NCBI RefSeq assembly: GCF_900177345.1
Contig: NZ_FWZT01000013.1
Coordinates: 124,001 to 188,000 of the forward strand
Source of the DNA: Pseudobacteriovorax antillogorgiicola
Lineage (GTDB): Bacteria > Bdellovibrionota_B > Oligoflexia > Oligoflexales > Oligoflexaceae
Direction of reading: 5' to 3'
Length of the DNA: 64,000 nt
Shown here: positions 1 to 64,000 of the stretch, piece after piece
Layout of the letters: every line of letters starts with the position of its first letter
How positions within the stretch are numbered: the first letter of the stretch is position 1
The notes under the pieces: generated by a model
Databases searched by the model: none
What the model saw: only the letters and a program-made list of their open reading frames with translations
Told to the model about the DNA's origin: nothing
Translations under genes and position numbers: made by a program

Positions 1-951
1 GCTATCCGGCTTTCCAGTTTCCCAAAATTTCACTTTACGAAGGTCAGATTCGACTTCAAGTACAGCTTTGAACTCAAACCAATGGTTATCGACCTCTGTC
101 AGATCGTAGCTGGCTAAACTTCCCTGGTAATGTCCTGTTGATGGTCCATTAAGATCGATTGAGAAGCTGTGCTCTGCGAATCTTACTTCTAGAGTTCTCT
201 CATCTTCAGTAAGTGACAGACGACGCTTTCTAAAGAAGAATGAAAATTGGTAGCTTTGGCCTTTCACAAGATCAAGCTTCTGGGAGATTCGGATATTTGT
301 GTGCTCGTTTCCTCTATACAGCAAACAATTTTCTGGACCTCCACAGTCGGAATCAAGTTCAACAAACTGCTTTCCAAAAGTAGCTGACGCGGTTTCATAA
401 GCTTGAATTTCTAGTTTTGGATTCAAGCCTCCGCACACTTCTCCATCTTCATAGGAACGTTTGCTTTCCTCAGTCCAGCTGACTCGCCATCCAGGAACTT
501 CACGAGACTCGAATATGTCCCATTTTTGACCAGCATTCAGTGGATTTCTTTCAAAGGATCCATTTCTCACAAGATCATGAGATCCATCTTCAGGGATACT
601 TAGATTGCAAGTCTCGCCGTTATCTTCCATTTCTAGTTCTTCGTCGTCTGTAGGATTAGTTAAATCGTCAGAGCCATCGTTTTCATCTGTAGTCTCTTCG
701 AGATCCTGGTCGTCATCGCTGTCTTCATCTGGCGATGGTGGAACGAAGTCGGAATCATCGACTTCAATTGGGCTTTCATTGAAGTCTGATATCTCGGGCA
801 AAAGATCATTATTACTAGGAGGATTAATCGAAGGTGTCGCATCTGCATCAGCTCCGAGAGGCGCTCGATCGCCGTTAACACCTTTGAAACTCGCACTATT
901 ACAAGAAGTAATGATACCTAGAAGCATTGTGAACATCAGTTTTTGATACAT
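1..951 (-). CDS. Secreted lipoprotein with carbohydrate-binding-like domain (3' end outside window)
   Basis: This open frame runs from an ATG at 951 off the left edge, 317 codons visible without a stop. The N-terminus MYQKLMFTMLLGIITSC is a lipoprotein signal peptide with a lipobox Cys at residue 17. An AGAGGA ribosome site lies about 8 bases upstream. Residues ~30-115 are a very acidic Ser/Asp/Glu/Pro linker. From about residue 120 the pattern VRNGSFE, PGWRVSW, FVELDS, then ISQKLDLVKGQSYQFSFFFR resembles DUF642/galactose-binding-like beta-sandwich modules of secreted proteins. The protein is probably anchored to the outer membrane and displays a ligand-binding domain on a flexible stalk. The fold assignment is pattern-based and the ligand is unknown. 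Confidence 0.75.
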   Translation of the reverse strand, partial: MYQKLMFTMLLGIITSCNSASFKGVNGDRAPLGADADATPSINPPSNNDLLPEISDFNESPIEVDDSDFVPPSPDEDSDDDQDLEETTDENDGSDDLTNPTDDEELEMEDNGETCNLSIPEDGSHDLVRNGSFERNPLNAGQKWDIFESREVPGWRVSWTEESKRSYEDGEVCGGLNPKLEIQAYETASATFGKQFVELDSDCGGPENCLLYRGNEHTNIRISQKLDLVKGQSYQFSFFFRKRRLSLTEDERTLEVRFAEHSFSIDLNGPSTGHYQGSLASYDLTEVDNHWFEFKAVLEVESDLRKVKFWETGKPDS

Positions 952-1140
952 GGATGCGGTCCTCTAAACAGTGTCTGTAATTTATCCACCGGTTTCAGCT
1001 TTAACTAGCAGATGATTCGATTTTGAAATGGTTTTGGATAAATGGACTGCAAGCGACGTTCCATGAAGTTCTTACATCAGGTAGTAATATCAGTTATTTC
1101 GGGAAGTAATGATGGGATCAATGGTATCTGAACGAGCAGC

Positions 1141-2346
1141 TCAAGAGCTAGAATCAGAAATAATTCGCTCTAGGCAAGCTCCAAAAATATCAGTACCACC
1201 GCAGTCCTCTGAGCCATCGGTTGAATCATCCTCTGGCGGAGTGTCATCATCCTCTGGTGGAGTATCATCAGACACTCGTAACGACTCAATCCAGTCTTTA
1301 AGAACTGCAAGGCCCGCACTATCGGGCCGACTTGTCCCAAAGGCAGGCATCCTGCGTCCATCGGTCAGATTCATTCTCAGCCATATCATACTTGAATCAA
1401 CCGAGCCGGCTTTGATGAGTGCTGGTTCTTCGACGCCAAGACTTCCAAATTGTGGTGGAGCCCCGATGAGGCTATCACTTGCAACTTGCCAAGATAAGTC
1501 AAATGAAAATGAACCATCATGGCAAGAGGAACAGTTGACATGAAGCATAGCTCTAGCTTTGTCTTCTAGAGAAGCTGACTGGTGGTCCAGAGCTGGAAAA
1601 CCTTGAAGGTTCTCACTGTTTTTGTAGCCCGTAAGTTGCTGGCGAGCGCTGAGTTCATCCATGAACTCATTAGGGATGCCATCAAAACTAATCATCTGCT
1701 TGCTAGTGATTCCTAGAACAGGATTTTCAGACCTATGGCAACGGGCGCAATCTTCTGGCCCAGGTACCAACCAAGTTTTACCATCAGCAAGTTCTATGGT
1801 TTTAGCTTCACTTATCAGGGCAGCATCGGTTTGATGTTCGTTCCATATATACACGAGAGCTTGCCAACCTTGGTTCCTGTGCACGTAAAGTCGACTCTCC
1901 AAGAACCGATTTGTTCCCGGATCGACAAAATGCTTCATAAGAACCGACCCACGAGGAAACGACCAAGGACTTTCACTTTTAAAGGCAACAGTTTCATCAT
2001 TTGGTACAAAGACCCATCGAACCTTTTCTAAGCCATCCGACCACAAAGGAAGGTTAACTTGATAGTCGTAGACTTGTTTTCCATGAGTCAGAGGTTTCGT
2101 AGGAACAAAGAATCCAAACTTCTTCAAGGATACGGGTGGAACCCACTGTGAATCGAGCCAACTCGGAACGATATCGGAATCGTTCGGTAGCTTCTCTGGA
2201 GCTTCCACAGGAACTTTATTTTTTGGCTGCGAATCTTGGTTTTCTCCACTAACTGTTCCACTGGCATCTGACTTATCAGACTCGCCCTGGCAAGCTAGCA
2301 AGAAGAAGTTTGTGAGTAGTATGGCTGAAATCAATCTTATATTCAT
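1141..2346 (-). CDS. Lipoprotein with two CxxCH haem-binding motifs (cytochrome c-like)
   Basis: A 401-residue protein with a lipoprotein signal (lipobox LLAC, Cys19). It has an acidic/Pro linker, a conserved body with LPLWSDGLEKVRWVFVP and an SPWSFPRGSVLMKHF stretch, then two haem c motifs, CARCH (200-204) and CSSCH (272-276). This architecture fits the uncharacterised dihaem-cytochrome-like proteins of marine bacteria, in which CxxCH motifs sit in a beta-rich domain. The C-terminus carries a short acidic repeat (DDTPPED twice) and two more Cys. It probably binds haem in the periplasm; a redox partner is not evident. It is monocistronic, with 189 bases to the upstream gene. The haem motifs are seen directly; the role is inferred. 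Confidence 0.7.
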   Translation of the reverse strand: MNIRLISAILLTNFFLLACQGESDKSDASGTVSGENQDSQPKNKVPVEAPEKLPNDSDIVPSWLDSQWVPPVSLKKFGFFVPTKPLTHGKQVYDYQVNLPLWSDGLEKVRWVFVPNDETVAFKSESPWSFPRGSVLMKHFVDPGTNRFLESRLYVHRNQGWQALVYIWNEHQTDAALISEAKTIELADGKTWLVPGPEDCARCHRSENPVLGITSKQMISFDGIPNEFMDELSARQQLTGYKNSENLQGFPALDHQSASLEDKARAMLHVNCSSCHDGSFSFDLSWQVASDSLIGAPPQFGSLGVEEPALIKAGSVDSSMIWLRMNLTDGRRMPAFGTSRPDSAGLAVLKDWIESLRVSDDTPPEDDDTPPEDDSTDGSEDCGGTDIFGACLERIISDSSS

Positions 2347-2671
2347 CGGCTCAGTCTTTTCAATTCAATTACTTTCACTGTGTTTTTGCAACCAGCGTGC
2401 CGCCCGTAAATATCTAGAATCACGGAGAATTGCTATCACGCCAACGTTTATTTCACCGACAAAGTTTCAGCTCGAGAAGATAATTATCAGATTTTGTTGC
2501 ATTTTAAGGGAAGTCAAAAAGCGATGAAGAAAGTGCGATTACAAATGAGCATTTGAATGCTAAGTTACCGAATTAAAGATACCTTTTAAGTAAAGATGAG
2601 AACGGTGAGTAAACTTTGATGCACGTTGCAACCTGGTTCATCATCCGCTCTCGCCCAATGGCAATCGAATC
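2347..2671. other. Intergenic region, no gene recognised
   Basis: About 325 bases between the cytochrome-like gene and the polyamine operon. It is AT-rich and must hold the promoter of the minus-strand gene starting at 2346. I see no convincing ORF, RNA gene or strong terminator hairpin. Confidence 0.5.
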
Positions 2672-3829
2672 CTAGCTTAGCCGATCCTTAAAGGTTTCAT
2701 ATGGGAACTCTTTCACTGTTTTGTAGTTCCCATCCTGATCAATCAAAGTGATCGCTGGTAGCTGAACTCCATTAAAGTTGCTGGTCTTGACGATTGTATA
2801 GTGACTCATATCTAAAATGGATAGGCGATCTCCGACCTCTAGAGGCTCATCAAAAGAATATTCACCAAGTACATCTCCTGCGAGGCAGGTTAATCCCCCT
2901 AAAAGGTAATTGTACTTTTTCTCACCTGGCTTCGCACCACCGATGATTTCTGGTCGATAAGGCATTTCCAGTACGTCTGGCATGTGAGCAGTTGCGCTAC
3001 AATCCAAAATTGCGATTTTACCGTCATTATCGATGATATCGAGCACCGTGGTCACCAAGTTACCTGTTCGAATCGCGATAGCTTCTCCAGGCTCCAAATA
3101 AACATCAACATTGTAGGTGTCTCGTACATGTTTGATCAGCCGAATCAAGCGGTCTCGGTCGTAGCCAGGGCGAGTGATGTGATGCCCACCTCCAAAGTTC
3201 ACCCACTTCACTTTCTCAAGAAGCATCTTAAAATTTCGTTCGACTACAGCCAGAGTGCGCTCTAGGGCATCCGAACCAAGCTCGCAAAGGGTATGAAAAT
3301 GCAACCCTTCAATGCCATCCAGATCTGCATTTGCGATTTCTTCTCCACGTACACCAAGACGCGATCTCGGAGCGCAGGGATCATAGAGAGCAACCTCGAC
3401 TTCACGATGCTCAGGATTGATTCGTAAACCGCAGGAAACCTTACCCTTCACCTTCGATTTGTATCTTTGCCACTGGGGCAAGGAGTTGAATACGATGTGG
3501 TCGCTAAACTTTAGGGCAGCGTCTAGATCAGAGTCGCTATAAGCTGGGGCGTAGGAATGCACTTCTTTGCCGAGCTCCTCACGGGCTAGTTGCGCTTCAT
3601 GGGGCGAACTAGCAGTCGCACCTGATAAGTACTTAGCAACTAGGGGAAATGTCGACCATGTCGCAAAGCCTTTAAGAGCAAGCAAAATCTTGCAACCCGC
3701 CCGCTCTTGGACATCTTTAAGAATTTTCAGGTTGTCTTCCAACAAGCCGAGGTCAACAACCCACGAAGGGCTCACGGCCACCTTCGCAGGATCGATTCGG
3801 TGAAGAGGACTAAAATAGTCATCAGTCAA
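2672..3829 (-). CDS. nspC: Carboxynorspermidine/carboxyspermidine decarboxylase
   Basis: A 385-residue PLP-dependent fold-III decarboxylase of the alanine-racemase/ornithine-decarboxylase superfamily. The PLP lysine is in LLALKGFATWS (Lys53), and WVNFGGGHH and YLEPGEA are the phosphate-binding and barrel motifs. The length and N-terminal SPSWVVDLGLLEDNL match NspC. It removes CO2 from carboxy(nor)spermidine to give norspermidine or spermidine. Translation probably starts at a TTG at 3829, preceded by GGAG, and the start overlaps the end of the upstream dehydrogenase by 8 bases. The two genes therefore form a coupled operon for the aspartate-semialdehyde route to triamines. Which triamine is made cannot be read from sequence. 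Confidence 0.92.
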   Translation of the reverse strand: MTDDYFSPLHRIDPAKVAVSPSWVVDLGLLEDNLKILKDVQERAGCKILLALKGFATWSTFPLVAKYLSGATASSPHEAQLAREELGKEVHSYAPAYSDSDLDAALKFSDHIVFNSLPQWQRYKSKVKGKVSCGLRINPEHREVEVALYDPCAPRSRLGVRGEEIANADLDGIEGLHFHTLCELGSDALERTLAVVERNFKMLLEKVKWVNFGGGHHITRPGYDRDRLIRLIKHVRDTYNVDVYLEPGEAIAIRTGNLVTTVLDIIDNDGKIAILDCSATAHMPDVLEMPYRPEIIGGAKPGEKKYNYLLGGLTCLAGDVLGEYSFDEPLEVGDRLSILDMSHYTIVKTSNFNGVQLPAITLIDQDGNYKTVKEFPYETFKDRLS

Positions 3830-5018
3830 CGGGTAGCTCCTTCACATGCCATGGCAAGCCGTACTTTGCAAGCTGCTCCAAAAATGGATCAGGATCCATT
3901 TGCTCCATATGCACGACACCTTTTTGATCCCATTTTTTCTGAAGCATCATCATCGCCCCAATCATTGCTGGAACGCCGGTGGTGTAACTTACTGCTTGAG
4001 ATCGAACCTCTCGATAGCACTCTTCATGGTCGCAAACGTTATAGATGAAGATCTTCTTTTTCTTGCCGTCTTTCATACCTTCGATAATACATCCGATAGA
4101 CGTCTTACCTTTATATCCTTCAGCCAGACTGCCGGGATCAGGAAGCAGGCACTTGAGGAACTCCATAGGAACTACTTTGGTGCCTTTGTAATCGACTTCG
4201 TCGATTCTAGTCATTCCAACATTGGCAAGCACTGTCATGTGCTTGATATACTCCTCACCAAAGGTCATCCAAAAGCGGATGCGCTTCAGGCCTTTGAGAT
4301 GTAAAACAAGAGACTCAAGCTCTTCGTGATAGAGCAAATATGCCTTGCGATCACCAACTTCAGGAAAGTCAAAGGTCTGTGATATCTCTAGGGGATCGGT
4401 TTCTACCCACTTGCCATCTTCCCAATACTTTCCTCTTTGCGTCACCTCTCTAAGATTGATCTCTGGATTGAAGTTTGTCGCAAAAGCTTTACCGTGATCA
4501 CCAGCATTACAATCTACAATATCGACATAGTGAATCTCGTCAAAATGATGCTTTTGAGCGTAGGCACAGAAAACATTGGTCACACCTGGATCGAAACCAG
4601 AGCCCATCAGCGCCATCAAATTGGCATCTTTATAGCGGTCTTGGTAAGCCCATTGCCATTTGTATTCAAACTTTGCTTCGTCTCGTGGCTCGTAGTTGGC
4701 CGTATCCATGTAATCGATCCCTGCTGCCAAACAGGCGTCCATAAGCGGTAAGTCTTGGTATGGGAGTGCTACATTAATCACAAGAACAGGCTTAAGATCC
4801 TTGAGATATTGCGTCGTTGCCTCGACGTCATCGGCATCCAGGGTCGCGACATCAATGTCAACACCACGCAGCTCCTTCACCGACTGTTGGATCTTCTTGC
4901 ATTTCTCTAAGGTCCTGCTAGCCAGTGTTATGTGGGTGAAAACATCCGAAGCCTGTGCGCACTTGTGAGTGACCACACCGCCGACGCCACCAGCGCCTAT
5001 TATTAATACTTTGCTCAT
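3822..5018 (-). CDS. Carboxynorspermidine synthase (saccharopine-dehydrogenase-like)
   Basis: A 398-residue NAD(P)H-dependent reductase of the saccharopine dehydrogenase family. The N-terminal Rossmann motif is VLIIGAGGVGGVV (residues 4-16). GSGFDPGVTNVFCAYA and the downstream catalytic domain are typical of the carboxynorspermidine synthase branch. It condenses aspartate semialdehyde with a diamine (putrescine or diaminopropane) to carboxyspermidine or carboxynorspermidine, the substrate of the decarboxylase encoded just downstream. GGAG lies 7 bases before the ATG. The 8-base overlap with nspC indicates translational coupling. The pair is a known alternative to the S-adenosylmethionine-dependent SpeD/SpeE route. 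Confidence 0.9.
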   Translation of the reverse strand: MSKVLIIGAGGVGGVVTHKCAQASDVFTHITLASRTLEKCKKIQQSVKELRGVDIDVATLDADDVEATTQYLKDLKPVLVINVALPYQDLPLMDACLAAGIDYMDTANYEPRDEAKFEYKWQWAYQDRYKDANLMALMGSGFDPGVTNVFCAYAQKHHFDEIHYVDIVDCNAGDHGKAFATNFNPEINLREVTQRGKYWEDGKWVETDPLEISQTFDFPEVGDRKAYLLYHEELESLVLHLKGLKRIRFWMTFGEEYIKHMTVLANVGMTRIDEVDYKGTKVVPMEFLKCLLPDPGSLAEGYKGKTSIGCIIEGMKDGKKKKIFIYNVCDHEECYREVRSQAVSYTTGVPAMIGAMMMLQKKWDQKGVVHMEQMDPDPFLEQLAKYGLPWHVKELPVD

Positions 5019-5131
5019 CCCAAGTCTCCGATAAATGAGTCGAAATAAATCACCTTGAATAACAACAGAAAAATGAATTTAGCAACAGCTTTTTCTGATT
5101 TCAACCTGTCTAGCCGGCTTTCCGTACAGTC

Positions 5132-6394
5132 CTAGTCCCAGGAGATAAAGAGATTGGTTTTGTTGCTGTAGACTTCCCCAGCCATATCCTGCACTTCAGT
5201 GCTCACAGTCGCGACCAATTCTTCTCCAGGTTCAATCGTGCCTAATTTTATGGGCTTTGTTGAAAATAGCCATGCTTCGCCATGATCTTCCGCCTTATTG
5301 ATAACAGACTGATCGAAGGCAAGTGGCTCCTGGCCATCAAGTGAGACCTGGATTTTTAGGCTGTCTGGCTGCCAAGCAAAAGCTGGAAAAGCGGCCAGAC
5401 CTTCCACCAATTCTTCGGCGTATTTAGCTGTGCGCACCCGGTCCCCCGAAAGCTCGGAGAGAACCTCTAAGGCCTGAGCCCCTGCATTACCCAACCGTAC
5501 ACTTGCAAACTCCAAACCGGGGATCACTTGTTTGAAGAGATCAAGCTCCTCTAGACTTGCCAGAAAAGGCTCTTCACCTGGTGCATTCACCAGACCATCA
5601 GATAGCAAGATAGCGGCTTTGCGTCCGCCTTTATCAAGCAGTAGATTTTGCCCCGCCATGAACGCCGCAGAGTAGTTGCTAGCAAATCCCACAGGCTCCG
5701 AAAGATCTGCTTCACCAGATAGACCTCCGGGATTTTCTCGCCCTGTGGGAATCAAGGGGCTATTGATAAGATAGCGACACGTATTCGATGCCTTGATTGC
5801 CTGCTTGAAGCCCTGAATGCCTACAAAATCGATCACAAAATCGCTAACGACACTATCAGCAAATGGAATCATCGCAATCCGAATATCAACATCAGCCTCA
5901 GCTTGTTCCTCAAGCTTCCTGACCATTCGATCGATCGCTTTAAGCCTATGGCAAGAACCATGATGAAGAGGGTCGTACCCAGGTTTCAAGTCACAATGAT
6001 CCTCACCCAAATGAATTCCCATACTTTCACTGAAATCTACGAGGAATAAAACATATACTGTGTGGTCTACCTCTGAACAAAATCGCCCCTCCATATCCAC
6101 AACCAGCCTTGCCTCCTGACCAGGAGCATATTGCTCTTGGTCTTGCATATTAATCTGAAAATCCAAATCATCTTGATCACAATCAAACGCTGATCTTGAT
6201 TGCGCATCGAAGAATTGTTCCACACCAAAGGGCAAGTCTTGGGGCTGTTCGCCGGTTCCGTCATCGGAATTTTCTTCGCTATCTATTGGCGAGGTAATAG
6301 GGTCTTCTTGATTACTAAAGCGAGCAACTCTAAGAACATTCGAACACGATGTGATATAACTGCAAATAAGCAGCATGAGGCCGTAGCGTATCAC
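5132..6394 (-). CDS. Lipoprotein with von Willebrand factor A domain
   Basis: A 420-residue protein starting at GTG (6394) with a strong GGAGGGG site just upstream. The lipobox ITSC (Cys17) predicts an acylated periplasmic or surface protein. An acidic linker (~30-60) leads to a VWA domain beginning near residue 113. Its MIDAS motif DFSES (D120, S122, S124) is complete and is followed by the metal-site region ILLSDGLVN. Such domains bind proteins through a divalent metal. The C-terminal ~100 residues are beta-rich and end with NKTNLFISWD. No protease or other effector domain is seen. It is transcribed alone; function beyond metal-dependent adhesion is unknown. Confidence 0.8.
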   Translation of the reverse strand: MIRYGLMLLICSYITSCSNVLRVARFSNQEDPITSPIDSEENSDDGTGEQPQDLPFGVEQFFDAQSRSAFDCDQDDLDFQINMQDQEQYAPGQEARLVVDMEGRFCSEVDHTVYVLFLVDFSESMGIHLGEDHCDLKPGYDPLHHGSCHRLKAIDRMVRKLEEQAEADVDIRIAMIPFADSVVSDFVIDFVGIQGFKQAIKASNTCRYLINSPLIPTGRENPGGLSGEADLSEPVGFASNYSAAFMAGQNLLLDKGGRKAAILLSDGLVNAPGEEPFLASLEELDLFKQVIPGLEFASVRLGNAGAQALEVLSELSGDRVRTAKYAEELVEGLAAFPAFAWQPDSLKIQVSLDGQEPLAFDQSVINKAEDHGEAWLFSTKPIKLGTIEPGEELVATVSTEVQDMAGEVYSNKTNLFISWD

Positions 6395-6635
6395 CTTGGG
6401 TCCCCTCCCGTGATTTTAAATTTTGCACGTCAACTATACTTGACACGAGGGTGTTCGCACTGAGGGATAGCCACCTAAACCAGCATGGAATTCTACTCAC
6501 GATTGCCGATACTTACTTGGGGTCATTTTTCCTAGTAAAAGCGATGCAGGGATGATTGCCCCTAGAATTTATTCTCAATCACTGTCGTAGTCAGCTGATA
6601 TCAAAGTACAATAGACGCCACAGGAATTTGATGCC

Positions 6636-6800
6636 ATGGGTGGCTCATTGCTTAAGAAGGCAAGAGGCTTGAAGGACTACAGTGACGAAGCAGTGTATCC
6701 TTTCAAGAAGATCACACTTCAGCCGTCAATTTACGAAAAAGTAGCGATAGCAAACCCCCTGCTATCGCTACTGCAATTCATGAACGAAAAAATGGGCTAA
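6636..6800 (+). CDS. Candidate 54-residue small protein
   Basis: An ATG at 6636 opens 54 codons ending TAA at 6800 (starts MGGSLLKKARGLKDYSDEAV, ends LQFMNEKMG). AGGA lies about 10 bases upstream. The composition is protein-like, but the frame runs through the perfect hairpin that serves as terminator for the opposing gene, and no family is recognised. It may be chance. Confidence 0.2.
   Translation: MGGSLLKKARGLKDYSDEAVYPFKKITLQPSIYEKVAIANPLLSLLQFMNEKMG
6740..6772 (-). terminator. Rho-independent terminator of the 6809-7744 gene
   Basis: A perfect 13-bp stem (AGTAGCGATAGCA pairing with TGCTATCGCTACT) with a 7-base loop. Read on the minus strand it is followed directly by TTTTTC. It lies 37 bases past the stop of the minus-strand coiled-coil lipoprotein gene. 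Confidence 0.85.
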
Positions 6801-6808
6801 GACTTTTT

Positions 6809-7744
6809 CTACTTCACCGGATGAACAGGATCTTTACCAGCGTTGCCATCTGGCTTAGAACAGGCTTCAATTGCTGCAATGTATGCCGCAAAAAGTTCCT
6901 TCTTAAGGTTATCCATGTTAATCAAACGGAAAGTGATAAAATCTGTTGCTAGCAAGTTTGAAAAGCGAGGAACAAGATCAAGCTTCTCTTGCTGACGCTT
7001 CATCCCTGCCGCATAGCGATCAGATTCCGCTGAACTAACTTCTAGTGTCTCATAGGTGAAAAGCATATCTTCATTTAGATCGCGACGTCGTGCTTCCGTA
7101 GCATCAACTTCGAAGTTTAGGTCTTCTACCTGTCCTTCCAAGCTTTGCTTTTCACGAGTCACTTTAGAAATGGAGAAATCTAAATCCCGAATCTCAGATT
7201 TAAGCTGCAATCGCAGCGCTAGAAGTTCATCACTAGCACCAAGCTGCATGATTGCCGTTTCTACCTTGTCCAGCTGATTTTTCTTTGCAGCCTGCTTAGA
7301 CGATAGGTCGTCGATATCTTCTTGGACAACAGCAATTTCACCTTCGACAATCGCGATGTCCTCACCTAATCTGGCTGTCTCTTGATCGAGTTGGGCAATT
7401 CTCATCTGGAAATCCAAGATTAGAATGTCATTGTCTTTCAGACGTTTGATTTCACGTTCATAGGCAGATCTTAATTCAGCAAGCTCTGATGAAATGGTTT
7501 GCTTCACTTGAAGCTCAACCATATCTTTCTTCGCCTTAAATAAAATAGGACAATTGCTGCGAGTTGGCTCAACGCCCTTGTCGCAAGATGCTACTGTTGC
7601 CGTCGCATCGTCTAAGTACAGCAGCATATTTTCTTGGCCACTGTTACCAGGTGATGCAATATCCATCACTTTAGACGATTCAACTTGAGTTCCACATGCG
7701 CTCAGTACAGCCATTCCCATCAATGAAAACGCTAATCTTTTCAT
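6809..7744 (-). CDS. Coiled-coil lipoprotein of unknown function
   Basis: The start chosen is the ATG at 7744 (MKRLAFSLMGMAVLSAC), because GGGAG lies 8 bases before it; a longer frame begins at 7759. The 311-residue product has a lipobox (LSAC). After a short segment with two Cys (VASCDKG, SNCPILF) it is a long heptad-rich helix from ~75 to ~235, dominated by E, D, L, Q, K (for example ELRSAYEREIKRLKDNDILI). It should form an extended coiled coil in the periplasm. The C-terminal ~60 residues contain one more Cys. Length and coiled-coil content recall envelope-spanning adaptor lipoproteins, but no family is recognised. It is monocistronic, with its own terminator at 6740-6772. Confidence 0.75.
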   Translation of the reverse strand: MKRLAFSLMGMAVLSACGTQVESSKVMDIASPGNSGQENMLLYLDDATATVASCDKGVEPTRSNCPILFKAKKDMVELQVKQTISSELAELRSAYEREIKRLKDNDILILDFQMRIAQLDQETARLGEDIAIVEGEIAVVQEDIDDLSSKQAAKKNQLDKVETAIMQLGASDELLALRLQLKSEIRDLDFSISKVTREKQSLEGQVEDLNFEVDATEARRRDLNEDMLFTYETLEVSSAESDRYAAGMKRQQEKLDLVPRFSNLLATDFITFRLINMDNLKKELFAAYIAAIEACSKPDGNAGKDPVHPVK

Positions 7745-8250
7745 AAAGATCTCCCTCAAAAAATGTGATTTTGAAAACTGGAGATTGTCTAACTTAAAAT
7801 TCAGATTGGTTTCTACAGAAAACTAAAAAACGAACCAAAAGATTATAGAAGATTCAACACTTACGATACTCTCCTTTAGAAGATTTTGGCGACAGGACCG
7901 TTGAAATCGTATCTCGCTTTCTTAGGAACATTTTTTTGGCCAGCCAGTTAAAGGAAAATGAAGAGCCTATAACTTAAGCAATAAAAGTCGCTTTTTTAGG
8001 GATAATTTCCATAAGATACTTCAGCGATTTTGCCAGGTTCATAGTTTATCTGATACTTGCTAGAGAAGTACCACCTTTCTTTAGTGGTTAATTCTGTGCT
8101 GACAATCTTTCCCAAGATAACTTTTCAGAAGGTGCATTGAAAAAAACCTAAAAAGTTCAGTCTTTCCACATTCTCTCAACATTTGCCTACGATAGTGACT
8201 CAAGGAGCTTATTAGCCTAGCTCACAAATCACTGAAAAAACGGAGGTTGT
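7745..8250. other. Intergenic region between divergent genes
   Basis: About 500 AT-rich bases separating the divergently transcribed coiled-coil lipoprotein and the hydroxylase operon, so it holds both promoters. I see no convincing ORF or RNA structure. Confidence 0.5.
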
Positions 8251-9171
8251 ATGCAACAAGAAGACATTCTTAGGGCGGTGATTCCGATTCTAATACTGCT
8301 CATTATTTTGGAAGGAGCCTATTATGGCGTTAAGAGGCGTACGTTTCCTTACAAGGAAGCATTAACCTCTTTAGGTATGTTTCTGATTTACCAACTGGTT
8401 AGCCTTAAGCTTACCAAACCATGGACGCAATCAATCTCTGAGTGGATTTATCAATACAGATTGACTACATTCGACATGACTCAATGGTGGCACTGGATAG
8501 CCCTCTATTTAGGTGTAGAGTTCGCCTACTACTGGATGCATCGATGTAGCCACGAAATTCGCTGGCTGTGGGCTAGTCATAGTGTTCATCACTCGCCCCA
8601 TCATATTACCCTTTCCGGAGCATATCGGCTTTCGATTACCAGCTTCATATCAGGAATGTTTATTTTCTACTTAGGATTACAGATTCTGGGCTTTAGCCCA
8701 AAGGCTGGAGCGATTATGCTAGCGCTAAACTTGCTGTACCAATTTTGGCTTCATACAGAACTCATACCGAGATTAAGTTTCTTAGAAGGAATATTCAATA
8801 CTCCCAGCAATCACCGCGTCCATCACTCTATCGAACCTGAATATATCGATAAGAACTACGGAGGGACCCTTGTTATTTTTGACCGTATTTTTGGCACTTA
8901 CGCAGCGGAGCGTTCCGAAGGTGTAAAAAAGTATGGAGTTATTGGCAAAAATGAAAGTTTTAATCCCATAGTGCTCTTTTTCAGAGAATGGGTTGCCATG
9001 GCACGAGATGTTGGTGGAACTTCATCTTTGAAGGACAAGTGGAAGTTCTGTTTCGGATCACCAGGATGGACTCCTTCTAAAAAAGAGCCAGTTCAATCCA
9101 TTGCAAGTCTTTCAGAGAATGATATACACTCTTTCAGAGAATTTGATCAAAAAGCGGTTGGCTCGAAATGA
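8251..9171 (+). CDS. Membrane fatty acid hydroxylase/sterol desaturase superfamily enzyme
   Basis: A 306-residue integral-membrane di-iron oxygenase-type protein with an excellent CGGAGG site. Histidine motifs are present in the expected order: HRCSH (about 97-101), HSVHH (110-114), a single His in LHTELIPR, and HRVHH (188-192), followed by the family signature FDRIFGTY. Hydrophobic segments lie near 8-25, 40-60, 85-100 and 125-165. Family members hydroxylate or desaturate lipids, carotenoids or sterols at the membrane; the substrate cannot be read here. The stop overlaps the start of the response-regulator gene (ATGA at 9168-9171), so lipid modification and the two-component pair are one transcript. 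Confidence 0.88.
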   Translation: MQQEDILRAVIPILILLIILEGAYYGVKRRTFPYKEALTSLGMFLIYQLVSLKLTKPWTQSISEWIYQYRLTTFDMTQWWHWIALYLGVEFAYYWMHRCSHEIRWLWASHSVHHSPHHITLSGAYRLSITSFISGMFIFYLGLQILGFSPKAGAIMLALNLLYQFWLHTELIPRLSFLEGIFNTPSNHRVHHSIEPEYIDKNYGGTLVIFDRIFGTYAAERSEGVKKYGVIGKNESFNPIVLFFREWVAMARDVGGTSSLKDKWKFCFGSPGWTPSKKEPVQSIASLSENDIHSFREFDQKAVGSK

Positions 9172-9857
9172 TTTTGCTTGTGGAAGACGATCCGAGACTG
9201 GGGGAGAACATCAAGGTAAACCTTGAGCTGAGGGGATTCGATGTCGCCTTGGCCACGAGTCTTTCAAGTGCTCGATCTATTGTCCAAAACCAGCAGGTTA
9301 CAGCTAGTTTGATCGATATCGAGTTGCCCGATGGCTGCGGGCTTGACCTTTGCATCCAACTTCGAGAACGAGATTCAACATTACCAATTCTGATGATATC
9401 AGCCCGGGGCGACGAGAAAACTGTTGTTCGTGGTTTAGAAATTGGGGCTGACGACTACATTCGCAAGCCTTTTGGCATGCGTGAACTTGCGACGCGACTA
9501 GAAAAACTGCTGCACAAATATAGAAGGAAAGAGAATATAATTCAATTTGGCAGCATCGTAATTGATTTGGATAGGCGAGAAGCATACTACACCAAGACAT
9601 GTATTCCATTGGCAAAGCGTGAATTTGATCTGCTAGTATTGTTCTTAAACAACCCAGGAAGAGTATTTAGTCGCGGCCAACTGATTGACCATCTAAGCAA
9701 TGTCGAGATCATCCAAGATAGAACCGTAGATTCTCATCTATCGCACCTGCGTCGCAAGTTGAAACAAGTTGCTTGCTACGAAGTCACAATTAAATCAATC
9801 TATGGGACAGGCTATCAATTAATCGAAAATCAGGCTGATAATGAAGACAAAGACTAA
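9168..9857 (+). CDS. OmpR/PhoB-family response regulator
   Basis: A 229-residue protein with an N-terminal receiver (acidic pocket E6-D7-D8, phospho-acceptor D50 in SLIDIELPDG, conserved Lys in YIRKPFG) and a C-terminal winged helix from ~130 (KREFDLLVLFLNNPGRVFSR, ending IKSIYGTGYQLIE). The start ATG overlaps the hydroxylase stop and its own 3' end overlaps the kinase start by 17 bases. It is thus cognate to the kinase downstream and probably regulates this operon or membrane-lipid genes; the targets are inference. Confidence 0.95.
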   Translation: MILLVEDDPRLGENIKVNLELRGFDVALATSLSSARSIVQNQQVTASLIDIELPDGCGLDLCIQLRERDSTLPILMISARGDEKTVVRGLEIGADDYIRKPFGMRELATRLEKLLHKYRRKENIIQFGSIVIDLDRREAYYTKTCIPLAKREFDLLVLFLNNPGRVFSRGQLIDHLSNVEIIQDRTVDSHLSHLRRKLKQVACYEVTIKSIYGTGYQLIENQADNEDKD

Positions 9858-11247
9858 TCTTAAAGCAATCACGGGATTAGTTTTCGTATCATTTCTCTCC
9901 TTATTCATCACGATCGCTATCAATATCGCTACCAAGGGTCGCGCAGATTTTGCCTTACTAGCAGTTGTTGCAGATACGGCTCGATTCTCCTTGAATTGCA
10001 CCAAGCCCGAAGAATCGCCATTGTTTTTGCAACCACTACATCTTCCTCATTCCGAGACACAGATTGATGCTTGGCTGTTTGATAGGAACGGGATGCTCTT
10101 AGCTGAGAATAGGGCTAGCTCGTCTAGCGAATCGATCATAACGAATAAACGTCAAGCTGAGTCCTACTATCAATCAGCAATGCTGAAACCTCTCATATGG
10201 AATGGTGGTGCATGGGCAAAAATCGACAGTCTTTGCAACTTAAATTGGACTCTATTTATCCACGATCCTCAAAACAGGATCTTTAAATCGACCTTCTATG
10301 GGCGTCAGAGAAATCTTTTTGTCTTAGTGGCTTCAAGCTACGCTGCCCTTATTTTCTTAGCGTGGTACTACCTAAGAATCAAGGGAAATGAAGCCATGCT
10401 CGTGCTGAGGAAGTTTTCTGAAGGGAAGCTCGATGTCCGTTTGCAGATCAGGTCTTGGGAAAAGTCCATCGAGCTGTATCATGAGTTCAATAAAATGGCA
10501 TCTGAAGTTGCACGACTATTTGATCAAGTAAAATCTCTCGAAGATCAACGTAGTCAGTCCCTGCGAGAGCTTGCGCACGATACAAGAACACCAATAGCAA
10601 GCCTCATAAGTGGTCTCGACACACTCCGGGAGTTCTCCGATTCTATGGAGGATCAGCAGAAACAGAAAATCTATTGCAATATGCAAGCAGACCTTGAATA
10701 CTTTAGCCGATTGATTGAGGATCTATTTCTCCTTTCTGAAATCGACAGCTTCAGCTCTGACAAGAACGCTACCCAAATAGATTTGTGGCGTTTACTGGAA
10801 GAAGCCTGGAATCAAATCTTTAGACATGAAGATCATGACTCCAATTTGGAAGTAAAACTAGTCATGGAAAAACAACCCTGCAAATTTGTAGGGAGCCGGA
10901 TCTTAATTCAAAGAATGGTGATCAATCTATTAGAAAATGCCAAGCGCTATGGAGTCTCTTGGGTAACATGCTCCGCGAGAATTAAAGATAGACTCTGGAT
11001 ACTTGAAATCACAAACGACAGCTATCCATTGGCTTTGAATTTACTGGAATCCTGGGGCCATAAAAGGCAGCAAAGATTGATCACTGAATCTGGATCAAGA
11101 CCACATACCAGCCTAGGTCTAGGATCTGCGATTGCAAAAAGAATCGCTGAAAGTCACCGAGGTGGTGCTACAATCGATCAAATCATCAACGAGGATACAG
11201 CATTGTTGGCGAAGGTTCGTATTACAGTGGTATTGCCATTGTTGTAG
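9841..11247 (+). CDS. Sensor histidine kinase, partner of the upstream regulator
   Basis: A 468-residue kinase with TM1 (~10-32), a ~125-residue periplasmic sensor with two Cys, TM2 (~158-178), a HAMP-like linker, a HisKA dimerisation domain with H-box SLRELAHDTRTPIASL (His ~246) and a HATPase domain. The N-box is MVINLLENAKRYG and the G2-like motif SLGLGSAIAKRI. The usual DxGxG G1 box is poorly conserved: the corresponding stretch reads LEITNDSYPLALNL, with glycines replaced. ATP binding may be altered, although the rest of the domain is intact. The gene is last in the hydroxylase-regulator-kinase operon. Confidence 0.9.
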   Translation: MKTKTNLKAITGLVFVSFLSLFITIAINIATKGRADFALLAVVADTARFSLNCTKPEESPLFLQPLHLPHSETQIDAWLFDRNGMLLAENRASSSSESIITNKRQAESYYQSAMLKPLIWNGGAWAKIDSLCNLNWTLFIHDPQNRIFKSTFYGRQRNLFVLVASSYAALIFLAWYYLRIKGNEAMLVLRKFSEGKLDVRLQIRSWEKSIELYHEFNKMASEVARLFDQVKSLEDQRSQSLRELAHDTRTPIASLISGLDTLREFSDSMEDQQKQKIYCNMQADLEYFSRLIEDLFLLSEIDSFSSDKNATQIDLWRLLEEAWNQIFRHEDHDSNLEVKLVMEKQPCKFVGSRILIQRMVINLLENAKRYGVSWVTCSARIKDRLWILEITNDSYPLALNLLESWGHKRQQRLITESGSRPHTSLGLGSAIAKRIAESHRGGATIDQIINEDTALLAKVRITVVLPLL

Positions 11248-11286
11248 TGCCTGGCAACTATCAAAGCCAGTGCATTGATGATCATG

Positions 11287-12099
11287 TCACTTAAATAGCA
11301 ATTTCAGCCCAAAAAAGTTACGAGTTAAAGCAAGGTCAGGCTCGGTAAGATCCAAAGTATCGTCCGCCAGCAAAGTTGGGCTAGAGCTTACAGAGCTATC
11401 AACTTGTGAATTGCTTAGATTGAATGCCAGATAACCTTTACCAAATCGAAAAAACACCAGTTGAAGTTCGAAATATGAAATGGATAAGACCCGCGTCCGG
11501 CGCATAACAGGATCAGTATCAAAGGATTGATCATCAAATTTGTAGCTCCCGAATATCGCCTCCCCCACAAACCCCAGGGATAGTAGTAAGTCAGGCCAGC
11601 TATCTTTCGGAGTAATACCGACTGTAACATAGGGGCGTACGTTGATGGAATAGAGGTTCAGCTCGATGCTTTGGACCGGAGAATTGCTCGGCAGTTGATC
11701 TTTCGCCTCAAATTCACCATTGAGCCACTTGAAGCTAAGACCGAGATCCCAATCTAGATGCCAGAAGCCTCGACGCTTGAAGGGGTGTTCGATGAACAAG
11801 CTGAAGTTACTCACCCTTTGCTCAAACTCTATTTCACACTCAAATGTTTTCTCGGGGCTCTCTCCAACCCTATCACAGCTGTCACTATCCACATGAGGCC
11901 CATCCTCAGCTTGGAAATACCGCAGGGATGCACTGTCCGTAGTATCACCCACTTCGATACCTAATTGATAATCTAAAAAAAACTTCAGCGGTGATAGAAG
12001 ATCCGCCCAGGCAACAGCCGGCCAAGCTAAAACTACAAAACTTAGAAGTGGTTTGATATGTATCACTACGATTTGCCGACTTTGTTTCACGATCACCAT
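11287..12099 (-). CDS. Exported protein, possible outer-membrane beta-barrel
   Basis: A 270-residue protein with an N-terminal hydrophobic signal ending near AVAWA (~32); a GTG at about codon 12 is an alternative start. The remainder alternates polar and aromatic residues in strand-like segments (YFELQLVFFRFGKGYLAFNL) and ends NFFGLKLLFK, suggestive of a small outer-membrane barrel. A Cys pair (DSDSCDRVGESPEKTFECE) may form a disulphide loop. It is convergent with the kinase gene. No family is recognised. Confidence 0.6.
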   Translation of the reverse strand: MVIVKQSRQIVVIHIKPLLSFVVLAWPAVAWADLLSPLKFFLDYQLGIEVGDTTDSASLRYFQAEDGPHVDSDSCDRVGESPEKTFECEIEFEQRVSNFSLFIEHPFKRRGFWHLDWDLGLSFKWLNGEFEAKDQLPSNSPVQSIELNLYSINVRPYVTVGITPKDSWPDLLLSLGFVGEAIFGSYKFDDQSFDTDPVMRRTRVLSISYFELQLVFFRFGKGYLAFNLSNSQVDSSVSSSPTLLADDTLDLTEPDLALTRNFFGLKLLFK

Positions 12100-12315
12100 T
12101 GCCTAGTAAGCTTTTTCAACCTCTTTCCCATCGGTTAACGGCTGAATTTCCTTAGAGTCCTCAACGAAAATGAGAGTTTCTATGAAGGAAACAGAAATTA
12201 ATTTTACCATTGGCTCTAAGTCTGCCATAAGCCTTGAGTCGTTGGTCTTGTCACGTGCTCTTATAGTGAGAGAAACCATACAGGGCTACTACTTCAAACA
12301 CCTAGGGAGTCTCCT

Positions 12316-13494
12316 ATGAAACGGTTATTTCTTTTTGGCCTAATTTTATCCTCATCAGCCTCTGCTCAGTTTGATTTAAATCTGGGTAGGCTAATCCAAG
12401 GTACCTGGGTTTTTCACTCAGGGCAGCAGCTTGCTACCAATGCCTATAAGATCGTGTTCCGAGGAGATGCCAGCTGTGAATTGGTTATGTCCGAAGGCTC
12501 TGGCGAGTGCCGATGGTCGGTACGCGATCGTGAGATTTCTATCGACATGGAACAAGCTATACAGCTTTCTGGATTTACAAACGCGGTCAATCCCACAACA
12601 GGAGAGCTTGTGGAAGCCGAGTATGAAGGCCGGATTGAAGCCTTTACCTTGAGTTTGGAGAAGTTTGACTTTATCCAACCTAGCTGGAAAATCACCTATG
12701 ATGAAATCCGTAATTATCCACAGAATCCCGAGCTGCCCAGTGAGGTGATCGAAAGTTTTGATCCTCCTAAGCTTGTAGCACAGCGCTATAAATCTCTTAG
12801 GCCGTTTAAGCAAACTGGTTTACTCGCAATGAATCTTGCGGTGGGGACTGGTAATTTTGGTGGCGTCATTCGCATCAACGATGATCAATCAGCAAGTATG
12901 GAAGCTGGCTTCATAGGGCTGGAGCAAAAGGCTCTGTTTTGGAGTCAAACAGAAGCTGGATTGATGCTGAGCTATAGTCCAGGTGAATCTTCAGTTTTTC
13001 GCGTTCTCAATGATCGCCGTCTAGGAACTTATGTATTAGCCGAGATCAATCAGCTTGGTAAGAAATCCGTTCAGACCAGCTTCATTGGTCAAGTGGATGA
13101 GGCGCTGTGGAAAGAGCAGCAACTCAGTCAGGACGAATTTATGGGCACTTGGGTATTTGACTCGAACGAGCCTTATCAGTACACCTTTGGCGAAAATGGA
13201 TTCTATTCCATGGGAGATCCTACAGAAGAGCCTGCTTTTTTCGCTGAAGGCACATGGCGCGTGGAGAAGAACAAGCTCGCTGCCTATCGCTATTGGGAAT
13301 CAGAAACTGGCACGAGTCTCTCAGCCGACGATGCTAAGCTTTGTTTAAGTGAGGAGATCGACTGCGAGCTTTTTCAGTCTCGGACCTATAGGATACTCAA
13401 TCGCCGTGATGATCAGATCTTAGTACTCCGGGAACTATACGTCCCGTGGTTTGATTCCTCGTCAAACTTCGTGCATACCTTTGTCAGACTCTAG
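12316..13494 (+). CDS. Exported protein of unknown function with two GTWVF modules
   Basis: A 392-residue protein with a signal peptide (MKRLFLFGLILSSSASAQ) and a good GGGAG site. Two similar beta-rich modules begin at IQGTWVFHSGQ (~29) and FMGTWVFDSNE (~275). Each contains a GxW/GTWRV strand pattern resembling lipocalin-like or extracytoplasmic beta-barrel domains. The TAG stop (13492-13494) lies inside the left copy of the 56-bp repeat that bounds the CRISPR-Cas island, where it overlaps the stop codon of a kinase-gene remnant on the other strand. That indicates this gene and the kinase at 28594 were once adjacent and convergent. Function unknown. Confidence 0.7.
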   Translation: MKRLFLFGLILSSSASAQFDLNLGRLIQGTWVFHSGQQLATNAYKIVFRGDASCELVMSEGSGECRWSVRDREISIDMEQAIQLSGFTNAVNPTTGELVEAEYEGRIEAFTLSLEKFDFIQPSWKITYDEIRNYPQNPELPSEVIESFDPPKLVAQRYKSLRPFKQTGLLAMNLAVGTGNFGGVIRINDDQSASMEAGFIGLEQKALFWSQTEAGLMLSYSPGESSVFRVLNDRRLGTYVLAEINQLGKKSVQTSFIGQVDEALWKEQQLSQDEFMGTWVFDSNEPYQYTFGENGFYSMGDPTEEPAFFAEGTWRVEKNKLAAYRYWESETGTSLSADDAKLCLSEEIDCELFQSRTYRILNRRDDQILVLRELYVPWFDSSSNFVHTFVRL

Positions 13495-13545
13495 TGAAAC
13501 GATTCATCTCGCCATGACACTCTAAGGCTGGTACCTTGGGGTGTT
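13490..13545 (-). repeat. Left 56-bp direct repeat: duplicated 3' end of the kinase gene (att-like)
   Basis: These 56 bases match 28593-28648 at 55 positions in the same orientation. On the minus strand they encode TPQGTSLRVSWRDESFH plus stop, the C-terminus of the kinase whose full gene is at 28594-31098. The single difference (A at 13533 versus G at 28636) is a synonymous Gly codon change. The copy is cut off from the rest of a kinase gene, so it is a gene-end remnant marking the left boundary of the CRISPR-Cas island. Confidence 0.9.
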
Positions 13546-13831
13546 CAACTACTAGCCACTTTTTATTTTTGCCTATAAAGACTGTCTTCATTGCAGCGGC
13601 ACATGAACAGCCCTTGATGAGACGATCCCTTATAGGTAGCTCCAAAGCAAGCTACCGATGTAGATAATCAAGACAGTTACATGAACCCCTTTAATAATCC
13701 TGCCCAACTCTAAAGGGAATATTCTTTCCTCTAGTATGTTAGTAGACCTGTCAGGTTTTCAACACCGCCGAGAGGTGCAAAGAACGCCATGAAAATGGTT
13801 CTCCTGCCAAGAACGGATTGTTTTGCGCCAA
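13546..13831. other. Island left end/array trailer with inverted repeats
   Basis: This segment between the left 56-bp repeat and the oldest CRISPR repeat has no convincing gene. It contains a 7-bp hairpin (GGTAGCT 13635-13641, AGCTACC 13650-13656) nested within arms ACTGTCTTCATT (13581-13592) and AATCAAGACAGT (13666-13677), which pair at 11 of 12 positions. The structure could be a recombinase-binding or transcript-end structure; that is speculative. Confidence 0.5.
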
Positions 13832-16800
13832 TTTCTAAGCGGCCTGCTCCGCCGGGAACGAACCCAAACACGATAAGGATCATCACTAATGTTTCTAAGC
13901 GGCCTGCTCGGCCGGGAACGGGGGTACATTGCATTTACGCGGGCAAGGGTATTTCTAAGCGGCCTGCTCGGCCGGGAACGTTAAGCGAACTGAGTAACGC
14001 TTCCACTCACCTTTCTAAGCGGCCTGCTCGGCCGGGAACATGGCAAGATATCCGACAATGTAATACCTGATTTTCTAAGCGGCCTCCTCGGCTGGAACAA
14101 TGCAACAAAGTGTAGGAAATGTTTCATTTTTTTCTAAGCGGCCTGCTCGGCCGGGAACACTGATAGATGAAGTTGTTAATGCGGCTTGTGTTTCTAAGCG
14201 GCCTGCTCGGCCGGGAACGAAGAACCAGCATAATAGGCGACACTTTCAAATTTCTAAGCGGCCTGCTCGGCCGGGAACAAGAGGAAATTCAAAAGCTGCG
14301 AGAACAGCTATTTCTAAGCGGCCTGCTCGGCCGGGAACTCGAGAGTGGTTAAAGCAAGCTGTTCTTTCAATTTCTAAGCGGCCTGCTCGGCCGGGAACTG
14401 TGAATGGCAGAGTCGTAATTGACGGAGTATTTTCTAAGCGGCCTGCTCGGCCGGGAACTGACTTCTAGCTTTCGCTTGAAACGCGCTCTCTTTCTAAGCG
14501 GCCTGCTCGGCCGGGAACAGAAAGTATGATTGCTATTTTAAGCAGATCAAATTAAGCGGCCTGCTCGGCCGGGAACAAGGGCGGCCTTTATATTTATTCA
14601 ACTCTCTTTTTCTAAGCGGCCTGCTCGGCCGGGAACACTTAAGCCTCGTTTTTCCTCGTCTTCGCGATTTTCTAAGCGGCCTGCTCGGCCGGGAACATTA
14701 AGGCTCAAGATGAAACCATAGCTAGGCATTTCTAAGCGGCCTGCTCGGCCGGGAACGAGAAAAAATAAGTTGTATAATCAAGGAGAATTTTCTAAGCGGC
14801 CTGCTCGGCCGGGAACTTGACAACGACGAACAGACAATCCGCGAAGTATTTCTAAGCGGCCTGCTCGGCCGGGAACAATGGATGACGCCAAAACATTAGC
14901 TTGTCAGTTTTCTAAGCGGCCTGCTCGGCCGGGAACATAGTGATCCAATAGTTTTACCACTCCCACTGTTTCTAAGCGGCCTGCTCGGCCGGGAACCAAT
15001 AGACAGCGTGCAAACAGGTGTTCCGCTAGTTTCTAAGCGGCCTGCTCGGCCGGGAACACAGATACACTGAAAGCGAAAAAAAGCAAATTTTTCTAAGCGG
15101 CCTGCTCGGCCGGGAACGTTGAGCTGGCCGAACATGCGGCCCTTCATAATTTCTAAGCGGCCTGCTCGGCCGGGAACGTTGAGCTGGCCGAACATGCGGC
15201 CCTTCATAATTTCTAAGCGGCCTGCTCGGCCAGGAACTATCTTCGAAAGTAGCTATATATAAAGCTTTTTTTCTAAGCGGCCTGCTCGGCCGGGAACTAT
15301 AGAGTGGCCTAAATCCATCGACGACTTTATTTCTAAGCGGCCTGCTCGGCCGGGAACTGGGACCAAAGTTATCGACAGTGATGACGTTATTTCTAAGCGG
15401 CCTGCTCGGCCGGGAACGTTTGAGTGAGTCCGTGTCATCTCCCCTTCAGTTTCTAAGCGGCCTGCTCGGCCGGGAACGGCCACATGGCACTGCTAGCGAC
15501 CTGGCATTTCTAAGCGGCCTGCTCGGCCGGGAACCGTATGGTGCAAGACATACAGCGCGTTCTAGATTTCTAAGCGGCCTGCTCGGCCGGGAACATGGCT
15601 GTAAAAAAGATTTGCGAGCGCTCTGGTTTCTAAGCGGCCTGCTCGGCCGGGAACGTAATCAAGCTTGAGCCAATAGCTAGGAATAATTTCTAAGCGGCCT
15701 GCTCGGCCGGGAACAGACTCTGAAAGGACTTGTGAACCACCGTATATTTCTAAGCGGCCTGCTCGGCCGGGAACGAAGTTTAGAAGCTCGACCATACTGC
15801 TCGTTATTTTTAAGCGGCCTGCTCGGCCGGGAACAGTCATTTCGCTTTTGATCTTAGTCTCTGCAATTTCTAAGCGGCCTGCTCGGCCGGGAACATTCCT
15901 TTCACCGTTGGCGCATCCGTAGTTTTTTCTAAGCGGCCTGCTCGGCCGGGAACAGTAAGTTCTTCATCGGAAGCAATAGCAACGCTTTCTAAGCGGCCTG
16001 CTCGGCCGGGAACTCTCTGCTCGTATGCCGTCTTTAAAAGTGCATTTTCTAAGCGGCCTGCTCGGCCGGGAACTTTTTGTTTGGGCGAGTTTCCTATTCC
16101 TCAGTTTTCTAAGCGGCCTGCTCGGCCGGGAACTGTGAATGGCAGAGTCGTAATTGACGGAGTATTTTCTAAGCGGCCTGCTCGGCCGGGAACTGACTTC
16201 TAGCTTTCGCTTGAAACGCGCTCTCTTTCTAAGCGGCCTGCTCGGCCGGGAACAGAAAGTATGATTGCTATTTTAAGCAGATCAAATTTCTAAGCGGCCT
16301 GCTCGGCCGGGAACAAGGGCGATCTTTATATTTATTCAACTCTCTTTTTCTAAGCGGCCTGCTCGGCCGGGAACACTTAAGCCTCGTTTTTCCTCGTCTT
16401 CGCGATTTTCTAAGCGGCCTGCTCGGCCGGGAACATTAAGGCTCAAGATGAAACCATAGCTAGGCATTTCTAAGCGGCCTGCTCGGCCGGGAACAGTAGA
16501 TCAACGCTCTCCCTTACTTTTCTGGTGTTTCTAAGCGGCCTGCTCGGCCGGGAACGTGCGACGGACCAAGAGTTTGAACACTTTATTTTTCTAAGCGGCC
16601 TGCTCGGCCGGGAACTCGAAAAGCCTTCCCCCAGGACCTAGGCCAGTTTTCTAAGCGGCCTGCTCGGCCGGGAACCCAGTGGCACCGAGTTGTCGTCTGG
16701 AATAAGCATTTCTAAGCGGCCTGCTCGGCCGGGAACATCTACCCATTGAAAGCTATCATCAATCGCCATTTCTAAGCGGCCTGCTCGGCCGGGAACAAAA

Positions 16801-19800
16801 GTTCTAAAGGATCTTTGGCCGTCGTGGTTTTCTAAGCGGCCTGCTCGGCCGGGAACAAGCTCATTGCCTTTTCAGCCAACACTGAGATTTTCTAAGCGGC
16901 CTGCTCGGCCGGGAACTTCTATTAGAGCTAAGACTGAAGCAGCTAGGATTTCTAAGCGGCCTGCTCGGCCGGGAACCAGTTACTCTAGAGAATGCTGCCA
17001 AGGGTCTTTTTCTAAGCGGCCTGCTCGGCCGGGAACTCATCGATCCGTCATCTGGTAAGGTCCTTGTATTTCTAAGCGGCCTGCTCGGCCGGGAACATAA
17101 GGCAGCTTCAATTGGTGTCATCGAGAACTTTCTAAGCGGCCTGCTCGGCCGGGAACGGCATAGGCCACTCCCTGATAGTTGCCTTGTGTTTCTAAGCGGC
17201 CTGCTCGGCCGGGAACGCTCAAAGGCGGTCGTCCAATGTGGCTGCGTGTTTCTAAGCGGCCTGCTCGGCCGGGAACAATATGGTGAATTTGGATCTGTTT
17301 CAAGCTGATTTCTAAGCGGCCTGCTCGGCCGGGAACGAAACCTCAAGCGTAGACGCTGCTTGGCTGGGTTTCTAAGCGGCCTGCTCGGCCGGGAACTGGA
17401 TCGGGTGGATCTTGAGGCAAACAGCCAATTTCTAAGCGGCCTGCTCGGCCGGGAACAATGGGCGTTTGGACATTTTTTGAGACCACCTTTTCTAAGCGGC
17501 CTGCTCGGCCGGGAACAGGATGAACTAGCTTTCCAGATGACCCGTCTTTTTCTAAGCGGCCTGCTCGGCCGGGAACCTACATCAAGCTTCCGGCCCTAAA
17601 GGCAGCTTTTTCTAAGCGGCCTGCTCGGCCGGGAACATGGGTGATAGGGATCACATGCTCCAGTGTGTTTTCTAAGCGGCCTGCTCGGCCGGGAACCGGG
17701 CGCTGTTGAAATCTTTTCTCAGCTTCAATTTCTAAGCGGCCTGCTCGGCCGGGAACTTCGGCTAATTGACTATCAGAACTCTTACTAGTTTCTAAGCGGC
17801 CTGCTCGGCCGGGAACAAAAATGAGTTCTCACGTTTCACCGACGAAAATTTCTAAGCGGCCTGCTCGGCCGGGAACGGTCACGGCGATTTTCAGCAGGCA
17901 GTTGTGGTTTTCTAAGCGGCCTGCTCGGCCGGGAACTTTAAGTGTCTCACGCTTTATACCTTGCCTTTATTTCTAAGCGGCCTGCTCGGCCGGGAACAAG
18001 AAAGTTCGTCAGAAACTCCGTTCAGACGGTTTCTAAGCGGCCTGCTCGGCCGGGAACGTAGGGTCTCTCGCGGAAACATGAAACGCTTATTTCTAAGCGG
18101 CCTGCTCGGCCGGGAACTTGTACTGAATGCTATTTCGTCTCTTGCAAAATTTCTAAGCGGCCTGCTCGGCCGGGAACATCTTTTGAACGTGCCTATTTTC
18201 ATCGAATGTTTTCTAAGCGGCCTGCTCGGCCGGGAACGTGATCCCCTTTTCCATTAGTCCATACCTCATTTTCTAAGCGGCCTGCTCGGCCGGGAACAGC
18301 CATTGTAATAGACTCCGCGACCCACTTTTTTTCTAAGCGGCCTGCTCGGCCGGGAACCAGTAAATAAAGCAATTATCCTCGGCAACCTATTTCTAAGCGG
18401 CCTGCTCGGCCGGGAACCCCAAAGAAGACACTATTAAAGGGTATCTTCTTTTCTAAGCGGCCTGCTCGGCCGGGAACTTAACAAGCTAAAGTTTCAGTTT
18501 TCGGCTCTTTTTCTAAGCGGCCTGCTCGGCCGGGAACCATTGTCGTTTAGGCGATCAAAAGCTAGATATTTTCTAAGCGGCCTGCTCGGCCGGGAACACA
18601 TTCTCGAAAAAGTCTATCGCCCGAAGACATTTCTAAGCGGCCTGCTCGGCCGGGAACTCGATGGCGCGCTGGATCGCATTTTGCCATTATTTCTAAGCGG
18701 CCTGCTCGGCCGGGAACCAGTAAATAAAGCAATTATCCTCGGCAACCTATTTCTAAGCGGCCTGCTCGGCCGGGAACCCCAAAGAAGACACTATTAAAGG
18801 GTATCTTCTTTTCTAAGCGGCCTGCTCGGCCGGGAACTTAACAAGCTAAAGTTTCAGTTTTCGGCTCTTTTTCTAAGCGGCCTGCTCGGCCGGGAACCAT
18901 TGTCGTTTAGGCGATCAAAAGCTAGATATTTTCTAAGCGGCCTGCTCGACCGGGAACACATTCTCGAAAAAGTCTATCGCCCGAAGACATTTCTAAGCGG
19001 CCTGCTCGGCCGGGAACTCGATGGCGCGCTGGATCGCATTTTGCCATTATTTCTAAGCGGCCTGCTCGGCCGGGAACGTTAGGTGTGGTGTGGGTGTGCT
19101 GGGTTGTCTTTTCTAAGCGGCCTGCTCGGCCGGGAACTTAGCTGTCGCTGAAAGGATAACCCCAGAAGATTTCTAAGCGGCCTGCTCGGCCGGGAACATC
19201 CTCATTGAGAACAACGGAAAGATTATCAATTTCTAAGCGGCCTGCTCGGCCGGGAACAGGAGTGGGGCCCATGATAACCGCTTTCAAGATTTCTAAGCGG
19301 CCTGCTCGGCCGGGAACCGGTTTGCTAATTTTGTTCTAAACAACCCAGATTTCTAAGCGGCCTGCTCGGCCGGGAACGGCGAAGGTAATGCCATAGCTAG
19401 CGCCATGGGTTTCTAAGCGGCCTGCTCGGCCGGGAACGCAACTCTTTCCCTTTTGGAAAACGTGGTTATTTTCTAAGCGGCCTGCTCGGCCGGGAACGGT
19501 TTGAGGAGCCTTTACGGCCCTTGGGAATATTTCTAAGCGGCCTGCTCGGCCGGGAACGTCACGGCGATTTTCAGCAGGCGGTTGTTGTATTTCTAAGCGG
19601 CCTGCTCGGCCGGGAACGGCGGAGTAGAGTTCGGCAGTGTATTTGCTCTTTTCTAAGCGGCCTGCTCGGCCGGGAACGGAAAACTTTACCAAGTCATTAA
19701 CCCGCATATTTTCTAAGCGGCCTGCTCGGCCGGGAACGAACATTAGTTTGAACGCTTCGAACCCCATTATTTCTAAGCGGCCTGCTCGGCCGGGAACTAT

Positions 19801-20037
19801 GATGAAAGTATCGATTATGACTCTGATTGTTTCTAAGCGGCCTGCTCGGCCGGGAACATCGCTAACAGGCCTTAACTTACCCGTGCCTTTTTCTAAGCGG
19901 CCTGCTCGGCCGGGAACGAGCTGCTCCCGCCGCCGCAGGAGCTAAGTAATTTCTAAGCGGCCTGCTCGGCCGGGAACGCTCTCACAGCTCCCCCACTCTG
20001 AAGCAACAGTTTCTAAGCGGCCTGCTCGGCCGGGAAC
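13832..20037 (-). CRISPR. Type I-F CRISPR array, 104 repeats and 103 spacers
   Basis: A 28-base repeat recurs about every 60 bases; I counted 104 copies with 103 spacers, mostly 32 bases (range about 29-33). On the plus strand it reads TTTCTAAGCGGCC...GGCCGGGAAC. On the minus strand, the direction of transcription, it begins GTTCCCGGCC and ends CTTAGAAA, with the 5-bp stem CGGCC/GGCCG typical of Cas6f substrates. Orientation matches known I-F repeats, so the leader is at the right, beside cas6f. Degenerate repeats at the left (13832 CTCCGCC variant, 14072 one base short, ~14550 lacking three bases) fit the old trailer end. Variants also occur at 15210, 15807 and 18930. Several spacer blocks are duplicated (see findings). 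The open frames across the array are artefacts. Confidence 0.98.
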
Positions 20038-20182
20038 TCTGGTACAATAGACCTATGTATGCGATTTTCAAAGATCTTTTGCTGGATATCTGCTAAAGAC
20101 CTTCTTTTCTGACGTGAACATATAAATCAATAAAAACAATATGTTATGAAACTAGGAGAAAAAGAAGGTCTAAAATCGATGA
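20038..20182 (-). promoter_or_regulatory. CRISPR leader with nested inverted repeats
   Basis: The 145 AT-rich bases between cas6f and the first repeat. An outer inverted repeat pairs AGACCTTCTTTT (20097-20108) with AAAAGAAGGTCT (20160-20171). Inside it an inner one pairs AACATAT (20117-20123) with ATATGTT (20139-20145). The centre, AAATCAATAAAAAC, is a bendable A-tract such as host factors like IHF bind in other leaders. A possible minus-strand promoter is TTGAAA (20066-20071) and TATTGT (20044-20049), 16 bases apart, just before the first repeat. Leader identity follows from repeat orientation; the protein-binding and promoter assignments are inference. Confidence 0.7.
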
Positions 20183-20752
20183 TTATGGAAAGTCCGGTAC
20201 GGTAGATTGACTACTTAGTCCATAAGCGCTAAACACTCCCTCTTGGGGCCCATCGCGCTTGTTCTTTTCAATGAAAATTGGGAAGACATGGTGATTAGTA
20301 AGGCTCTCATACTCGATTCGCGGAAGCCGTGGCTGACCCATCTGTTCACCCTGACGAATCTCCTTGATAGCGGTATCAAAATCGATACCATGTCTTTTAG
20401 ATGCTCGCCTTGCTAGTTTTTCTATACTTTTTTTATTGTTCTTCCGAACAAAACATACATGCTCAATATTTGACGGGACTATTCTAGCTCGCCTGATATG
20501 AACGTAGTCTCGAAGCCTAATAAGCCACTTCTTTAAGTCCAAACTATGAAGTTCGCTCTCGTCTTTGGCGAATAAACGAAGCTTTGAGCCAACGGTTAGA
20601 CTTTCTGCATCATATTCAGGCCAAGCTAGACCTATACTGCCTGAATTATTCTCAACTAAACAAAGGTGAATTTGCTTAAACACTTTTTTCCATAGAAATG
20701 TTAAATCTACTTCCATTGAAGGCAGTAGGGTCAACTCCATATAGTATTTCAT
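20183..20752 (-). CDS. cas6f: Cas6f (Csy4) CRISPR RNA endonuclease
   Basis: A 189-residue protein, the usual Csy4 size. The catalytic His is at residue 29 (FKQIHLCL), where the well-studied Pseudomonas enzyme also has His29. The basic helix (KLARRASKRHGIDFDTAIKE) that grips the repeat hairpin and the family C-terminus YGLSSQSTVPDFP are present. It cuts the I-F repeat transcript after the hairpin stem and stays on the crRNA 3' end. The gene is last in the interference operon, 14 bases after csy3, next to the leader. Confidence 0.95.
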   Translation of the reverse strand: MKYYMELTLLPSMEVDLTFLWKKVFKQIHLCLVENNSGSIGLAWPEYDAESLTVGSKLRLFAKDESELHSLDLKKWLIRLRDYVHIRRARIVPSNIEHVCFVRKNNKKSIEKLARRASKRHGIDFDTAIKEIRQGEQMGQPRLPRIEYESLTNHHVFPIFIEKNKRDGPQEGVFSAYGLSSQSTVPDFP

Positions 20753-20766
20753 CTCCTTGAGCTCCC

Positions 20767-21783
20767 CTACTTATCACTTTCCCCAAATACGCCCCCTCGG
20801 ATGAGAACAGCCATAACATAGTGCTCATCTTCTTCTCGTTCGAGCTCGCCGCCACGTGCGTATTTATCGAATAGTGTGTAAAAATCGGCTTTCAGCTTTG
20901 GTTGACGAAAGGCTTTACCCATATTCGTTACCGAACCATATGGCTCTATTGCAATCGGACCAAGTCTACTATTGTAGTCAGGGTACCAAGTATCGATACA
21001 TCGGATCGCATTTCCTATCTTCTGAGAATGAAGAGCTGCAATACCACCTAGATTGTAGAGCACCTTGCCTTTTTTTCCTTTACCCTTGTCCATGATAAGT
21101 TCTTCGCTTGGATATACTTCTTGTCCTTCACCAAGCTTTGAGTACGCATCGACTTTGAGTAGTAAGTATCCATCTTCACTTGATAGCGTCTCGGCCACTT
21201 CCCTTGCTAGTTCTTCGATTGATTGATCTTGATCTTCAAAATCTCTAGTACTGTAGTTGTAGCTATCAAACACGAATGTTTTTTCATTGTCCTTAGTTTT
21301 CATTGAAGCAACGACTTCGATTTTCTCACTACCGACCCTGTTTCTCCATAGAAATCTGGCGTTGGCAATGTTAGTAATATATCTACGTGACAGCTCCAAA
21401 AACTGGTACTTTTCAGTGTACTTTGATAAAGTCTTTCGATACGAGTCTAGGAACCCCTCGTGATTGCAAGCTGAGGGCACATGTAACCCACCAAGAAACT
21501 TCAGTGTAAGTGATACTTTCAAAGTATCGTGGTTTAGAGGGAGTGAACATGCGTCTACAGTTTGAAGGTTGGGCTTTTGAACCTCAGCATCTAGCTTTAG
21601 AGGGTCACTTTTGAGAGCCTTTTTTAACCTATTTGATATAGTCCCCCTAACTGATTTTTCTTCTACCTTCAATTCATGAGCTTCTTTTTCTCGTCTTTCC
21701 CAAGCTGTGCTATACATATACGCTGCTGACGGGATAATTTTCTTTTCGAATGCTAAAACCGAAACTAAATCTTTTTTTGACAT
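20767..21783 (-). CDS. csy3: Cas7f (Csy3) crRNA backbone subunit
   Basis: A 338-residue protein of the expected Csy3 length with the family opening VLAFEKKIIPSAAYMYS and central ISNRLK. The segment LGGLHVPSACNHEGFL and the end YVMAVLIRGGVFGESDK also fit. Six copies coat the spacer in the type I-F surveillance complex. GGAAAGAG precedes the ATG. It sits between csy2 (11 bases upstream) and cas6f. Confidence 0.93.
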   Translation of the reverse strand: MSKKDLVSVLAFEKKIIPSAAYMYSTAWERREKEAHELKVEEKSVRGTISNRLKKALKSDPLKLDAEVQKPNLQTVDACSLPLNHDTLKVSLTLKFLGGLHVPSACNHEGFLDSYRKTLSKYTEKYQFLELSRRYITNIANARFLWRNRVGSEKIEVVASMKTKDNEKTFVFDSYNYSTRDFEDQDQSIEELAREVAETLSSEDGYLLLKVDAYSKLGEGQEVYPSEELIMDKGKGKKGKVLYNLGGIAALHSQKIGNAIRCIDTWYPDYNSRLGPIAIEPYGSVTNMGKAFRQPKLKADFYTLFDKYARGGELEREEDEHYVMAVLIRGGVFGESDK

Positions 21784-21794
21784 GATACTCTTTC

Positions 21795-22688
21795 CTAGAC
21801 TGATTGATTTCTACATAGGTACTGGCTATTTTCGCTATCGTAGTCATATGACCAGAGCATATCATCTATAGATGACAAGCTGTATGGGCTAACAAACTCT
21901 CCTAATGTTACGATGCTTTCTACAAACCGATGTGGGGTTGATGAGTCCCTAGTATTAAGTGTCTCTCCAGCATCGTATAGTTGACCAAGTCCTTGATACC
22001 CTGTCACCAAAGGAACAATCCAACCAGGGTGTTTTCGCTTGCTGTTCCATGAAACTCTTTTCTCTGCATCTTCATCTGCATCTATCTCGCTGAAGTTGCT
22101 AACCGCCAATGAATCTAGCAGTTCATCCAAATTATCTTCGGCAGCAACATTCTTGAGTAGGTCGCGTCTTTCAATAGGAATAAACCCAAATGGAATTTTC
22201 CCAATGATAGACATATAACCCTCTTCATTATCTTCAATCCCCACTAGGTAAGGGGATTGAGATTTTTGAATATCTCCACCTGCCAACTTCATCTTACTGT
22301 GAAGGATATGTTGAACGATTTCACCAATTTCAGAAAAAGGTCGAGATCCCGCGTACTGACACTCTATAGCAAGTGATACGTTCAAGTTACATCGAGCTTC
22401 TTCGATAAATGATGATCGCTCTCCCTCCTTACTTAACGGGTAAGCCTTCCCAACTATAGAATTATTATAGTCGCCTACGCCCTTGAACACAGCTAGATCA
22501 AAATCATGAATCACAATCCCCAGATTAGGAAATGATATCTCGATATGTTCTCTCCTGAGCTCTCTTTCCATCTTGTGGACGAAACCGAGCCATGCTGTAA
22601 TAGCTGGAAACCCAATTGTCAAAGAACTGGAGAGGGCATTGGCATCGGATACAGTAAGTCTAGGTATAATTAAGAATAAACGTTTCAC
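21795..22688 (-). CDS. csy2: Cas5f (Csy2) surveillance-complex subunit
   Basis: A 297-residue protein, slightly shorter than typical Csy2. It shows the family N-terminal pattern LIIPRLTVSDANALSSSLTI followed by GFPAITAWLGFVHKMER, and the RPFSEIG and GWIVPLVTGYQGLG regions. It caps the 5' handle of the crRNA together with Csy1. Translation starts at GTG 22688, overlapping the csy1 stop in GTGA, so the two subunits are translationally coupled. I see no frameshift or missing block. Confidence 0.93.
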   Translation of the reverse strand: MKRLFLIIPRLTVSDANALSSSLTIGFPAITAWLGFVHKMERELRREHIEISFPNLGIVIHDFDLAVFKGVGDYNNSIVGKAYPLSKEGERSSFIEEARCNLNVSLAIECQYAGSRPFSEIGEIVQHILHSKMKLAGGDIQKSQSPYLVGIEDNEEGYMSIIGKIPFGFIPIERRDLLKNVAAEDNLDELLDSLAVSNFSEIDADEDAEKRVSWNSKRKHPGWIVPLVTGYQGLGQLYDAGETLNTRDSSTPHRFVESIVTLGEFVSPYSLSSIDDMLWSYDYDSENSQYLCRNQSV

Positions 22689-23902
22689 CGTAGGGCAAAT
22701 CTCCTTCTTGTTCTGATTAACTTAGATATATGTCTTAGGTCTTCGTCTCCTAGGTCACAGGCTCTACTTCCTAATATCTTTCTATATGAGCGGATAAACC
22801 AACGAGAAAATTCTAGAAAAAATGTTTCTCTCAATTCATCATCTCTTTCCTCACTGAATTTGTTATCTAGAAAAACTCTCTGATAATGCGGCACACCTGA
22901 TTTAGAAACTGTTTGCCAAACGTCATCTTCTCTGAGACGATAGATGTCTGTTATTACTTGATCAAAAATATGGAGTATGAAGTTTTCATCTCGCACGCTT
23001 CTAGTTCGAAAACCATTATTATTTTGAATAACTTGAAGGTGGAAACTTTTAAAATCATCTTTAAACTGCCAAGGAGATATGCTTTCACGAAAGAAATCTT
23101 TTTTCGGCAACCTATCTGGCCTAGTTCTAACACTTGGAGGTAGACTAGGAAGTAAATACGCTTTTCCACCATTGTTTTTGTTCTGGACACTGATATTTTG
23201 AGGCTTTGTGCCTCCATACCCAATTACTGTTAGATTGAATAGATCTATGAATCCTTTATCATGGGCCTCATTCCTTTTCTTTGCCTCCCTCGCTTCCTTA
23301 GCCACATCTGAGAACTTAATAGCATCGATTCGCCTCTTCATTTCATATAGAATTGGCGATGGTCTTAGAACTGAGAGAAGATGATAGCTATTATCTACTG
23401 GAAAGTAGACTTGTTTTATTTTTGAGTTAGTGATTGCTATATCAGAAGATATGGACTTCATCTCCAGAAATCCGTTTCTAAGGTTATCAAAGGAAGCTGA
23501 TGGGATTTTCAGTAAGTCTTTTGCTATTTCGCTTCTATCTTCAATATGAGTCAGGAGGCTCCTACCGTCTCCCATTTGCAAGTTCAGAAAGCTATGCACG
23601 TCAAGTGCCGCAGCATTTCCTAGAGCATCAAGTGAAACGTCTAAGTTTCCAGTTCGAACAAAGCCGTCATCACGCTTCGATGATTCAGCTATAATAGCTG
23701 TAGTTCTCCCCGCTGAACTTGCCTTTGCACTTGGATGACTAAACGTGCATGGGTGGCTAGACAATGCGATTTGTTTTGCTCGCGCAGCAGCGCTGGGAAG
23801 CCAGTTATTCAGATCGAACTCTTCCTCAACTTCTTCCTTACTCTTTTTCTTGAGTCTTTCTTCCTTTCTTTTCTCGAAAAAAGATTCAATCGCTTCGTGC
23901 AT
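22685..23902 (-). CDS. csy1: Cas8f (Csy1) large subunit
   Basis: A 405-residue protein, a little shorter than typical Csy1. It opens with the family pattern of a charged helix (IESFFEKRKEERLKKKSKEE), then WLPSAAARAKQIALSSHPCTFSHPSAK as the first conserved block. The region from VIGYGGTKPQNISVQNKNNGG to YLLPSLPP is the second conserved block. Csy1 recognises the PAM and helps open target DNA, then recruits Cas2/3. TGGAG lies 7 bases before the ATG. It is 14 bases downstream of cas2/3. Confidence 0.93.
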   Translation of the reverse strand: MHEAIESFFEKRKEERLKKKSKEEVEEEFDLNNWLPSAAARAKQIALSSHPCTFSHPSAKASSAGRTTAIIAESSKRDDGFVRTGNLDVSLDALGNAAALDVHSFLNLQMGDGRSLLTHIEDRSEIAKDLLKIPSASFDNLRNGFLEMKSISSDIAITNSKIKQVYFPVDNSYHLLSVLRPSPILYEMKRRIDAIKFSDVAKEAREAKKRNEAHDKGFIDLFNLTVIGYGGTKPQNISVQNKNNGGKAYLLPSLPPSVRTRPDRLPKKDFFRESISPWQFKDDFKSFHLQVIQNNNGFRTRSVRDENFILHIFDQVITDIYRLREDDVWQTVSKSGVPHYQRVFLDNKFSEERDDELRETFFLEFSRWFIRSYRKILGSRACDLGDEDLRHISKLIRTRRRFALR

Positions 23903-23916
23903 AATATCTCCAGTAA

Positions 23917-26900
23917 CTATAATTTCTTATCCTCGAACATACCAAGTGCAGGATGATAGCATAATTTCTTGCCCTCTTGATAAGAGGGCAAAAGGATCTT
24001 CCCATACTTTTCAGCTGCTACAAACATTGATGTATTTTCTAGCTCAGCCAAGCTGCATAAAAGTTGGTGAAAATCTCTTGCAACAAAAAGTCGATCATAT
24101 GGGTCATATAAATCAATGAACTTAATGTTAAAACTATCTTCAATCAGATTGTAGCCATCGCTTGATTTAATATGAAATCTAAACTCTAGATCGCTACTGC
24201 ATTTCGATTCATCAGGGAGTAGAAGCAAGCTCAATCCTTGACTTCCTTCTCTAAACGGTGATTCCACCTGTGGCTGAGATGAAAGCCACCAGAACTCGTT
24301 TAGCCACCCCGCTAAAGTTTTTGCCTCTTTTGCATCATAATTGCAAAGATTTTCTTCAAGCTTTATATGTTCCAGCTTTGCGAACTCGTCGGTGTTCTCA
24401 TTGGAGATTCGTAATGATGCATCGATTCCTCTTTCACACCGTTCAATGTCTAGAATGTCAGTCAAACTATGACTACTCAAGTCACTAAATTTCTCTTGAA
24501 AACCTGGCCGATTGAAAACAGCTCTATTGACCCTATTAGATTCCCTCTGCTGTGCTTCTCGAAGGTTGAACTCAAGAATCTTGACATTCGGTTTGCTTAC
24601 ATTCAGCTTTCTATGTCTAAGAATTCGACCAACCAACTGGATGATAGATCGATAGGAAGAAGGCTCAATGATCCCCCAATCAAAATCATGATTTCTTCCA
24701 ACTTCCTCTACCGGAGTCGATACGATAATGAATAAAAAGTCACTACTATCACTTTTGTCTAGAATATCCCTTACAATATCGTGGCTAAATACTCTATCGG
24801 CATTCTTTCTATTAAGAATCTCATCCAATAGGGATTCCTGTTCATGTCTTAGAATTAGAGTCTGTTGGCTATGGTAAATGGTAAGCTTGATCTGTAGATG
24901 ACTTTCCCAATCTGCTTCAAGTAAGTATCTACCCAGCTGGACGCAGGGAGTTACATTTGCCATGCGAATAACACCGAAAGACACTCTTTTTCCTGTTAAG
25001 GGGTCAACTGAATGGTGATCATGATGCAAATTTTCTGCTTCCTTGCGGATTGCTTCAAAGAACCATTCTGACACTGAATTATACCTATCCCGTTCTGAAG
25101 GATTCAAACAGATCAGAGAAGCTTTTCTTCTTACAGGCAATTTAGAAAGATTAGCCAACCGTTTAGAAATAAACTTTTGATGGGAAGATTCGAATTTTGT
25201 AATATAGTCTCGACCAAGATCCATCAAATTTGCTACACTTTGAAATTCATCAATCCATGCAGTACCAACACTTTGATTAAAGCCTCTTGAGCTAGCGAAG
25301 ACTTTCCACCCCTTCGCATAGCAATTAAAAAAACCATTTGCTATTGCTGGCGAAATTGTTGCAGAAGAAAGAATGACTTTTCTTCCTAGCATACCGGCCA
25401 AATGAATAAGTCTGCCAACTGCAAGGAGATCTTCCTTGCCAAAATCGTCAACCTCATCGATGACTATGTCGGACGACATGAGGCGTAATAACGGTAATAT
25501 ATACTTGCCGCCCTTTCTTGTTTCGGTAGCTCCCATGACGTGATCGATAGTACATACTAGTATAGGGGCATAGAGAAAAGCCCTGTCTTTGTCTTTTTTG
25601 ATAACCGTCTTGAGAAGACTTTCGTATTCATAATTCTGGAAATCGATATCATCGTAATCTGATAGATCCTCTAGAGACTCTGATCCCATCTCGCGAGAAC
25701 TTCTTGCACTCTCTCTTTGATCTTCTACTATTCGCCTATGGTGGAGATCCATGAGTGCCTTTGAACCAACAAGTACTGCAAGGCTATCTGAGTCAAGCTG
25801 TAGGTTTTTCCGATACTCATTGCCGGTTTGGAGCGTAAGTGTTCGGAGACCTACGGCCAAAATATACCGAAGACTCTCTTGGTTTGGAGATAACGCACGC
25901 ATGATCTTAGCATTCGCTAAAGTCTTTCCAGTGCCAGTGCTAGCCATATTAACGACAAAGAAACCATATTGCTTGCTAGATTGAATAGAGCTTTCATTCT
26001 TTTCATACCAGGCGCGGATAATTTTAACCGCTTTATCTTGCCAGTTGAACTCTCGGGGGCTAGGCTTACGCAATGCTTTGATGTCTGATGCATACGGCAT
26101 TTCTTGCTCAAAGTAGGGCAACCTATAACTTACTTTGAGCGACTTCTTTGCCACATTGACAAGATGTTCATCTAGCTTCTGCTTTGCATCTCCGTTCTTG
26201 TCCGTATTTGCAATCAATCTAGATTCCACCCATGACTTATCACAATCTTCTGACGAATAAAGATGGTCTCCCATCATTAGGCTGACACGACTAAATATGG
26301 CTAGTAATCGAACGCTGCCGTTTCTGATACTTTCCTCGATTAAGGGCATTTCTCCCAAGGCACGATTCGCCCATTTTCTAATCTGCTGTTGAAGTCTGTG
26401 GCTTTCCTGAAGTAGTCCTTCTGGAAATGTAAAACAGCTTGCCTGCTCATTTTTCCTAAGCTCGTTCATATACCCCCAACCGGCATCAATCATCTGGAGA
26501 AGAGAGTCCATTGAGGGAGCGGAGTTTAAATTTTCGTATCTGCTTCGATCTTTTGAAATATGTGGAAGTTTATGATGACTTAAGATTAGCCAAGCTACAA
26601 GGCAGGCAATAGGCTGCCCCTTTCCTATTACAAGTTTTTCAGATGGGCGCGGTAACTTGCCCCCACTGAAGCCATTTATTGATAACTCCTCCAGCCATTT
26701 CTTGTCAGACTTTTCAAACACAAAGTTGAGGAACAGATTTGTCGATACCCATTCATGTCTAAATGGATCGCTTTTTGAAGCACCACTCCGTTTAAGCTTA
26801 TTTTGAAAACACTCTGAAGCCTTTCCAATATCATGAAACAAAGCACTGAGTGCCGAAAGTGCTTGAATCGCAGGTAGCAGTTGCCACTGATTCTCCACCT

Positions 26901-27195
26901 GAGGGTAATCAATACTTGTTTTATGGACTGGCGAGTACCCTTCACTGCTGAACGCTTCTTTGTTCCCCACTATCCACTGAAGTTCCATTCCTGAATGACC
27001 ACGAAGCTTAAAACATGAAACAGCAGTATTCCTGGTAGCAGATTTTCTCAGTAGCTTTCTAACTGCAAGCAAGCCCTCCATTGTGATCGTAGTGCTCCAA
27101 GTTCGCCTGCCTATTCTATTAGCGAATGAATCCAGGACTCTCTGTGTTCGAGACAGTGCCTTTTTTTCACATAGAGAGTTGAATACGACGATCAC
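23917..27195 (-). CDS. cas3: Cas2-Cas3 fusion nuclease-helicase
   Basis: A 1092-residue type I-F Cas2/3 protein. Residues ~1-95 (MIVVFNSLCEKKALSRTQRV...) are the fused Cas2 domain that joins Cas1 for spacer integration. The HD nuclease motif ALFHDIGKA has His121-Asp122. The SF2 helicase has Walker A STGTGKT (~419-425), DEVDD (~580-584) and the VEEVGRNHDFDWGI and QLVGRILRHRK motifs. It degrades DNA opened by the Csy complex and also takes part in adaptation. Translation starts at GTG 27195 with GAAAGGA upstream. All key motifs are intact, so interference and adaptation should be functional. Confidence 0.96.
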   Translation of the reverse strand: MIVVFNSLCEKKALSRTQRVLDSFANRIGRRTWSTTITMEGLLAVRKLLRKSATRNTAVSCFKLRGHSGMELQWIVGNKEAFSSEGYSPVHKTSIDYPQVENQWQLLPAIQALSALSALFHDIGKASECFQNKLKRSGASKSDPFRHEWVSTNLFLNFVFEKSDKKWLEELSINGFSGGKLPRPSEKLVIGKGQPIACLVAWLILSHHKLPHISKDRSRYENLNSAPSMDSLLQMIDAGWGYMNELRKNEQASCFTFPEGLLQESHRLQQQIRKWANRALGEMPLIEESIRNGSVRLLAIFSRVSLMMGDHLYSSEDCDKSWVESRLIANTDKNGDAKQKLDEHLVNVAKKSLKVSYRLPYFEQEMPYASDIKALRKPSPREFNWQDKAVKIIRAWYEKNESSIQSSKQYGFFVVNMASTGTGKTLANAKIMRALSPNQESLRYILAVGLRTLTLQTGNEYRKNLQLDSDSLAVLVGSKALMDLHHRRIVEDQRESARSSREMGSESLEDLSDYDDIDFQNYEYESLLKTVIKKDKDRAFLYAPILVCTIDHVMGATETRKGGKYILPLLRLMSSDIVIDEVDDFGKEDLLAVGRLIHLAGMLGRKVILSSATISPAIANGFFNCYAKGWKVFASSRGFNQSVGTAWIDEFQSVANLMDLGRDYITKFESSHQKFISKRLANLSKLPVRRKASLICLNPSERDRYNSVSEWFFEAIRKEAENLHHDHHSVDPLTGKRVSFGVIRMANVTPCVQLGRYLLEADWESHLQIKLTIYHSQQTLILRHEQESLLDEILNRKNADRVFSHDIVRDILDKSDSSDFLFIIVSTPVEEVGRNHDFDWGIIEPSSYRSIIQLVGRILRHRKLNVSKPNVKILEFNLREAQQRESNRVNRAVFNRPGFQEKFSDLSSHSLTDILDIERCERGIDASLRISNENTDEFAKLEHIKLEENLCNYDAKEAKTLAGWLNEFWWLSSQPQVESPFREGSQGLSLLLLPDESKCSSDLEFRFHIKSSDGYNLIEDSFNIKFIDLYDPYDRLFVARDFHQLLCSLAELENTSMFVAAEKYGKILLPSYQEGKKLCYHPALGMFEDKKL

Positions 27196-27382
27196 AGCAG
27201 GGTCCTTTCAATGTTCACTATAAAACGAGAAAACAACTAATTAGAAATACAACTACTACTGTCTTAGAATATAGCGGCTAACGGGGCCCCTTAATATGTT
27301 GCAAAAGAATTCTGACTTTCTGACAAGCGTAGAAATTCGCTATTCTTAACTACGTTAAATCAACCACGGCCGAATAGGCCGC
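27196..27382. promoter_or_regulatory. cas1-cas2/3 intergenic region with GGGGCCCC palindrome
   Basis: An unusually long gap (187 bases) in an otherwise tightly packed cas operon. It holds a GGGGCCCC palindrome (27283-27290) within a 12/16 symmetric element, a possible operator, and the lone CRISPR-repeat-like hairpin at 27362-27389. A promoter for the downstream interference genes is likely here, but no clear -35/-10 pair stands out. Confidence 0.5.
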
Positions 27383-27389
27383 TTAAATT
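27362..27389 (+). repeat. Orphan CRISPR-repeat-like hairpin at the cas1 3' end
   Basis: CGGCCGAATAGGCCG (27367-27381) followed by CTTAAA matches the array repeat core (CGGCC-GAGCA-GGCCG-CTTAGA). About 18 of 22 core positions agree, including the whole stem and the G...A loop ends. It reads in repeat orientation on the plus strand, opposite to the array, and overlaps the cas1 stop codon. It is a single copy about 7.3 kb from the array. Confidence 0.75.
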
Positions 27390-28324
27390 TCCATCCGAGA
27401 CACCTTCTTAATACAGTTAAACATGTAGTCCAAGGCCTTGTGATCTGTAAGTTTCATGATGCATGTTGAACGGAACTCCTGTTCAGAATCTCCTTGCTTG
27501 GCTGATATAAAAGCTTGGGGAAGGATAATCGCATCCTTTACAAGATCTGCAATATCAAATACCAGCGCACCTTTCCTGGTCTTCCCATGCATCACTGCAA
27601 ATCCATAGGGGATTCCCAGAACCCAAAGCGATGTTGCTGCTAGGCCATAGGCCAGGTAGTTGCCATGGGAAAGAAACGTATTCTGAGGATCTGTGGACTT
27701 ATGATCACGCTTAAAGTCTTCGAGCTCAGTCTTTTCTCGGGAATATCGATACAGAAAGCTAGTCAGTTCGCCCTCTACTCCAAGTAGCTGAGAGATACTA
27801 TTGGCCCGGTTAAACTTTTTCCCGTATCTATCTAAGGCAGACTCCATGTCATAGTCTTCGGCATCGAACCCTTTATCCAGTAGATCTTTATCCTTACTCC
27901 AGACCAACTCAATGAACTCAAGACGAGATCGTTGAAAGTACTTTGCAGCTTTTAAGCGTTTACTTTCTTCAAACCAGAATGACATCCATCCCTGGAGGTA
28001 TTCGGTTGGACGATATTCACCATGGGGAACAAGCCACTCTACTTCGGTACCCATGAGTAGAGGGGTGCCGCCTCCTCCTGTAAAACCAATGACAACACCA
28101 GCTGAAGCCAGCATTCGCACAGCCGCTTGGGTTATCGATGTACCATTCCCTAATAGGATTACTGTCGTATTAGCAATTGGAATATTCCAGTAGTTATTTG
28201 TTCTATTTTTGTGGCTTAAATAGAGGACCCTACCGTCCTTCTGAAGTACCTTACAGTGCTCGATATAGAATATATTAGCTCTTTTTGAGTGAAGAATTGC
28301 TTTTAGATCAGTCAGGGATTCCAA
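27383..28324 (-). CDS. cas1: Cas1 integrase, type I-F
   Basis: A 313-residue protein of the I-F Cas1 group (NTTVILLGNGTSITQAAVRM near the N-terminus). The metal ligands expected for Cas1 are present: Glu in LLGVEGELT (E184/E186), His246 in AVMHGKTRKG and Asp in VFDIADLVKDA (D257/D260). With the Cas2 part of Cas2/3 it inserts new spacers at the leader end. Translation probably starts at TTG 28324 after GAGGT. It is the first gene of the cas cluster, separated by 187 bases from cas2/3, so the rest may be transcribed separately. Confidence 0.95.
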   Translation of the reverse strand: MESLTDLKAILHSKRANIFYIEHCKVLQKDGRVLYLSHKNRTNNYWNIPIANTTVILLGNGTSITQAAVRMLASAGVVIGFTGGGGTPLLMGTEVEWLVPHGEYRPTEYLQGWMSFWFEESKRLKAAKYFQRSRLEFIELVWSKDKDLLDKGFDAEDYDMESALDRYGKKFNRANSISQLLGVEGELTSFLYRYSREKTELEDFKRDHKSTDPQNTFLSHGNYLAYGLAATSLWVLGIPYGFAVMHGKTRKGALVFDIADLVKDAIILPQAFISAKQGDSEQEFRSTCIMKLTDHKALDYMFNCIKKVSRMEI

Positions 28325-28592
28325 GTGTTACCTCTAATGCTACTTTAAATCTATCGGAGCATCTCATCTTACCCTTCAAGGGCTCACGATCCATCGATAT
28401 AACTGGCATGACTACTGCAGATCGCCTACCAACTAACAGTGCTATATAAGCTTTACCAACTAGTGGTTTCATTCAGCCAAGGTGGCATTCAAAACTAAAG
28501 TAGTCCTTGCTATATGAGTTGAGATGCATTTGATGAGAGGTTATTGCATTCGCACTAGGAAATATTTGAAGACTTTAGATCACTTTGTCTGA
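28325..28592. other. Right end of the CRISPR-Cas island, promoter region of cas1
   Basis: About 270 bases between cas1 and the right 56-bp repeat. There is no ORF and no integrase or transposase fragment. TACCAACTA occurs twice, 27 bases apart (28427 and 28454), which may be chance. The cas1 promoter must lie here. Confidence 0.5.
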
Positions 28593-28648
28593 TCTAGTGA
28601 AACGATTCATCTCGCCATGACACTCTAAGGCTGGTGCCTTGGGGTGTT
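28593..28648 (-). repeat. Right 56-bp direct repeat within the kinase gene 3' end (att-like)
   Basis: This is the in-place 3' end of the kinase gene, matching the left copy at 13490-13545 with one synonymous difference. Everything between the two copies is the CRISPR-Cas locus plus short flanks. Confidence 0.9.
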
Positions 28649-31098
28649 GCCTTACAGAAAACCCATTGCCCGCCCAAACCTGCAACTGCAGCAGCAATAG
28701 CAGACAATCCAATCCCGCGTCCTGAACTGCTCTGGACGGAAGTCATACTGGTAACCCCTTCTTGGCTGAGATGCTCTTGGGATTGCCAATCAAAACTACT
28801 GGCTGTAGGCCCTTTCCCCATGGGAATTCCTCCGCCATGATCACGGATTTCAAAGACTTTCAGATCATCTTGGATCTCTAGAGACACTTCGATATGAGCT
28901 TCGTCTCCTTGCTGACGAGGGGAGTAGATATAGCCATGATCGATGGCATTGGTAATACCATGGATGGCAATGGTTTTTAGGGCTGTCTCTTCGTGCTCTT
29001 GAAGACTTCGATTCGTGATGCTTATGGAATAGCGAAGAGCAAAACCATTTGCAGCTAGGCGTTCTTGCCCTTCTAAAAATAGGTTTTGCAGTGTGTTGTG
29101 CAGATCTGATCGACCTCCTTGCATGTAGTCTTGCAAGTTACGATATATTTCGAGAAGCATCTCTGATTCTCGGCGAATATCATCTAAGTCCACCCGTTGC
29201 CAATCATCGCCTTTGCTGACCCGCTCTTCCCAGCTATGAATGGTATCTTGCAGCGAACGCAACCTGAAGGATCGAGCCTCTCCTTTCAAGGTGTGAACCT
29301 GCCGCATTAGATCAAGCTTACGATTTAAGACACGATCTTGTTCAAACCGTAACAGCAATTCCGGTAGGCGTTCCAAGAAGCTTCGAACCCCCTTGCCAGC
29401 GAGGATGATCGCAACTAATCGGCTTTTATGAAGATCATCACGTTCGAAGCTCACTTGAGTCGCCGCGTCCCTGATAGAAACGAGAACCTCGCGAGTACGA
29501 CTTGCGATGGTAATGGGGTCCCAATAGACAAGATACTGTAATCCTCCAATACTAGCCTCCTGAGGAAGATGATGACTATTCACTGCCCAGTTGAAGTGGG
29601 GCTCCCCCAATGATGCTTTCAGTGCATGATGGGCTCGTTCAAGCTCGTCATGACTAAGGCCAAGGGCAGAAAATATATCTCGCACACCCAGAGAGTCTGG
29701 TTTTCTACCAAGAATTTTAACTGCTTTCTGAGAATAGTGAGGCAGTATCCGCATATTCTGATCGATTTTGATGATACCTTCATCAATATAAGTCAAAACC
29801 TCTGCTAAGTTCCGACGCTCCGTTTCTAAATCCCGCGCTTGCCGACTGATTAAAACTCGACTCCTACCGAGATAGGCTAAAACTAAGATCAAAAAAATCA
29901 GGGTTGTTCCGACACCGAACAAAAGCTTTTTGATCTGCTCGCCAAGAGCAATGGTTTGATCTTTGAATTGAGCCTCCATCTCAAGCCTTTGTAGTTCCAA
30001 TTGGGATGCCGCTTGGCTTGATTTCATTCTCAGCTCTGGTTCGATAGATTTCGTATAAAGGTCAAAGAACTGTCGCAAAGCTTCTTTCTCATAGACCGTC
30101 CCAGAGTGTTCAACCAATCTTCTAAAAATATCAAGTTTTACATCAATAGTTGTTTCAGGGTGAAGCACTAAGCAACTAGCTAATGAATGGTTTGCCTGCC
30201 AAACCTTGATCGTTAGATCCATGTAACAACGATAGTAAGATTTTAAAATGGGGCTCTGTTCGCCCTCCAGATCAACCTTGGCTAGATGCTGCTTGGCAGC
30301 TTTGAAGCGCTTTAGGAATGCATTGGCAAGGGCAGCAAATACATGTGAAGACCTTTCGAACTCAGGGTAATGGCTAGCATCGTCGAGTAACGGCAACGCT
30401 GCCTCGTAATTGCGACGATGGATCGCATAGGCAAAACCTAAGTTATAAGATGCCAATGCAAAGCGCCTTTCCCAAAGCTCAGGATCATTATCAGGAGACT
30501 GAAGTTTATTTGCGCTTTGGTCCTTGAGTCGATGTAAGACTTCAAAGCCACGATTCACATACTCAGGGTTACCCGTCATAATATAAAGTGCAGCCAGATT
30601 GAAATCTAACCGCACGGCAGTTCGCTCATTATGGAACGGACCGAGAGCTAATGCTTGTTTGTAGCTTTCCAACGCAGCCGCAATCTCGCCGCTTTGGGAT
30701 TGAAACCAGCCCAGAAGAGCTAAGCCCAAAGAAACACTATTTACTCGACCATTTTTTTTAGCGTCCCTGATTACAACGTTTAGTTCTTGAATCATACGCT
30801 GCTGCGGCCATTGACCTTCGTTGGCCTCAATGCACTTCAATTTAAGGTCATAATCTGAAACACTTGGGGTCATGGCTTCACAAAGTTTAGAGGCCAAATT
30901 CAAATCATTTACGGCAAGGGCCGTAAAGACCTTTTCACGCTCGAGCATGTACGCAAGAGATGGCTCAAAGGATCTTGCGGGATGATGATTTAGCCACCAT
31001 GCTTTCTTTTCGTGAGTCCATAAAGGAAATTCTTTAGGCAGGAATACCTTAGAGTTTTGATACAGATCCTTATCGTCTCCAAAAACTGGAGTCCCCAA
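28594..31098 (-). CDS. CheA-like sensor kinase with periplasmic TPR-like domain; start codon apparently lost
   Basis: An 834-codon frame counted from a TTG at 31098. Residues ~20-370 are TPR-like helical repeats (YNLGFAYAIHRRNYEAALPL), TM is ~388-410, then a PAS-like domain (VLTYIDEGIIKIDQNMRIL), an Hpt domain with RQVHTLKGEARSF (His ~603) and a CheA-type HATPase (ITNAIDHG, IRDHGGGIPMGKG, SSGRGIGLSAI). There is no receiver or CheW domain. The frame continues upstream of the TTG through a perfect signal peptide (KISLLASIAILLTFLGTPVFG) but has no ATG. An ATG in the neighbouring frame would join it if the AAAA run at 31137-31140 had one more A. Its 3' end carries the right 56-bp repeat. Confidence 0.85.
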   Translation of the reverse strand: MGTPVFGDDKDLYQNSKVFLPKEFPLWTHEKKAWWLNHHPARSFEPSLAYMLEREKVFTALAVNDLNLASKLCEAMTPSVSDYDLKLKCIEANEGQWPQQRMIQELNVVIRDAKKNGRVNSVSLGLALLGWFQSQSGEIAAALESYKQALALGPFHNERTAVRLDFNLAALYIMTGNPEYVNRGFEVLHRLKDQSANKLQSPDNDPELWERRFALASYNLGFAYAIHRRNYEAALPLLDDASHYPEFERSSHVFAALANAFLKRFKAAKQHLAKVDLEGEQSPILKSYYRCYMDLTIKVWQANHSLASCLVLHPETTIDVKLDIFRRLVEHSGTVYEKEALRQFFDLYTKSIEPELRMKSSQAASQLELQRLEMEAQFKDQTIALGEQIKKLLFGVGTTLIFLILVLAYLGRSRVLISRQARDLETERRNLAEVLTYIDEGIIKIDQNMRILPHYSQKAVKILGRKPDSLGVRDIFSALGLSHDELERAHHALKASLGEPHFNWAVNSHHLPQEASIGGLQYLVYWDPITIASRTREVLVSIRDAATQVSFERDDLHKSRLVAIILAGKGVRSFLERLPELLLRFEQDRVLNRKLDLMRQVHTLKGEARSFRLRSLQDTIHSWEERVSKGDDWQRVDLDDIRRESEMLLEIYRNLQDYMQGGRSDLHNTLQNLFLEGQERLAANGFALRYSISITNRSLQEHEETALKTIAIHGITNAIDHGYIYSPRQQGDEAHIEVSLEIQDDLKVFEIRDHGGGIPMGKGPTASSFDWQSQEHLSQEGVTSMTSVQSSSGRGIGLSAIAAAVAGLGGQWVFCKATPQGTSLRVSWRDESFH

Positions 31099-31140
31099 GA
31101 ATGTGAGTAAGATAGCTATCGAAGCAAGCAGAGAAATTTT

Positions 31141-31715
31141 CCACCCATATATTCAACGAAACACCCGAAAAAGACCAAGAGCTATGATCATCCTTCTCAA
31201 GTCTCTGTAATGAGCCCTCACCATAAAGAGTGACTATCTATTTGTAAAGTATCGGCTAAACGAAGAACTTAGGCTAAAAGCTCGCCGAGAAATTGTTTAC
31301 TATAAGGTGGGTAAACAATCCCACTTGGCGACCAAAAATTCAATTGAGTATTCAGTAACTCTCCTTCCAAGTCTGTCGTGGCAATTCTCACAAACCCTCA
31401 TAAAACTCCTGAGAGCTTCACAAGCAGCTCACTGCAAACACAAACATGCCAATAATCCATAATCCTTAGGTGGTTATAGTGGTGGCTCCACTAAAAATGC
31501 AGAGAATTTTTCACAGCCCGTGACATTTGGAGGTCTCCGGGCCAACTTAGCTAGAATACACCGCGAGACTTCTGAGAAATTCCTGTGGTCTTAGTGAAAA
31601 TCACTAGCCAAACCATGCCTCTATGATATACCCTTGCAGGATTTTCAGCCTTGGCTGAGAGCACCTTCGAAAATCAGCACCGGCGTGTTTCGCCAGTTCA
31701 TTAAAGGGTCTCATA
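31141..31715. other. Intergenic region between divergent genes
   Basis: Nearly 600 bases between the kinase and the 5'-nucleotidase gene; both promoters lie here. Small hairpins only (such as AGTGG/CCACT near 31485). No convincing gene or RNA seen. Confidence 0.45.
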
Positions 31716-33468
31716 GTGATTCAATCGATCGTGAAGCGATTCTTATCGGGTACAGTCATCATTCCAGTACTCATATCCTGCTATCCTCAGGATACAAGCC
31801 TCGTCACCAGCTTTGACAGGAAACCCCAAGCAAACTGTCAGCCGCAGAATGATGAAATCAAGCTAACCATCCTTCACACCAACGACCATCATGGCTGGTT
31901 TGGGAAGAATCGTTATGATGAGTGGGGCATGGCAGCACGGAAAACCCTAGTGGACCAGATTCGCCGCGATGTCGCAAGAGGGTGGCTGTACACTGCTTCT
32001 GTCAGCCGGTGATGTTTTTACTGGCACTCCAGCCTCAGATCACTTCGATGCTCGCCCTGACTTTCTCGGCTACGATGCCATGGCAGTTGGTAACCATGAA
32101 TTCGATAAGGGTTTGCCAGTTCTTCGCCAACGAGAGGCTGAAGTTGCGTCGTCGTTCCCTATGCTATCCGGTAATATCGTTGATCAGGATGGGGACCTGT
32201 TGTTTCCAGGCCCAGGAGGTCAAGGTCAGATTACCTTCAATATCGCAGGGGCTCGGATCACCGTTTGGGGGCTTACTACAATTGATACTAAACCTGGATT
32301 GGAGTCCGGAGTTGTCGTTCAGCCTCCCGTTGACATTGCTAAAAAGCAGGCCAAAGACTTAAAACAAAACACTCATGTACTTATTGGCCTCACTCACATG
32401 GGGCATTACGATGATGAAAAACCTGCCGCAGAAGACCTTCAAAAGCGCAAACAGGGCGATGAGATGATGGCTCTCGAAAACCCTGGCACTTTCGACCTCA
32501 TTGTTGGTGGCCACAGCCAGCAACCTTTGTTTGAGGCGGATCAAGTTGCCGACACCTTTATCGTGCAAGCCTTTGAGTGGGGCAAGTATTTGGGTCGTAT
32601 CGACATCACCCTCCCCGCTAAACCGAAGCTTGGCGCTAAAAATATCAAGTCTCTCGACTATCGATTAATTCCGATCAATATAAGAAATGACCAAGGACAA
32701 TGCACCGATCCAAGTCAAATAAACTCACCTGTAGTAAACTGTATCGATGAAGACCCTCAGGTTCTTGATATCCTAGAGAGCTTCCAAAACGACGAGGTAA
32801 TCCGCCCCCTTTATCAAGTCATAGGTGAAGCTAGAGGCTCGTTTTCTGGGGAACGATCAGTCATTCGAAAGCAGCAGGCACCATTGGGCCAACTGGTGAA
32901 TGAATCTATCTTAGACTACGTCGCAGCAAGATGGCCTGAAGACCTTCGCTCCTACGATGAAGATCGTTGTAGCTCTCGTCACTTCAGCGTCTACAACGGC
33001 GGTGGCATCCGAGCTACTATCAATAAAGGTGACATCCTAGGTTTGGACACACAGTTGGTGTTTCCCTTTGGCTCTGTCTTAAAAACTAGCCCCATGAATG
33101 GCGAAGCACTTTATAGCTATTTTCAAAACGTTGCTAAAATCCCATACCAGCCCAACAGCACCAGCGGTGATTATCCTCAGTTGAGAGGAATTCAATTTGT
33201 GATGTCTGGCAAAGATCTTCTTGATATTCGGTGCCGGAATTCCGATGGCGCCTGGATTCCCTTAAACAAAGAGGATGACTATACACTGACGCTGAATGCT
33301 TACCTATTTCGCGGTGGCGATGGCGGCTATCCTGCGCTAAACGAGAATCCATCGGTGGTAACGCACCCTGAGGCCATGGCTGATGTCTTCCGGCGCTATA
33401 TCGAACAGCAATTAAGCTTAGATCCGTTTGACTTCGCGGCGCCAGATGCTTTTCTCGAAGGACCCTAA
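31716..33468 (+). pseudogene. 5'-nucleotidase/UshA-like lipoprotein gene with a frameshift
   Basis: The first frame (GTG 31716, AAAGGG upstream) encodes a lipoprotein signal (LISC) and the metallophosphoesterase motif TILHTNDHHGWFG, through QIRRDVAR. It then runs out of frame near 31975. The homology continues at once in the next frame from about 31975: EGGCTLLLSAGDVFTGTP, GNHEFDKG, GGHSQQ and the C-terminal domain with YNGGGIRATINKGDI, to the stop at 33466-33468. A two-base loss in a GA-rich stretch (GCAAGAGGGTGGC) would explain it. Intact enzymes hydrolyse extracellular nucleotides to nucleosides for uptake. It may be a true pseudogene, an assembly error or a phase switch at a repeat. Confidence 0.85.
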
Positions 33469-33478
33469 GTAGATAGAG

Positions 33479-33497
33479 AAGGCCCCTGAAGGGCCTT
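33479..33497 (+). terminator. Terminator after the 5'-nucleotidase gene
   Basis: AAGGCCC and GGGCCTT form a 7-bp stem around CTGAA, 10 bases past the stop codon. The T-run that follows is weak (GTTCTT). Confidence 0.6.
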
Positions 33498-33573
33498 GTT
33501 CTTGGCGCTAACACAGTCACAGGTCTTTAGCCCAAGGCTCGATTCCTCGTCACTGATAGCTTTAAAAGGCCCT

Positions 33574-34311
33574 TTATCTCCGTCGGCTCAGCGTCAAACG
33601 AAGAACACCATCTTTGACCTGTACATTTTCTGGTGAAAATTGGGCTTCGTTGCCCTCGAATGTCCAATCTGCCCTTGCCCACCGCGACTCGTCGAAGTAA
33701 TTGAAGTCATCCTGCCAACTGAACTCGAAACGAGACTTACCACCGTTTTTCCAGGGGGTGTAGCGATAGTAGCGAATCCAATCAATTTCCTGAACAATAG
33801 GCAGAGCCTTCCTATCAACAGGTCCGACCCATTCAATAGAAGACGACACCCAGTGATTAAATCGATAAGATAGAAACTGATCAGACAGCTCCTCAACCTG
33901 AGGTCCATATTCTCGCCTCAGTAGACTCCCATTTAGATACCAGCTGATTTCATTTGGAGTCCACTCGACTGCGTAAATATTAAACTGCTTTGCAAGTGAA
34001 GTTGGAGAAAAATGCTTTTGCTCTGCATAACGCTTGGAATCGCGGAGCCCGGTAATGAGATTAGTTTGTACAAGCCTCTCATCGCGCTGCAGCATCTCAA
34101 TATCAATCTCCCCCCAAGGATGGCTTCCTTGCCAAGAAACATCGTCATAGAGAAAGAAGCTAGATAGCGTTCCAGAAGCTGACGCTGACTTCACCCGCAT
34201 CTCAAACTTACCAAACCTAACCTTCTCCTTGGAGTAGACTTCTGCACCATGGTAACTCTTTTGACTCGATGCTCCCATTAAACAAAGTGATAGTAAGAAA
34301 ATTAATCTCAT
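33574..34311 (-). CDS. Circularly permuted GH16 endo-beta-glucanase
   Basis: The start is set at ATG 34311 (MRLIFLLSLCLMGASSQ, signal peptide) since GGGGG lies 8 bases before it. The 245-residue enzyme carries the GH16 active site GEIDIEM (E68 nucleophile, D70, E72 acid/base). The order is permuted: mature protein begins at YHGAEVYSKEKVRFGKFEMR, normally internal. The segment that usually opens the domain (FEFSWQDDFNYFDESRWARA... VKDGVLRLTLSRR) is at the C-terminus. The same rearrangement is known in Fibrobacter succinogenes lichenase. It is predicted to cut beta-1,3/1,4 or related glucans outside the cell. All catalytic residues are present. Confidence 0.88.
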   Translation of the reverse strand: MRLIFLLSLCLMGASSQKSYHGAEVYSKEKVRFGKFEMRVKSASASGTLSSFFLYDDVSWQGSHPWGEIDIEMLQRDERLVQTNLITGLRDSKRYAEQKHFSPTSLAKQFNIYAVEWTPNEISWYLNGSLLRREYGPQVEELSDQFLSYRFNHWVSSSIEWVGPVDRKALPIVQEIDWIRYYRYTPWKNGGKSRFEFSWQDDFNYFDESRWARADWTFEGNEAQFSPENVQVKDGVLRLTLSRRR

Positions 34312-34545
34312 ATTTTCTGCCCCCATAAATTGGATGTTCTATCTAAGCTATCAATTCAGGGAGCCTTGAAAAGAGAAAGCAACCAAAGTGTATAGAATGG
34401 TTTCCTATTTGTAGAAAATGAATTTAGGCAGTTAAAATAAGTAAATAGACAAAGTAGAAGGGAGCTGGATAGCAATCTAATTCGGCTAGATTGTAAGTGT
34501 CTATTTTTCGAATTTTTGGGGAAAGCAATCAGAGAAGGTGGGATT

Positions 34546-34564
34546 GAGGGCCTGTGGTGCCCTC
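34546..34564 (+). terminator. Small hairpin between GH16 and fadL genes
   Basis: GAGGGC/GCCCTC 6-bp stem with a 7-base loop, followed on the plus strand by GTTTTAC. It lies just past the stop of the fadL-like gene but its T-run is on the other strand, so it is at best a weak bidirectional terminator. Confidence 0.3.
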
Positions 34565-34575
34565 GTTTTACGCCT

Positions 34576-35928
34576 CTATAGTCGGTATGACAACTGAATT
34601 GAGAAGATATCCAGCTCAAGATTTGCCTTGCCATCCGCAATGGCGACCAAGTCTGGCTGACCAACAAACGTACGCTCATCGGAAAGCTCCGCTTCCTCCA
34701 TCATGACTTTTGCATAGGCGCCATCAATTACGAGGCTATCGTTGATCACGTACTGAGCACCCAAGCTCAACCAAACGTAATCAGCTGTCGGGATCCGAAG
34801 GGTTCTCGTCTCATCGGTAATGGGGCTTTGATCGTAGGCTAAGCCTGTGCGAAGCTTCAGATCTCCATTGTATTGATGAGTCAAGCCAAGAGCATAACGA
34901 TAGGAGTCCTTCCAATCTTCCTTAACTTGAGATGCTAGATTGCCGCTATCTGAGCGGAATACATCCAAGCTTTCGAAGTTGCTCCAGCCAGTATAGGTGA
35001 TATCTGCCGACAAGGCCCAAGCTGGAACAAATTCGTAGTATCCAGACAATGAAGCAAGCTGAGGTAGCTCTAGGGGAGCGTTAGCATCAAAGTTTTGTAG
35101 AGTTCCGTACTGAAGACCTTGAGGAAGATTCTTGAACTTGGTTTCGCCCTCTAATTTAAACTCAACTGCGGATCGGTAAGAAACGCCAATACGGGCATTA
35201 TCCGCAAGCTCGAACATCATCCCGATGTTCCAGCCATAGCCCCAGTCTTCACCCTGAACTTCACTGACACCAGCCTTGCCACCATTGGGAATAGGCCGCG
35301 GATTGCCTTCAGCATCCTGCGTCAGTGTCAATGCAGGGTTTGAAGAACCTAAAGTCGCCTCAGCCATCACTGCATTGAAGCCAAAACCGAGTGAAACCAT
35401 GTGGTTCACACGATAGGAAACACTTGGGTTAAAGTTGATTGTACGGACATCAGACTCTGTTGCCAGGATACTGCCTTGGAACGCATCATCGTAAACCGTG
35501 GCTGTTGAAAAGTTACTAAAAACCCCGAGGCCAACAGCGATTTGCTCATTGATGGGAATCACCCCGTAAGCAGCAGGTATTAAAACATTGCCAGGAGCTG
35601 CATTACCGCTCGACCGATTGCCGTCGGTTCCTTGTAAGCCCAGCTGACCTGCAACGACACCAGCCTGCTCGATATCAACATCTAAGTCACCACTTACAAG
35701 GCTAAGGGATAAAGAAAATTCTGAACGCTTAAGTAGTGCCATACCAGCTGGATTAGAGCCTATTGTAGTTGCGTCTTCAGCGATTGCGGCGCCACCTGAA
35801 AAGGCTCGCCCCATATCTGAGGTGCTTTTCTCCATGATCTGATATCCACCAGCAAAAGCTCCCTGGCTCAGGCAAAGGCTACCCAGTGCTACGGCGGTTC
35901 TCATCCCGGTACGGTTTTTAATGATCAT
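34576..35928 (-). CDS. FadL/OmpP1/TodX-family outer-membrane hydrophobic-compound transporter
   Basis: The start is set at ATG 35928 (AAGGA 7 bases upstream); the frame extends two codons further to a TTG. The ~450-residue product has a signal peptide (ALGSLCLSQGAFA). The diagnostic FadL N-terminus follows: GGYQIMEKSTSDMGRAFSG, then DATTIGSNPAGMALLKRSE, the plug that threads the barrel. The rest is amphipathic strands ending SIQLSYRL. It imports long-chain fatty acids or other hydrophobic molecules. Only 40 bases separate it from the lipase-like gene upstream on the same strand, so released fatty acids are the likely substrate. Expression with the lipase is inferred from spacing. Confidence 0.9.
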   Translation of the reverse strand: MIIKNRTGMRTAVALGSLCLSQGAFAGGYQIMEKSTSDMGRAFSGGAAIAEDATTIGSNPAGMALLKRSEFSLSLSLVSGDLDVDIEQAGVVAGQLGLQGTDGNRSSGNAAPGNVLIPAAYGVIPINEQIAVGLGVFSNFSTATVYDDAFQGSILATESDVRTINFNPSVSYRVNHMVSLGFGFNAVMAEATLGSSNPALTLTQDAEGNPRPIPNGGKAGVSEVQGEDWGYGWNIGMMFELADNARIGVSYRSAVEFKLEGETKFKNLPQGLQYGTLQNFDANAPLELPQLASLSGYYEFVPAWALSADITYTGWSNFESLDVFRSDSGNLASQVKEDWKDSYRYALGLTHQYNGDLKLRTGLAYDQSPITDETRTLRIPTADYVWLSLGAQYVINDSLVIDGAYAKVMMEEAELSDERTFVGQPDLVAIADGKANLELDIFSIQLSYRL

Positions 35929-35967
35929 TTGCAAATCCTTGTTCCAAGTTAGTTTTTTCTGAATTTT

Positions 35968-37299
35968 CTACTGAGCCTGAGACAATAACTCACCAAACCA
36001 TGCTACCGGCAAATAGTATGCGGGGCATGCAGAGTGGCTATATTTAGCGGTCTCTGTGTCTGGTACAACAACGATGTCCAGCGGAGCGTCAGGCTGCTGC
36101 GCTTTAATAATCTGCTGGGTGCCAACGGTAATCGCTGCAGGTATCAGTTCATCACCTGCGCAATGATATAGCTTTGTCGGCACTTTTGGAGCCCAATCTT
36201 GCACTAAGTCATTAGCTTCTAGTAGGGCAGCAAAGCCTGTAGTATCGATTTCTTCGTTGGCATAGGCCTGGGTTGCAGTTAACTCTAAATTCTCAAATGT
36301 TTCGATGATCGACTCTTGCATAAGTTCCGCACGGACTTCTGTAAGGCTTGCAATTATATCCGTCACACTTTTGCTACCACCCAAGAGATCGCCCTCGATG
36401 TAAGAACCGAGATCAGCGTCCCCCTTTCCAGGAAAGCCGGAATCAAGAAAAATATCTTCATACAGGATCTTAGACTCTGGGTACCAAGTCTTATAGGCCG
36501 CTACAACTTGAGTGATATAAGCAGCATTGATGGAATCGCGGCTCAAAAGAGTCTTCGCAGTCGCAGCAAGTAGGTAGGGACCAGCACCCGGAGCCGACGC
36601 AAGAAGCTTAAAGTCGTCACCCAATAGAAACTCGTTTTGTAACTCCTCTCTCGATTCGATAGCCTTTTGCATCGCTACTACAGCATAACCACCTTCAGAA
36701 TAGCCTTTGAGGAAAAAGCCTGGAACTTTTAGGCTCTCTCGACTGGCGAACGATCTGAAAGCCCTTAGCGAATCCACACCATTTTGTACATAGGCCTCGG
36801 CAATCAGGTAGGGGTGCAAGGCATCTTTCGAAGCTCCAAAGCCTAAGTAATCAGGGACCAGAACTGCAAAACCAGAGGCAGCTTCAAATAGCCCCTCCCG
36901 TGGATTGCTCGATGGAGCTTCACGATTAGCCGTAAGCGTTCCATGCTGAAGTGCCACAAGGGGTAGGGTTGCTTGACCATTGCGGGGCAAGAAAACCACA
37001 GAAGATGCCACACGACCATTCCCTAAAAGGTCTTTTGTGGTAAAAAACATACGATACGCATCTACGGGAAACTGAGCCTTTTCTGGTAGGACCTGCCCTA
37101 ATTTGGCGTTGATGGTTTCTTGATTAAACGTAAATAAGAACTCAGTAGATACGAGGCTGCCCGGGGCCGCGTTGGACAGATTCAACTCTTGGTTCTGATA
37201 ATTTATCGGTCGATTTAAATCTACAGGGTTTTTACTATCTTGGTCGCTATGACAGGATACTGTTAGCAGCGCTAGATAAGCCAATATAAGTGAGCGCAT
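35968..37299 (-). CDS. Secreted lipoprotein alpha/beta-hydrolase (lipase-like)
   Basis: A 443-residue protein with lipobox TVSC (Cys16) and a very strong GGAGGAG site. The alpha/beta-hydrolase features are the oxyanion region ALQHGTLTA, the PDYLGFGAS segment, and the nucleophile elbow GYSEGG (Ser201). A later Asp in HCAGDELIP and His in KYSHSACP complete a triad. The pattern matches secretory-lipase-like bacterial esterases. It likely hydrolyses esters or lipids at the cell surface and feeds the FadL transporter encoded next. Substrate is inferred from context. Confidence 0.82.
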   Translation of the reverse strand: MRSLILAYLALLTVSCHSDQDSKNPVDLNRPINYQNQELNLSNAAPGSLVSTEFLFTFNQETINAKLGQVLPEKAQFPVDAYRMFFTTKDLLGNGRVASSVVFLPRNGQATLPLVALQHGTLTANREAPSSNPREGLFEAASGFAVLVPDYLGFGASKDALHPYLIAEAYVQNGVDSLRAFRSFASRESLKVPGFFLKGYSEGGYAVVAMQKAIESREELQNEFLLGDDFKLLASAPGAGPYLLAATAKTLLSRDSINAAYITQVVAAYKTWYPESKILYEDIFLDSGFPGKGDADLGSYIEGDLLGGSKSVTDIIASLTEVRAELMQESIIETFENLELTATQAYANEEIDTTGFAALLEANDLVQDWAPKVPTKLYHCAGDELIPAAITVGTQQIIKAQQPDAPLDIVVVPDTETAKYSHSACPAYYLPVAWFGELLSQAQ

Positions 37300-37531
37300 G
37301 ACTCCTCCAAATTACTCTATTCGAATGTAGATCCCCAGAAAACCAAAGGCATTTGGCGTGTATGCTGAGCCTTTGGAACCCTTGTTGTTGGCATAGGGTC
37401 CGCAACAATGCAAGACATAAATAAGTTTAATTAATAGACTTTAATCACTTTAACCGCTAAGTGCTTGGTATTTTGGGGAGCTAGGCCGCCGCAAAGGGGA
37501 GCATGGAAGAGCCGTTTGATGTTATTTTGTC

Positions 37532-40378
37532 TTATCTTGACTCTGCTGGAAGCGTGAGGATTAAACTAAAAGAGTATCGCCCCGCCTCAATAGCAGAGCC
37601 CAACGCGATCGTCACGTCGCCATCACGCTCTCTTAGAAACTTTCGAATTGCGTCCATGCCGATACCACGCCCAGAAATCTGCGACACGGTTTGTTTGGTA
37701 GACACTCCCGGTAGAAAAATAGACTCCGCTAATTTTTCCGGACTAGTATCAGGAGGGAGCAAAGCTTGATCTTCGAGCTTAGATCGAAGCTTATCAAGAT
37801 CGAGACCCCTACCATCATCAAAAAAGGTGATGAGAAACTGTCCAGACTTTTTGGCAACCTTAACGGTCAGGAGGCCTTCCGCTCGCTTACCCAGGGCAGT
37901 CCGCTCCTCTGGGGCTTCGATCCCGTGATCCAAAGAGTTACGAATGATATGTACAAATGCTTTGCGGATTATGAGTTCATCCTCATAACCAATCGACCAG
38001 TTTTCACAGTCGATGCTAATACGAGGCTTAGGCTTCCCTAAATCACGAGCAACTTTTTCACTTAATTTCATGGCATCTTGGATGGTATCTCGCAGGGGAG
38101 TTTTTACCAGGCTTTGTAGCTCTTCCTTACTTCTACGGAGACCTTTGACAATTTTGTGAGGTAGATCTTGCCCTTCAAGAGCACCGAGCAAGGCTAGCCC
38201 CTCTTCGATTAGTTCGCGATCGATGGTAATCTTACTGAAGCTATTCTCGCGGCCCAATACATTTCGATTGATATCCCGATAGTGTTCGTAGAGCCTCAAA
38301 ATGGAGTCCATCCTTTGGCGAAGTTCAAGCTGATTGACAGTTTTCTGGTACCGCAAGATACCGGCAAAATCAGTTTCAATTTGATGTAATTCTGCAGCAA
38401 TTGCTGAAAACCCAACGGATCTAGCGGATCCTTTGAGGGTATGAACATTGATAAATAAGATCTTAAGGTCGTCTTCCTTGTTTGAATATTGTGTCAGTAG
38501 ACTACGACATTCTTCGAGTAATTGCTCTCCAGTGCCAAAGAACTGATTAGCCTTGTCCGCCCCGACTTCGATCAGCTGTGAGATGATTCTCAAGTCTGCA
38601 TCCTTTTGTGCTAGCCGATCTCTTGCTTCAACCTCGGCAGAGATGTCCAGCATTGTCACGAGAATATGATCGACCACTTCCTCCGACTCATCCGTTTCAA
38701 TATTCCAAGTCACTTGCAAAGTTTTTTCCCTGCCTTCAGGGGTTCTAAAATCAATTTCACTTGGCAGCTTATCTTCGTTAACCTCAAAATTAAATGTTGG
38801 TTCATCAATGCTACATAGGAGTGTCTGCCAGATTTGATCTCGGGTATCTTGGCTGGTTTCAATGCGATTGATGACTACAGATTGAAAGCTTTCATGGGCA
38901 ATCTTGCTGGTGCCCAGAATCGTTTCTAATTGCAAGGAGTAGTTTTCTTCGATCAAGCCGCCTCGACCCAAAGACAAGATCCCTTGGGGTATATGCTCCA
39001 ACAAGGAGCGTAGTCTGTAAGTTCTTTCTCTGACTTTTCTTTCAAGACTGCGATTAAGCTCTTCAACTTGGCTATTCTTCAATTCCAATTCATGCAACAG
39101 AAGCTTGGTTCGATCATAAGCCTGGGCAAACATGGTGGAGTTATTCTTGGCAAGGAGCAAAGACATTCCTACGGCTCCCCACATAGAAAACCAAGGCCAC
39201 CCCAGGTGCATCTGGGAGTTTAAAAAATCGCTCAATACTCCAGCAGCCAGAAGCAAGATACCGCAGGTGAATAAGATGAGATCGGCACTATGACTTTTCA
39301 CAGCTATGAAAATAGAATATGGGACAAACATAATGAAGAACAAGAATGCATTGACCATCACGAACAACGGCGTAAGTTCATCAACCATAGGTAACCAACG
39401 AATATTCGATAAGGTCAAAGCATGTAAGATAAAGAAAATAGTATTGGCAGTATGAAGCCGGAGCAGGGCATTCGAGAATTTCGTATTATGACGTTCTTTC
39501 AAAATCTTGAAGGCAATGCTGGCAGCTACCAATGGCCCTCCGATTCCAAGCCCAGAGATCGTCATAAATGCCTGGTCATCAAAGATTCTAGAAAGAATTC
39601 TCTGAGAAGCCAATTCTTTGAAGAAGATAAACACGTTGAACAAGAACAGAAGCAAGGAATCAAGATCTTCTCGCCCTCTCGAAAGATAAATCAGTCCACT
39701 ATAGATCGCTAAACACCCTACAATGCCCAGGGGAATAAGCAACCACATCTGATCCAAATCGTAAGACCGCCTCAAAGCTTCCAAGGTTGCTATTCTAGGA
39801 AAACTCGTGAAACCAACGTTGGTGTAAGCGCCACTACGTTTGACCAACGGTTTTTGTTGGTAGTTATAAATCAGATAGTTCAGTCCTGGGCGAAGCAGAA
39901 GGGAGACGGTTAGACGAGCATTCTGTCGATAGCCGGGGTCATCTGGAAAGCGATCAAACAGGGGATCGCGATAGATTACCTGGCCTTGGTCAGCGGATAC
40001 GAGCCGTATTTCAGCACTTGCTAGTACGAGTTCTAGACCAAGAGCCAATTTACGCGCCTCATGACTTTCAATCGCGAGAACATAGCTGCCAATGGATGGT
40101 TCCTTGGAAAACATTAAGAAGTCTGGATTGCCGTGAACAACAGCCTTTAATGGTAGTCTATCAAATCGGGCCCAGTTCATCTCTGTTTGATGATGATCTG
40201 AAAACCGCCAGTCACCGATGACTTCTATATCCACACGCTCAGTATGCGCAACATCTTCGAAACTGGTAGGCAGAGAAATTACCCCACCAGACGTTTCCAC
40301 AGCTTTTGGGCTGGAAAAGCCAATACCGGTAATTCCGAGAAGGCTCAGAATCACGAGTGATTTGCAGTAGTCGACCAT
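37532..40378 (-). CDS. CheA-like sensor kinase with 7TM-DISM sensor
   Basis: About 948 residues from ATG 40378 (a TTG at 40381 is also possible; no strong ribosome site). After a signal peptide, a periplasmic beta-sandwich (~35-200; IGDWRFSDHH...) of the 7TMR-DISM extracellular type precedes seven hydrophobic helices (~210-430). A coiled coil, a PAS-like domain and an Hpt domain follow (INVHTLKGSARSVGF, His ~647). The CheA-type HATPase ends the protein (IIRNSLDHG, FFDDGRGLDL, ISGRGIGMDAI). No receiver domain. The PAS-Hpt-HATPase order and sequence closely follow the kinases at 28594, 43289 and 52628. A carbohydrate ligand is typical of DISM sensors but unproven here. Confidence 0.9.
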   Translation of the reverse strand: MVDYCKSLVILSLLGITGIGFSSPKAVETSGGVISLPTSFEDVAHTERVDIEVIGDWRFSDHHQTEMNWARFDRLPLKAVVHGNPDFLMFSKEPSIGSYVLAIESHEARKLALGLELVLASAEIRLVSADQGQVIYRDPLFDRFPDDPGYRQNARLTVSLLLRPGLNYLIYNYQQKPLVKRSGAYTNVGFTSFPRIATLEALRRSYDLDQMWLLIPLGIVGCLAIYSGLIYLSRGREDLDSLLLFLFNVFIFFKELASQRILSRIFDDQAFMTISGLGIGGPLVAASIAFKILKERHNTKFSNALLRLHTANTIFFILHALTLSNIRWLPMVDELTPLFVMVNAFLFFIMFVPYSIFIAVKSHSADLILFTCGILLLAAGVLSDFLNSQMHLGWPWFSMWGAVGMSLLLAKNNSTMFAQAYDRTKLLLHELELKNSQVEELNRSLERKVRERTYRLRSLLEHIPQGILSLGRGGLIEENYSLQLETILGTSKIAHESFQSVVINRIETSQDTRDQIWQTLLCSIDEPTFNFEVNEDKLPSEIDFRTPEGREKTLQVTWNIETDESEEVVDHILVTMLDISAEVEARDRLAQKDADLRIISQLIEVGADKANQFFGTGEQLLEECRSLLTQYSNKEDDLKILFINVHTLKGSARSVGFSAIAAELHQIETDFAGILRYQKTVNQLELRQRMDSILRLYEHYRDINRNVLGRENSFSKITIDRELIEEGLALLGALEGQDLPHKIVKGLRRSKEELQSLVKTPLRDTIQDAMKLSEKVARDLGKPKPRISIDCENWSIGYEDELIIRKAFVHIIRNSLDHGIEAPEERTALGKRAEGLLTVKVAKKSGQFLITFFDDGRGLDLDKLRSKLEDQALLPPDTSPEKLAESIFLPGVSTKQTVSQISGRGIGMDAIRKFLRERDGDVTIALGSAIEAGRYSFSLILTLPAESR

Positions 40379-40794
40379 CAATGTGGCACCGAATAGTGGT
40401 CAGCATGTCTTGGGAAGTCATCGGATTTATTTAGGTAACCTTTAGCCCAGGCAAGATCAGCATGGGTGTGCAGAGCGCGTATTTTCACTAATCCACCTAG
40501 ACTCATTGGATTAAGAATCACTAGACTAGCTACCAGAAACCTACGCCGAATTTTTGAAAGTGGTTAGGCTAGGAAGAGCTTACTTCTTAGCTTGAAGTGA
40601 TGACTGGTATCCTCGGAGGTGAGGTATGAGCGTCTATGATGGGGCTTCCAAGGCAGTCAAAAAAACTTCACCTTGAATGCCACGGCTTGTATTGCTAGAC
40701 TGTGCGAACTGGTACAGAAACTCGACAATAGATGTGGTGCAGGTTTGAAGCTACGAAGAGGATTAATCGTTCATGCCCTTGGCAGAGAGTACAC

Positions 40795-40929
40795 CTATAT
40801 TTCAAAGTTTGATATAACTTCGGCATTTTGGCTTTCACGGCTGTCCTCTCGCACAGACAAGCAGACTAAAACAGCTCCCAAAGCATACATTGCACCACCC
40901 ATCCCTAGCCAGTGCTGTGACTCTGTCAT
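40795..40929 (-). CDS. Candidate 44-residue single-pass membrane protein
   Basis: ATG 40929 to stop at 40795-40797. The peptide has one hydrophobic helix (WLGMGGAMYALGAVLVCLSV) followed by a charged tail (REDSRESQNAEVISNFEI), the look of a small inner-membrane protein. No clear ribosome site is present and it overlaps another open frame, so it may be chance or the 3' part of a decayed gene. Confidence 0.25.
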   Translation of the reverse strand: MTESQHWLGMGGAMYALGAVLVCLSVREDSRESQNAEVISNFEI

Positions 40930-41302
40930 TGGTGGTGGTAGCTTCTATCTTTTTAGGGCGACTCAGGGTTTCAACACAACAATCAATAGCGGAACTTTGT
41001 TTCGATTTGAAGAGATTCCTCAGACGGCCTTTCGCTTTGTCACCCGCTATCGCTCTCAAAGCGATCACTGCCTTATGGCCATGAAGCTCTCGGGAAGTCG
41101 AGAAAAAAAGGATATGGTCCAACAGGTCACGCCATTGCTTGGCAAAGGTCACTACATCGTGGTTCGAAACTTCAAGGGCTAGCACTATCCTAGGCATGAA
41201 AGATCGCACTAAGCAAGCACTGGCTCCACTGTCACGGGCGAGAAGTCTTGGTAGCAACCCCTTGGTTGAACCAGCCAAAGTCAACTTATCATTTATAATC
41301 AA
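40835..41302 (-). CDS. Doubtful ORF, possible gene remnant
   Basis: A 155-codon frame; an internal ATG gives MPRIVLALEVSNHDVVTFAK. The middle (FAKQWRDLLDHILFF, KAVIALRAIAGDKAKGRLRN) has soluble-protein character, but the last ~25 codons (WCNVCFGSCFSLLVCARGQP) look like out-of-frame sequence. The adjacent frame there reads as a membrane helix. A frameshifted small gene is possible; no family is assigned. Confidence 0.25.
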   Translation of the reverse strand: MIINDKLTLAGSTKGLLPRLLARDSGASACLVRSFMPRIVLALEVSNHDVVTFAKQWRDLLDHILFFSTSRELHGHKAVIALRAIAGDKAKGRLRNLFKSKQSSAIDCCVETLSRPKKIEATTTNDRVTALARDGWCNVCFGSCFSLLVCARGQP

Positions 41303-41393
41303 TAACTTACCAAAAAAGACTTCAAGCTTTTAGGCTTGTATTTCCAAATCAGCTCAAGCAAACTGAGCGCCACCAGCACTTGGGAGCCAGTTC

Positions 41394-42311
41394 ATGATGA
41401 CAGTTAAACCAAACCTTAGCCTACGTTACGGCTTGCTTGCTATCTTTCTATGGTCAACGGTAGCCTCAGCCTTTGCACTGACTCTAGAACTTGTATCTGT
41501 ATACCAGCTACTATGCCTGTCGTCTCTGACGTCTCTTCTAGCTTTAGCCTTGGCCATGCTTGTGACTAGAAAATGGACTAAACTTCTTGAACTTAGAATA
41601 AGTCAATGGCTTCAACTTATAGGCCTATCCCTACTCAATCCAATCCTCTACTATATCTGTCTGTTTTCCGCCTACGACCGCCTAAAACCTCAGATTGCAC
41701 AATCTATAAATTTCAGTTGGCCCTTGTTTTTAGCATTAGGATCTACTCTAATTGGCGGTCAAGGAAAAAATCGATCTAGTCTAATGTTTATGATTCCAAG
41801 CTTTCTGGGGCTTTTACTTATCACCAGCCAAGGACAAAGCTTTAGTGGGATCACCAGCAACGGTGCTGGTATTCTCTTCGCGTTCCTTTCGGCGATCATC
41901 TGGGCTAGCTACTGGATCATAAGCAGCCAAATTAATATTGATGCACTCGTTAAGTTATTTGCTGTATTTCTCGTCGCAACACCTATTCTTGCCCTAATTT
42001 CCTGGCTTGACGCCCCATCTGCATGGCTAAACTATAATCCAAAGGCAATTCTAGGCTCACTGTACATTGGGCTTTTTGAAATGGGATTGACCTTCTTTCT
42101 TTGGCTGAAAGCCTTGGAACACAGCAACGATAAAGTCATGCTCTCGAACCTGAGCTTTCTGTCACCGACCCTATCACTGATTTGGATTCAAGTGATCCTC
42201 GGTGAATCGATTAGCCTCTTTACCTGGGTCGGCTTTGCTCTCATTCTTTGTGGCAACGGCGCGCCTCAGATCAGTTCTTCCATACGCCGAAAAATGACAT
42301 CTCAATCTTAG
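41394..42311 (+). CDS. DMT-superfamily (EamA-type) transporter
   Basis: A 305-residue protein with about ten hydrophobic helices in two internal repeats (helices near 12-30, 35-58, 72-90, 100-117 and their second-half equivalents). The end LIWIQVILGESISLFTWVGFALI is the typical EamA closing signature. Family members export amino acids, metabolites or nucleotide sugars, or import solutes; the substrate is unknown. GGGAG precedes the ATG pair. It is transcribed toward the tandem receiver gene, 150 bases downstream, probably separately. Confidence 0.88.
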   Translation: MMTVKPNLSLRYGLLAIFLWSTVASAFALTLELVSVYQLLCLSSLTSLLALALAMLVTRKWTKLLELRISQWLQLIGLSLLNPILYYICLFSAYDRLKPQIAQSINFSWPLFLALGSTLIGGQGKNRSSLMFMIPSFLGLLLITSQGQSFSGITSNGAGILFAFLSAIIWASYWIISSQINIDALVKLFAVFLVATPILALISWLDAPSAWLNYNPKAILGSLYIGLFEMGLTFFLWLKALEHSNDKVMLSNLSFLSPTLSLIWIQVILGESISLFTWVGFALILCGNGAPQISSSIRRKMTSQS

Positions 42312-42459
42312 AAGCTATAGATCTTGGCGAGACTTAAATACCTGAGCCTCACATGAACAAAATATACCATTAGGTCACAATTTAGGGTCTAATGGCACAG
42401 TTCATCAAATAAGCTGCCGATGGAAAGGGAACGAGGTGAACGAACTCTATCGAGGATTC

Positions 42460-43269
42460 ATGAAAGTACTAATCGCGGATGATGAACCCGAAATCATAGA
42501 CTTAATTGTCGAATTGCTTCCCAGTGGAAGCTTGCCACGGATCGTGCATGACGGCTTCGAAGCCTTGACCATTTGTCAAAAAGAGAGATTCGACATCATC
42601 ATTTCAGACTACAATATGCCACACATGAACGGCTACCAGTTCGTGAAGAAGCTTCGAGAAGGTTCCTCCCGAAACCGAGATACGCCGGTCATGATGATTT
42701 CTGGGTACTTAGCTGCTGCACAGAAAAAGTCTGAGCATTTGAGCGACATTACTTTTTTTGACAAGCCCCTGGATTTCGACCGTTTCGAAGCCTTCATCGA
42801 TAAATTTCAGGCCGAGCACGACCCCGTAGAGACCCATCTCGAACTGATGGTGAGCCAGTCACGGATAAAGAAATGCCTCGTCATCGACGATGACCCAGAA
42901 ATCCTGATCCTCATATGCGATATCATGAAGGAACATGACTTCATCGCCCAATCATGTGAGTCTGCTAGCGATGCTTTAGCACTTGGGATTAAGATGCTTG
43001 AAGACTTTGATCTCATTATCAGTGACCTAAAAATGCCTCAAATGGACGGCTTTGAACTGACAGCAAAGCTTCATAAATTTGGCGTCTACACTCCAATCAT
43101 AGGTGTCACCGGTCTAGATGATGAGGGGGAAGAGCTATTCAAGCAAGACGATAAGCGGACGCGGAGCAAACCAGACTTTATCCTAAAAAAGCCCTTTCGA
43201 TACCAAGATATCGAAGAACTTAAAGATAAGCTTGGCTTTGGATCCCCTGAACTCAAAAAGCCTGCTTAG
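42460..43269 (+). CDS. Tandem receiver-domain protein without output domain
   Basis: The ATG at 42460 (MKVLIADDEPE) is preferred because CGAGGA lies just before it and it opens directly into the receiver fold; a GTG at 42436 would add eight residues. Receiver 1 (~1-115) has DDE, phospho-Asp in IIISDYNMPHMNG and Lys in FFDKPLD. Receiver 2 (~140-260) has DDD, Asp in LIISDLKMPQMDG and Lys in ILKKPFR. No DNA-binding or enzymatic domain follows. It could relay phosphate or act by protein contact. It is convergent with the CheA-like kinase at 43289, 19 bases away, and is a plausible partner for one of the window's Hpt kinases. Confidence 0.92.
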   Translation: MKVLIADDEPEIIDLIVELLPSGSLPRIVHDGFEALTICQKERFDIIISDYNMPHMNGYQFVKKLREGSSRNRDTPVMMISGYLAAAQKKSEHLSDITFFDKPLDFDRFEAFIDKFQAEHDPVETHLELMVSQSRIKKCLVIDDDPEILILICDIMKEHDFIAQSCESASDALALGIKMLEDFDLIISDLKMPQMDGFELTAKLHKFGVYTPIIGVTGLDDEGEELFKQDDKRTRSKPDFILKKPFRYQDIEELKDKLGFGSPELKKPA

Positions 43270-43288
43270 TCATCCCTTTTTTTGAAGA

Positions 43289-46039
43289 TTAAGCAACATC
43301 TTCTTTGATCAAGAGAGGTAACCATCCTGCAACATGAAAGCTTATGAAGTCCTTATCATTTGCACCATCAACACGTATTTCTATATGCCCACCACGATCC
43401 TTGAAAAAATGATAAACAGCATTCATTCCTACACCTCGACCTGAAACTTCTGTGACATGTTCTTTGGTAGAGAAGCCGCTGGTGAATACAAGGGAAGCAA
43501 TGTCTTCCACCGTATTGAGTTTTTGGCCAACTCCAAGTTCTTGAGCCTTTCGCCTCATCCTCTGAATCGACATTCCTTGACCATCATCCTTTAATTGAAA
43601 GTATAGCTTTTGATCCGCCTCCCAGAAATGAAGCTTGATTCGGCCGACAGGATCCTTTCCCTTCGCCACACGATCATCTGCATGCTCAATTCCATGATCC
43701 ATAGCATTACGGATTAAATGCCCTAATGAATCTTGAATCGTGGTAGATACTGATTGGGGAATATGAATATCTAGTCCCTCAGCAATGACCTGGGGCGGTT
43801 GCTTGCCTAGCTCTCTGGCCAGCTGAGGAACTGATTCAATAATAGGAGATAAGGATTCCTCAATCGATACCATGTACTGACTGGCCAGAAGGTCTTTGAC
43901 CTCCTTAATCTGCTGCTTCAAGTGCTCAAGATCGCTATCCTCGTTAATATTTAGCACCTGAATAACCTGCTCTTTACTCAATACCTCATCACCTTGGCTC
44001 TGCACTCCAACATTCAATTTTTCTCGCGCAATTTGTCCATACTCCATTAGCAATTTTTGTAGACTACGCAGGGCTGTAACTAGGCTTTCATATTCAATGC
44101 TTTCATTCTCCAGCTGAGTTTCTAAGTCGTGACTAAACTCTGTAATAAGACTGAAGTCCAATGTCCGCGCATTGCCTTTGATTGTATGAATAATCCGATA
44201 TAGGCTTGCCTTGGTATCGTGATCGAAAGTCTCTCGATTAGCAATTCCAAGGCAGTGAGTCACCGACTCCAGTGCCGCTGCCTTAAATCTTTTGAACCGA
44301 ACGGTACCAGCGTCAAGAATTTCACCAACGATTTTTAGCTCTCGCTCCTGCTTTCGACTACAATTCTCAAGCTCAACCACAGCGGTAATGTCGCGGACAC
44401 AGAGCAATATCTTATCAATGCAATCGCCACTATCAACCACCGGGGACCATACCAGTGATAGAACTTTAGTACTATCACCCTGATGGAATCGGACTTCATG
44501 GGGAAGTAACTCGCAATTGGCTTCGAAGTTGATACGATCATTTTCATAAGAACACATTAGTGTACTATTGATTTGATCAAGTTGATCCTTGCTAAGATCT
44601 GTACGACTTAGCAAGACTTTAAAAATATTTTTGTTGGCTAAATTTGATTGCCCAATAATAGTTTCAAGATAGCTGGAATACTCCTTATGAATCTGTAGTT
44701 CACTACAGATCAGAAGAACACCCTGAGGAAGTGATTCCAACATAGTCCTCACATCCCGTGACTTTTCTTCGAGCTCCGATGTTCTTTGGGCAACTATTCC
44801 TTCCAGGTTGCGATTAACATGCTCAACACTCTTCAATAATTTTCGGTTTTCCACATAGGTATTTGCAAAAAGACTAGAGGCCACGAACAAAATAGATCCG
44901 GTCGCAACCAAAGTTCCAAAGAACAGTAGTGTAATAGACTTGATCACTCCAAGCGCCAACAGGATATCATGAGCCGCGCAGAAGACCATCAGAGTTTCAC
45001 CAATGAACAGCGGCAGGGCCATCTTGTGTTTTTTCTGTGCTTTAAAAAGAACGTAAATATACTGCGCTGCGACACTGATCGCATACAAGAAAATCAGCTT
45101 ACGTACATACTGAAAGAGTTTGAGATCAAATGAAACTGTCATCCCAAAAAACAGAAGTATGAATAGTCCATTGATCGCCAGATTGATCTTATTGAATCTT
45201 GGGTAAAACTTATAGAAGTGTTGTGCAAAAAGTCCGTGAAATGCAGCTAACGAACCTAGCCCCGTATAATGCAGCAACAGCAAGGATTCTGGTTCGAAAA
45301 AGCGAATCAACATATCGCCCGGCAGGCCGTAGAATGGATAGATACAGATACCTGATAGCCCTGCCACCAAGTAAAGAGTTGATTTGGTTTTCATATATAT
45401 CAGGAAGAAGAACAATCCGAAAAACACCACGATGAACGACGAAACAAATCGAAGTTCGCCGCCCCAAGATTTATATATGGATACCCAAAAGTCCTGTTTC
45501 TTATAGCTAACAATTTTAAATGGAAGCTGATAGACACCAGTCATCAGAATCGTATCTATCCGAAACGCAATGGTATGATGAGACTTGGTCACCTTGAAGC
45601 GAACAGGAATGGGTTGAATTGAAAAATACTTATCGTGAGAGTTCTGCCCACCTCGTTCAAACTTTAGGTCACCGTCTACATAGAACCGTAACCCACTCAT
45701 GTAGGCATCGAGAAGAACTACAACCTCCTGACCGATGAGCTCCTTCGCAAAGTATAGCTCACCACGATACCAACCGATGCGGTAAACCTTCTTATCAGGG
45801 TAAGCCTTATCCCAGCTACCTGGGGTTTCAATAATTGGCCAAGCAGCAGTAGACGTCTTCGGGTCTGCATTTCGAATGTGATCGTGACGCGTAAACCTCC
45901 AAGTTCCCGAAAGAGGAATTCCTTCATCTAGACTCTTGATTTCAATACGACAGGAAAAGCAGTCTGGTTCAGACTTTCCAGTTTTTGCGAGAGCAACGCC
46001 GGTGTACAGCATGGCAAACAGGATCACAAGCCAATTCAT
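43289..46039 (-). CDS. CheA-like sensor kinase with DISM-type jelly-roll and 7TM sensor
   Basis: A 916-residue protein with a signal peptide ending at ALA, then a periplasmic jelly-roll (GTWRFTRHDHI, IIETPGSWDKAY, RFYVDGDLKFERGG) resembling glycoside-binding DISMED2 domains. A seven-helix region (~190-400), coiled coil, PAS-like domain, Hpt (RIIHTIKGNARTLDF, His ~618) and CheA-type HATPase (LIRNAMDHGIEH, LKDDGQGMSI, VSGRGVGMNAV) follow. No receiver. GAGG lies before the ATG. It is a paralogue of the kinases at 28594, 37532 and 52628, with the closest sensor likeness to 37532. The jelly-roll fold suggests sugar sensing, which is inferred. Confidence 0.9.
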   Translation of the reverse strand: MNWLVILFAMLYTGVALAKTGKSEPDCFSCRIEIKSLDEGIPLSGTWRFTRHDHIRNADPKTSTAAWPIIETPGSWDKAYPDKKVYRIGWYRGELYFAKELIGQEVVVLLDAYMSGLRFYVDGDLKFERGGQNSHDKYFSIQPIPVRFKVTKSHHTIAFRIDTILMTGVYQLPFKIVSYKKQDFWVSIYKSWGGELRFVSSFIVVFFGLFFFLIYMKTKSTLYLVAGLSGICIYPFYGLPGDMLIRFFEPESLLLLHYTGLGSLAAFHGLFAQHFYKFYPRFNKINLAINGLFILLFFGMTVSFDLKLFQYVRKLIFLYAISVAAQYIYVLFKAQKKHKMALPLFIGETLMVFCAAHDILLALGVIKSITLLFFGTLVATGSILFVASSLFANTYVENRKLLKSVEHVNRNLEGIVAQRTSELEEKSRDVRTMLESLPQGVLLICSELQIHKEYSSYLETIIGQSNLANKNIFKVLLSRTDLSKDQLDQINSTLMCSYENDRINFEANCELLPHEVRFHQGDSTKVLSLVWSPVVDSGDCIDKILLCVRDITAVVELENCSRKQERELKIVGEILDAGTVRFKRFKAAALESVTHCLGIANRETFDHDTKASLYRIIHTIKGNARTLDFSLITEFSHDLETQLENESIEYESLVTALRSLQKLLMEYGQIAREKLNVGVQSQGDEVLSKEQVIQVLNINEDSDLEHLKQQIKEVKDLLASQYMVSIEESLSPIIESVPQLARELGKQPPQVIAEGLDIHIPQSVSTTIQDSLGHLIRNAMDHGIEHADDRVAKGKDPVGRIKLHFWEADQKLYFQLKDDGQGMSIQRMRRKAQELGVGQKLNTVEDIASLVFTSGFSTKEHVTEVSGRGVGMNAVYHFFKDRGGHIEIRVDGANDKDFISFHVAGWLPLLIKEDVA

Positions 46040-46395
46040 GTTTCTAACCTCAGATTTTAAGCGACTTTCTCACTTTTCGGTTCCCCAATTTGTGATGTTA
46101 AATTCTGAATCGATTATGACTAGATCAGCTTGATTTTAGGTATTTACGGCACATACTTTGTAAGTATTACACGTCGATCACTTTTTGATGAGCCTGATAT
46201 CATGTGGACTTTTCCCCCATGAAAGCTTCTAAACGATTCGTTTACTTTTCCCTTTGAGATCTCTTGCTTACGTAAGAACCTGACACATTGAAATGTCCAA
46301 GGATGGTTAGGTAAAAGAAGTAGACTTAAGTCCAATCAGTGGCTTGCCATGGATAGCTTTGCGGCCTGAATCTTGCTGAGCACAAAGAGTCATTC
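46040..46395. other. Intergenic region between divergent genes
   Basis: About 355 AT-rich bases holding the promoters of the kinase (leftward) and the HAD lipoprotein (rightward). No ORF, RNA or repeat recognised. Confidence 0.45.
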
Positions 46396-47262
46396 TTGAA
46401 GTGGAGTACCCTTTTGCTGAGATTCTTTTTGTTCATATTCTTATCTATGGCCTGCTCTCGATCAGAGATGCCCACGCTTGAAAGATCAAACGTTAAGCCC
46501 GGCATATCATCCCTTGGAAACCATCATGATGGTCAGAAGGAGATTGGCTCAGACCCTTACACAACGGATGATTCGCCAAATGACGACTCTCAATCAAATA
46601 AAACTGATGGTAAAAATGAAGATGAAGCCAACGACGAAAGCATCAGTCTAGACCCAGAAAAAGGAAGCGGAAGGCAGGTTATCTGCATATTTGACTACGA
46701 TTTGACCCTATCCAGTCATAGCTGTCCTACAACACAAAACATTCCTGAGTATCACTGCAAAACCAATCAGAACCCAACCTATGGCTGGTTTGATCAATGT
46801 CTCGGCGTCGCTGCTCAAGCAGCCGTTAAACGATGTATCGAGCAGGGTGCAGCGATTGGAATCGCCAGTCACTCACCACTCGAAGCTAGCTATGAGGATA
46901 AGGTTCGCCCGATAAAGGACCAGTTCCCAGACTGGGCGACAGCATCTTCTATACCCGACCCAACAGACTCTACTCAATGGAACTGCGAAACTTGCCCCTA
47001 TCAAATGATGAGAGGTAATAAGGTGCAGCATATTTCCCGGATTATGAAGCACTATGGCTTGAACCCTAGTGTAATGGAAGACAGAAAGCAGGTGATCTTC
47101 TGGGATGATTCGAGCACTAACATTAACGATATCAATAGCGGACTCAATGGTGTTCACGCTATCCCTGTAGCCCGTCTAGAGAATGAGCCAGAGGTTTCTG
47201 GTTGTGGAATCAACCAGGCTGCCATCGATCGAGGTTGGCAGGAGTACCAAAACGCCCGATAG
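46396..47262 (+). CDS. HAD-like lipoprotein (phosphatase-type fold)
   Basis: A 288-residue protein starting at TTG 46396, with lipobox LSMAC (Cys20) and an acidic Ser/Asp linker to ~90. The globular part begins VICIFDYDLTLSSHSC, a HAD motif I (DxDxT). A HAD-type late acidic motif is VIFWDDSSTNINDI, and AIGIASHSP could be motif II (Ser). Several Cys (CPTTQ, CKTNQ, CETCP, CGIN) suggest disulphides. Periplasmic acid-phosphatase-like activity is likely; the substrate is unknown. It may be co-transcribed with the lipoprotein gene that starts 61 bases later. Confidence 0.75.
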   Translation: MKWSTLLLRFFLFIFLSMACSRSEMPTLERSNVKPGISSLGNHHDGQKEIGSDPYTTDDSPNDDSQSNKTDGKNEDEANDESISLDPEKGSGRQVICIFDYDLTLSSHSCPTTQNIPEYHCKTNQNPTYGWFDQCLGVAAQAAVKRCIEQGAAIGIASHSPLEASYEDKVRPIKDQFPDWATASSIPDPTDSTQWNCETCPYQMMRGNKVQHISRIMKHYGLNPSVMEDRKQVIFWDDSSTNINDINSGLNGVHAIPVARLENEPEVSGCGINQAAIDRGWQEYQNAR

Positions 47263-47323
47263 AAAATCCTACCTAGAGACGCTACCATAGATGCCAGTAG
47301 CGATTTCATCAAAGGGTGGTTAC

Positions 47324-47857
47324 ATGAAATACTTGGTTTTCACCGCATTGCTAGCATTCACTAGCTGCAGTCACAAAGTTCCAAACAAGAGACCCATAGA
47401 TTCTGTCTTCCCAAGTGTCTCTGGCAAGGCCTTGGATAATAAGACTTGGCGAATCCCTGAGGACCTTAACGGCAAAATCGCTCTGCTCTTAATTGGCTAC
47501 AAGCAAAACAGCCAGTTCGACATTGATCGTTGGCTGATTGGTCTCGACATGAAACAGGCTTCCTTCAACATTTTCGAAATCCCAACGGTTAGCGGCTGGA
47601 TTCCAAGCTTGCTATCTGATCGAATTGATGAAGGGATGCGATCCGGAATCCCAGATGATATTTGGAATGTCGTGATCACCGTTTATGATGATGCAGATAA
47701 AATTGTAGCATTTACTGGGAACGAAAACCCACTAAATGCTCGGGTGATACTTCTCAGCAAAAAAGGCAAAGTCATCTTTTTTCACGATGAAGGATTTTCC
47801 GTTCCAGACTTGAATCGTCTGATGCTTGAAGCTAAAGAGATTGGAGCCAAAGACTAG
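47324..47857 (+). CDS. Thioredoxin-fold-like lipoprotein without CxxC
   Basis: The start is at ATG 47324, because AAAGGGTGG lies just before it; a frame exists from 47291. The 177-residue product has lipobox FTSC. The body (VFPSVSGKALDNKTWRIPED, GKIALLLIGYKQNSQFDIDR, NARVILLSKKGKVIFFHDEG) follows the strand order of peroxiredoxin/ATP10-like thioredoxin folds but has no redox Cys pair. It may be a non-redox relative that binds protein or haem; uncertain. It ends in a strong terminator at its stop codon. Confidence 0.65.
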   Translation: MKYLVFTALLAFTSCSHKVPNKRPIDSVFPSVSGKALDNKTWRIPEDLNGKIALLLIGYKQNSQFDIDRWLIGLDMKQASFNIFEIPTVSGWIPSLLSDRIDEGMRSGIPDDIWNVVITVYDDADKIVAFTGNENPLNARVILLSKKGKVIFFHDEGFSVPDLNRLMLEAKEIGAKD

Positions 47858-47867
47858 CTTTGGCTCC
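47843..47867 (+). terminator. Rho-independent terminator overlapping the stop codon
   Basis: A perfect 10-bp stem, GGAGCCAAAG and CTTTGGCTCC around ACTAG. The TAG stop of the preceding gene is in the loop. It is followed by ATCAAGTTTTC, so it ends the HAD-thioredoxin-like transcript. Confidence 0.8.
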
Positions 47868-47908
47868 ATCAAGTTTTCACTCAATCGAAAGTACTAGCTC
47901 GGATCAGC

Positions 47909-49153
47909 CTATCGATAGCAAGAGCCCTCTTGGACCTTTTGGATTTTCTTCCACATCGTATTCACCCACTGCTCAGAACTGATCTGGTTTCGGTTAAAGG
48001 GTAATCGAGGCAGCCAAGGGAAGCCTAGATTGTCCTGTGCTACCAAAGTCATCTTTCTTGCAATGTCCTGATCTGCAATACGCTGAGAAAGCTTTGAAAC
48101 AGCAACCAACTGCTCAACCTGTTCGTATGTAATCTGAGACATCAGATCGGCAAGGAACGCGCGACCTGCCTCCGAAATCTTTTGCTCCTGAAGTGTTGTA
48201 GGCTCACTTGTCCCACCGACAGCAAATACTTGCGCTGTACAACCACTCCAGCCAGCCCCTCGCCAAAAACTCCAGATAGGAGCAATGTCCCAAAACCTGA
48301 AGCTAGCAGAGGGCGGTAGATTGACAAGAGAACCTTCCTTATCCTTGAATTTATAGCTACCTAAAGTTGCTCCAAGATCTTGAACCACAAGATATTTTTG
48401 ATCTTCTGGGCACTCTTCGCCTTTGTCAGGTTCGATAGCACAGTACAGGCGCTGGTTGGAGCGCTTATTGTCGCCATGCTGAAGAACGGCCATGAGAAGA
48501 GTCAGGGCTTCACGAGCAGTGTTCTGCTCTTCAACTTGATGCCGGTAGCCCTCATTGAGAAACTCATCAAAACCCCAGCCTTCGATCTCTTTTCCGTCGA
48601 CCTGCGCGATAGTTTCCTCACCGAACTTTTTCTCAATCAGGACGTAGTCAAACTCCCGTTCTCTAAACTCTGCGTTTATATCTTCTTGATTTAGAGCGTA
48701 GTCTTGCGTGTACTGGAAGGGGTTTTCTGGGCAATCAGTACAAATGACTTTAGCAACGGGGTAGTTACAGTCTGCTTTGAATCCAATGAGTTGTAGCAAT
48801 CGTGATGAGAAAACTTCTGAAAAGACTTCAGCGTTTGTCTGACCATACTTTACCTTAAGCTTCTTACCTTCAGGAGTACGGCACTTAAATTTGGGGGTCC
48901 AACCGCTACCCACGTCGCCGCGTTTAGGCTTGATATAGGAGCAAGTCACCACATCTGTGGGCTCAAAAGCAGGACAGTGAGAGGTGGAACCGAGCAAATT
49001 CTCACTTGAAATATCGTAGTTTGGCTGCTCCCAAACCATACCCTGACGGATAAACTCTTGACGAGTTTCACTACCGTCGATGTAGATATCAGCACGAGCA
49101 CCTGCTGAGACCATACTTACAATGAAAATGAGACCAAGTAGACGTGAATGCAT
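47909..49153 (-). CDS. Exported protein with kinase-like motifs
   Basis: A 414-residue protein with a Sec signal (cleavage near ARA-D). Cys-rich segments flank a core with motifs in protein-kinase order. Lys102 in LKVKYGQTNAEVFSEVFSSR is a candidate ATP-binding Lys, with Glu113 nearby. Hinge-like VLIEKKFGEE (~171-180), HGDNKRSNQRL (226-236; like an HxDxKxxN catalytic loop) and VVQDLGATLG (256-265; like the metal-binding DFG) follow. I know of no named family that it matches clearly. If correct it would be a periplasmic or secreted small-molecule or protein kinase of the FAM20C/HipA/CotH sort. It is transcribed alone with its own ribosome site. The motif reading is mine and untested. Confidence 0.55.
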   Translation of the reverse strand: MHSRLLGLIFIVSMVSAGARADIYIDGSETRQEFIRQGMVWEQPNYDISSENLLGSTSHCPAFEPTDVVTCSYIKPKRGDVGSGWTPKFKCRTPEGKKLKVKYGQTNAEVFSEVFSSRLLQLIGFKADCNYPVAKVICTDCPENPFQYTQDYALNQEDINAEFREREFDYVLIEKKFGEETIAQVDGKEIEGWGFDEFLNEGYRHQVEEQNTAREALTLLMAVLQHGDNKRSNQRLYCAIEPDKGEECPEDQKYLVVQDLGATLGSYKFKDKEGSLVNLPPSASFRFWDIAPIWSFWRGAGWSGCTAQVFAVGGTSEPTTLQEQKISEAGRAFLADLMSQITYEQVEQLVAVSKLSQRIADQDIARKMTLVAQDNLGFPWLPRLPFNRNQISSEQWVNTMWKKIQKVQEGSCYR

Positions 49154-49258
49154 TGAATCGCCTTTTTGAAGATTGAACGAGCGCCCACCTCATTAGACTA
49201 GGTCGCCATGAAAGTCAACGAGACTCTCACGACTCGATCAACACACAGTTCCTGATCG

Positions 49259-51532
49259 TCATAGACTTGCTACACGTCCACGGGCACGGTTGTCATCGAT
49301 AATAGCTTGGTTGATAGCCTGACGAAAGAATGCTAGGCCTGCTTCAGTCAAGCTACTTTCGTTGGAAGTCGATGTGCGGGGTGAAAAAATGCCTATCCGA
49401 CGAGCTGGGGCTACATCGCCGTTAAACAAGTTTGCGCCTTTTTTATAAAGAAAGAACGTTGCACGATTCACATCTTCATCAGCCCGGCTAATCACGATTC
49501 CCTCCCCGTTAACACTACCCCATGTCACGTTTATTCCATCTGCGAATGTTTTAACCCGCCCTGTCAAGCCAAGGGATAAGGGATGACTGGAATCAACTAC
49601 ATCAATCGCATCTTCTATGCTTGTGGAAAGACCCAAGGCATTCACGAGATTAAAGTTATCCCATAAATTAAATTCCCAAATAATGATGGGAATAGGAGCA
49701 TCTTTGAGATTCGTTGGAACACTGCTTGAATTTGCGGACTCAGCGATGAGCAAAACATCCTGCCCTACCGTATCTGTGAGATCAACAGCGGCATCATCTA
49801 CAATTGATACAGAGAATCCCATGTCGCCCAGAAGGGCGACAACGGTTGTATCTTGAATGGTAAGTGCGGCTGGATTACCAACAACCATAAGGGCATTTCC
49901 CCCAACTAAAACCGTTGCTAAAGCCGGATCGCTTTCATCTCCATTGGCGTCAACAGCAGTCACAGGGATACTCAACAGTCCGTTGAAACCAGCTTCAGGA
50001 GTTACGACTAGGGTATTACCAGCTAGTGATGCACTCCCTTGAGCAGGTGTAACCGCTCCTATCTTCCAATCGATGATGGCATCCTGCCCCACAGGATCGA
50101 CTGCAAAAAGCTGCACTTCTACAGGAACTCCAGCGCGAGTGGCACCGTTGACATCAAAACTAAGCGGAGGGGTAGCCAACGCTCTGGGGATACAGATATC
50201 ATTACGAATCACATTTTCGTCTGCGGGGGTCAGAGTTCCCGAGCTATCGACATCTAAAAAGGTGATGATCCTTATACCGCCTCGCGGACACGCTTCGTTA
50301 CCAATTGGCAAAACTTCCTGATCGATCAAAGAGTGCAAACCATTGGTCCCTGCTTCACCTGTTGGTCCTCGATCACCAGGCTCACCTTGATCTCCTTTGG
50401 GACCTGTAGGACCAATTTCACCGCGAACTCCCTGAGGGCCTTGAGGACCTTCCTCACCTTGGGGACCCTGAGGGCCAGTAAGACCAGTTTCACCTCGTAA
50501 ACCTTGGGGACCCTCTTCCCCTGGGGGGCCTGGCTCACCTGGGGGGCCTGGCTCACCTGCAATTCCCTGATCACCTTTCACGCCTGCTGGGCCTTCCTCA
50601 CCGGGAGGACCAACGGGTCCTGTAGGCCCCTCGGGCCCAATAGGTCCTTGAGGCCCTTGTTCTCCAGTTGCTCCTTGGTCTCCTTTGGCCCCAGCAGGGC
50701 CTTCCTCACCAGGAGGTCCTACAGGACCAGGGGGGCCGGGAGGGCCTGGCTCGCCAATAGGCCCTTGAGGACCAACAATCGTGTCTCCCTTATCCCCTTT
50801 ATCTCCCTTTGGCCCTTCTGGTCCAGGAGGGCCTTCCTCACCTGCTGGTCCCTGTAGTCCTTGAGGACCTGGCTCTCCCTTAGCACCTGGAGGGCCCTGC
50901 TCACCTGCTGGTCCTGGATCCCCTTTCGCTCCAACGGGACCATCTTCTCCAGCTGGTCCTTCGGGGCCCACAGGTCCCTGAGGGCCGGGAGGGCCTTGAT
51001 TCAAATCCCTCCGACGTTCAAGCAACGCAGCATCTGCATTGATAAACGATCCTTGGTCAAAAAAATTGCGCAGTGTGAGTACTAACTCACCACCGGCCTC
51101 CACGGTTACCGTATCGAGGTAGTGCCAACCCTGAAGTTGATCGTCTATGTAATCAACACGGGAGTTTTGCTGATTCACCGTATAAAACCACGTACTGCTA
51201 CCCGTGCTTTCGGATACAAAGTAGGTGGCATCCTGAGCATAGGCCTCACCTTTTATTGTCGATACAAAGAGACGGTAGTCGCCAGGCTCAAGATCGCGAA
51301 AAAACCAAGTTGCTAAGCTGACAACCGGATCAGTTACTTCAAAACGTCGAACTTCAACAAAGTCACCTCCAACAGCCGAGACATCGGTATTAGTTGTCCA
51401 GTTGCCATTAGTGAAGAAGTTTGGGTCCTGGTTGTCAATTACGATCCGCTCTTGACTCATAGAATAGCTAGGGCTAAGGCACAGTAGTCCTAAGCCTAAC
51501 GCAAAGCGCGCGACCCATCGGGCAAGGTACAT
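49259..51532 (-). CDS. Collagen-like surface protein with golvesin-type N-domain
   Basis: A 757-residue secreted protein with a signal peptide and GAGGAG site. Residues ~30-172 ([20 protein letters not shown], then [21 protein letters not shown] and [11 protein letters not shown]) match the golvesin/Xly binding-domain pattern. Residues ~180-398 are about 70 Gly-X-Y triplets, many [10 protein letters not shown] and KGDQG types, with one interruption (DTIVG). An EF-hand/dockerin-like loop ([13 protein letters not shown]) follows, then an Ig-like region and a domain [20 protein letters not shown] of unknown role. It should form a trimeric triple-helix stalk and act in adhesion or coat structure. 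Confidence 0.85.
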
Positions 51533-51658
51533 AGCGACTCCTCAATGGCTGCCTTGTGGCGACACAAGAATTCGAAATCTCAATTTGAAAAAATGTTGCC
51601 TGTGAGTTTACGAGAATCCGACGAACTCCCCAATACCTTTTATTACAAGTTCCATTTT

Positions 51659-51886
51659 TCAAGAGTTTTGCCCAGTATGTTTTGACACTCTAGTCATGGT
51701 ACTTCCTAGCTTCAATATGTCGGCTACATGCTGACACAAGGCTTGGTACTCAGCAGGAGACAGACGAGTTTCATTCACTGCTAGAATTCGCTCTCCATGG
51801 GTTTGAATAAACTTTACGTAGCAAGCATCAAAGGCCTGGCCTATGGGAGCAGAGCTTTGAAATCTACGAATGTCATACATATTCAT
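51659..51886 (-). CDS. Small protein of unknown function
   Basis: A 75-residue soluble protein (MNMYDIRRFQSSAPIGQAFD...; HVADILKLGSTMTRVSKHTG). AGAGGT lies about 12 bases before the ATG. No signal peptide, known motif or domain. It lies 126 bases upstream of the collagen-like gene on the same strand and could be co-transcribed. Coding status is probable but not certain. Confidence 0.5.
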   Translation of the reverse strand: MNMYDIRRFQSSAPIGQAFDACYVKFIQTHGERILAVNETRLSPAEYQALCQHVADILKLGSTMTRVSKHTGQNS

Positions 51887-52108
51887 CTTAGTGGCTACCT
51901 CTAATCATTCTTCATACGTACTAGTCGTCGGAGTTGAGGAATGACTTCTAACGAAGGTTTGTTAGTAGTTGCCTATTATGGTTTAGCAATACCTAATAAC
52001 TTAGCGCTTGTATGAAGTGTAGTTGATAGGAACGAAAGAGATAGTTTGCGCACGAATAGAAAAAACTTTGGTATGCTGACGAAAGGACCTAGGTAAATTA
52101 GTAGAAAC

Positions 52109-52432
52109 CTAGCTGCAGATGGCCGCCATTGCCACATTGCGACTTTTGAATATATAGGTGTAGCGATCCTTGAACTTACACTTATTGCTGAAGCCCTTGA
52201 ATCGGTAGTGTCCAGGAGGAATTTCGACGCTCGGATTGCGTCCTTCGGCAACGTAGACTCGGCCATTCACGGTGTTATGCGCCTCGATCCGAATTGGATC
52301 TTGAACTAGCATACGCTTGCCGTTTACTTGAAATGCTGCGTAGCGAAGCGTAAAGGGACCGAACTCAGAATTTCTAGCGATGAGTTCAGAGCTTAGTAGC
52401 AGGTTTAGGATCAGAATCAAAAGGAATTTCAC
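52109..52432 (-). CDS. Small exported protein
   Basis: The start is set at GTG 52432 (read MKFLLILILNLLLSSELIA), 9 bases after GGAG; an in-frame ATG at 52456 lacks such a site. About 107 residues: a signal peptide, then a beta-rich domain with strands SEFGPFTLRYAAFQVNGKRM and VEIPPGHYRFKGFSNKCKFK, and a C-terminal Cys. The two Cys may pair. Its pattern recalls small secreted proteins of predatory and marine delta-type bacteria, but no family is recognised. Monocistronic. Confidence 0.6.
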   Translation of the reverse strand: MKFLLILILNLLLSSELIARNSEFGPFTLRYAAFQVNGKRMLVQDPIRIEAHNTVNGRVYVAEGRNPSVEIPPGHYRFKGFSNKCKFKDRYTYIFKSRNVAMAAICS

Positions 52433-52627
52433 AACAACAATCTCCGCATCGAACATCCACTACGCCATATTAGTGTGCAAAACGAGAAAGATCCAGTGAT
52501 TTTTCCTACAAAATTCTAATTACCTATTATTGCATTGGTATTTAAAAGTGGCTAGGAGAAAGGTGTCTAAGGATTTGACACCATATGGAAAGGCTGATGA
52601 GCCTAGGCCCACCGATGAGCAAAGGCC

Positions 52628-55126
52628 TTAAGCAACGAGTTGATTGTTGGGGTTGTTCTTATTGCCGATATAGGCATCCGGGACACCAATAATGATAGCA
52701 AATGGAACAGTATCTTCTTCCATTTCCTGGAGAGTTTCTTCGCCATTGCGAGGGCTCAAAATCTTAAGTTCAATGGAGCCACCCAGCTCTTCAATATCAA
52801 CCTTGACCGCATCCATACCCACGCCACGGCCAGAAATCTCTGTTACATCATCTTTGGTACTGAAGCCTGCCTTGAAGATCTCACGGGCGATCTCATTTAA
52901 AGTCGTATCAGGGGAAAGAGATCGTCGTTCGCTTATCTTTCTAAGATCGATCCCTGCCCCATCATCCTGCACAGTAATCAGCCCGGCGCCTTCCTTTGTT
53001 TCAAAGGTGAATTTTAAAGTGCCCCGTTCGTCTTTGCCCTTCTTCTTTCTAATCTTTGGCTCTTCTATCCCATGGTCTAAGGCGTTACGAATGATATGAT
53101 TGAGAACGCCCCTAAAGTTATGTTCAATTTCTCTTTTTAGCCAGAAAGAATCACTGAATTCCAAATTTGGAGTTGGTTTTTTCAACCGTTTCGAAAGCGG
53201 TTCAAGGGGCTTACGGACGAAGTCAAGAATTTCGTTAAAGGAGATATAGCACTTATCATAAAAAATATCCCGTAGCTCTTGGAGATGGGGATTGTCATTG
53301 ATGGATAGCTCTGAAATCGCCGATAGGTAGAGGTTTGCTCGGGAGTGTAAACCCATTGAATCAGATGACGGAAAGTAGAGGTTCACTGTCTTCTCAAGAC
53401 CTTTGTATAACATAATCGTCTTCTGACAATATTCCTGCCCTTTTGCAACAAATTCATCACCCTCGATCTTCTGTAATTTTGATTCAAATTCGTGAATATG
53501 ATCGCCGAGGTCCTTAAACCCATAAGCGAGGCTATTGCCTTTTACGGTATGTAAAATACGCTGGATTTTATTTGCATCTTTGCTCTGCTCTAACAACGAA
53601 ATCTCATTTTTTATGAAGCGCCTCACATTCTCTGGCCCGTGAGAGGCAATGTTCAGAATAAACCGTCCTTTTTCTGCTTCTTCTTCCGCCTTTGCCTTGA
53701 GCTTATTAACTTCAGTCACATCTTTCACAGTAACTAGGACAGAGGAAACCTGGCCTTCGGGGCCATAGTGCGGCGAGTATGATAGTTCCAAGTAGTTCTT
53801 TTTAGTTTTCAAACTAAGTGGCAGAAGTGATGAGTTGGCTTCATAGGTTAAATCATCTTCATTTATCATAGTATCCAAAATTTCTGGAGTTCGTTCTGAA
53901 TGAAGTGCCTTAAAAACTTCATTAGTTGATTTACCCTTCAGATCTCCAAACATCTGTTTAGCGGCCTTCGAGTATTCGTCACCAAGTTGCTTATCAGGCA
54001 TGATTTTAAAGATTGCAATGTCAATATTATCCAAAAGGAACCGGATTTCCTTAGTTTTTTCGTCTACCATGAACTGTAGATTTTCAGTGAAGTCTTTTAC
54101 CTGGACACGCATGTTCTCAAAAATTTCACACAACTGCCCAATTTCATCATCCGACATTTTCTTCACTTTAGATTCGTAGTGACCACTGGCAATTTCCTGA
54201 GCCGCTTTCGAAAGGTAAGTCACCGGTTTAGAGATTTTACCAGCTACGAAGGCCGAGATCGCAAACCCCAAGATAGTCATCAATACTGCAGAACCAGCTA
54301 GCGCAAGGAATAGCTGATTCTCGCTATCTTTACCCAGGCGAATTAATTCTTCCCGTGTAGTATTCGTTCGTTCCTCTTGCTTACCAATAATCTTTGCTAG
54401 ATCATCCTTGGTTTTCTGCACAAACTTATTGGTTTTTTCCAAAGAGATGACATAGCGAAGATAGCCTACTGCTTCACCTTCTTCCATAAGGTCATCGATT
54501 TCATCAGGTTCTCCTTCGAAAACAGGAGTGGCTACATCATAGGCTTGGACGACTCTCGTTTCACCGGAGGCTGTGGTATAGGTAAAACTTACCTGCTCTA
54601 TACCGCTCGTCTTCCTTTGAATGATCCCCGGAAGATTGCCGTCTTCAAACTCAAAGTCTTCTCCTACCCAAGTATCGATATCAGAATTGAACTTAAGACC
54701 CTTGGGAAGGCCATTCGGGTACTGGGGCGTCGATATTTTCGTTGCCCGAATATCTTCCCCTTCCACAACATAGAATGCGGCAAAAATAATATCGTCATCG
54801 AGCTTCAAAGATTCGGAGATGAATTCTTGGATGAATAGAACCTGGTTATCCACAAATGGAGTAGTCAGGGACATACGATCTTTAGCGATAAGATTCAAGC
54901 CCTTCTTTCGAGCCTGCTCTTCGTATATTTCGATGATTTCATTTTGAGTGACTTGAGAGGCCTGTTTGAAGTCACCAATAAATTGATTGGTGGCCTCATT
55001 GCCCTTATTAAGAAAGTTCGTGATGAGGTTATCCGAGAATAGGGCGACCATGACTGATGAAATCACCAACACGGAGAAGATGCCGAGAAGGCTGGACGCT
55101 ACAATTTTATTCTTAATCGACTTCAT
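52628..55126 (-). CDS. CheA-like sensor kinase with Cache-like sensor and HAMP
   Basis: An 832-residue protein with TM1 (~8-30), a ~240-residue periplasmic double-Cache-like region, TM2 (~270-292), HAMP (KISKPVTYLSKAAQEIASGH), coil, PAS-like domain, and Hpt (RILHTVKGNSLAYGF, His ~527). A CheA-type HATPase ends it (HIIRNALDHGIEEP ~685, VQDDGAGIDL, ISGRGVGMDAV ~764). There is no receiver or CheW domain. It lies downstream of two periplasmic-binding-protein-like genes and a TonB receptor on the same strand (76 bases from the nearest), so they may act together. It is a paralogue of the kinases at 28594, 37532 and 43289. Confidence 0.9.
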   Translation of the reverse strand: MKSIKNKIVASSLLGIFSVLVISSVMVALFSDNLITNFLNKGNEATNQFIGDFKQASQVTQNEIIEIYEEQARKKGLNLIAKDRMSLTTPFVDNQVLFIQEFISESLKLDDDIIFAAFYVVEGEDIRATKISTPQYPNGLPKGLKFNSDIDTWVGEDFEFEDGNLPGIIQRKTSGIEQVSFTYTTASGETRVVQAYDVATPVFEGEPDEIDDLMEEGEAVGYLRYVISLEKTNKFVQKTKDDLAKIIGKQEERTNTTREELIRLGKDSENQLFLALAGSAVLMTILGFAISAFVAGKISKPVTYLSKAAQEIASGHYESKVKKMSDDEIGQLCEIFENMRVQVKDFTENLQFMVDEKTKEIRFLLDNIDIAIFKIMPDKQLGDEYSKAAKQMFGDLKGKSTNEVFKALHSERTPEILDTMINEDDLTYEANSSLLPLSLKTKKNYLELSYSPHYGPEGQVSSVLVTVKDVTEVNKLKAKAEEEAEKGRFILNIASHGPENVRRFIKNEISLLEQSKDANKIQRILHTVKGNSLAYGFKDLGDHIHEFESKLQKIEGDEFVAKGQEYCQKTIMLYKGLEKTVNLYFPSSDSMGLHSRANLYLSAISELSINDNPHLQELRDIFYDKCYISFNEILDFVRKPLEPLSKRLKKPTPNLEFSDSFWLKREIEHNFRGVLNHIIRNALDHGIEEPKIRKKKGKDERGTLKFTFETKEGAGLITVQDDGAGIDLRKISERRSLSPDTTLNEIAREIFKAGFSTKDDVTEISGRGVGMDAVKVDIEELGGSIELKILSPRNGEETLQEMEEDTVPFAIIIGVPDAYIGNKNNPNNQLVA

Positions 55127-55202
55127 ATACCCTCAGCCTACCTTTCGCTTCCATACCCATACCACCAAACCGCTGCTGATATGAGACTCTGATTCAGGTG
55201 AG

Positions 55203-56162
55203 CTAGTCTTCGCCAACAATTCTCAATCCATCAACCTTACGGTTCTTTATTTTTATATTCAGTCGTTCTAATATCTCTTTATTGAGAACCTTGTCATTGG
55301 ACACCATGTACTCAACTCCGTAGTCTTCTGGGCTTGCATCTCCATCAAGGATCGAAAGAGCCATATCCGATACGTGAGCAGCAAGTCCCGACGCGTTAGG
55401 ATAAGCGGAGAAGGCACACATATTAATTGGTGGGAGCGAAAACTTTTCTACACCACACAAGAACGGGATGCTCTGCTTCTTAGACTCCTGTATCCACACC
55501 TTAACGAAGGTTTTCTTGTTTATGAGCTTACTATCAAGCATAACCCAGAGGGCATCAGCACTATCCGATGCATTTTCTACTTCCTTAGCGACCTCATCAT
55601 TAATGTCATCCTGATCGCCCTTTTCGACATTTACGGTCACCAGCTCGATATTCTCGCGCTTCAGGTAGCGCTTCGCATCCGAAATCAGTTCTTCAGAGGA
55701 GCTTTTTCGGTAAAGAACTTTAACTTTTCTAATCTTCTTTTTGATGATTTTATTCAGCTCGCTCACAATGGTGAAACCAGATACTTCGTAGCCAACTCCC
55801 GCAATGCCTTCGATATCATCCAGCTCTTTCTTAAGATTGAGCGCCATCGTTGCAACCATCGGAGGTAGCTTCTTATCCTGAGCCACTAGCTCTTTAGCTT
55901 TCGCTACGGCCACATTGTCGAGAAGGATAACTAACTTGCTTGCCTTGATGTGGTCGTTGTACAAGTCTTTCGCTTCGGTATCGCGGTCGATGACAGTCTC
56001 GCCGTAGTCAAGATCGGCTCCCATTTCTTGCTTGAGTAATTTAGCGAACGCCTCGAAATCTTTGCCTTCGCTTCGGACAATCATAACTTCAGCCCCGTAA
56101 AGGTTCTGGGACATGGTTAGCAACATCATCCAGCTTAGTATGTTTAAAAGTGAGAACTTCAT
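55203..56162 (-). CDS. Periplasmic ABC-substrate-binding-like protein
   Basis: A 319-residue exported protein (signal ends near LYGA). The body resembles the ABC_sub_bind family of type-1 periplasmic binding proteins: LVILLDNVAVAKAKELVAQ, VRK-type strands, EGIAGVGYEVSGFTIVSELN, and CAFSAYPNASGLAAHVSDMA. No permease or ATPase gene is nearby. It starts inside the end of the preceding gene (ATGA overlap) and precedes the kinase by 76 bases. It may present a ligand to the Cache-like kinase rather than to a transporter; that is inference. Confidence 0.75.
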   Translation of the reverse strand: MKFSLLNILSWMMLLTMSQNLYGAEVMIVRSEGKDFEAFAKLLKQEMGADLDYGETVIDRDTEAKDLYNDHIKASKLVILLDNVAVAKAKELVAQDKKLPPMVATMALNLKKELDDIEGIAGVGYEVSGFTIVSELNKIIKKKIRKVKVLYRKSSSEELISDAKRYLKRENIELVTVNVEKGDQDDINDEVAKEVENASDSADALWVMLDSKLINKKTFVKVWIQESKKQSIPFLCGVEKFSLPPINMCAFSAYPNASGLAAHVSDMALSILDGDASPEDYGVEYMVSNDKVLNKEILERLNIKIKNRKVDGLRIVGED

Positions 56163-56878
56163 TTCACGCTCCCTACTTTGTCATAGCCGAATTTTGAGAT
56201 CGTCTTCGCTTCCACCTTAAGGAGTCCATCGTGTTTGCCTTTTTGATCTTTTTTGACGAAGAAGATCGGAGCTTCTATTTCGAGGGTCTCAATGATCTCG
56301 AACTGGGCTTCTGATTGTTTCTTCACAATTTCTAGATCGTGTTCATCGATAAGGATATGATTGACGTTGCCTAAACTTAGCATCGGTACTAAGTCTAGGC
56401 CCTTTTTTACTAGTTTAATGCGTTTGATCTTGCCGTTGAGCCGTTCCTTGACAATACTCTTCGAGGCCTTTCGCTTGCCCGCTTCATCGATCGCCGCGAC
56501 CGACTTTTTACCTTTGTCAGCCCCTTTCAGAGTAACTAGTAGGAGCTTGCCAAGATTTTTGCCTTTCCGCAAAAGTGTGAATTGCGGTTCCATATTCCCT
56601 ATTTGTTTGTTTCCCTTGACACTCGCTGGCAGCAGCACCACATCGAAAGCATCCGATTTGTGGGTCGCTAATAGGTCTTTAACCCGCGCGAATATTTTGA
56701 CTTCGTAGCCCTTGAGAGTAGCATCCTCTTTGATCAAGGCCTCAAGCTCTTTGACAGAGTAGATATGGGGGAGAAAAACACCCATAGTCTTCGCGGAGGC
56801 AGGGAGGGCTACAAACAGAGGCACGACTATCAAGAACAGTCGTAGCAGCCTTTGCTTTGTGTACCTTGCTAAAGTCAT
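56159..56878 (-). CDS. Periplasmic binding-protein-like protein
   Basis: A 239-residue exported protein (signal ending LPASA). The sequence (KTMGVFLPHIYSVKELEALI, FDVVLLPASVKGNKQ, NVNHILIDEHDLEIVKKQ) has the two-lobe pattern of phosphonate/solute-binding proteins of the PhnD or type-2 sort but is weakly conserved. It is translationally coupled to the gene downstream (overlap at 56159-56162). It is the first gene of the SBP-SBP-kinase transcript; a 472-base gap with a MITE-like repeat lies upstream. Confidence 0.65.
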   Translation of the reverse strand: MTLARYTKQRLLRLFLIVVPLFVALPASAKTMGVFLPHIYSVKELEALIKEDATLKGYEVKIFARVKDLLATHKSDAFDVVLLPASVKGNKQIGNMEPQFTLLRKGKNLGKLLLVTLKGADKGKKSVAAIDEAGKRKASKSIVKERLNGKIKRIKLVKKGLDLVPMLSLGNVNHILIDEHDLEIVKKQSEAQFEIIETLEIEAPIFFVKKDQKGKHDGLLKVEAKTISKFGYDKVGSVK

Positions 56879-57112
56879 CTGAAACCTATCCTAAACAGGG
56901 TGTCCGCACGTGCCAAACACAAGTTGAAGAGCATTTCGCTAACAACCTGGCTATCGTTAAAGCCACAGGAAAGATTAAGATTAATTTTTAAGATACTGAA
57001 TTTATGATGTTTTTTCTTTGGACCAGGCTTAAACACGAGATTAAAAATCCGAAATACATCGTAATTCTAAGCCTTTTTGGTAGGTGCTTCACGCTTATAT
57101 CGCTGGTAAGAC

Positions 57113-57241
57113 ACTAGTGCTTAGTCACATTGGATTCTCGGCTAGGCGTCGAGGAATGATTGAGGAGATAGTACTCCCGTACAGCGACGATTGAGAGACG
57201 AAGACAACAACGCCGAGGATTCAATGTGACTAAGCACTAGT
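57113..57241. mobile_element. MITE-like element with 30-bp terminal inverted repeats
   Basis: Left arm 57113-57142 begins ACTAGTGCTTAGTCACATTG; the right arm 57212-57241 is its inverse at 28 of 30 positions. The 69-base interior has no ORF. The unit (129 bases) is intergenic between the binding-protein operon and the TonB receptor gene. The target duplication is unclear. It could be a miniature transposon or a large cruciform, such as a regulatory or terminator structure; other copies would decide. Confidence 0.55.
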
Positions 57242-57285
57242 CGGTTTTTCGGAGCGCTCTGATGGTTAAGACTCTAAAATAACTG

Positions 57286-57309
57286 GGGGGCAGCCCGAAA
57301 GCTGTCCCC
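57286..57309 (-). terminator. Probable terminator after the TonB receptor gene
   Basis: GGGGGCAGC and GCTGTCCCC form a 9-bp stem (one G-T pair) around CCGAAA, 41 bases past the receptor stop. Weak T-rich stretches follow on both sides. Confidence 0.5.
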
Positions 57310-57350
57310 TTATTCAAATACGATACCAAATTTACCTTCGGCTCTAGGCT

Positions 57351-59552
57351 CTAAAAGTCATACTGAATGGAAGCATACACGAGGCGTCCTGGCTGCGGCA
57401 TTACTGAGTTAAAGTATGATTGCGACCCGCCTGAGTAAGCTCCGGTGTCATCAAATACTCCTGGCTCAGTGCCCGCATCCGCTTCACGTGTGCCTGGATG
57501 ATCGTAAGCCGTATCTGTTAGGTTCTCAACTTGAACGGCCCAAGTAATTCCCTTGTTATAGGGATCGTGGAACGCAAGCTTTGTATCAAGTGTTGTGTAT
57601 GCATCGAGCTTATTCACAGGGTTTGATGATACCGTATCTCGTGGCCCGATATGGCGTCCGCGAAGGCTGATACCGAAATCGCTAACGTTAACCTGAGTTC
57701 CGAACATCAGCTTGTTTCGAGCCAAGTCACCAATGAACTTGTCACCGGTCTTAACTCCATCGCTATCGAAAACTTCTTCGTCAGCGGTCAATAGGTGCGA
57801 AAAGTATCCCCATACTTTGAACTGCTTAAAGAACGAAACAGGAATCAATGCAGTGATATGATAGTCAATTCCTTGTACCGTTCGCTTACCTAGATTCGTT
57901 GCGCCTGCACTGGTTTGAACGATGGTATCGCTATTGTTGGCGACAAAGAAACTCACGAGATGCGTCAGAGAGCTTGTTGTGTGTGTCGCTGTAAATTCAA
58001 TGGTCTGAGAGTTTTCGGGGTCCAGGCTCGGATCACTTCCTGACCCTCCCCAAGCTCCATAAAGCGCCCGTGGAGTTGGTTCTTGATATGCTTCGCCGTA
58101 AATGAGTTTAAAGATGAAGTCATCCATCATTGCCACATAGGCAAAACGCTTAGTCAACGAGGAATCATATTCAGAATTACTATCTGATCGAAGACCCAAA
58201 TTAAGTTCATGACCTTTAGCGATCTTGTACTTCGATTGAACGTAGGCCCCTTTATCCTGAGTTAAGATTCTATTCTGAGGTTCGTCTCCTTCGACTTGAA
58301 CCTGCGGGTACAGATAGTCACCTGCATCGATGGTTGAAACTGGCTCATAGCCCCCTGGCTCCCCAGAGGCGGCTTCACCGTTGATATTGTAAGCTTTCTG
58401 TAAGTTCTTCCGCTCCCACTTTATCCCTGTTACCAAAGAGAAACTGTCTGACAGCTTGACATCGAAGTCCTGAGTTACAGTCATACTTTCGTTATAAGTG
58501 TACCAATAAGAAAATGCCGTCAGGAACTCATTATCGGAGCTACTAAAGTAGCCGTCCACGAAATAGGAGTCATTGGGAACATCGCTTTCCCGATGGCGTA
58601 CCATAGTCGTGGACGTTACCTTATCAGAAACTTTTTTGGTAAACCGGAGGTAGACATCTGATTCACTTAGCGCCCAGCGTCCGTTCATTTGAACTTTGTC
58701 AGCAGGATATTGATAACCGTAGCCTGTATCTCTTAATACATGCCGAGCACCGATTTCCAACTCTTCCGTATAAACCCTCAAATCATAGGCCCGGTTTCTA
58801 AAGAGGGATTTTCTAGTGCCACCTAAATTTGGGTTGTCAATAAAACCTCCATAGATTCGTCGATCTTCTATATACTTTTCTTTCAAGAATTCGTAGCGAT
58901 CGGCATTGGAGTAATCAAGCTGCCCCTCATCAAAACGCCCAGTAAGCTGGAGATTGAACCCATCTCCCTGATAGGAGGCGGTGACGTCTCCGATAGTCCT
59001 ATTTAGCTCACCACCAAGAAGAAAGCCGCGATAGGATGTTTTTGTCTCTCCTGCCTTGGCAAGCTCGGGGCCATTGGTAATAACGTTGATGACCCCCATA
59101 AAGGCGTTGGCACCGTATACCGAAGAGGTTGGGCCGTAAACAACTTCAATTTGTTTGACGTTTGATAGCGGAACCGTGGTAATGGTGTTATGAACAACAT
59201 TGAAATAAAGGTGATTCATGACAACGCCGTCGATCATGAATAGGAACGGATCGCCGATCGCATTCCGCCAACCACGCATGTAGTTCTTAATTCCAGTATC
59301 ACCATAGGATCGAGAAACCTCCATTCCTGGCAAATCGTCTAGAATTTCGGAAACGTTTTTGTAGCCCCTATCGGAAATGTCTTTCCTTGTGATAACAATC
59401 ATCGTAGCCGGAGCCTGTGCTAATGTTTCACTAGTGTTCGATGCTGAATCAACAGTTAGGTTCAGGATATCCGACAGACTCATTTCCTGGGCCATTGCTT
59501 GCCAGGAAAAGAGCAGTGACATCACTGCGACCGCGAAGGAGTTGGTCCTCAT
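57351..59552 (-). CDS. TonB-dependent outer-membrane receptor
   Basis: A 733-residue receptor with a signal peptide (LLFSWQAMA). A plug domain follows (SEILDDLPGMEVSRSYGDTG, FLFMIDGVVMNHL, VKQIEVVYGPTSSVYG, FMGVINVIT). A 22-strand-type barrel ends LVYASIQYDF with the terminal aromatic. GAGGAAAG lies before the ATG. No TonB-box is pinned. It imports an unknown ligand across the outer membrane and sits upstream of the binding-protein/kinase genes on the same strand, 472 bases away, so linkage is plausible but not proven. Confidence 0.93.
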   Translation of the reverse strand: MRTNSFAVAVMSLLFSWQAMAQEMSLSDILNLTVDSASNTSETLAQAPATMIVITRKDISDRGYKNVSEILDDLPGMEVSRSYGDTGIKNYMRGWRNAIGDPFLFMIDGVVMNHLYFNVVHNTITTVPLSNVKQIEVVYGPTSSVYGANAFMGVINVITNGPELAKAGETKTSYRGFLLGGELNRTIGDVTASYQGDGFNLQLTGRFDEGQLDYSNADRYEFLKEKYIEDRRIYGGFIDNPNLGGTRKSLFRNRAYDLRVYTEELEIGARHVLRDTGYGYQYPADKVQMNGRWALSESDVYLRFTKKVSDKVTSTTMVRHRESDVPNDSYFVDGYFSSSDNEFLTAFSYWYTYNESMTVTQDFDVKLSDSFSLVTGIKWERKNLQKAYNINGEAASGEPGGYEPVSTIDAGDYLYPQVQVEGDEPQNRILTQDKGAYVQSKYKIAKGHELNLGLRSDSNSEYDSSLTKRFAYVAMMDDFIFKLIYGEAYQEPTPRALYGAWGGSGSDPSLDPENSQTIEFTATHTTSSLTHLVSFFVANNSDTIVQTSAGATNLGKRTVQGIDYHITALIPVSFFKQFKVWGYFSHLLTADEEVFDSDGVKTGDKFIGDLARNKLMFGTQVNVSDFGISLRGRHIGPRDTVSSNPVNKLDAYTTLDTKLAFHDPYNKGITWAVQVENLTDTAYDHPGTREADAGTEPGVFDDTGAYSGGSQSYFNSVMPQPGRLVYASIQYDF

Positions 59553-59814
59553 GGAGCTTTCCTCTATTTAAATTATGGGAACTATTACTGGAATTTTACC
59601 AGTGGCTGAAGACGCACGTCAACGTAAGGACGCTGATTTTTTTAAGAAAAAAAGCAGAAAGGCGTGGAAAGCGCTTCTGCCATCGGTTTGCCAGTTAAAA
59701 AAGAGAGGAAAGATATGAAGTCTTAGTTTCTTACGATACCCCAGCTAGAACCACCCTTTTAAAGAATGCTCTAGCCGAGAACGAAGCCTTTAAACCGATA
59801 GACGGTACTAGGCC

Positions 59815-60723
59815 TTATTTCACCATAGGTTTTGCAATGAAATCCAGGGCCTGCACCAGAATATTTTCAAGGTATAAAGGCGCGTGGCCAAGGCCATTCA
59901 TAGTCCACAGTGCTACTTGGTGCCGCCCTCGGCAATTGTCGAAGAGGAGTTGATCTGTTTCATTCCCCGGATCAAAGTATTGGGGTAGCTCTTCATCACT
60001 GGGCAAGCCGGCATTAAGATCAAGATTGAACTGCGATAGCTCAAAGGCCTCAGACGTAGCTATTTCATTCTTGCATCGATTGAAGCCAGCCCAATAATCT
60101 GTTGTCGCTCGTGCAGAAGGATAGGCAGCTTTAGGTGTCGAACCACCATCATAGCCAATCACAGCATCAACGGTGCCATGGACTTGAAGGTAACTAAGTG
60201 CACGCTTGGGCTGGCACTGAGCGATGTCTCGATAGTTCGCTCCCGCAAAGGATGCAACACCTTCGAAGACGTTGGAATACTCGCACGCGAGCCTGTTAGC
60301 CATGAACCCTCCATTGGAAAAGCCCACGATATAGATTTCATTCTTGCGTACGGGGTAGCTTCTCACGGCCTCGTGAACCAGCTCCATCAGGTAGTTCACA
60401 TCTGTATCAGATTTTTCAGGACCAAAAAAGTCACAACAGGCATCAGTTGCAGCCCAGAACCGTGCTCCGTCTTGATTGACCCGACCTTCGGGAATCAGTG
60501 CGTGGTAGTTTACTTGTTCTGCCCCACGTCGGGCATTAAAAAATTGATCGATACTCTCAGCATCCATCCCGAAACCATGGAGAACCAAAACGAGAGGACG
60601 CTTTTCTGGTCCTTCAGCTAATTGCAGAAGCGCTGTACGATCCTCGGGACCAATTTGGACGACTTGGGCGCCAAAACTTAGGCTAGATGCCAACAAGCAC
60701 ACCATCGTAAACAAGGGTAACAT
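59815..60723 (-). CDS. Secreted PHB-depolymerase/feruloyl-esterase-like hydrolase
   Basis: A 302-residue exported esterase (signal to ~FGA) with AGGAGA before the ATG. The alpha/beta-hydrolase pattern is LVLVLHGFGMD, ARFWAATDACCDFF (characteristic of this polyhydroxybutyrate-depolymerase/LpqC family), nucleophile elbow GFSNGG (Ser136), then LQVHGTVDAV with its Asp and a late His in GLGHAPLY. It probably hydrolyses polyester or aryl-ester bonds outside the cytoplasm. It is transcribed alone, in the opposite direction to the TonB receptor at 61055. Confidence 0.88.
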   Translation of the reverse strand: MLPLFTMVCLLASSLSFGAQVVQIGPEDRTALLQLAEGPEKRPLVLVLHGFGMDAESIDQFFNARRGAEQVNYHALIPEGRVNQDGARFWAATDACCDFFGPEKSDTDVNYLMELVHEAVRSYPVRKNEIYIVGFSNGGFMANRLACEYSNVFEGVASFAGANYRDIAQCQPKRALSYLQVHGTVDAVIGYDGGSTPKAAYPSARATTDYWAGFNRCKNEIATSEAFELSQFNLDLNAGLPSDEELPQYFDPGNETDQLLFDNCRGRHQVALWTMNGLGHAPLYLENILVQALDFIAKPMVK

Positions 60724-61054
60724 TCCGTTCTCCTTTTAAATTTACTCAACTCAATGAATTTCGCAGAATCCATAACGGAACTAGCTTTGCTGATAGTACT
60801 TTGATTTAGACGATTGACAATGCATGAAAGGTATAACGCCACCCATTGTTGCTTCACAACTAAGTATCAACTCCTAAGCACCCAAAAGCCCTACCCCTGA
60901 TTAGGCCTTGCAACGATACCCTTTTCATTCGAACTTGATTAACACTCTTGATCTTTATTGCTATATTACCAAACGCATGCATCAGCAAGGCTCACGACAT
61001 TACTCGTTAGTCACTAGTGAGACGTCCTCACCTTAAACTTAGAGAGATTCTTCC
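60724..61054. other. Intergenic region between divergent genes
   Basis: About 330 AT-rich bases carrying the promoters of the esterase (leftward) and the TonB receptor (rightward). No ORF or structured RNA recognised. Confidence 0.4.
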
Positions 61055-63592
61055 TTGGGTATCAAAAAAATCGCCATAGTATTTATAGGTCTCTGCACCA
61101 TTGGCAAAGAATCGCTCGGAAAACCTTACTCAGAACGCCATGTGGTGACAGGGAGTCGGATTGCTACCACCGCCGATGAAGCACCTGCCCTCGTTATCAA
61201 AATTCCAAGTGATAGGTTGCGAGCAGAAGGGGTCGCAAGGCTTGGTGAATTTCTGGCGAACCTGCCTCAGACAAATTTTGGTAGTGAGGTGAGTGATCCG
61301 GACTCGAACAACCCTGGGTTCCAAGGCGCTAATTTAAGAGGAGTTGGAATCGACAAAACACTGGTTCTACTCGATGGCAGGCGCCTCCCCAAGAGTCCGG
61401 GCCGCAACGGAGTCGATCTCAATACTATCCCTATCGCGATCATCGATCGCATTGAAATCCTGCTCTCGTCAAGCTCCGCAGTCTACGGTTCCGACGCTCT
61501 CGCTGGAGTCATCAATATTCACAGCACAAAAGACTTCGACCACGCTGAGATAAGTTCATCCTTGGAGCTTACAGCCGATGGTGGTGGCGATCGCAGGCAG
61601 TTTGATATTAGCTATGGCTTCAACTCAGAATCCTTCGACGCCATCACAAGCCTAAGCTACCTGGAGCAAGATGCATTGCAGCAAACCGAGCGCTTCTGGT
61701 TTGATATGTTTACAGCAAGCAATGGCGTACCCACTTCCTATCAGCCTGAAAACGGGGTTTTCGTGCCTTTTGGTGGTGAAGAAGCTTGTCCCGGCTCCAT
61801 AGTAAGACGAACTCAGGGAGTTTTTTGTGGATTCGATCTGCAACCATCCCTTTACTACCTTGCTCCTGAAGCTCGCCTGAGTCTATTCCAAGATATAAGG
61901 TATAGCTTATCCTCCCGTTCGACATTTTTTGGCCGTTTTCTAGTGAGCCGAAAGGATCAGGATCAGGAAGGTCTTGGCTCCCCACTTCGAGGCCGCACTG
62001 TGGGAGCAGATCGCGTAAACGACTTGGTAGAAGGCGGTATCCTTCCGGAAACCGTGAGAGATCAAAATCTTGCAGTGCAGGGTCGCTTTGCCGACCTTCC
62101 TCAACGAAGCGAAACAGACATTCGTGATAGCGCGCTGGCTGTAGGCCACATATGGGACTGGAATGCCACGCGCTGGCTAGAAACCCAGATTTCCTATGGC
62201 AGCTATCGGCAAAGGAACCAACGACCGAAGGGATATTTTTTAAATGACTCAATGTCCGATGCAATTTTCACCGGCTCTTATGATGTTTTCGCTGTCCCGG
62301 GCTTGCGAGGGGATCTTAGTGCTGAAACACCTATCTGGTCACAGGAACGATCCAGTATCTGGAGCCTTGAAAACACATTCCATGGTCGGATTAGTAATCT
62401 CCTGAACAGCAGAGCAGTCTCTTATGTCGTTGGAGGTTCTTTCCAGAAAGAGAGTTACAGCAAAGATTGCGAGGGCCGGCTCGCGGATGGCCTCATTTTC
62501 GGCCTGGGCTGCGGCGTTGGGTCAGGAGAGCGTGAATCTAGCGCTGTCTTTACCGAGCTTGAAATTCCCCTTTCCGAGGTCGTGGTCAATCTCGCAGCCA
62601 GACTGGATCATCATTCGGATTTTGGTTCTGCTGCAACTCCAAGGCTCGATACCATCTGGCGACCGGAGTCAGGACTATTTATCCGTGGAGGATACAGCGA
62701 GGGCTTTAAGGCCCCCAACCTACCCGAACTCTATGACGGCAGCAACAGTGAGCAGGTCGGAGCCATTGACTACCTCCGATGCCGGGAGGCTCAAGCCGCC
62801 AGCGCTGATGCAGATACACTGGAGCTGCTATGCGAAGAACCAGCTCAATTTTCGCTGAATACTAGCGGCAACAAAGATCTAAGAGAGGAACGGTCTCAGT
62901 CCCTCCACTTAGGCCTTGGCTACCTGGCAGCCAAGTGGGGTTTGAGCGTGCACGGCTACTATATTACGATTGAAGATGAAATTCGTTTTCCTGATATTGA
63001 ACAAGTTCTACTTCTGGAGTCCCAAGGGATTGCGGTTGACGGTGTAACCGTAAGTCGTGATGCTGACAACGCCAGTGACCCCAATGCACTGCTTTCGATG
63101 AGTGCTGGCTACCTGAATATCAGCCAAACGAGAACCCAAGGTTTCGATGTCTCATGGTACTTGGAAGCAACGGAAAGTCTTGGGCGTTTGCGTTGGGATA
63201 GCAACCTATCTTATGTCTTAAGCTATCAGAGTGAGCTGCTTCCGGGAGCAGGTTTTCAAGAGTTGGTTGGGCAAGACCAAAGGCCAAGATGGCGAGCCCA
63301 GCAGAGAGTTCTAACACAATGGAGCGGCCATTCAGCAAGCTTTATCATAAACTCGCTTCCAGCATATAAGAAAGCCGATGCCAGTGCAGGCTCCGTCGAT
63401 CCATTTTCAACCTTGGACCTCGTCTATCAAACAACGCTCCCGTGGGATCTCAGCCTAGAGCTAAGTGCTAAAAATGCTCTCCGCTCAACACCACCTCTAG
63501 ACACCACGGGAGGTAACGATCGGGGAATAAATGGCCGGCTATACGACCCCCGAGGCACCCGATATGGCTTAGCATTGCGGGCAAAGTTCTGA
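61055..63592 (+). CDS. TonB-dependent receptor
   Basis: An 845-residue receptor that begins at a TTG (61055; AGAGAG 7-8 bases before). After a signal (MGIKKIAIVFIGLCTIGKES...) comes HVVTGSRIATTADEAPALV and a plug with ARLGEFLANLPQTNFGSE, FQGANLRGVGIDKTLVLLDG, IPIAIIDRIEILLSSSSAVYG and DALAGVINI. This form (GSRI plug, RGVG-TLVLLDGRR) is typical of receptors for plant or microbial polysaccharides and complex ligands. The barrel ends GLALRAKF. It is monocistronic; proS follows 96 bases later. Ligand unknown. Confidence 0.92.
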   Translation: MGIKKIAIVFIGLCTIGKESLGKPYSERHVVTGSRIATTADEAPALVIKIPSDRLRAEGVARLGEFLANLPQTNFGSEVSDPDSNNPGFQGANLRGVGIDKTLVLLDGRRLPKSPGRNGVDLNTIPIAIIDRIEILLSSSSAVYGSDALAGVINIHSTKDFDHAEISSSLELTADGGGDRRQFDISYGFNSESFDAITSLSYLEQDALQQTERFWFDMFTASNGVPTSYQPENGVFVPFGGEEACPGSIVRRTQGVFCGFDLQPSLYYLAPEARLSLFQDIRYSLSSRSTFFGRFLVSRKDQDQEGLGSPLRGRTVGADRVNDLVEGGILPETVRDQNLAVQGRFADLPQRSETDIRDSALAVGHIWDWNATRWLETQISYGSYRQRNQRPKGYFLNDSMSDAIFTGSYDVFAVPGLRGDLSAETPIWSQERSSIWSLENTFHGRISNLLNSRAVSYVVGGSFQKESYSKDCEGRLADGLIFGLGCGVGSGERESSAVFTELEIPLSEVVVNLAARLDHHSDFGSAATPRLDTIWRPESGLFIRGGYSEGFKAPNLPELYDGSNSEQVGAIDYLRCREAQAASADADTLELLCEEPAQFSLNTSGNKDLREERSQSLHLGLGYLAAKWGLSVHGYYITIEDEIRFPDIEQVLLLESQGIAVDGVTVSRDADNASDPNALLSMSAGYLNISQTRTQGFDVSWYLEATESLGRLRWDSNLSYVLSYQSELLPGAGFQELVGQDQRPRWRAQQRVLTQWSGHSASFIINSLPAYKKADASAGSVDPFSTLDLVYQTTLPWDLSLELSAKNALRSTPPLDTTGGNDRGINGRLYDPRGTRYGLALRAKF

Positions 63593-63688
63593 GCCTCATC
63601 CCCAATGTAAATCCCAAGAAATTTCATGATTACCTGAGGCTAATTTAGTGGTAGTTTTTCCTCTTCATTAGAGTAATAGGGGATGTAG

Positions 63689-64000
63689 ATGCGATTTAGT
63701 AAATTATTCTCGGTAACATACAAGGAAGCACCACGAGAGGCTGAGCTTAAAAATCATCAGCTTTTAATGCGAGCTGGAATGATTCACCAGTTTGGATCGG
63801 GAATCTTCGGGCTTCTTCCGCTAGGGCATCGCATCGTACAAAAGATTATTGGTGTGACTAGGGAAGAGATCAACAGAATCGACGGACAAGAAATTTCCAT
63901 GTCAGCAGCTGTTCCTAAGGGCATTTGGGAAGAGACTGGTCGGTATAACGCGATTGATAGCTCCATGTTCCGCTTTCAGGATCGACATGGCCAGGATATG
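63689..64000 (+). CDS. proS: Prolyl-tRNA synthetase, N-terminal part (continues past window)
   Basis: The ATG at 63689 with AGGGGA upstream opens a frame of 104 codons to the window edge. The sequence MRFSKLFSVTYKEAPREAEL and QLLMRAGMIHQFGSGIFGLL (motif 1 region), then WEETGRYNAI and FRFQDRHGQDM, is that of bacterial-type class II prolyl-tRNA synthetases. It charges tRNA-Pro in the cytoplasm and is a housekeeping gene, which helps anchor the window as chromosomal. Confidence 0.93.
   Translation, partial: MRFSKLFSVTYKEAPREAELKNHQLLMRAGMIHQFGSGIFGLLPLGHRIVQKIIGVTREEINRIDGQEISMSAAVPKGIWEETGRYNAIDSSMFRFQDRHGQDM

What the first reader, a model, noticed from the sequence alone, without database searches (positions are those of the whole stretch)
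13490..28648. CRISPR-Cas island inserted at a kinase-gene 3' end, flanked by a 56-bp direct repeat of that end
The 56 bases at 13490-13545 repeat at 28593-28648 in the same orientation (55/56 identical; the single change is a synonymous Gly codon). The right copy is the real C-terminus of the kinase gene; the left copy is an orphan of it, abutting the next gene. At the left, the stop of the gene ending at 13494 and the kinase-remnant stop overlap in CTAG, so the two genes were once convergent neighbours. The entire type I-F locus lies between the copies. This matches site-specific insertion with duplication of a gene end, as integrases do. Yet no integrase or transposase is inside, so the mover was lost or acts in trans.
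Basis: partly seen in the sequence, partly recalled or inferred. Interest (0 to 1): 0.85.

Follow-up and report, generated by a model that had tools for sequence, protein, structure and literature searches.

The report
CRISPR island flanked by integrase scars
A complete CRISPR-Cas immune system sits in a 15-kb DNA insert whose two ends carry the same 56-base copy of a neighbouring gene's tail, the scar usually left by an integrase enzyme, but no integrase gene remains, so it looks like an ordinary kind of decayed mobile island carrying immune genes.

Summary
A 56-bp direct repeat (13490-13545 and 28593-28648, 55/56 identical) brackets a complete type I-F CRISPR-Cas locus (cas1, cas2-3, csy1-4 and a 104-repeat array) and nothing else recognisable. 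In 2.8 Mb surveyed (39% of this genome), the only non-dispersed pair with a longer exact core is the 69-bp repeat of a tRNA-gene island that carries its own integrase. Joining the flanks with one copy gives two intact convergent genes (392 and 834 aa) with overlapping stops. The kinase-proximal end of the repeat holds an imperfect 11-6-11 inverted repeat, as expected of a tyrosine-recombinase core site (shuffles reaching it: 1.4%). Type I-F loci occur in only 4 of 58 genomes of the phylum, and the closest Cas proteins found are mainly gammaproteobacterial, so acquisition was probably horizontal. Best reading: integrase-mediated insertion at a histidine-kinase gene 3' end, followed by loss of the integrase (or supply in trans), giving a CIME-like island. 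The empty site could not be seen because no congener was found in the collections searched. CRISPR-Cas on attachment-site-flanked islands, and CRISPR regions without an integrase, are already described in Vibrio. The example and its lineage are new; the principle is not.

The parts
12316..13494 (+). left native neighbour gene (392 aa, weak DUF5640 similarity); its stop TAG overlaps the left repeat copy
   Evidence: A homologue in a family member (G001:C113) aligns to its last residues, so its end is native
13490..13545 (+). left copy of the 56-bp direct repeat, attachment-site-like; on the - strand it holds the last 17 codons and stop of the kinase
13517..13544 (.). imperfect inverted repeat ACACTCTAAGG-CTGGTA-CCTTGGGGTGT (9 of 11 arm pairs), candidate recombinase core, left copy
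   Evidence: 69 of 5000 shuffles and 27 of 1269 window 56-mers reach this score
13546..13831 (.). non-coding left end of the island, between repeat copy and array; no integrase remnant
13832..20037 (-). type I-F CRISPR array, 104 repeats and 103 spacers, transcribed leftwards judging by repeat orientation; degenerate repeats lie mostly towards the left (leader-distal) end
20183..20752 (-). csy4 (cas6f)
   Evidence: PF09618, E 4e-52
20767..21783 (-). csy3 (cas7f)
   Evidence: PF09615, E 1.1e-141
21795..22688 (-). csy2 (cas5f)
   Evidence: PF09614, E 1.2e-85
22685..23902 (-). csy1 (cas8f)
   Evidence: PF09611, E 4.9e-95
23917..27195 (-). cas2-3 fusion
   Evidence: PF21384, E 2.4e-30, plus helicase and HD domains
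27383..28324 (-). cas1
   Evidence: PF01867, E 3.4e-14
28325..28592 (.). non-coding right end of the island, at the place where a flanking integrase gene would be expected; none present
28593..28648 (+). right copy of the 56-bp direct repeat; ends the kinase gene in frame
28620..28647 (.). candidate recombinase core in the right copy (ACACTCTAAGG-CTGGTG-CCTTGGGGTGT), encoding the conserved GTSLRV end motif of the kinase on the - strand
28594..31098 (-). target gene: TPR-Hpt-HATPase histidine kinase, 834 aa; three full-length paralogues in the genome end in a similar motif

Best explanation
[quoted passage not shown] It entered by site-specific recombination, most likely by a tyrosine recombinase, between a site in the last codons of a histidine-kinase gene and a matching site on a circular element. 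The element's site carried a copy of the gene tail, so the kinase stayed whole and the old tail was displaced 15.1 kb to the left. The integrase (and any transfer genes) has since been lost or is supplied in trans, leaving a CIME-like island: attachment sites plus cargo. Shown: the repeat, the island boundaries, the intact flanking genes after joining, the absence of a mover, and the foreign look of the cas genes. Inferred: the recombinase class, the direction of transfer, and the loss of the integrase.
For: A 55/56 direct repeat marks both ends and occurs nowhere else in the genome. In 39% of the genome the only non-dispersed isolated pair with a longer exact core is a 69-bp tRNA pair flanking a 25.6-kb island with its integrase 0.2 kb from the intact tRNA. 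A single-copy join restores both convergent genes at full length, and both gene ends are supported by homologues. A candidate core inverted repeat lies exactly at the gene-proximal end of the repeat, where crossover must fall. Type I-F is absent from the six other family members and present in only 4 of 58 genomes of the phylum. The closest Csy3 found is 59-63% identical, in gammaproteobacteria and a Helicobacteraceae MAG, against 47% in the best phylum relative. cas genes have 40-44% GC against 46% around. Repeat length and target fit what is known of integrase islands (8-60 bp repeats, gene 3' ends; PMC5704250).
Against: No empty site seen in any relative. No integrase gene or remnant to tie to the site. 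The core inverted repeat is imperfect and only moderately unlikely by chance (1.4-2%). The one mismatch lies inside the putative crossover spacer.
Confidence: 0.72

Rival explanations
1. Campbell-type homologous insertion: a circular DNA carrying the CRISPR-Cas locus and a fragment of a related kinase 3' end recombined by RecA over about 56 bp, duplicating the shared stretch without any integrase.
For: It gives the same anatomy and explains the missing integrase. Similarity continues imperfectly beyond the repeat into the end of gene 12316 (CTTTGTCAGACTCTAG versus CTTTGTCTGATCTAG; 50 of 20000 random 14-mers score as well), as if the element once held a longer piece of this locus. Type I-F loci are found on plasmids.
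Against: 56 bp is short for efficient homologous recombination. The homology ends exactly at a core-like inverted repeat in a gene 3' end, the usual integrase geometry.
Confidence: 0.15
2. Duplication first: the kinase tail was duplicated locally (replication slippage or tandem duplication) and the CRISPR-Cas segment arrived between the copies by illegitimate recombination.
For: No mover is present; tandem duplications do occur in this genome (C10).
Against: It needs two coincident events; the copies bracket the island exactly, with no leftover kinase or neighbour sequence on the island side beyond the repeat.
Confidence: 0.08
3. A transposon, a Cas1-driven (casposon-like) insertion or a CRISPR-associated Tn7-like element made the duplication.
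For: Tn7-like elements often carry mini type I-F systems (PMC6360697).
Against: This locus has cas1 and cas2-3 and no tns/tniQ genes. The Tn7 target duplication is usually 5 bp, far shorter than 56 bp.
Confidence: 0.03

Closest known systems
CIME (cis-mobilizable element): a decayed ICE/IME that kept attL and attR but lost integration and transfer genes (PMC5704250)
   Same: Cargo between two direct repeats at a protein-gene 3' end, target gene kept whole, no integrase or transfer genes
   Different: No related ICE/IME with an integrase at this site was found, and mobilisation is untested
VPI-6-type excisable islands carrying type I-F CRISPR-Cas in Vibrio cholerae (PMC6360697)
   Same: Complete canonical type I-F locus on a genomic island flanked by attachment sites and absent from related genomes
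   Different: VPI-6 is about 29 kb and keeps a tyrosine integrase; here the island is 15 kb, only CRISPR-Cas, at a kinase gene, in another phylum
The 25.6-kb tRNA-gene island in the same genome (contig C2, 198649-224301)
   Same: Direct repeat that duplicates a gene's end; intact target gene at one end, fragment at the other
   Different: Keeps a 369-aa tyrosine recombinase next to the tRNA; its repeat shares at most a 7-bp word with the 56-bp repeat

Membership tests
Integrase-type genomic island | Direct repeats (attL/attR) at both ends that duplicate the end of a target gene | tested here: met
Integrase-type genomic island | Removing the insert with one repeat restores intact neighbours | tested here: met
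   392 and 834 aa with either copy
Integrase-type genomic island | Recombinase core site (short inverted arms around a 6-8 bp spacer) within the repeat | tested here: inconclusive
   9 of 11 arm pairs, 6-bp spacer, about 1.4% by shuffling
Integrase-type genomic island | Integrase gene inside | tested here: not met
   the five genome-wide PF00589 matches lie on other contigs. This rules out an autonomous island, not a CIME
Integrase-type genomic island | Empty site in relatives | not testable with these tools
   No congener found; no synteny in the nearest family member
CIME (cis-mobilizable element) | attL and attR kept, integration and transfer genes absent | tested here: met
   provided that the repeats are attachment sites
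CIME (cis-mobilizable element) | Derived from, or mobilised by, an ICE/IME with the same att site | not testable with these tools
   No element with this site found; the 23-bp core pattern had no match in viral contigs
Type I-F CRISPR-Cas | cas1, cas2-3 fusion, csy1-csy4 and an I-F array | tested here: met
Tn7-like CRISPR-associated transposon | tnsABC and tniQ genes, mini I-F without cas1 and cas2-3 | tested here: not met

The most novel reading that the evidence does not exclude
The CRISPR-Cas system travels as a minimal 'immunity-only' cassette: attachment sites plus cas genes and array, moved in trans by integrases of other elements that recognise the conserved 3' coding motif of HATPase-type histidine kinases. 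This would be a non-autonomous mobile CRISPR unit without any mover of its own.
Probability: 0.1. Interest if true: 0.6.

Novelty: new member of a known kind. Interest (0 to 1): 0.32.

Why it matters
It gives a clean, compact case of how a whole adaptive immune system is acquired by a lineage that mostly lacks it: 15 kb, intact neighbours on both sides, with boundaries exact to the base. It also adds a histidine-kinase gene 3' end to the protein-gene insertion sites and gives base-exact junctions that a PCR or read search can test. The principle itself, CRISPR-Cas carried on islands flanked by attachment sites, is established.

Tried and rejected
Empty-site search: kinase protein in 56 relatives and in a genome-contig collection, gene 12316 in 18 relatives; no orthologous locus. 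Search for the site core in viral contigs: none. Integrase remnants in the two non-coding ends: none. A 107-bp repeat pair on contig C2 first looked like another integrase-less island but is two copies of a dispersed palindromic MITE/REP-like element. Considered whether the CTAGTG start of the 56-bp repeat belongs to that element family; it lacks the palindrome and shares only those 6 bases, so rejected. Looked for similar flanking repeats at other type I-F loci: nothing clearly comparable. Spacer matches to phages: none convincing (best 85% over 47 bases). Serine recombinases are present in the genome but not in the island, and serine integrases leave very short repeats (PMC5704250). Integrases in nine gammaproteobacterial genomes with related type I-F loci were listed but not mapped against the cas loci, so nothing is concluded from them.

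Full report
Observation. The 56 bases at 13490-13545 recur in the same orientation at 28593-28648 with one difference (sequence). Their 43-bp exact core is the longest exact direct repeat in the window outside the CRISPR array. A 24-base probe from the repeat, with up to three mismatches, finds just these two places in the whole 7.28-Mb genome, so it is not a dispersed repeat or a common kinase end.

Background. I fetched 2.82 Mb of the genome (39%) in stretches and listed all isolated exact direct repeats of at least 22 bp lying 1.5-80 kb apart. Apart from two gene duplications on contig C10 and the CRISPR array, only seven pairs exist. The two with a longer exact core than this one are (a) a 69-bp pair on C2 that duplicates a tRNA end, 25.6 kb apart, with a complete tRNA at one end and a fragment at the other and a 369-aa tyrosine recombinase 0.2 kb from the complete tRNA, a textbook integrase island; and (b) two copies of a dispersed palindromic element. 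So the method finds a real island in this same genome, and the kinase pair is next in rank.

Content. Between the copies lie cas1, a cas2-3 fusion and csy1-csy4 and an array of 104 repeats and 103 spacers, all in type I-F order and on the minus strand. The non-coding ends (286 and 268 bp) contain no recognisable integrase fragment. The genome has five PF00589 matches and four PF00239 matches; none is on the window's contig.

Target site. Joining the left flank, one repeat copy and the right flank gives a 392-aa gene and an 834-aa kinase, both full length, whichever copy is kept. They are convergent, with stop codons overlapping in CTAG. Both ends look native: the left protein's homologue in the nearest family member aligns to its last residues, and three full-length kinase paralogues end in a motif like the GTSLRVSW that the repeat encodes.

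Mechanism. The kinase-proximal half of the repeat is an imperfect inverted repeat, ACACTCTAAGG-CTGGTR-CCTTGGGGTGT: 9 of 11 arm positions, 6-bp spacer, reached by 69 of 5000 shuffles and 27 of 1269 window 56-mers. Tyrosine recombinases use sites of this shape (established knowledge), and crossover has to be at this end of the repeat if the gene is to be kept whole. In that model the kinase's present tail came with the element and the left 'orphan' is the original tail. Repeats of 8-60 bp and insertion at protein-gene 3' ends are normal for tyrosine-recombinase elements, and elements that kept both attachment sites but lost integration and transfer genes have a name, CIME (PMC5704250). Left of the repeat a weaker similarity continues (CTTTGTC..TCTAG; 50 of 20000 random 14-mers score as well), as if the element's site had come from a related locus; this is suggestive only.

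Horizontal origin. Csy3 is found in 4 of 58 genomes of the phylum, and in none of the six other members of the family. The best phylum relative is 47% identical, whereas a Chromatiales MAG, a Helicobacteraceae MAG, and Vibrio, Allopseudospirillum and Oceanospirillales proteins are 59-63% identical. The cas genes have 40-44% GC against 46% for a 34-kb stretch to the right. No tree was built, so the donor is not identified.

What is not shown. No congener was found, so the empty site was not seen. Nothing ties a particular integrase to the site, and homologous (Campbell) insertion over 56 bp gives the same anatomy. Loss of the integrase and action in trans cannot be told apart.

Novelty. Type I-F CRISPR-Cas on an excisable island with attachment sites is known from Vibrio cholerae VPI-6, and a CRISPR-bearing region without any integrase or transposase has been reported in Vibrio harveyi (PMC6360697). 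This is a compact new member of a known kind in a new lineage and at a target gene I did not find described.

Noticed in passing
window 57114-57240; also contigs C1-C4, C6: A dispersed palindromic intergenic element of about 127 bp with ends CTAGTGCYTAGTC...GACTARGCACTAG, 28 element ends in 2.8 Mb: a MITE/REP-like family.
   Followed up: partly
window 14399-16500 and 18358-19050: The array contains block duplications: eleven spacers occur twice, including six consecutive ones 360 bp apart, and a 171-bp exact repeat 1738 bp apart. It was reshaped by recombination as well as by spacer acquisition.
   Followed up: partly
contig C2:198649-224301 of the same genome (L063, L032): A 25.6-kb integrase island at a tRNA gene with a 69-bp direct repeat; the tRNA lies next to what looks like the rpoD gene end.
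   Followed up: partly
contig C10:188253 and 230132: A 22-bp partly palindromic direct repeat 41.9 kb apart, one copy about 0.5 kb upstream of a 370-aa tyrosine recombinase gene; possible ends of another island.
   Followed up: no
L037 (G049), about 1200-14400: In another genome of the same class the type I-F locus lies between an ada/alkA-type gene and an ogt-type methyltransferase gene, a different site, without flanking repeats in the 35 kb examined.
   Followed up: no
L045 (Salinivibrio siamensis), 950-1280 and 12266-12354: Type I-F locus bracketed by several copies of a sequence ending in CGTTGGC that may be integron attC sites; not examined further.
   Followed up: no

Follow-up and report, generated by a model that had tools for sequence, protein, structure and literature searches.

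The type I-F locus and its array

The window, a stretch of 64,000 nucleotides from Pseudobacteriovorax antillogorgiicola, carries an apparently complete type I-F (I-F1) CRISPR-Cas locus, comprised of an array, a presumed leader and a set of cas genes (Table 1). All six open reading frames between 20183 and 28324 match I-F models in PADLOC, from which the system type is directly evident. The array repeat is 28 nt long and on the minus strand forms a hairpin whose 5-bp stem closes a 5-nt loop, with a fold z-score of only -1.5, followed by the 8-nt 3' segment CUUAGAAA, a tail that we take to be the canonical I-F handle. The hairpin is of the Cas6f type and the repeat is a type I-F repeat. Repeats with at most eight mismatches to the consensus were counted. 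The leader was placed at the high-coordinate end of the array because cas6f adjoins it there and degenerate repeats (at 13832, 14072 and 14549) are found at the opposite end; from this position we infer the leader side, and hence the age order of the spacers.

Table 1. Features of the CRISPR-Cas locus and spacers discussed in the text
Feature	Position in window	Strand	Observation
Type I-F array	13832..20037	-	104 repeats, 103 spacers; minus-strand transcription
Spacers S46-S49, consecutive	16556..16768	-	match contig C35 of the same genome within 1.7 kb (L044:8317-10030), all on one strand
S46			target RecT gene (C35); 1 mismatch; PAM CC
S47			target RecT gene (C35); 2 mismatches; PAM GA
S48			target ssb gene (C35); 4 mismatches; PAM CC
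S49			target exonuclease VIII-like gene (C35); 0 mismatches; PAM CC
S54	17037..17068	-	32/32 identical to own rpoB (L045, C1:79079); 5' flank TT, not CC; GG directly 3'
S68	17877..17908	-	GGTCACGGCGATTTTCAGCAGGCAGTTGTGGT; 36th from presumed leader, taken as older
S76	18358..18389	-	exact copy, S82, at 18718-18749
S96	19558..19589	-	GTCACGGCGATTTTCAGCAGGCGGTTGTTGTA; 8th from presumed leader, taken as newer
Presumed leader	20038..20182	-	between array and cas6f; placed by position only
cas6f	20183..20752	-	PADLOC, E 1.2e-54
cas7f	20767..21783	-	PADLOC, E 1.4e-135
cas5f	21795..22688	-	PADLOC, E 3.9e-86
cas8f	22685..23902	-	PADLOC; GGTKPQNIS segment with K247/N250 (P. aeruginosa numbering) conserved
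cas2-3 fusion	23917..27195	-	PADLOC, E 1.2e-265
cas1	27383..28324	-	best model Cas1fv, E 1.1e-156; Cas1f, E 1.9e-133

Parts of the array have been copied within it. These true duplications, whose spacer edges have stayed in place, are arranged in tandem or as collinear blocks and comprise the block S10-S15/S39-S44, in which S12/S41 was shortened by a damaged repeat, the exact block S76-S81/S82-S87, and the tandem duplicate S22/S23. Within the first of these blocks, S13 (14577-14608) and S42 (16315-16346) differ at two neighbouring bases, which represents a real mutation of the array after copying.

Spacer targets, the PAM and a self-targeted prophage

The consecutive spacers S46 to S49 all match one contig of the same genome, C35 (Table 1), while a control with shuffled spacers gave 0.2 matches per full set on seven pieces of the contigs C35, C37 and C47. 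Primed acquisition from an element closely related to the C35 prophage would produce such a pattern; as the four spacers hit a 1.7-kb segment of a single prophage with zero to four mismatches, the host does record diverging relatives of one element family. Contig C35 encodes a terminase, portal, head protease, major head protein, baseplate and tail-sheath, and was called a phage or phage-plasmid contig because of these structural genes together with weak ParA-like and ParB_N matches. It also bears a Tn3-type transposase. The related phage contig C37 has a portal 72% identical to that of C35, both contigs ending within the tail-sheath gene, and a portal fragment containing one stop is present on C47.

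A CC PAM (in crRNA sense, before the protospacer; GG on the other strand) was found at four of the six distinct spacers that have targets with at most four mismatches (S46, S48, S49 and S76), which agrees with the CC PAM proposed for this system in the preliminary description. The other two are S47, with GA, and S54, with TT but with GG directly 3'. In this tally S82 was counted once with S76, and a match of S48 at seven mismatches (L014) was left out and treated as chance. Spacer S54, which matches the host's rpoB, looks as if it had been taken up from the opposite strand and inserted in flipped orientation, and would then be harmless. The duplicated spacer S76/S82 matches ssb genes, with four mismatches in the related genome G027 (L011) and eight in C35 (L044:9887), and CC is present at both.

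The mismatch counts and PAMs of S46 and S49 predict that these two spacers would cut C35. This contig encodes an AcrIF11 homologue (C35:29613-30089, L044:15614-16090; NF052490.1, 148.5 bits against a cut-off of 50), directly followed downstream by an Aca2-like gene (Aca2_YdiL, PF08965; C35:30125-30493, L044:16126-16494; 66.7 bits against a cut-off of 23.8). According to passages of PMC12421852, mutations of AcrIF11 (8DWQ) at H20, Y46, D146 and E147 abolish activity; these residues align to H5, Y31, D137 and E138 of the C35 homologue (positions counted on the alignment), and the Cas8f of the window keeps N250, the asparagine modified by AcrIF11. The C35 homologue may be active against this Csy complex. 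The AcrIF11-Aca2 pair would offer a ready reason for the coexistence of the C35 prophage with an apparently complete I-F system. An arrangement of this kind, in which a prophage is targeted by S46 and S49 at CC PAMs and encodes an AcrIF11 homologue with an Aca2-like gene behind it, resembles the self-targeted AcrIF11-aca prophages described in parts of PMC12421852 and PMC13131331. In contrast to the systems of those reports, the C35 homologue is a candidate recognised by its sequence, in a genome group where it found no match among the 57 other genomes of the phylum set. C35 may serve as a natural test case, being a prophage that an apparently complete I-F system should destroy and that itself bears AcrIF11-Aca2.

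A small protein family is shared by C35, contig C10 of the same genome and three G027 contigs (L126, L127, L129, L130 and L132); it gave no match in PHROGs, and in two cases has a putative DNA methylase-like neighbour.

Two related spacers of presumably different age

Direct comparison of S68 and S96 shows a 31-nt overlap with a register shift of one base and two mismatches, at the coordinates and with the shift and mismatches of the preliminary description. In an all-against-all comparison of the 103 spacers with shifts of up to 12, this pair scored 25, whereas 20 composition shuffles yielded no score above 6 and the best unrelated real pairs likewise reached at most 6. The only other non-identical related pairs were S12/S41 and S13/S42, both inside the copied block. 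S68 would be the older of the two, because the array grows at its high-coordinate leader end.

Both edges have shifted by one base, the flanking repeats being intact, and the neighbours of S68 and S96 are different spacers, as had also been remarked before. These observations bear on whether S68 was duplicated inside the array and one copy then mutated. The array does duplicate, in blocks and in tandem, and the two-base difference of S13/S42 is a case of mutation after copying. However, the pair is isolated and its neighbours differ, and copying would need the loss of a base at one edge, the gain of a base at the other and two internal substitutions, with the length of 32 nt and the repeats left unchanged. 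Copying is therefore highly improbable. Independent capture is far simpler, because the pair is isolated between differing neighbours, its edges have moved and the repeats are intact, and S68 and S96 very probably represent independent captures of one homologous site. The earlier proposal of independent capture over array duplication is thus well supported by the moved edges, the contrast with the true duplications and a shift compatible with the PAM, while its other part, concerning the target gene and element, could not be confirmed, no protospacer having been found in the searches described below. The recording of diverging relatives of one element family by S46-S49 likewise favours independent capture.

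Translation bears out the peptide HGDFQQAVV that had been read from both spacers in one plus-strand frame, with both differences at synonymous third codon positions. The differences fall at overlap positions 22 and 28 (counted from 0) and, together with the position 31 implied by the PAM, are in one codon phase. A random pair of substitutions is silent at both positions, in one or another stop-free frame, in 17.7% of cases, so that the silent pattern lends the plus frame weak support; as the coding frame it is favoured, though not proven. A gene on the opposite strand, reading ...NNRLLKIAVT in S96 and ...HNCLLKIAVT in S68, is rather unlikely, though it draws on a 20-base exact match to the core in Pseudomonas straminea that lies inside a 663-codon ORF on that strand (DDGLLKIAVRNLL), putatively histidine-kinase-like, and on ORF length in the 29 database matches to HGDFQQAV, 17 of which have a longer antisense frame of the LL[KE] type. 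On that strand, however, every difference would fall at a first codon position and alter the amino acid (H/N and C/R), where the plus frame makes all of them silent, and scans of viral sequences for the LLKIAVT-type peptide gave a single match, without an in-frame match, the third frame giving none.

No protospacer of S68 or S96 was present in the viral, phage, plasmid, own-genome and related-genome collections searched, so that the virus and plasmid search suggested in the preliminary description did not confirm a GHGDFQQAVV-encoding gene of a phage or plasmid on this strand. A pattern scan for HGDFQQAVVV in viral contigs gave no match, and HGDFQQAV in genome contigs gave 29 matches, none of them with HGDFQQAVVVG. 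In a set of 58 genomes from this phylum, the window's own among them, searches with patterns and with 18-aa and 15-aa peptides returned only the array itself and weak matches judged unrelated or due to chance. Comparison of the whole array with phage and plasmid records gave no S68/S96 protospacer, and neither did scanning the spacers against 39 viral loci that carry a related portal, against the own contigs C37 and C47, and against the prophage of the relative G027.

Several candidates were rejected. In viral contigs, the single match to GDFQQAVV is antisense to a real phage gene, the five matches to GHGDFQQ lie in no plausible gene, and GDFQ[QKE]A[VIM]3G recovered two copies of another small protein. 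Plasmid matches to the array span several repeat units at 60-80% identity, 10 of 11 rows having no annotated gene, and were read as other I-F arrays. Matches of S68/S96 at six to seven mismatches in L027, L028, L034, L038 and L041 were discarded as circular, because these loci had been picked by the motif itself. The sequence NGDFRQAVVV on contig C78 of G027 sits in a chromosomal sensor-like protein. A small protein of C35 with GDFQRKLAV was also set aside; its relatives (34-39% identity) have the next glycine at a distance that disagrees with the spacer peptide, and no relative was found for it in PHROGs or among phage and viral sequences.

The register shift and a proposed history

With a CC PAM, the plus strand implied for the older capture (element A) is GTTGTGGT followed by GG, and that for the newer capture (element B) is GTTGTTGTA followed by GG, the respective edges being GT/GG and GTA/GG. 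The one-base shift can then be explained without slippage, because loss of the first PAM through a change at a third codon position moves the register. Imprecise acquisition, on which Jackson et al. have reportedly written in 2019, would give another explanation, in which the captures are independent but the shift arises because the acquisition machinery slips around a GG common to both sites, with no moved PAM. Slippage is a real but minority route in type I-F systems, as far as the parts of PMC4117759 and PMC5059440 consulted describe it: in Pectobacterium the GG was shifted by one in 24 of 28 non-consensus spacers (PMC4117759), canonical GG was present in 90-93% of protospacers (PMC5059440), and slippage was the usual cause of the roughly 1 in 10 I-F spacers that are non-consensus (PMC4117759, PMC5059440). 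S68 and S96 resemble these slipped spacers in their one-base register shift around a GG PAM. Unlike the latter, which in the passages cited derive from one plasmid sequence in the laboratory (PMC4117759, PMC5059440), they also differ internally; moreover, a canonical PAM reading is available for both without slippage, and makes the two sites TGG and AGG, which are preferred according to the same source (PMC5059440). We consider slippage unlikely.

Under the reading with a moved PAM, S68 and S96 would record homologous copies of one site, carried by two mobile elements related to each other and captured at separate times. Element A would have been cut at GT/GG and element B at GTA/GG, each with a canonical CC PAM, a third-position change in element B having removed the first PAM and moved the capture register by one base. 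Element B would thereby have escaped S68 and been recorded again as S96, possibly via priming by S68. Elements A and B are putative; escape of element B together with priming by S68 is put forward tentatively, with slightly less than even confidence. If the PAM of S96 is canonical, the S68 crRNA is predicted to meet on element B the PAM CT, with mismatches at seed position 3 and at position 9, and the S96 crRNA is predicted to be mismatched on element A at positions 1, 4 and 10. The element, if found, would show whether loss of a PAM set the new register and whether S68 primed S96.

The two spacers differ in age, overlap at one site and are not copies of each other, as in escape and recapture, and represent a further case of a known phenomenon, here in a type I-F array. 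Two overlapping spacer pairs directed against LME-1 were described in one array of Legionella pneumophila Toronto-2005; there, according to passages of the report (PMC5071653), the older spacer of a pair is weakened by a PAM or seed mismatch and the newer one matches the element perfectly, for which its authors propose escape followed by natural priming. Like those pairs, S68 and S96 are spacers of different age in one array that overlap at one site; unlike them, since the Legionella system is described as type I-C with a known element (PMC5071653), they belong to a type I-F system, and their element was not found in the collections searched. S68 and S96 can be taken as a chronological record of how one site of an invader has changed. 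It is conceivable, if improbable as a whole, that all these observations belong to one arms race with several layers against a single phage-plasmid family, in which S46-S49 would target recombination genes, C35 would survive through AcrIF11-Aca2, and a relative would have escaped S68 by a silent, PAM-moving change before being recaptured as S96.

The frequency of such pairs under unbiased capture was estimated from C35, where counting both strands gives about 98 PAM sites per kb. By this arithmetic, the chance that a second unbiased capture from a 56-kb element falls at the same or the adjacent register is near 4 in 10,000, and about 90 distinct spacers would be expected to contain about 1.5 such pairs if all derived from one 56-kb family, or about 0.13 if 30% did. 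Priming by S68 is therefore not required for the pair, since unbiased capture could yield this number of pairs; priming near the older site would raise their frequency.

Follow-up and report, generated by a model that had tools for sequence, protein, structure and literature searches.

In the I-F CreTA system of Acinetobacter, the first repeat of the guide RNA CreA (psiR1) diverges more than the second (psiR2) (PMC10097628), and a CreA with a single repeat has been described as well (PMC9458426). According to the summary of Liu et al. (2023, doi 10.1016/j.chom.2023.08.005) available through PMC12737573, CreR is a Cas-regulating RNA that is crRNA-like, cas-linked and without a toxin. RacrIF1, in turn, is a solitary I-F repeat that Cas6f binds and cleaves, with inhibition due to the cleavage product upstream of the cut (PMC10651486). 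'Lone' repeats in cas loci turn up in repeat searches and may be either regulators or debris. Here, we analyzed such a repeat in a stretch of 64,000 nt from Pseudobacteriovorax antillogorgiicola (hereafter the window) and compared it with mini-CRISPRs from a survey of 137 I-F loci, comprising the window and 136 others found via Cas1 homology, a set that is not fully non-redundant.

The cas set of the window is that of a standard I-F system (cas1, cas2/3, csy1, csy2, csy3 and cas6f; Table 1), with the csy1 match (TIGR02564) slightly below its curated cut-off. However, the spacer pattern is reversed: whereas surveyed loci with a spacer usually carry it between cas3 and csy1, the window has only 14 nt at this position and 187 nt between cas1 and cas2/3, which overlap or lie at most 20 nt apart in 102 of the 137 loci. 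The original prediction of a repeat-like hairpin in this long gap, overlapping the cas1 stop and oriented opposite to the array, was confirmed, as the stop codon (27383-27385) lies inside the repeat on the plus strand and the array is read from the minus strand. A GC palindrome, GGGGCCCC, is found at 27283-27290 of the otherwise AT-rich gap. Among 57 other genomes of the phylum, an I-F-like Cas1 was present in only two and the gap of the window in neither; one (G056) shows the usual 4-nt overlap of cas1 and cas2/3, and the other, distant one (G051, 35% identical) an 18-nt gap. Within the array, the stretches 18327-18626 and 18687-18986 (300 nt each, 360 nt apart) are 99% identical, so a spacer block was duplicated there. 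The spacer at 19258 agrees with the csy1 region at 23244 in 24 of 32 positions, with no CC PAM, and the best matches of the array spacers to the window include no PAM-flanked self-target.

Table 1. Features of the I-F locus and of the repeat-like element in the window (positions of the window).
Feature	Coordinates	Strand	Evidence
cas1 (I-F)	27383..28324	-	TIGR03637, E = 7e-133
cas2/3 (I-F), GTG start, preceded by AAGGA (SD match)	23917..27195	-	TIGR02562, E = 4e-265
csy1, csy2, csy3, cas6f	20183..23902	-	TIGR02564, TIGR02565, TIGR02566, TIGR02563
CRISPR array, about 100 repeats of 28 nt	13832..20037	-	repeat GTTCCCGGCCGAGCAGGCCGCTTAGAAA on the minus strand
cas1-cas2/3 gap, 187 nt, contains the element	27196..27382	.	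102/137 I-F loci have <=20 nt there
Candidate psiR1 handle CGTAGAAA, preceded by AAG	27328..27335	+	10-base profile; within covariance model match
psiR1 hairpin remnant CTT(TCTGAC)AAG, <=3 bp	27316..27327	+	direct reading; model alignment
psiS, candidate 26-nt guide TTCGCTATTCTTAACTACGTTAAATC	27336..27361	+	placed between handle and psiR2; no target found
psiR2, hairpin repeat	27362..27389	+	19/28 vs array repeat; unique outside array; stem kept, last four bases decayed
Predicted Cas6f-binding hairpin CGGCC-GAATA-GGCCG, predicted cut after 27381	27367..27381	+	array-identical stem, loop G...A kept

The hairpin, AACCACGGCCGAATAGGCCGCTTAAATT, reads AACCA CGGCC GAATA GGCCG CTTAAATT on the plus strand, and the array repeat, GTTCCCGGCCGAGCAGGCCGCTTAGAAA, reads GTTCC CGGCC GAGCA GGCCG CTTAGAAA on the minus strand. 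Besides the overall identity of 19/28, the previously reported 18 matches over 22 core bases were reproduced, and so was the retention of the G...A ends of the loop, since none of the nine mismatches falls on the ten stem positions or on the loop-closing G and A. With evenly spread mismatches, such sparing has a p of 0.0017, a value that is to be read with the caveat that the site was noticed for its hairpin. Outside the array, the repeat is unique: the best other site in the window reaches 12/18 compared to 16/18 for the hairpin, and GGCCGNNNAGGCCGCTTA, present in about 100 copies in the array, occurs only once elsewhere in the 7.28-Mb assembly, namely in this hairpin. A search of the genome's forward strand likewise gave a single occurrence, and a backward-read control gave none. 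Sites with at least 16/18 matches are expected about 0.16 times per genome and about 1e-5 times in cas intergenic DNA. For the hairpin stretch, the sole Rfam match was CRISPR-DR4 with a score under the gathering threshold, and on both strands of the remaining gap nothing resembling a second repeat rose above shuffled sequences.

As a yardstick for the element, we used the three marks of mini-CRISPRs in the surveyed loci: the handle, the hairpin and the guide-target match. Their layout comprises a psiR1 with a CTTAGAAA-type handle, then 14-33 nt of guide and finally a psiR2 whose 3' end is degenerate, while a CC-preceded target lies 51-289 nt upstream on the same strand (three loci have the other-strand layout). 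Guide and target agree over positions 1-5, 7-11 and 13-17 and are free to differ at 6, 12 and 18, and this 5+5+5 pattern agrees with the flip of every sixth base in I-F crRNA. When at least 12 of 15 matches were required in the relatives, mini-CRISPRs were found in 30 of the 67 testable cas3-csy1 spacers, that is, in nearly half of the loci with such a spacer, and in two cas1-cas2/3 gaps (L095 and L224). The loci concerned are L013, L015, L016, L020, L024, L030, L088, L091, L095, L096, L098, L104, L112, L116, L120, L122-L124, L164, L166, L169, L181, L184, L195, L198, L208, L209, L214, L220, L224 and L236, with L095 holding two of the 32 mini-CRISPRs. The orientation is antisense to the cas genes in 29 of the 32, as for the window hairpin. 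Targets start 55-79 nt upstream of csy1 for 16 of the 30 mini-CRISPRs in cas3-csy1 spacers, and 73 nt upstream of cas2/3 for the one in the L224 gap. A hairpin scan of the surveyed spacers detected 55 and none in the reversed control, and compensatory changes are present in the mini-CRISPR stems. The surveyed mini-CRISPRs fit the CreR/CreA kind. A psiR2 without the clean signature was seen at four other loci (L014, L177, L202 and L232). At L018 (9860-12528), the csy genes are inverted, the CRISPR array directly follows cas2/3 and a psiR2-like repeat now lies at the array end, suggesting an inversion through repeats.

A covariance model built from 23 complete elements matched the window at 27315-27385 with 31.0 bits (E = 1.6e-5), compared to 6.9 bits for the runner-up in 11.4 kb and roughly 54-81 bits for complete elements in the loci searched. 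The match includes a handle-like CGTAGAAA that, together with its preceding AAG (27325-27335), lies 26 nt upstream of psiR2 and had gone unnoticed in the original prediction. It equals CTTAGAAA at 7 of 8 bases, with one mismatch. A handle this good at an allowed distance has a p of 0.0004-0.001 under the 10-base profile, for which one in 1554 window positions scores as well, and of 0.009-0.014 under narrower and wider profiles. Because of this degenerate first-repeat handle, the earlier description of the hairpin as 'lone' is not quite right. The psiR1 stem comprises at most 3 bp (CTT/AAG), and seven hairpin positions of the model are absent from the alignment. With 26 nt, the candidate guide has one of the most frequent lengths found among complete elements. 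The hairpin repeat has a psiR2-like profile, agreeing with the array repeat at 10/10 stem positions and 1/4 of the last four bases (family means of 97% and 27%), whereas of its first five bases only one agrees, compared to a family mean of 72%. Its 5-bp stem is identical to that of its own array and absent from all other surveyed loci, so it either changed along with its own Cas6f or arose as a copy from its own array. With the C6-G20 pair, the stem and the loop G...A all intact, cleavage by Cas6f is plausible on sequence grounds. The candidate guide also contains a perfect 5-3-5 dyad, TTAACTACGTTAA (27346-27358), with the sole TTAACNNNGTTAA of the window; TTAATACAGTTAA at 27408-27420 resembles it. 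The dyad is possibly an operator, or else due to chance.

A partial guide matching the cas2/3 promoter, for which the original prediction had suggested looking, was not found in our searches. With the guide starting at 27336, no CC-flanked site in the gap matched better than 7/15, compared to 12-15 of 15 in the relatives. Whichever register between 13 and 37 nt upstream of psiR2 was taken as the guide, and whether or not a CC PAM was required, matches in the gap remained at or near the level of shuffled sequences; the same was true for the regions upstream of cas1 and csy1, for the array leader and for an intergenic stretch nearby. Genome-wide, five non-self hits with at most three mismatches, most of them in coding sequence, stand against five in the backward-read control. 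Two candidate sites were rejected: CC followed by GCTATATTCTAAG at 27275 on the minus strand has GCTAT in common with the guide only when the register is shifted, and 52 of 60 shuffles did equally well, while CTTAATATGTT near 27290 on the plus strand needs a gap for its alignment to the guide. The gap contains no SD-led toxin mini-ORF, the sole SD-led start being that of cas2/3; a toxin lacking a mini-ORF would go undetected by this criterion. The only promoter-like site on the plus strand upstream of the element was no better than chance.

By our yardstick, the window hairpin belongs to the mini-CRISPR lineage and is without a target. This family link is supported by mini-CRISPRs being common in I-F loci, mostly antisense and twice located in the cas1-cas2/3 gap, as well as by the covariance model match. 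The genome-wide unique match next to cas1, the handle at a 26-nt distance, the psiR2-like profile, the four loci with a psiR2 of incomplete signature and the stronger divergence of psiR1 in the published CreTA also favor it. We consider it rather probable that the hairpin is the psiR2 of a degenerate CreR/CreA-type mini-CRISPR, placed antisense in the cas1-cas2/3 gap and with its Cas6f site intact. Since one Cas6f hairpin and a recognizable target are missing, the element does not rank among working CreRs and is best called a degenerate CreR. The guide is probably dead, and because the other repeat is broken and a target was not found, the element probably no longer works as a regulator and is a relic. 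Of the two origins offered earlier, a CreR/CreA-like regulator or a decayed ectopic repeat, the former is thus supported as to the family link, given the 32 mini-CRISPRs and the covariance match, but active regulation is not supported, as the psiR1 hairpin is lost and no target was detected. Our analysis shows the anatomy of the element, its resemblance to the family and its missing parts. However, some points speak against this reading: an intact, array-matched psiR2 stem is unlike the prediction of long neutral decay and is the main reason for keeping an active role open, and the first five bases of psiR2 (1/5), the handle mismatch and the weaker p at other profile widths also count against it.

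For transcription, processing and past function, we infer the following. In complete relatives, Cas6f would cut a psiR1-guide-psiR2 transcript at each of its two hairpins, and the resulting crRNA-like RNA would consist of an 8-nt handle, 14-33 nt of guide and a 3' hairpin. This RNA would bring the Csy complex to a CC-flanked site that it partly matches, in many cases a short way upstream of csy1, where the complex would block transcription without cutting. By analogy with L224, the complete ancestor of the window element would have targeted the Csy complex to the promoter region of cas2/3. What remains is the Cas6f site of psiR2, the handle with one mismatch and the 26-nt guide; an RNA from this site, if made, could still be bound and trimmed by Cas6f, while repression of the cas2/3-csy operon would be lost.

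The intact stem and its identity to the own array, together with a fitting handle and guide length, would also suit a working CreR or CreA made from the gap, whose 5' end would arise with no psiR1 hairpin and whose guide would repress an unrecognized site, for example one that has an unusual PAM or a shorter match or that lies at some other gene of the genome. The one-repeat CreA cited above lends support to this, as does L187, where a weak psiR1 hairpin occurs alongside a handle without mismatches and a CC-flanked target matching at 11/15. However, neither the gap nor other cas intergenic regions nor the genome hold an above-chance target, whereas relatives found by the same scan match at 12-15 of 15, and the chance-level promoter-like site tells against it too, which makes a working element unlikely. 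An array-identical stem would also fit an ectopic repeat that was simply copied out of the array, or a GC-rich hairpin kept only as a cas1 terminator, and a relaxed terminator scan flags the hairpin on both strands (2 found compared to 0.2 expected). Nevertheless, the terminator role is weakly supported because the tails GGTTGATTTA and CTTAAATTTC carry no uninterrupted T run on either strand, and this explanation accounts neither for the loop G...A, the plus-strand CTTA and the handle 26 nt upstream nor for a setting like that of complete mini-CRISPRs; we regard it as quite unlikely.

A host-encoded, Racr-like decoy would be a single-hairpin transcript that captures Cas6f and Cas7f and thereby limits the complete Csy complex. 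RacrIF1 provides a precedent and the hairpin with its C6-G20 pair is intact in the window, but Racrs were described in viruses and other mobile elements, the gap holds no mobile-element gene, and the eight viral contigs having a solitary repeat with this stem are estimated to be about the number expected by chance for such a short pattern. As the handle 26 nt upstream is also left unexplained, this reading is highly improbable. More broadly, a functional one-hairpin crRNA-like RNA from the gap, with its 5' end formed without Cas6f, appears decidedly unlikely; it would be either a reduced CreR that controls cas2/3 together with the effector genes but separately from cas1, or a host-encoded, self-limiting counterpart of Racr that sequesters Cas6f and Cas7f. 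If the element were active, it would point to a regulation of the effector module apart from cas1.

Compared to known systems, the window shares with Racr a solitary I-F repeat hairpin whose Cas6f site is intact, although Racrs are borne by phages or plasmids, whereas the window hairpin lies inside a chromosomal-type cas cluster and has a handle remnant upstream (PMC10651486). Like CreR, as far as the summary of Liu et al. describes it, the window element is crRNA-like and linked to the cas genes, with no toxin detected; the complete relatives have their targets upstream of csy1 or cas2/3, as autorepression would need, while the window guide is without a match to the cas promoter region. The gap mini-CRISPRs of L095 and L224 have the location between cas1 and cas2/3 and the antisense orientation in common with the window, but kept both hairpins and a 14/15 CC-flanked target. 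In the Acinetobacter CreTA, CreA is located between cas3 and csy1 with both hairpins kept, and a 17/20 target with a CC PAM and an SD-led toxin mini-ORF are present, whereas in the window the element lies in the cas1-cas2/3 gap, the psiR1 hairpin is lost, and target and toxin ORF were not found (PMC10097628). Nonetheless, both consist of degenerate repeats in a cas intergenic gap with a guide between them and the better-kept psiR2, and for both, processing of the RNA by Cas6f (Csy4) would be expected (PMC10097628).
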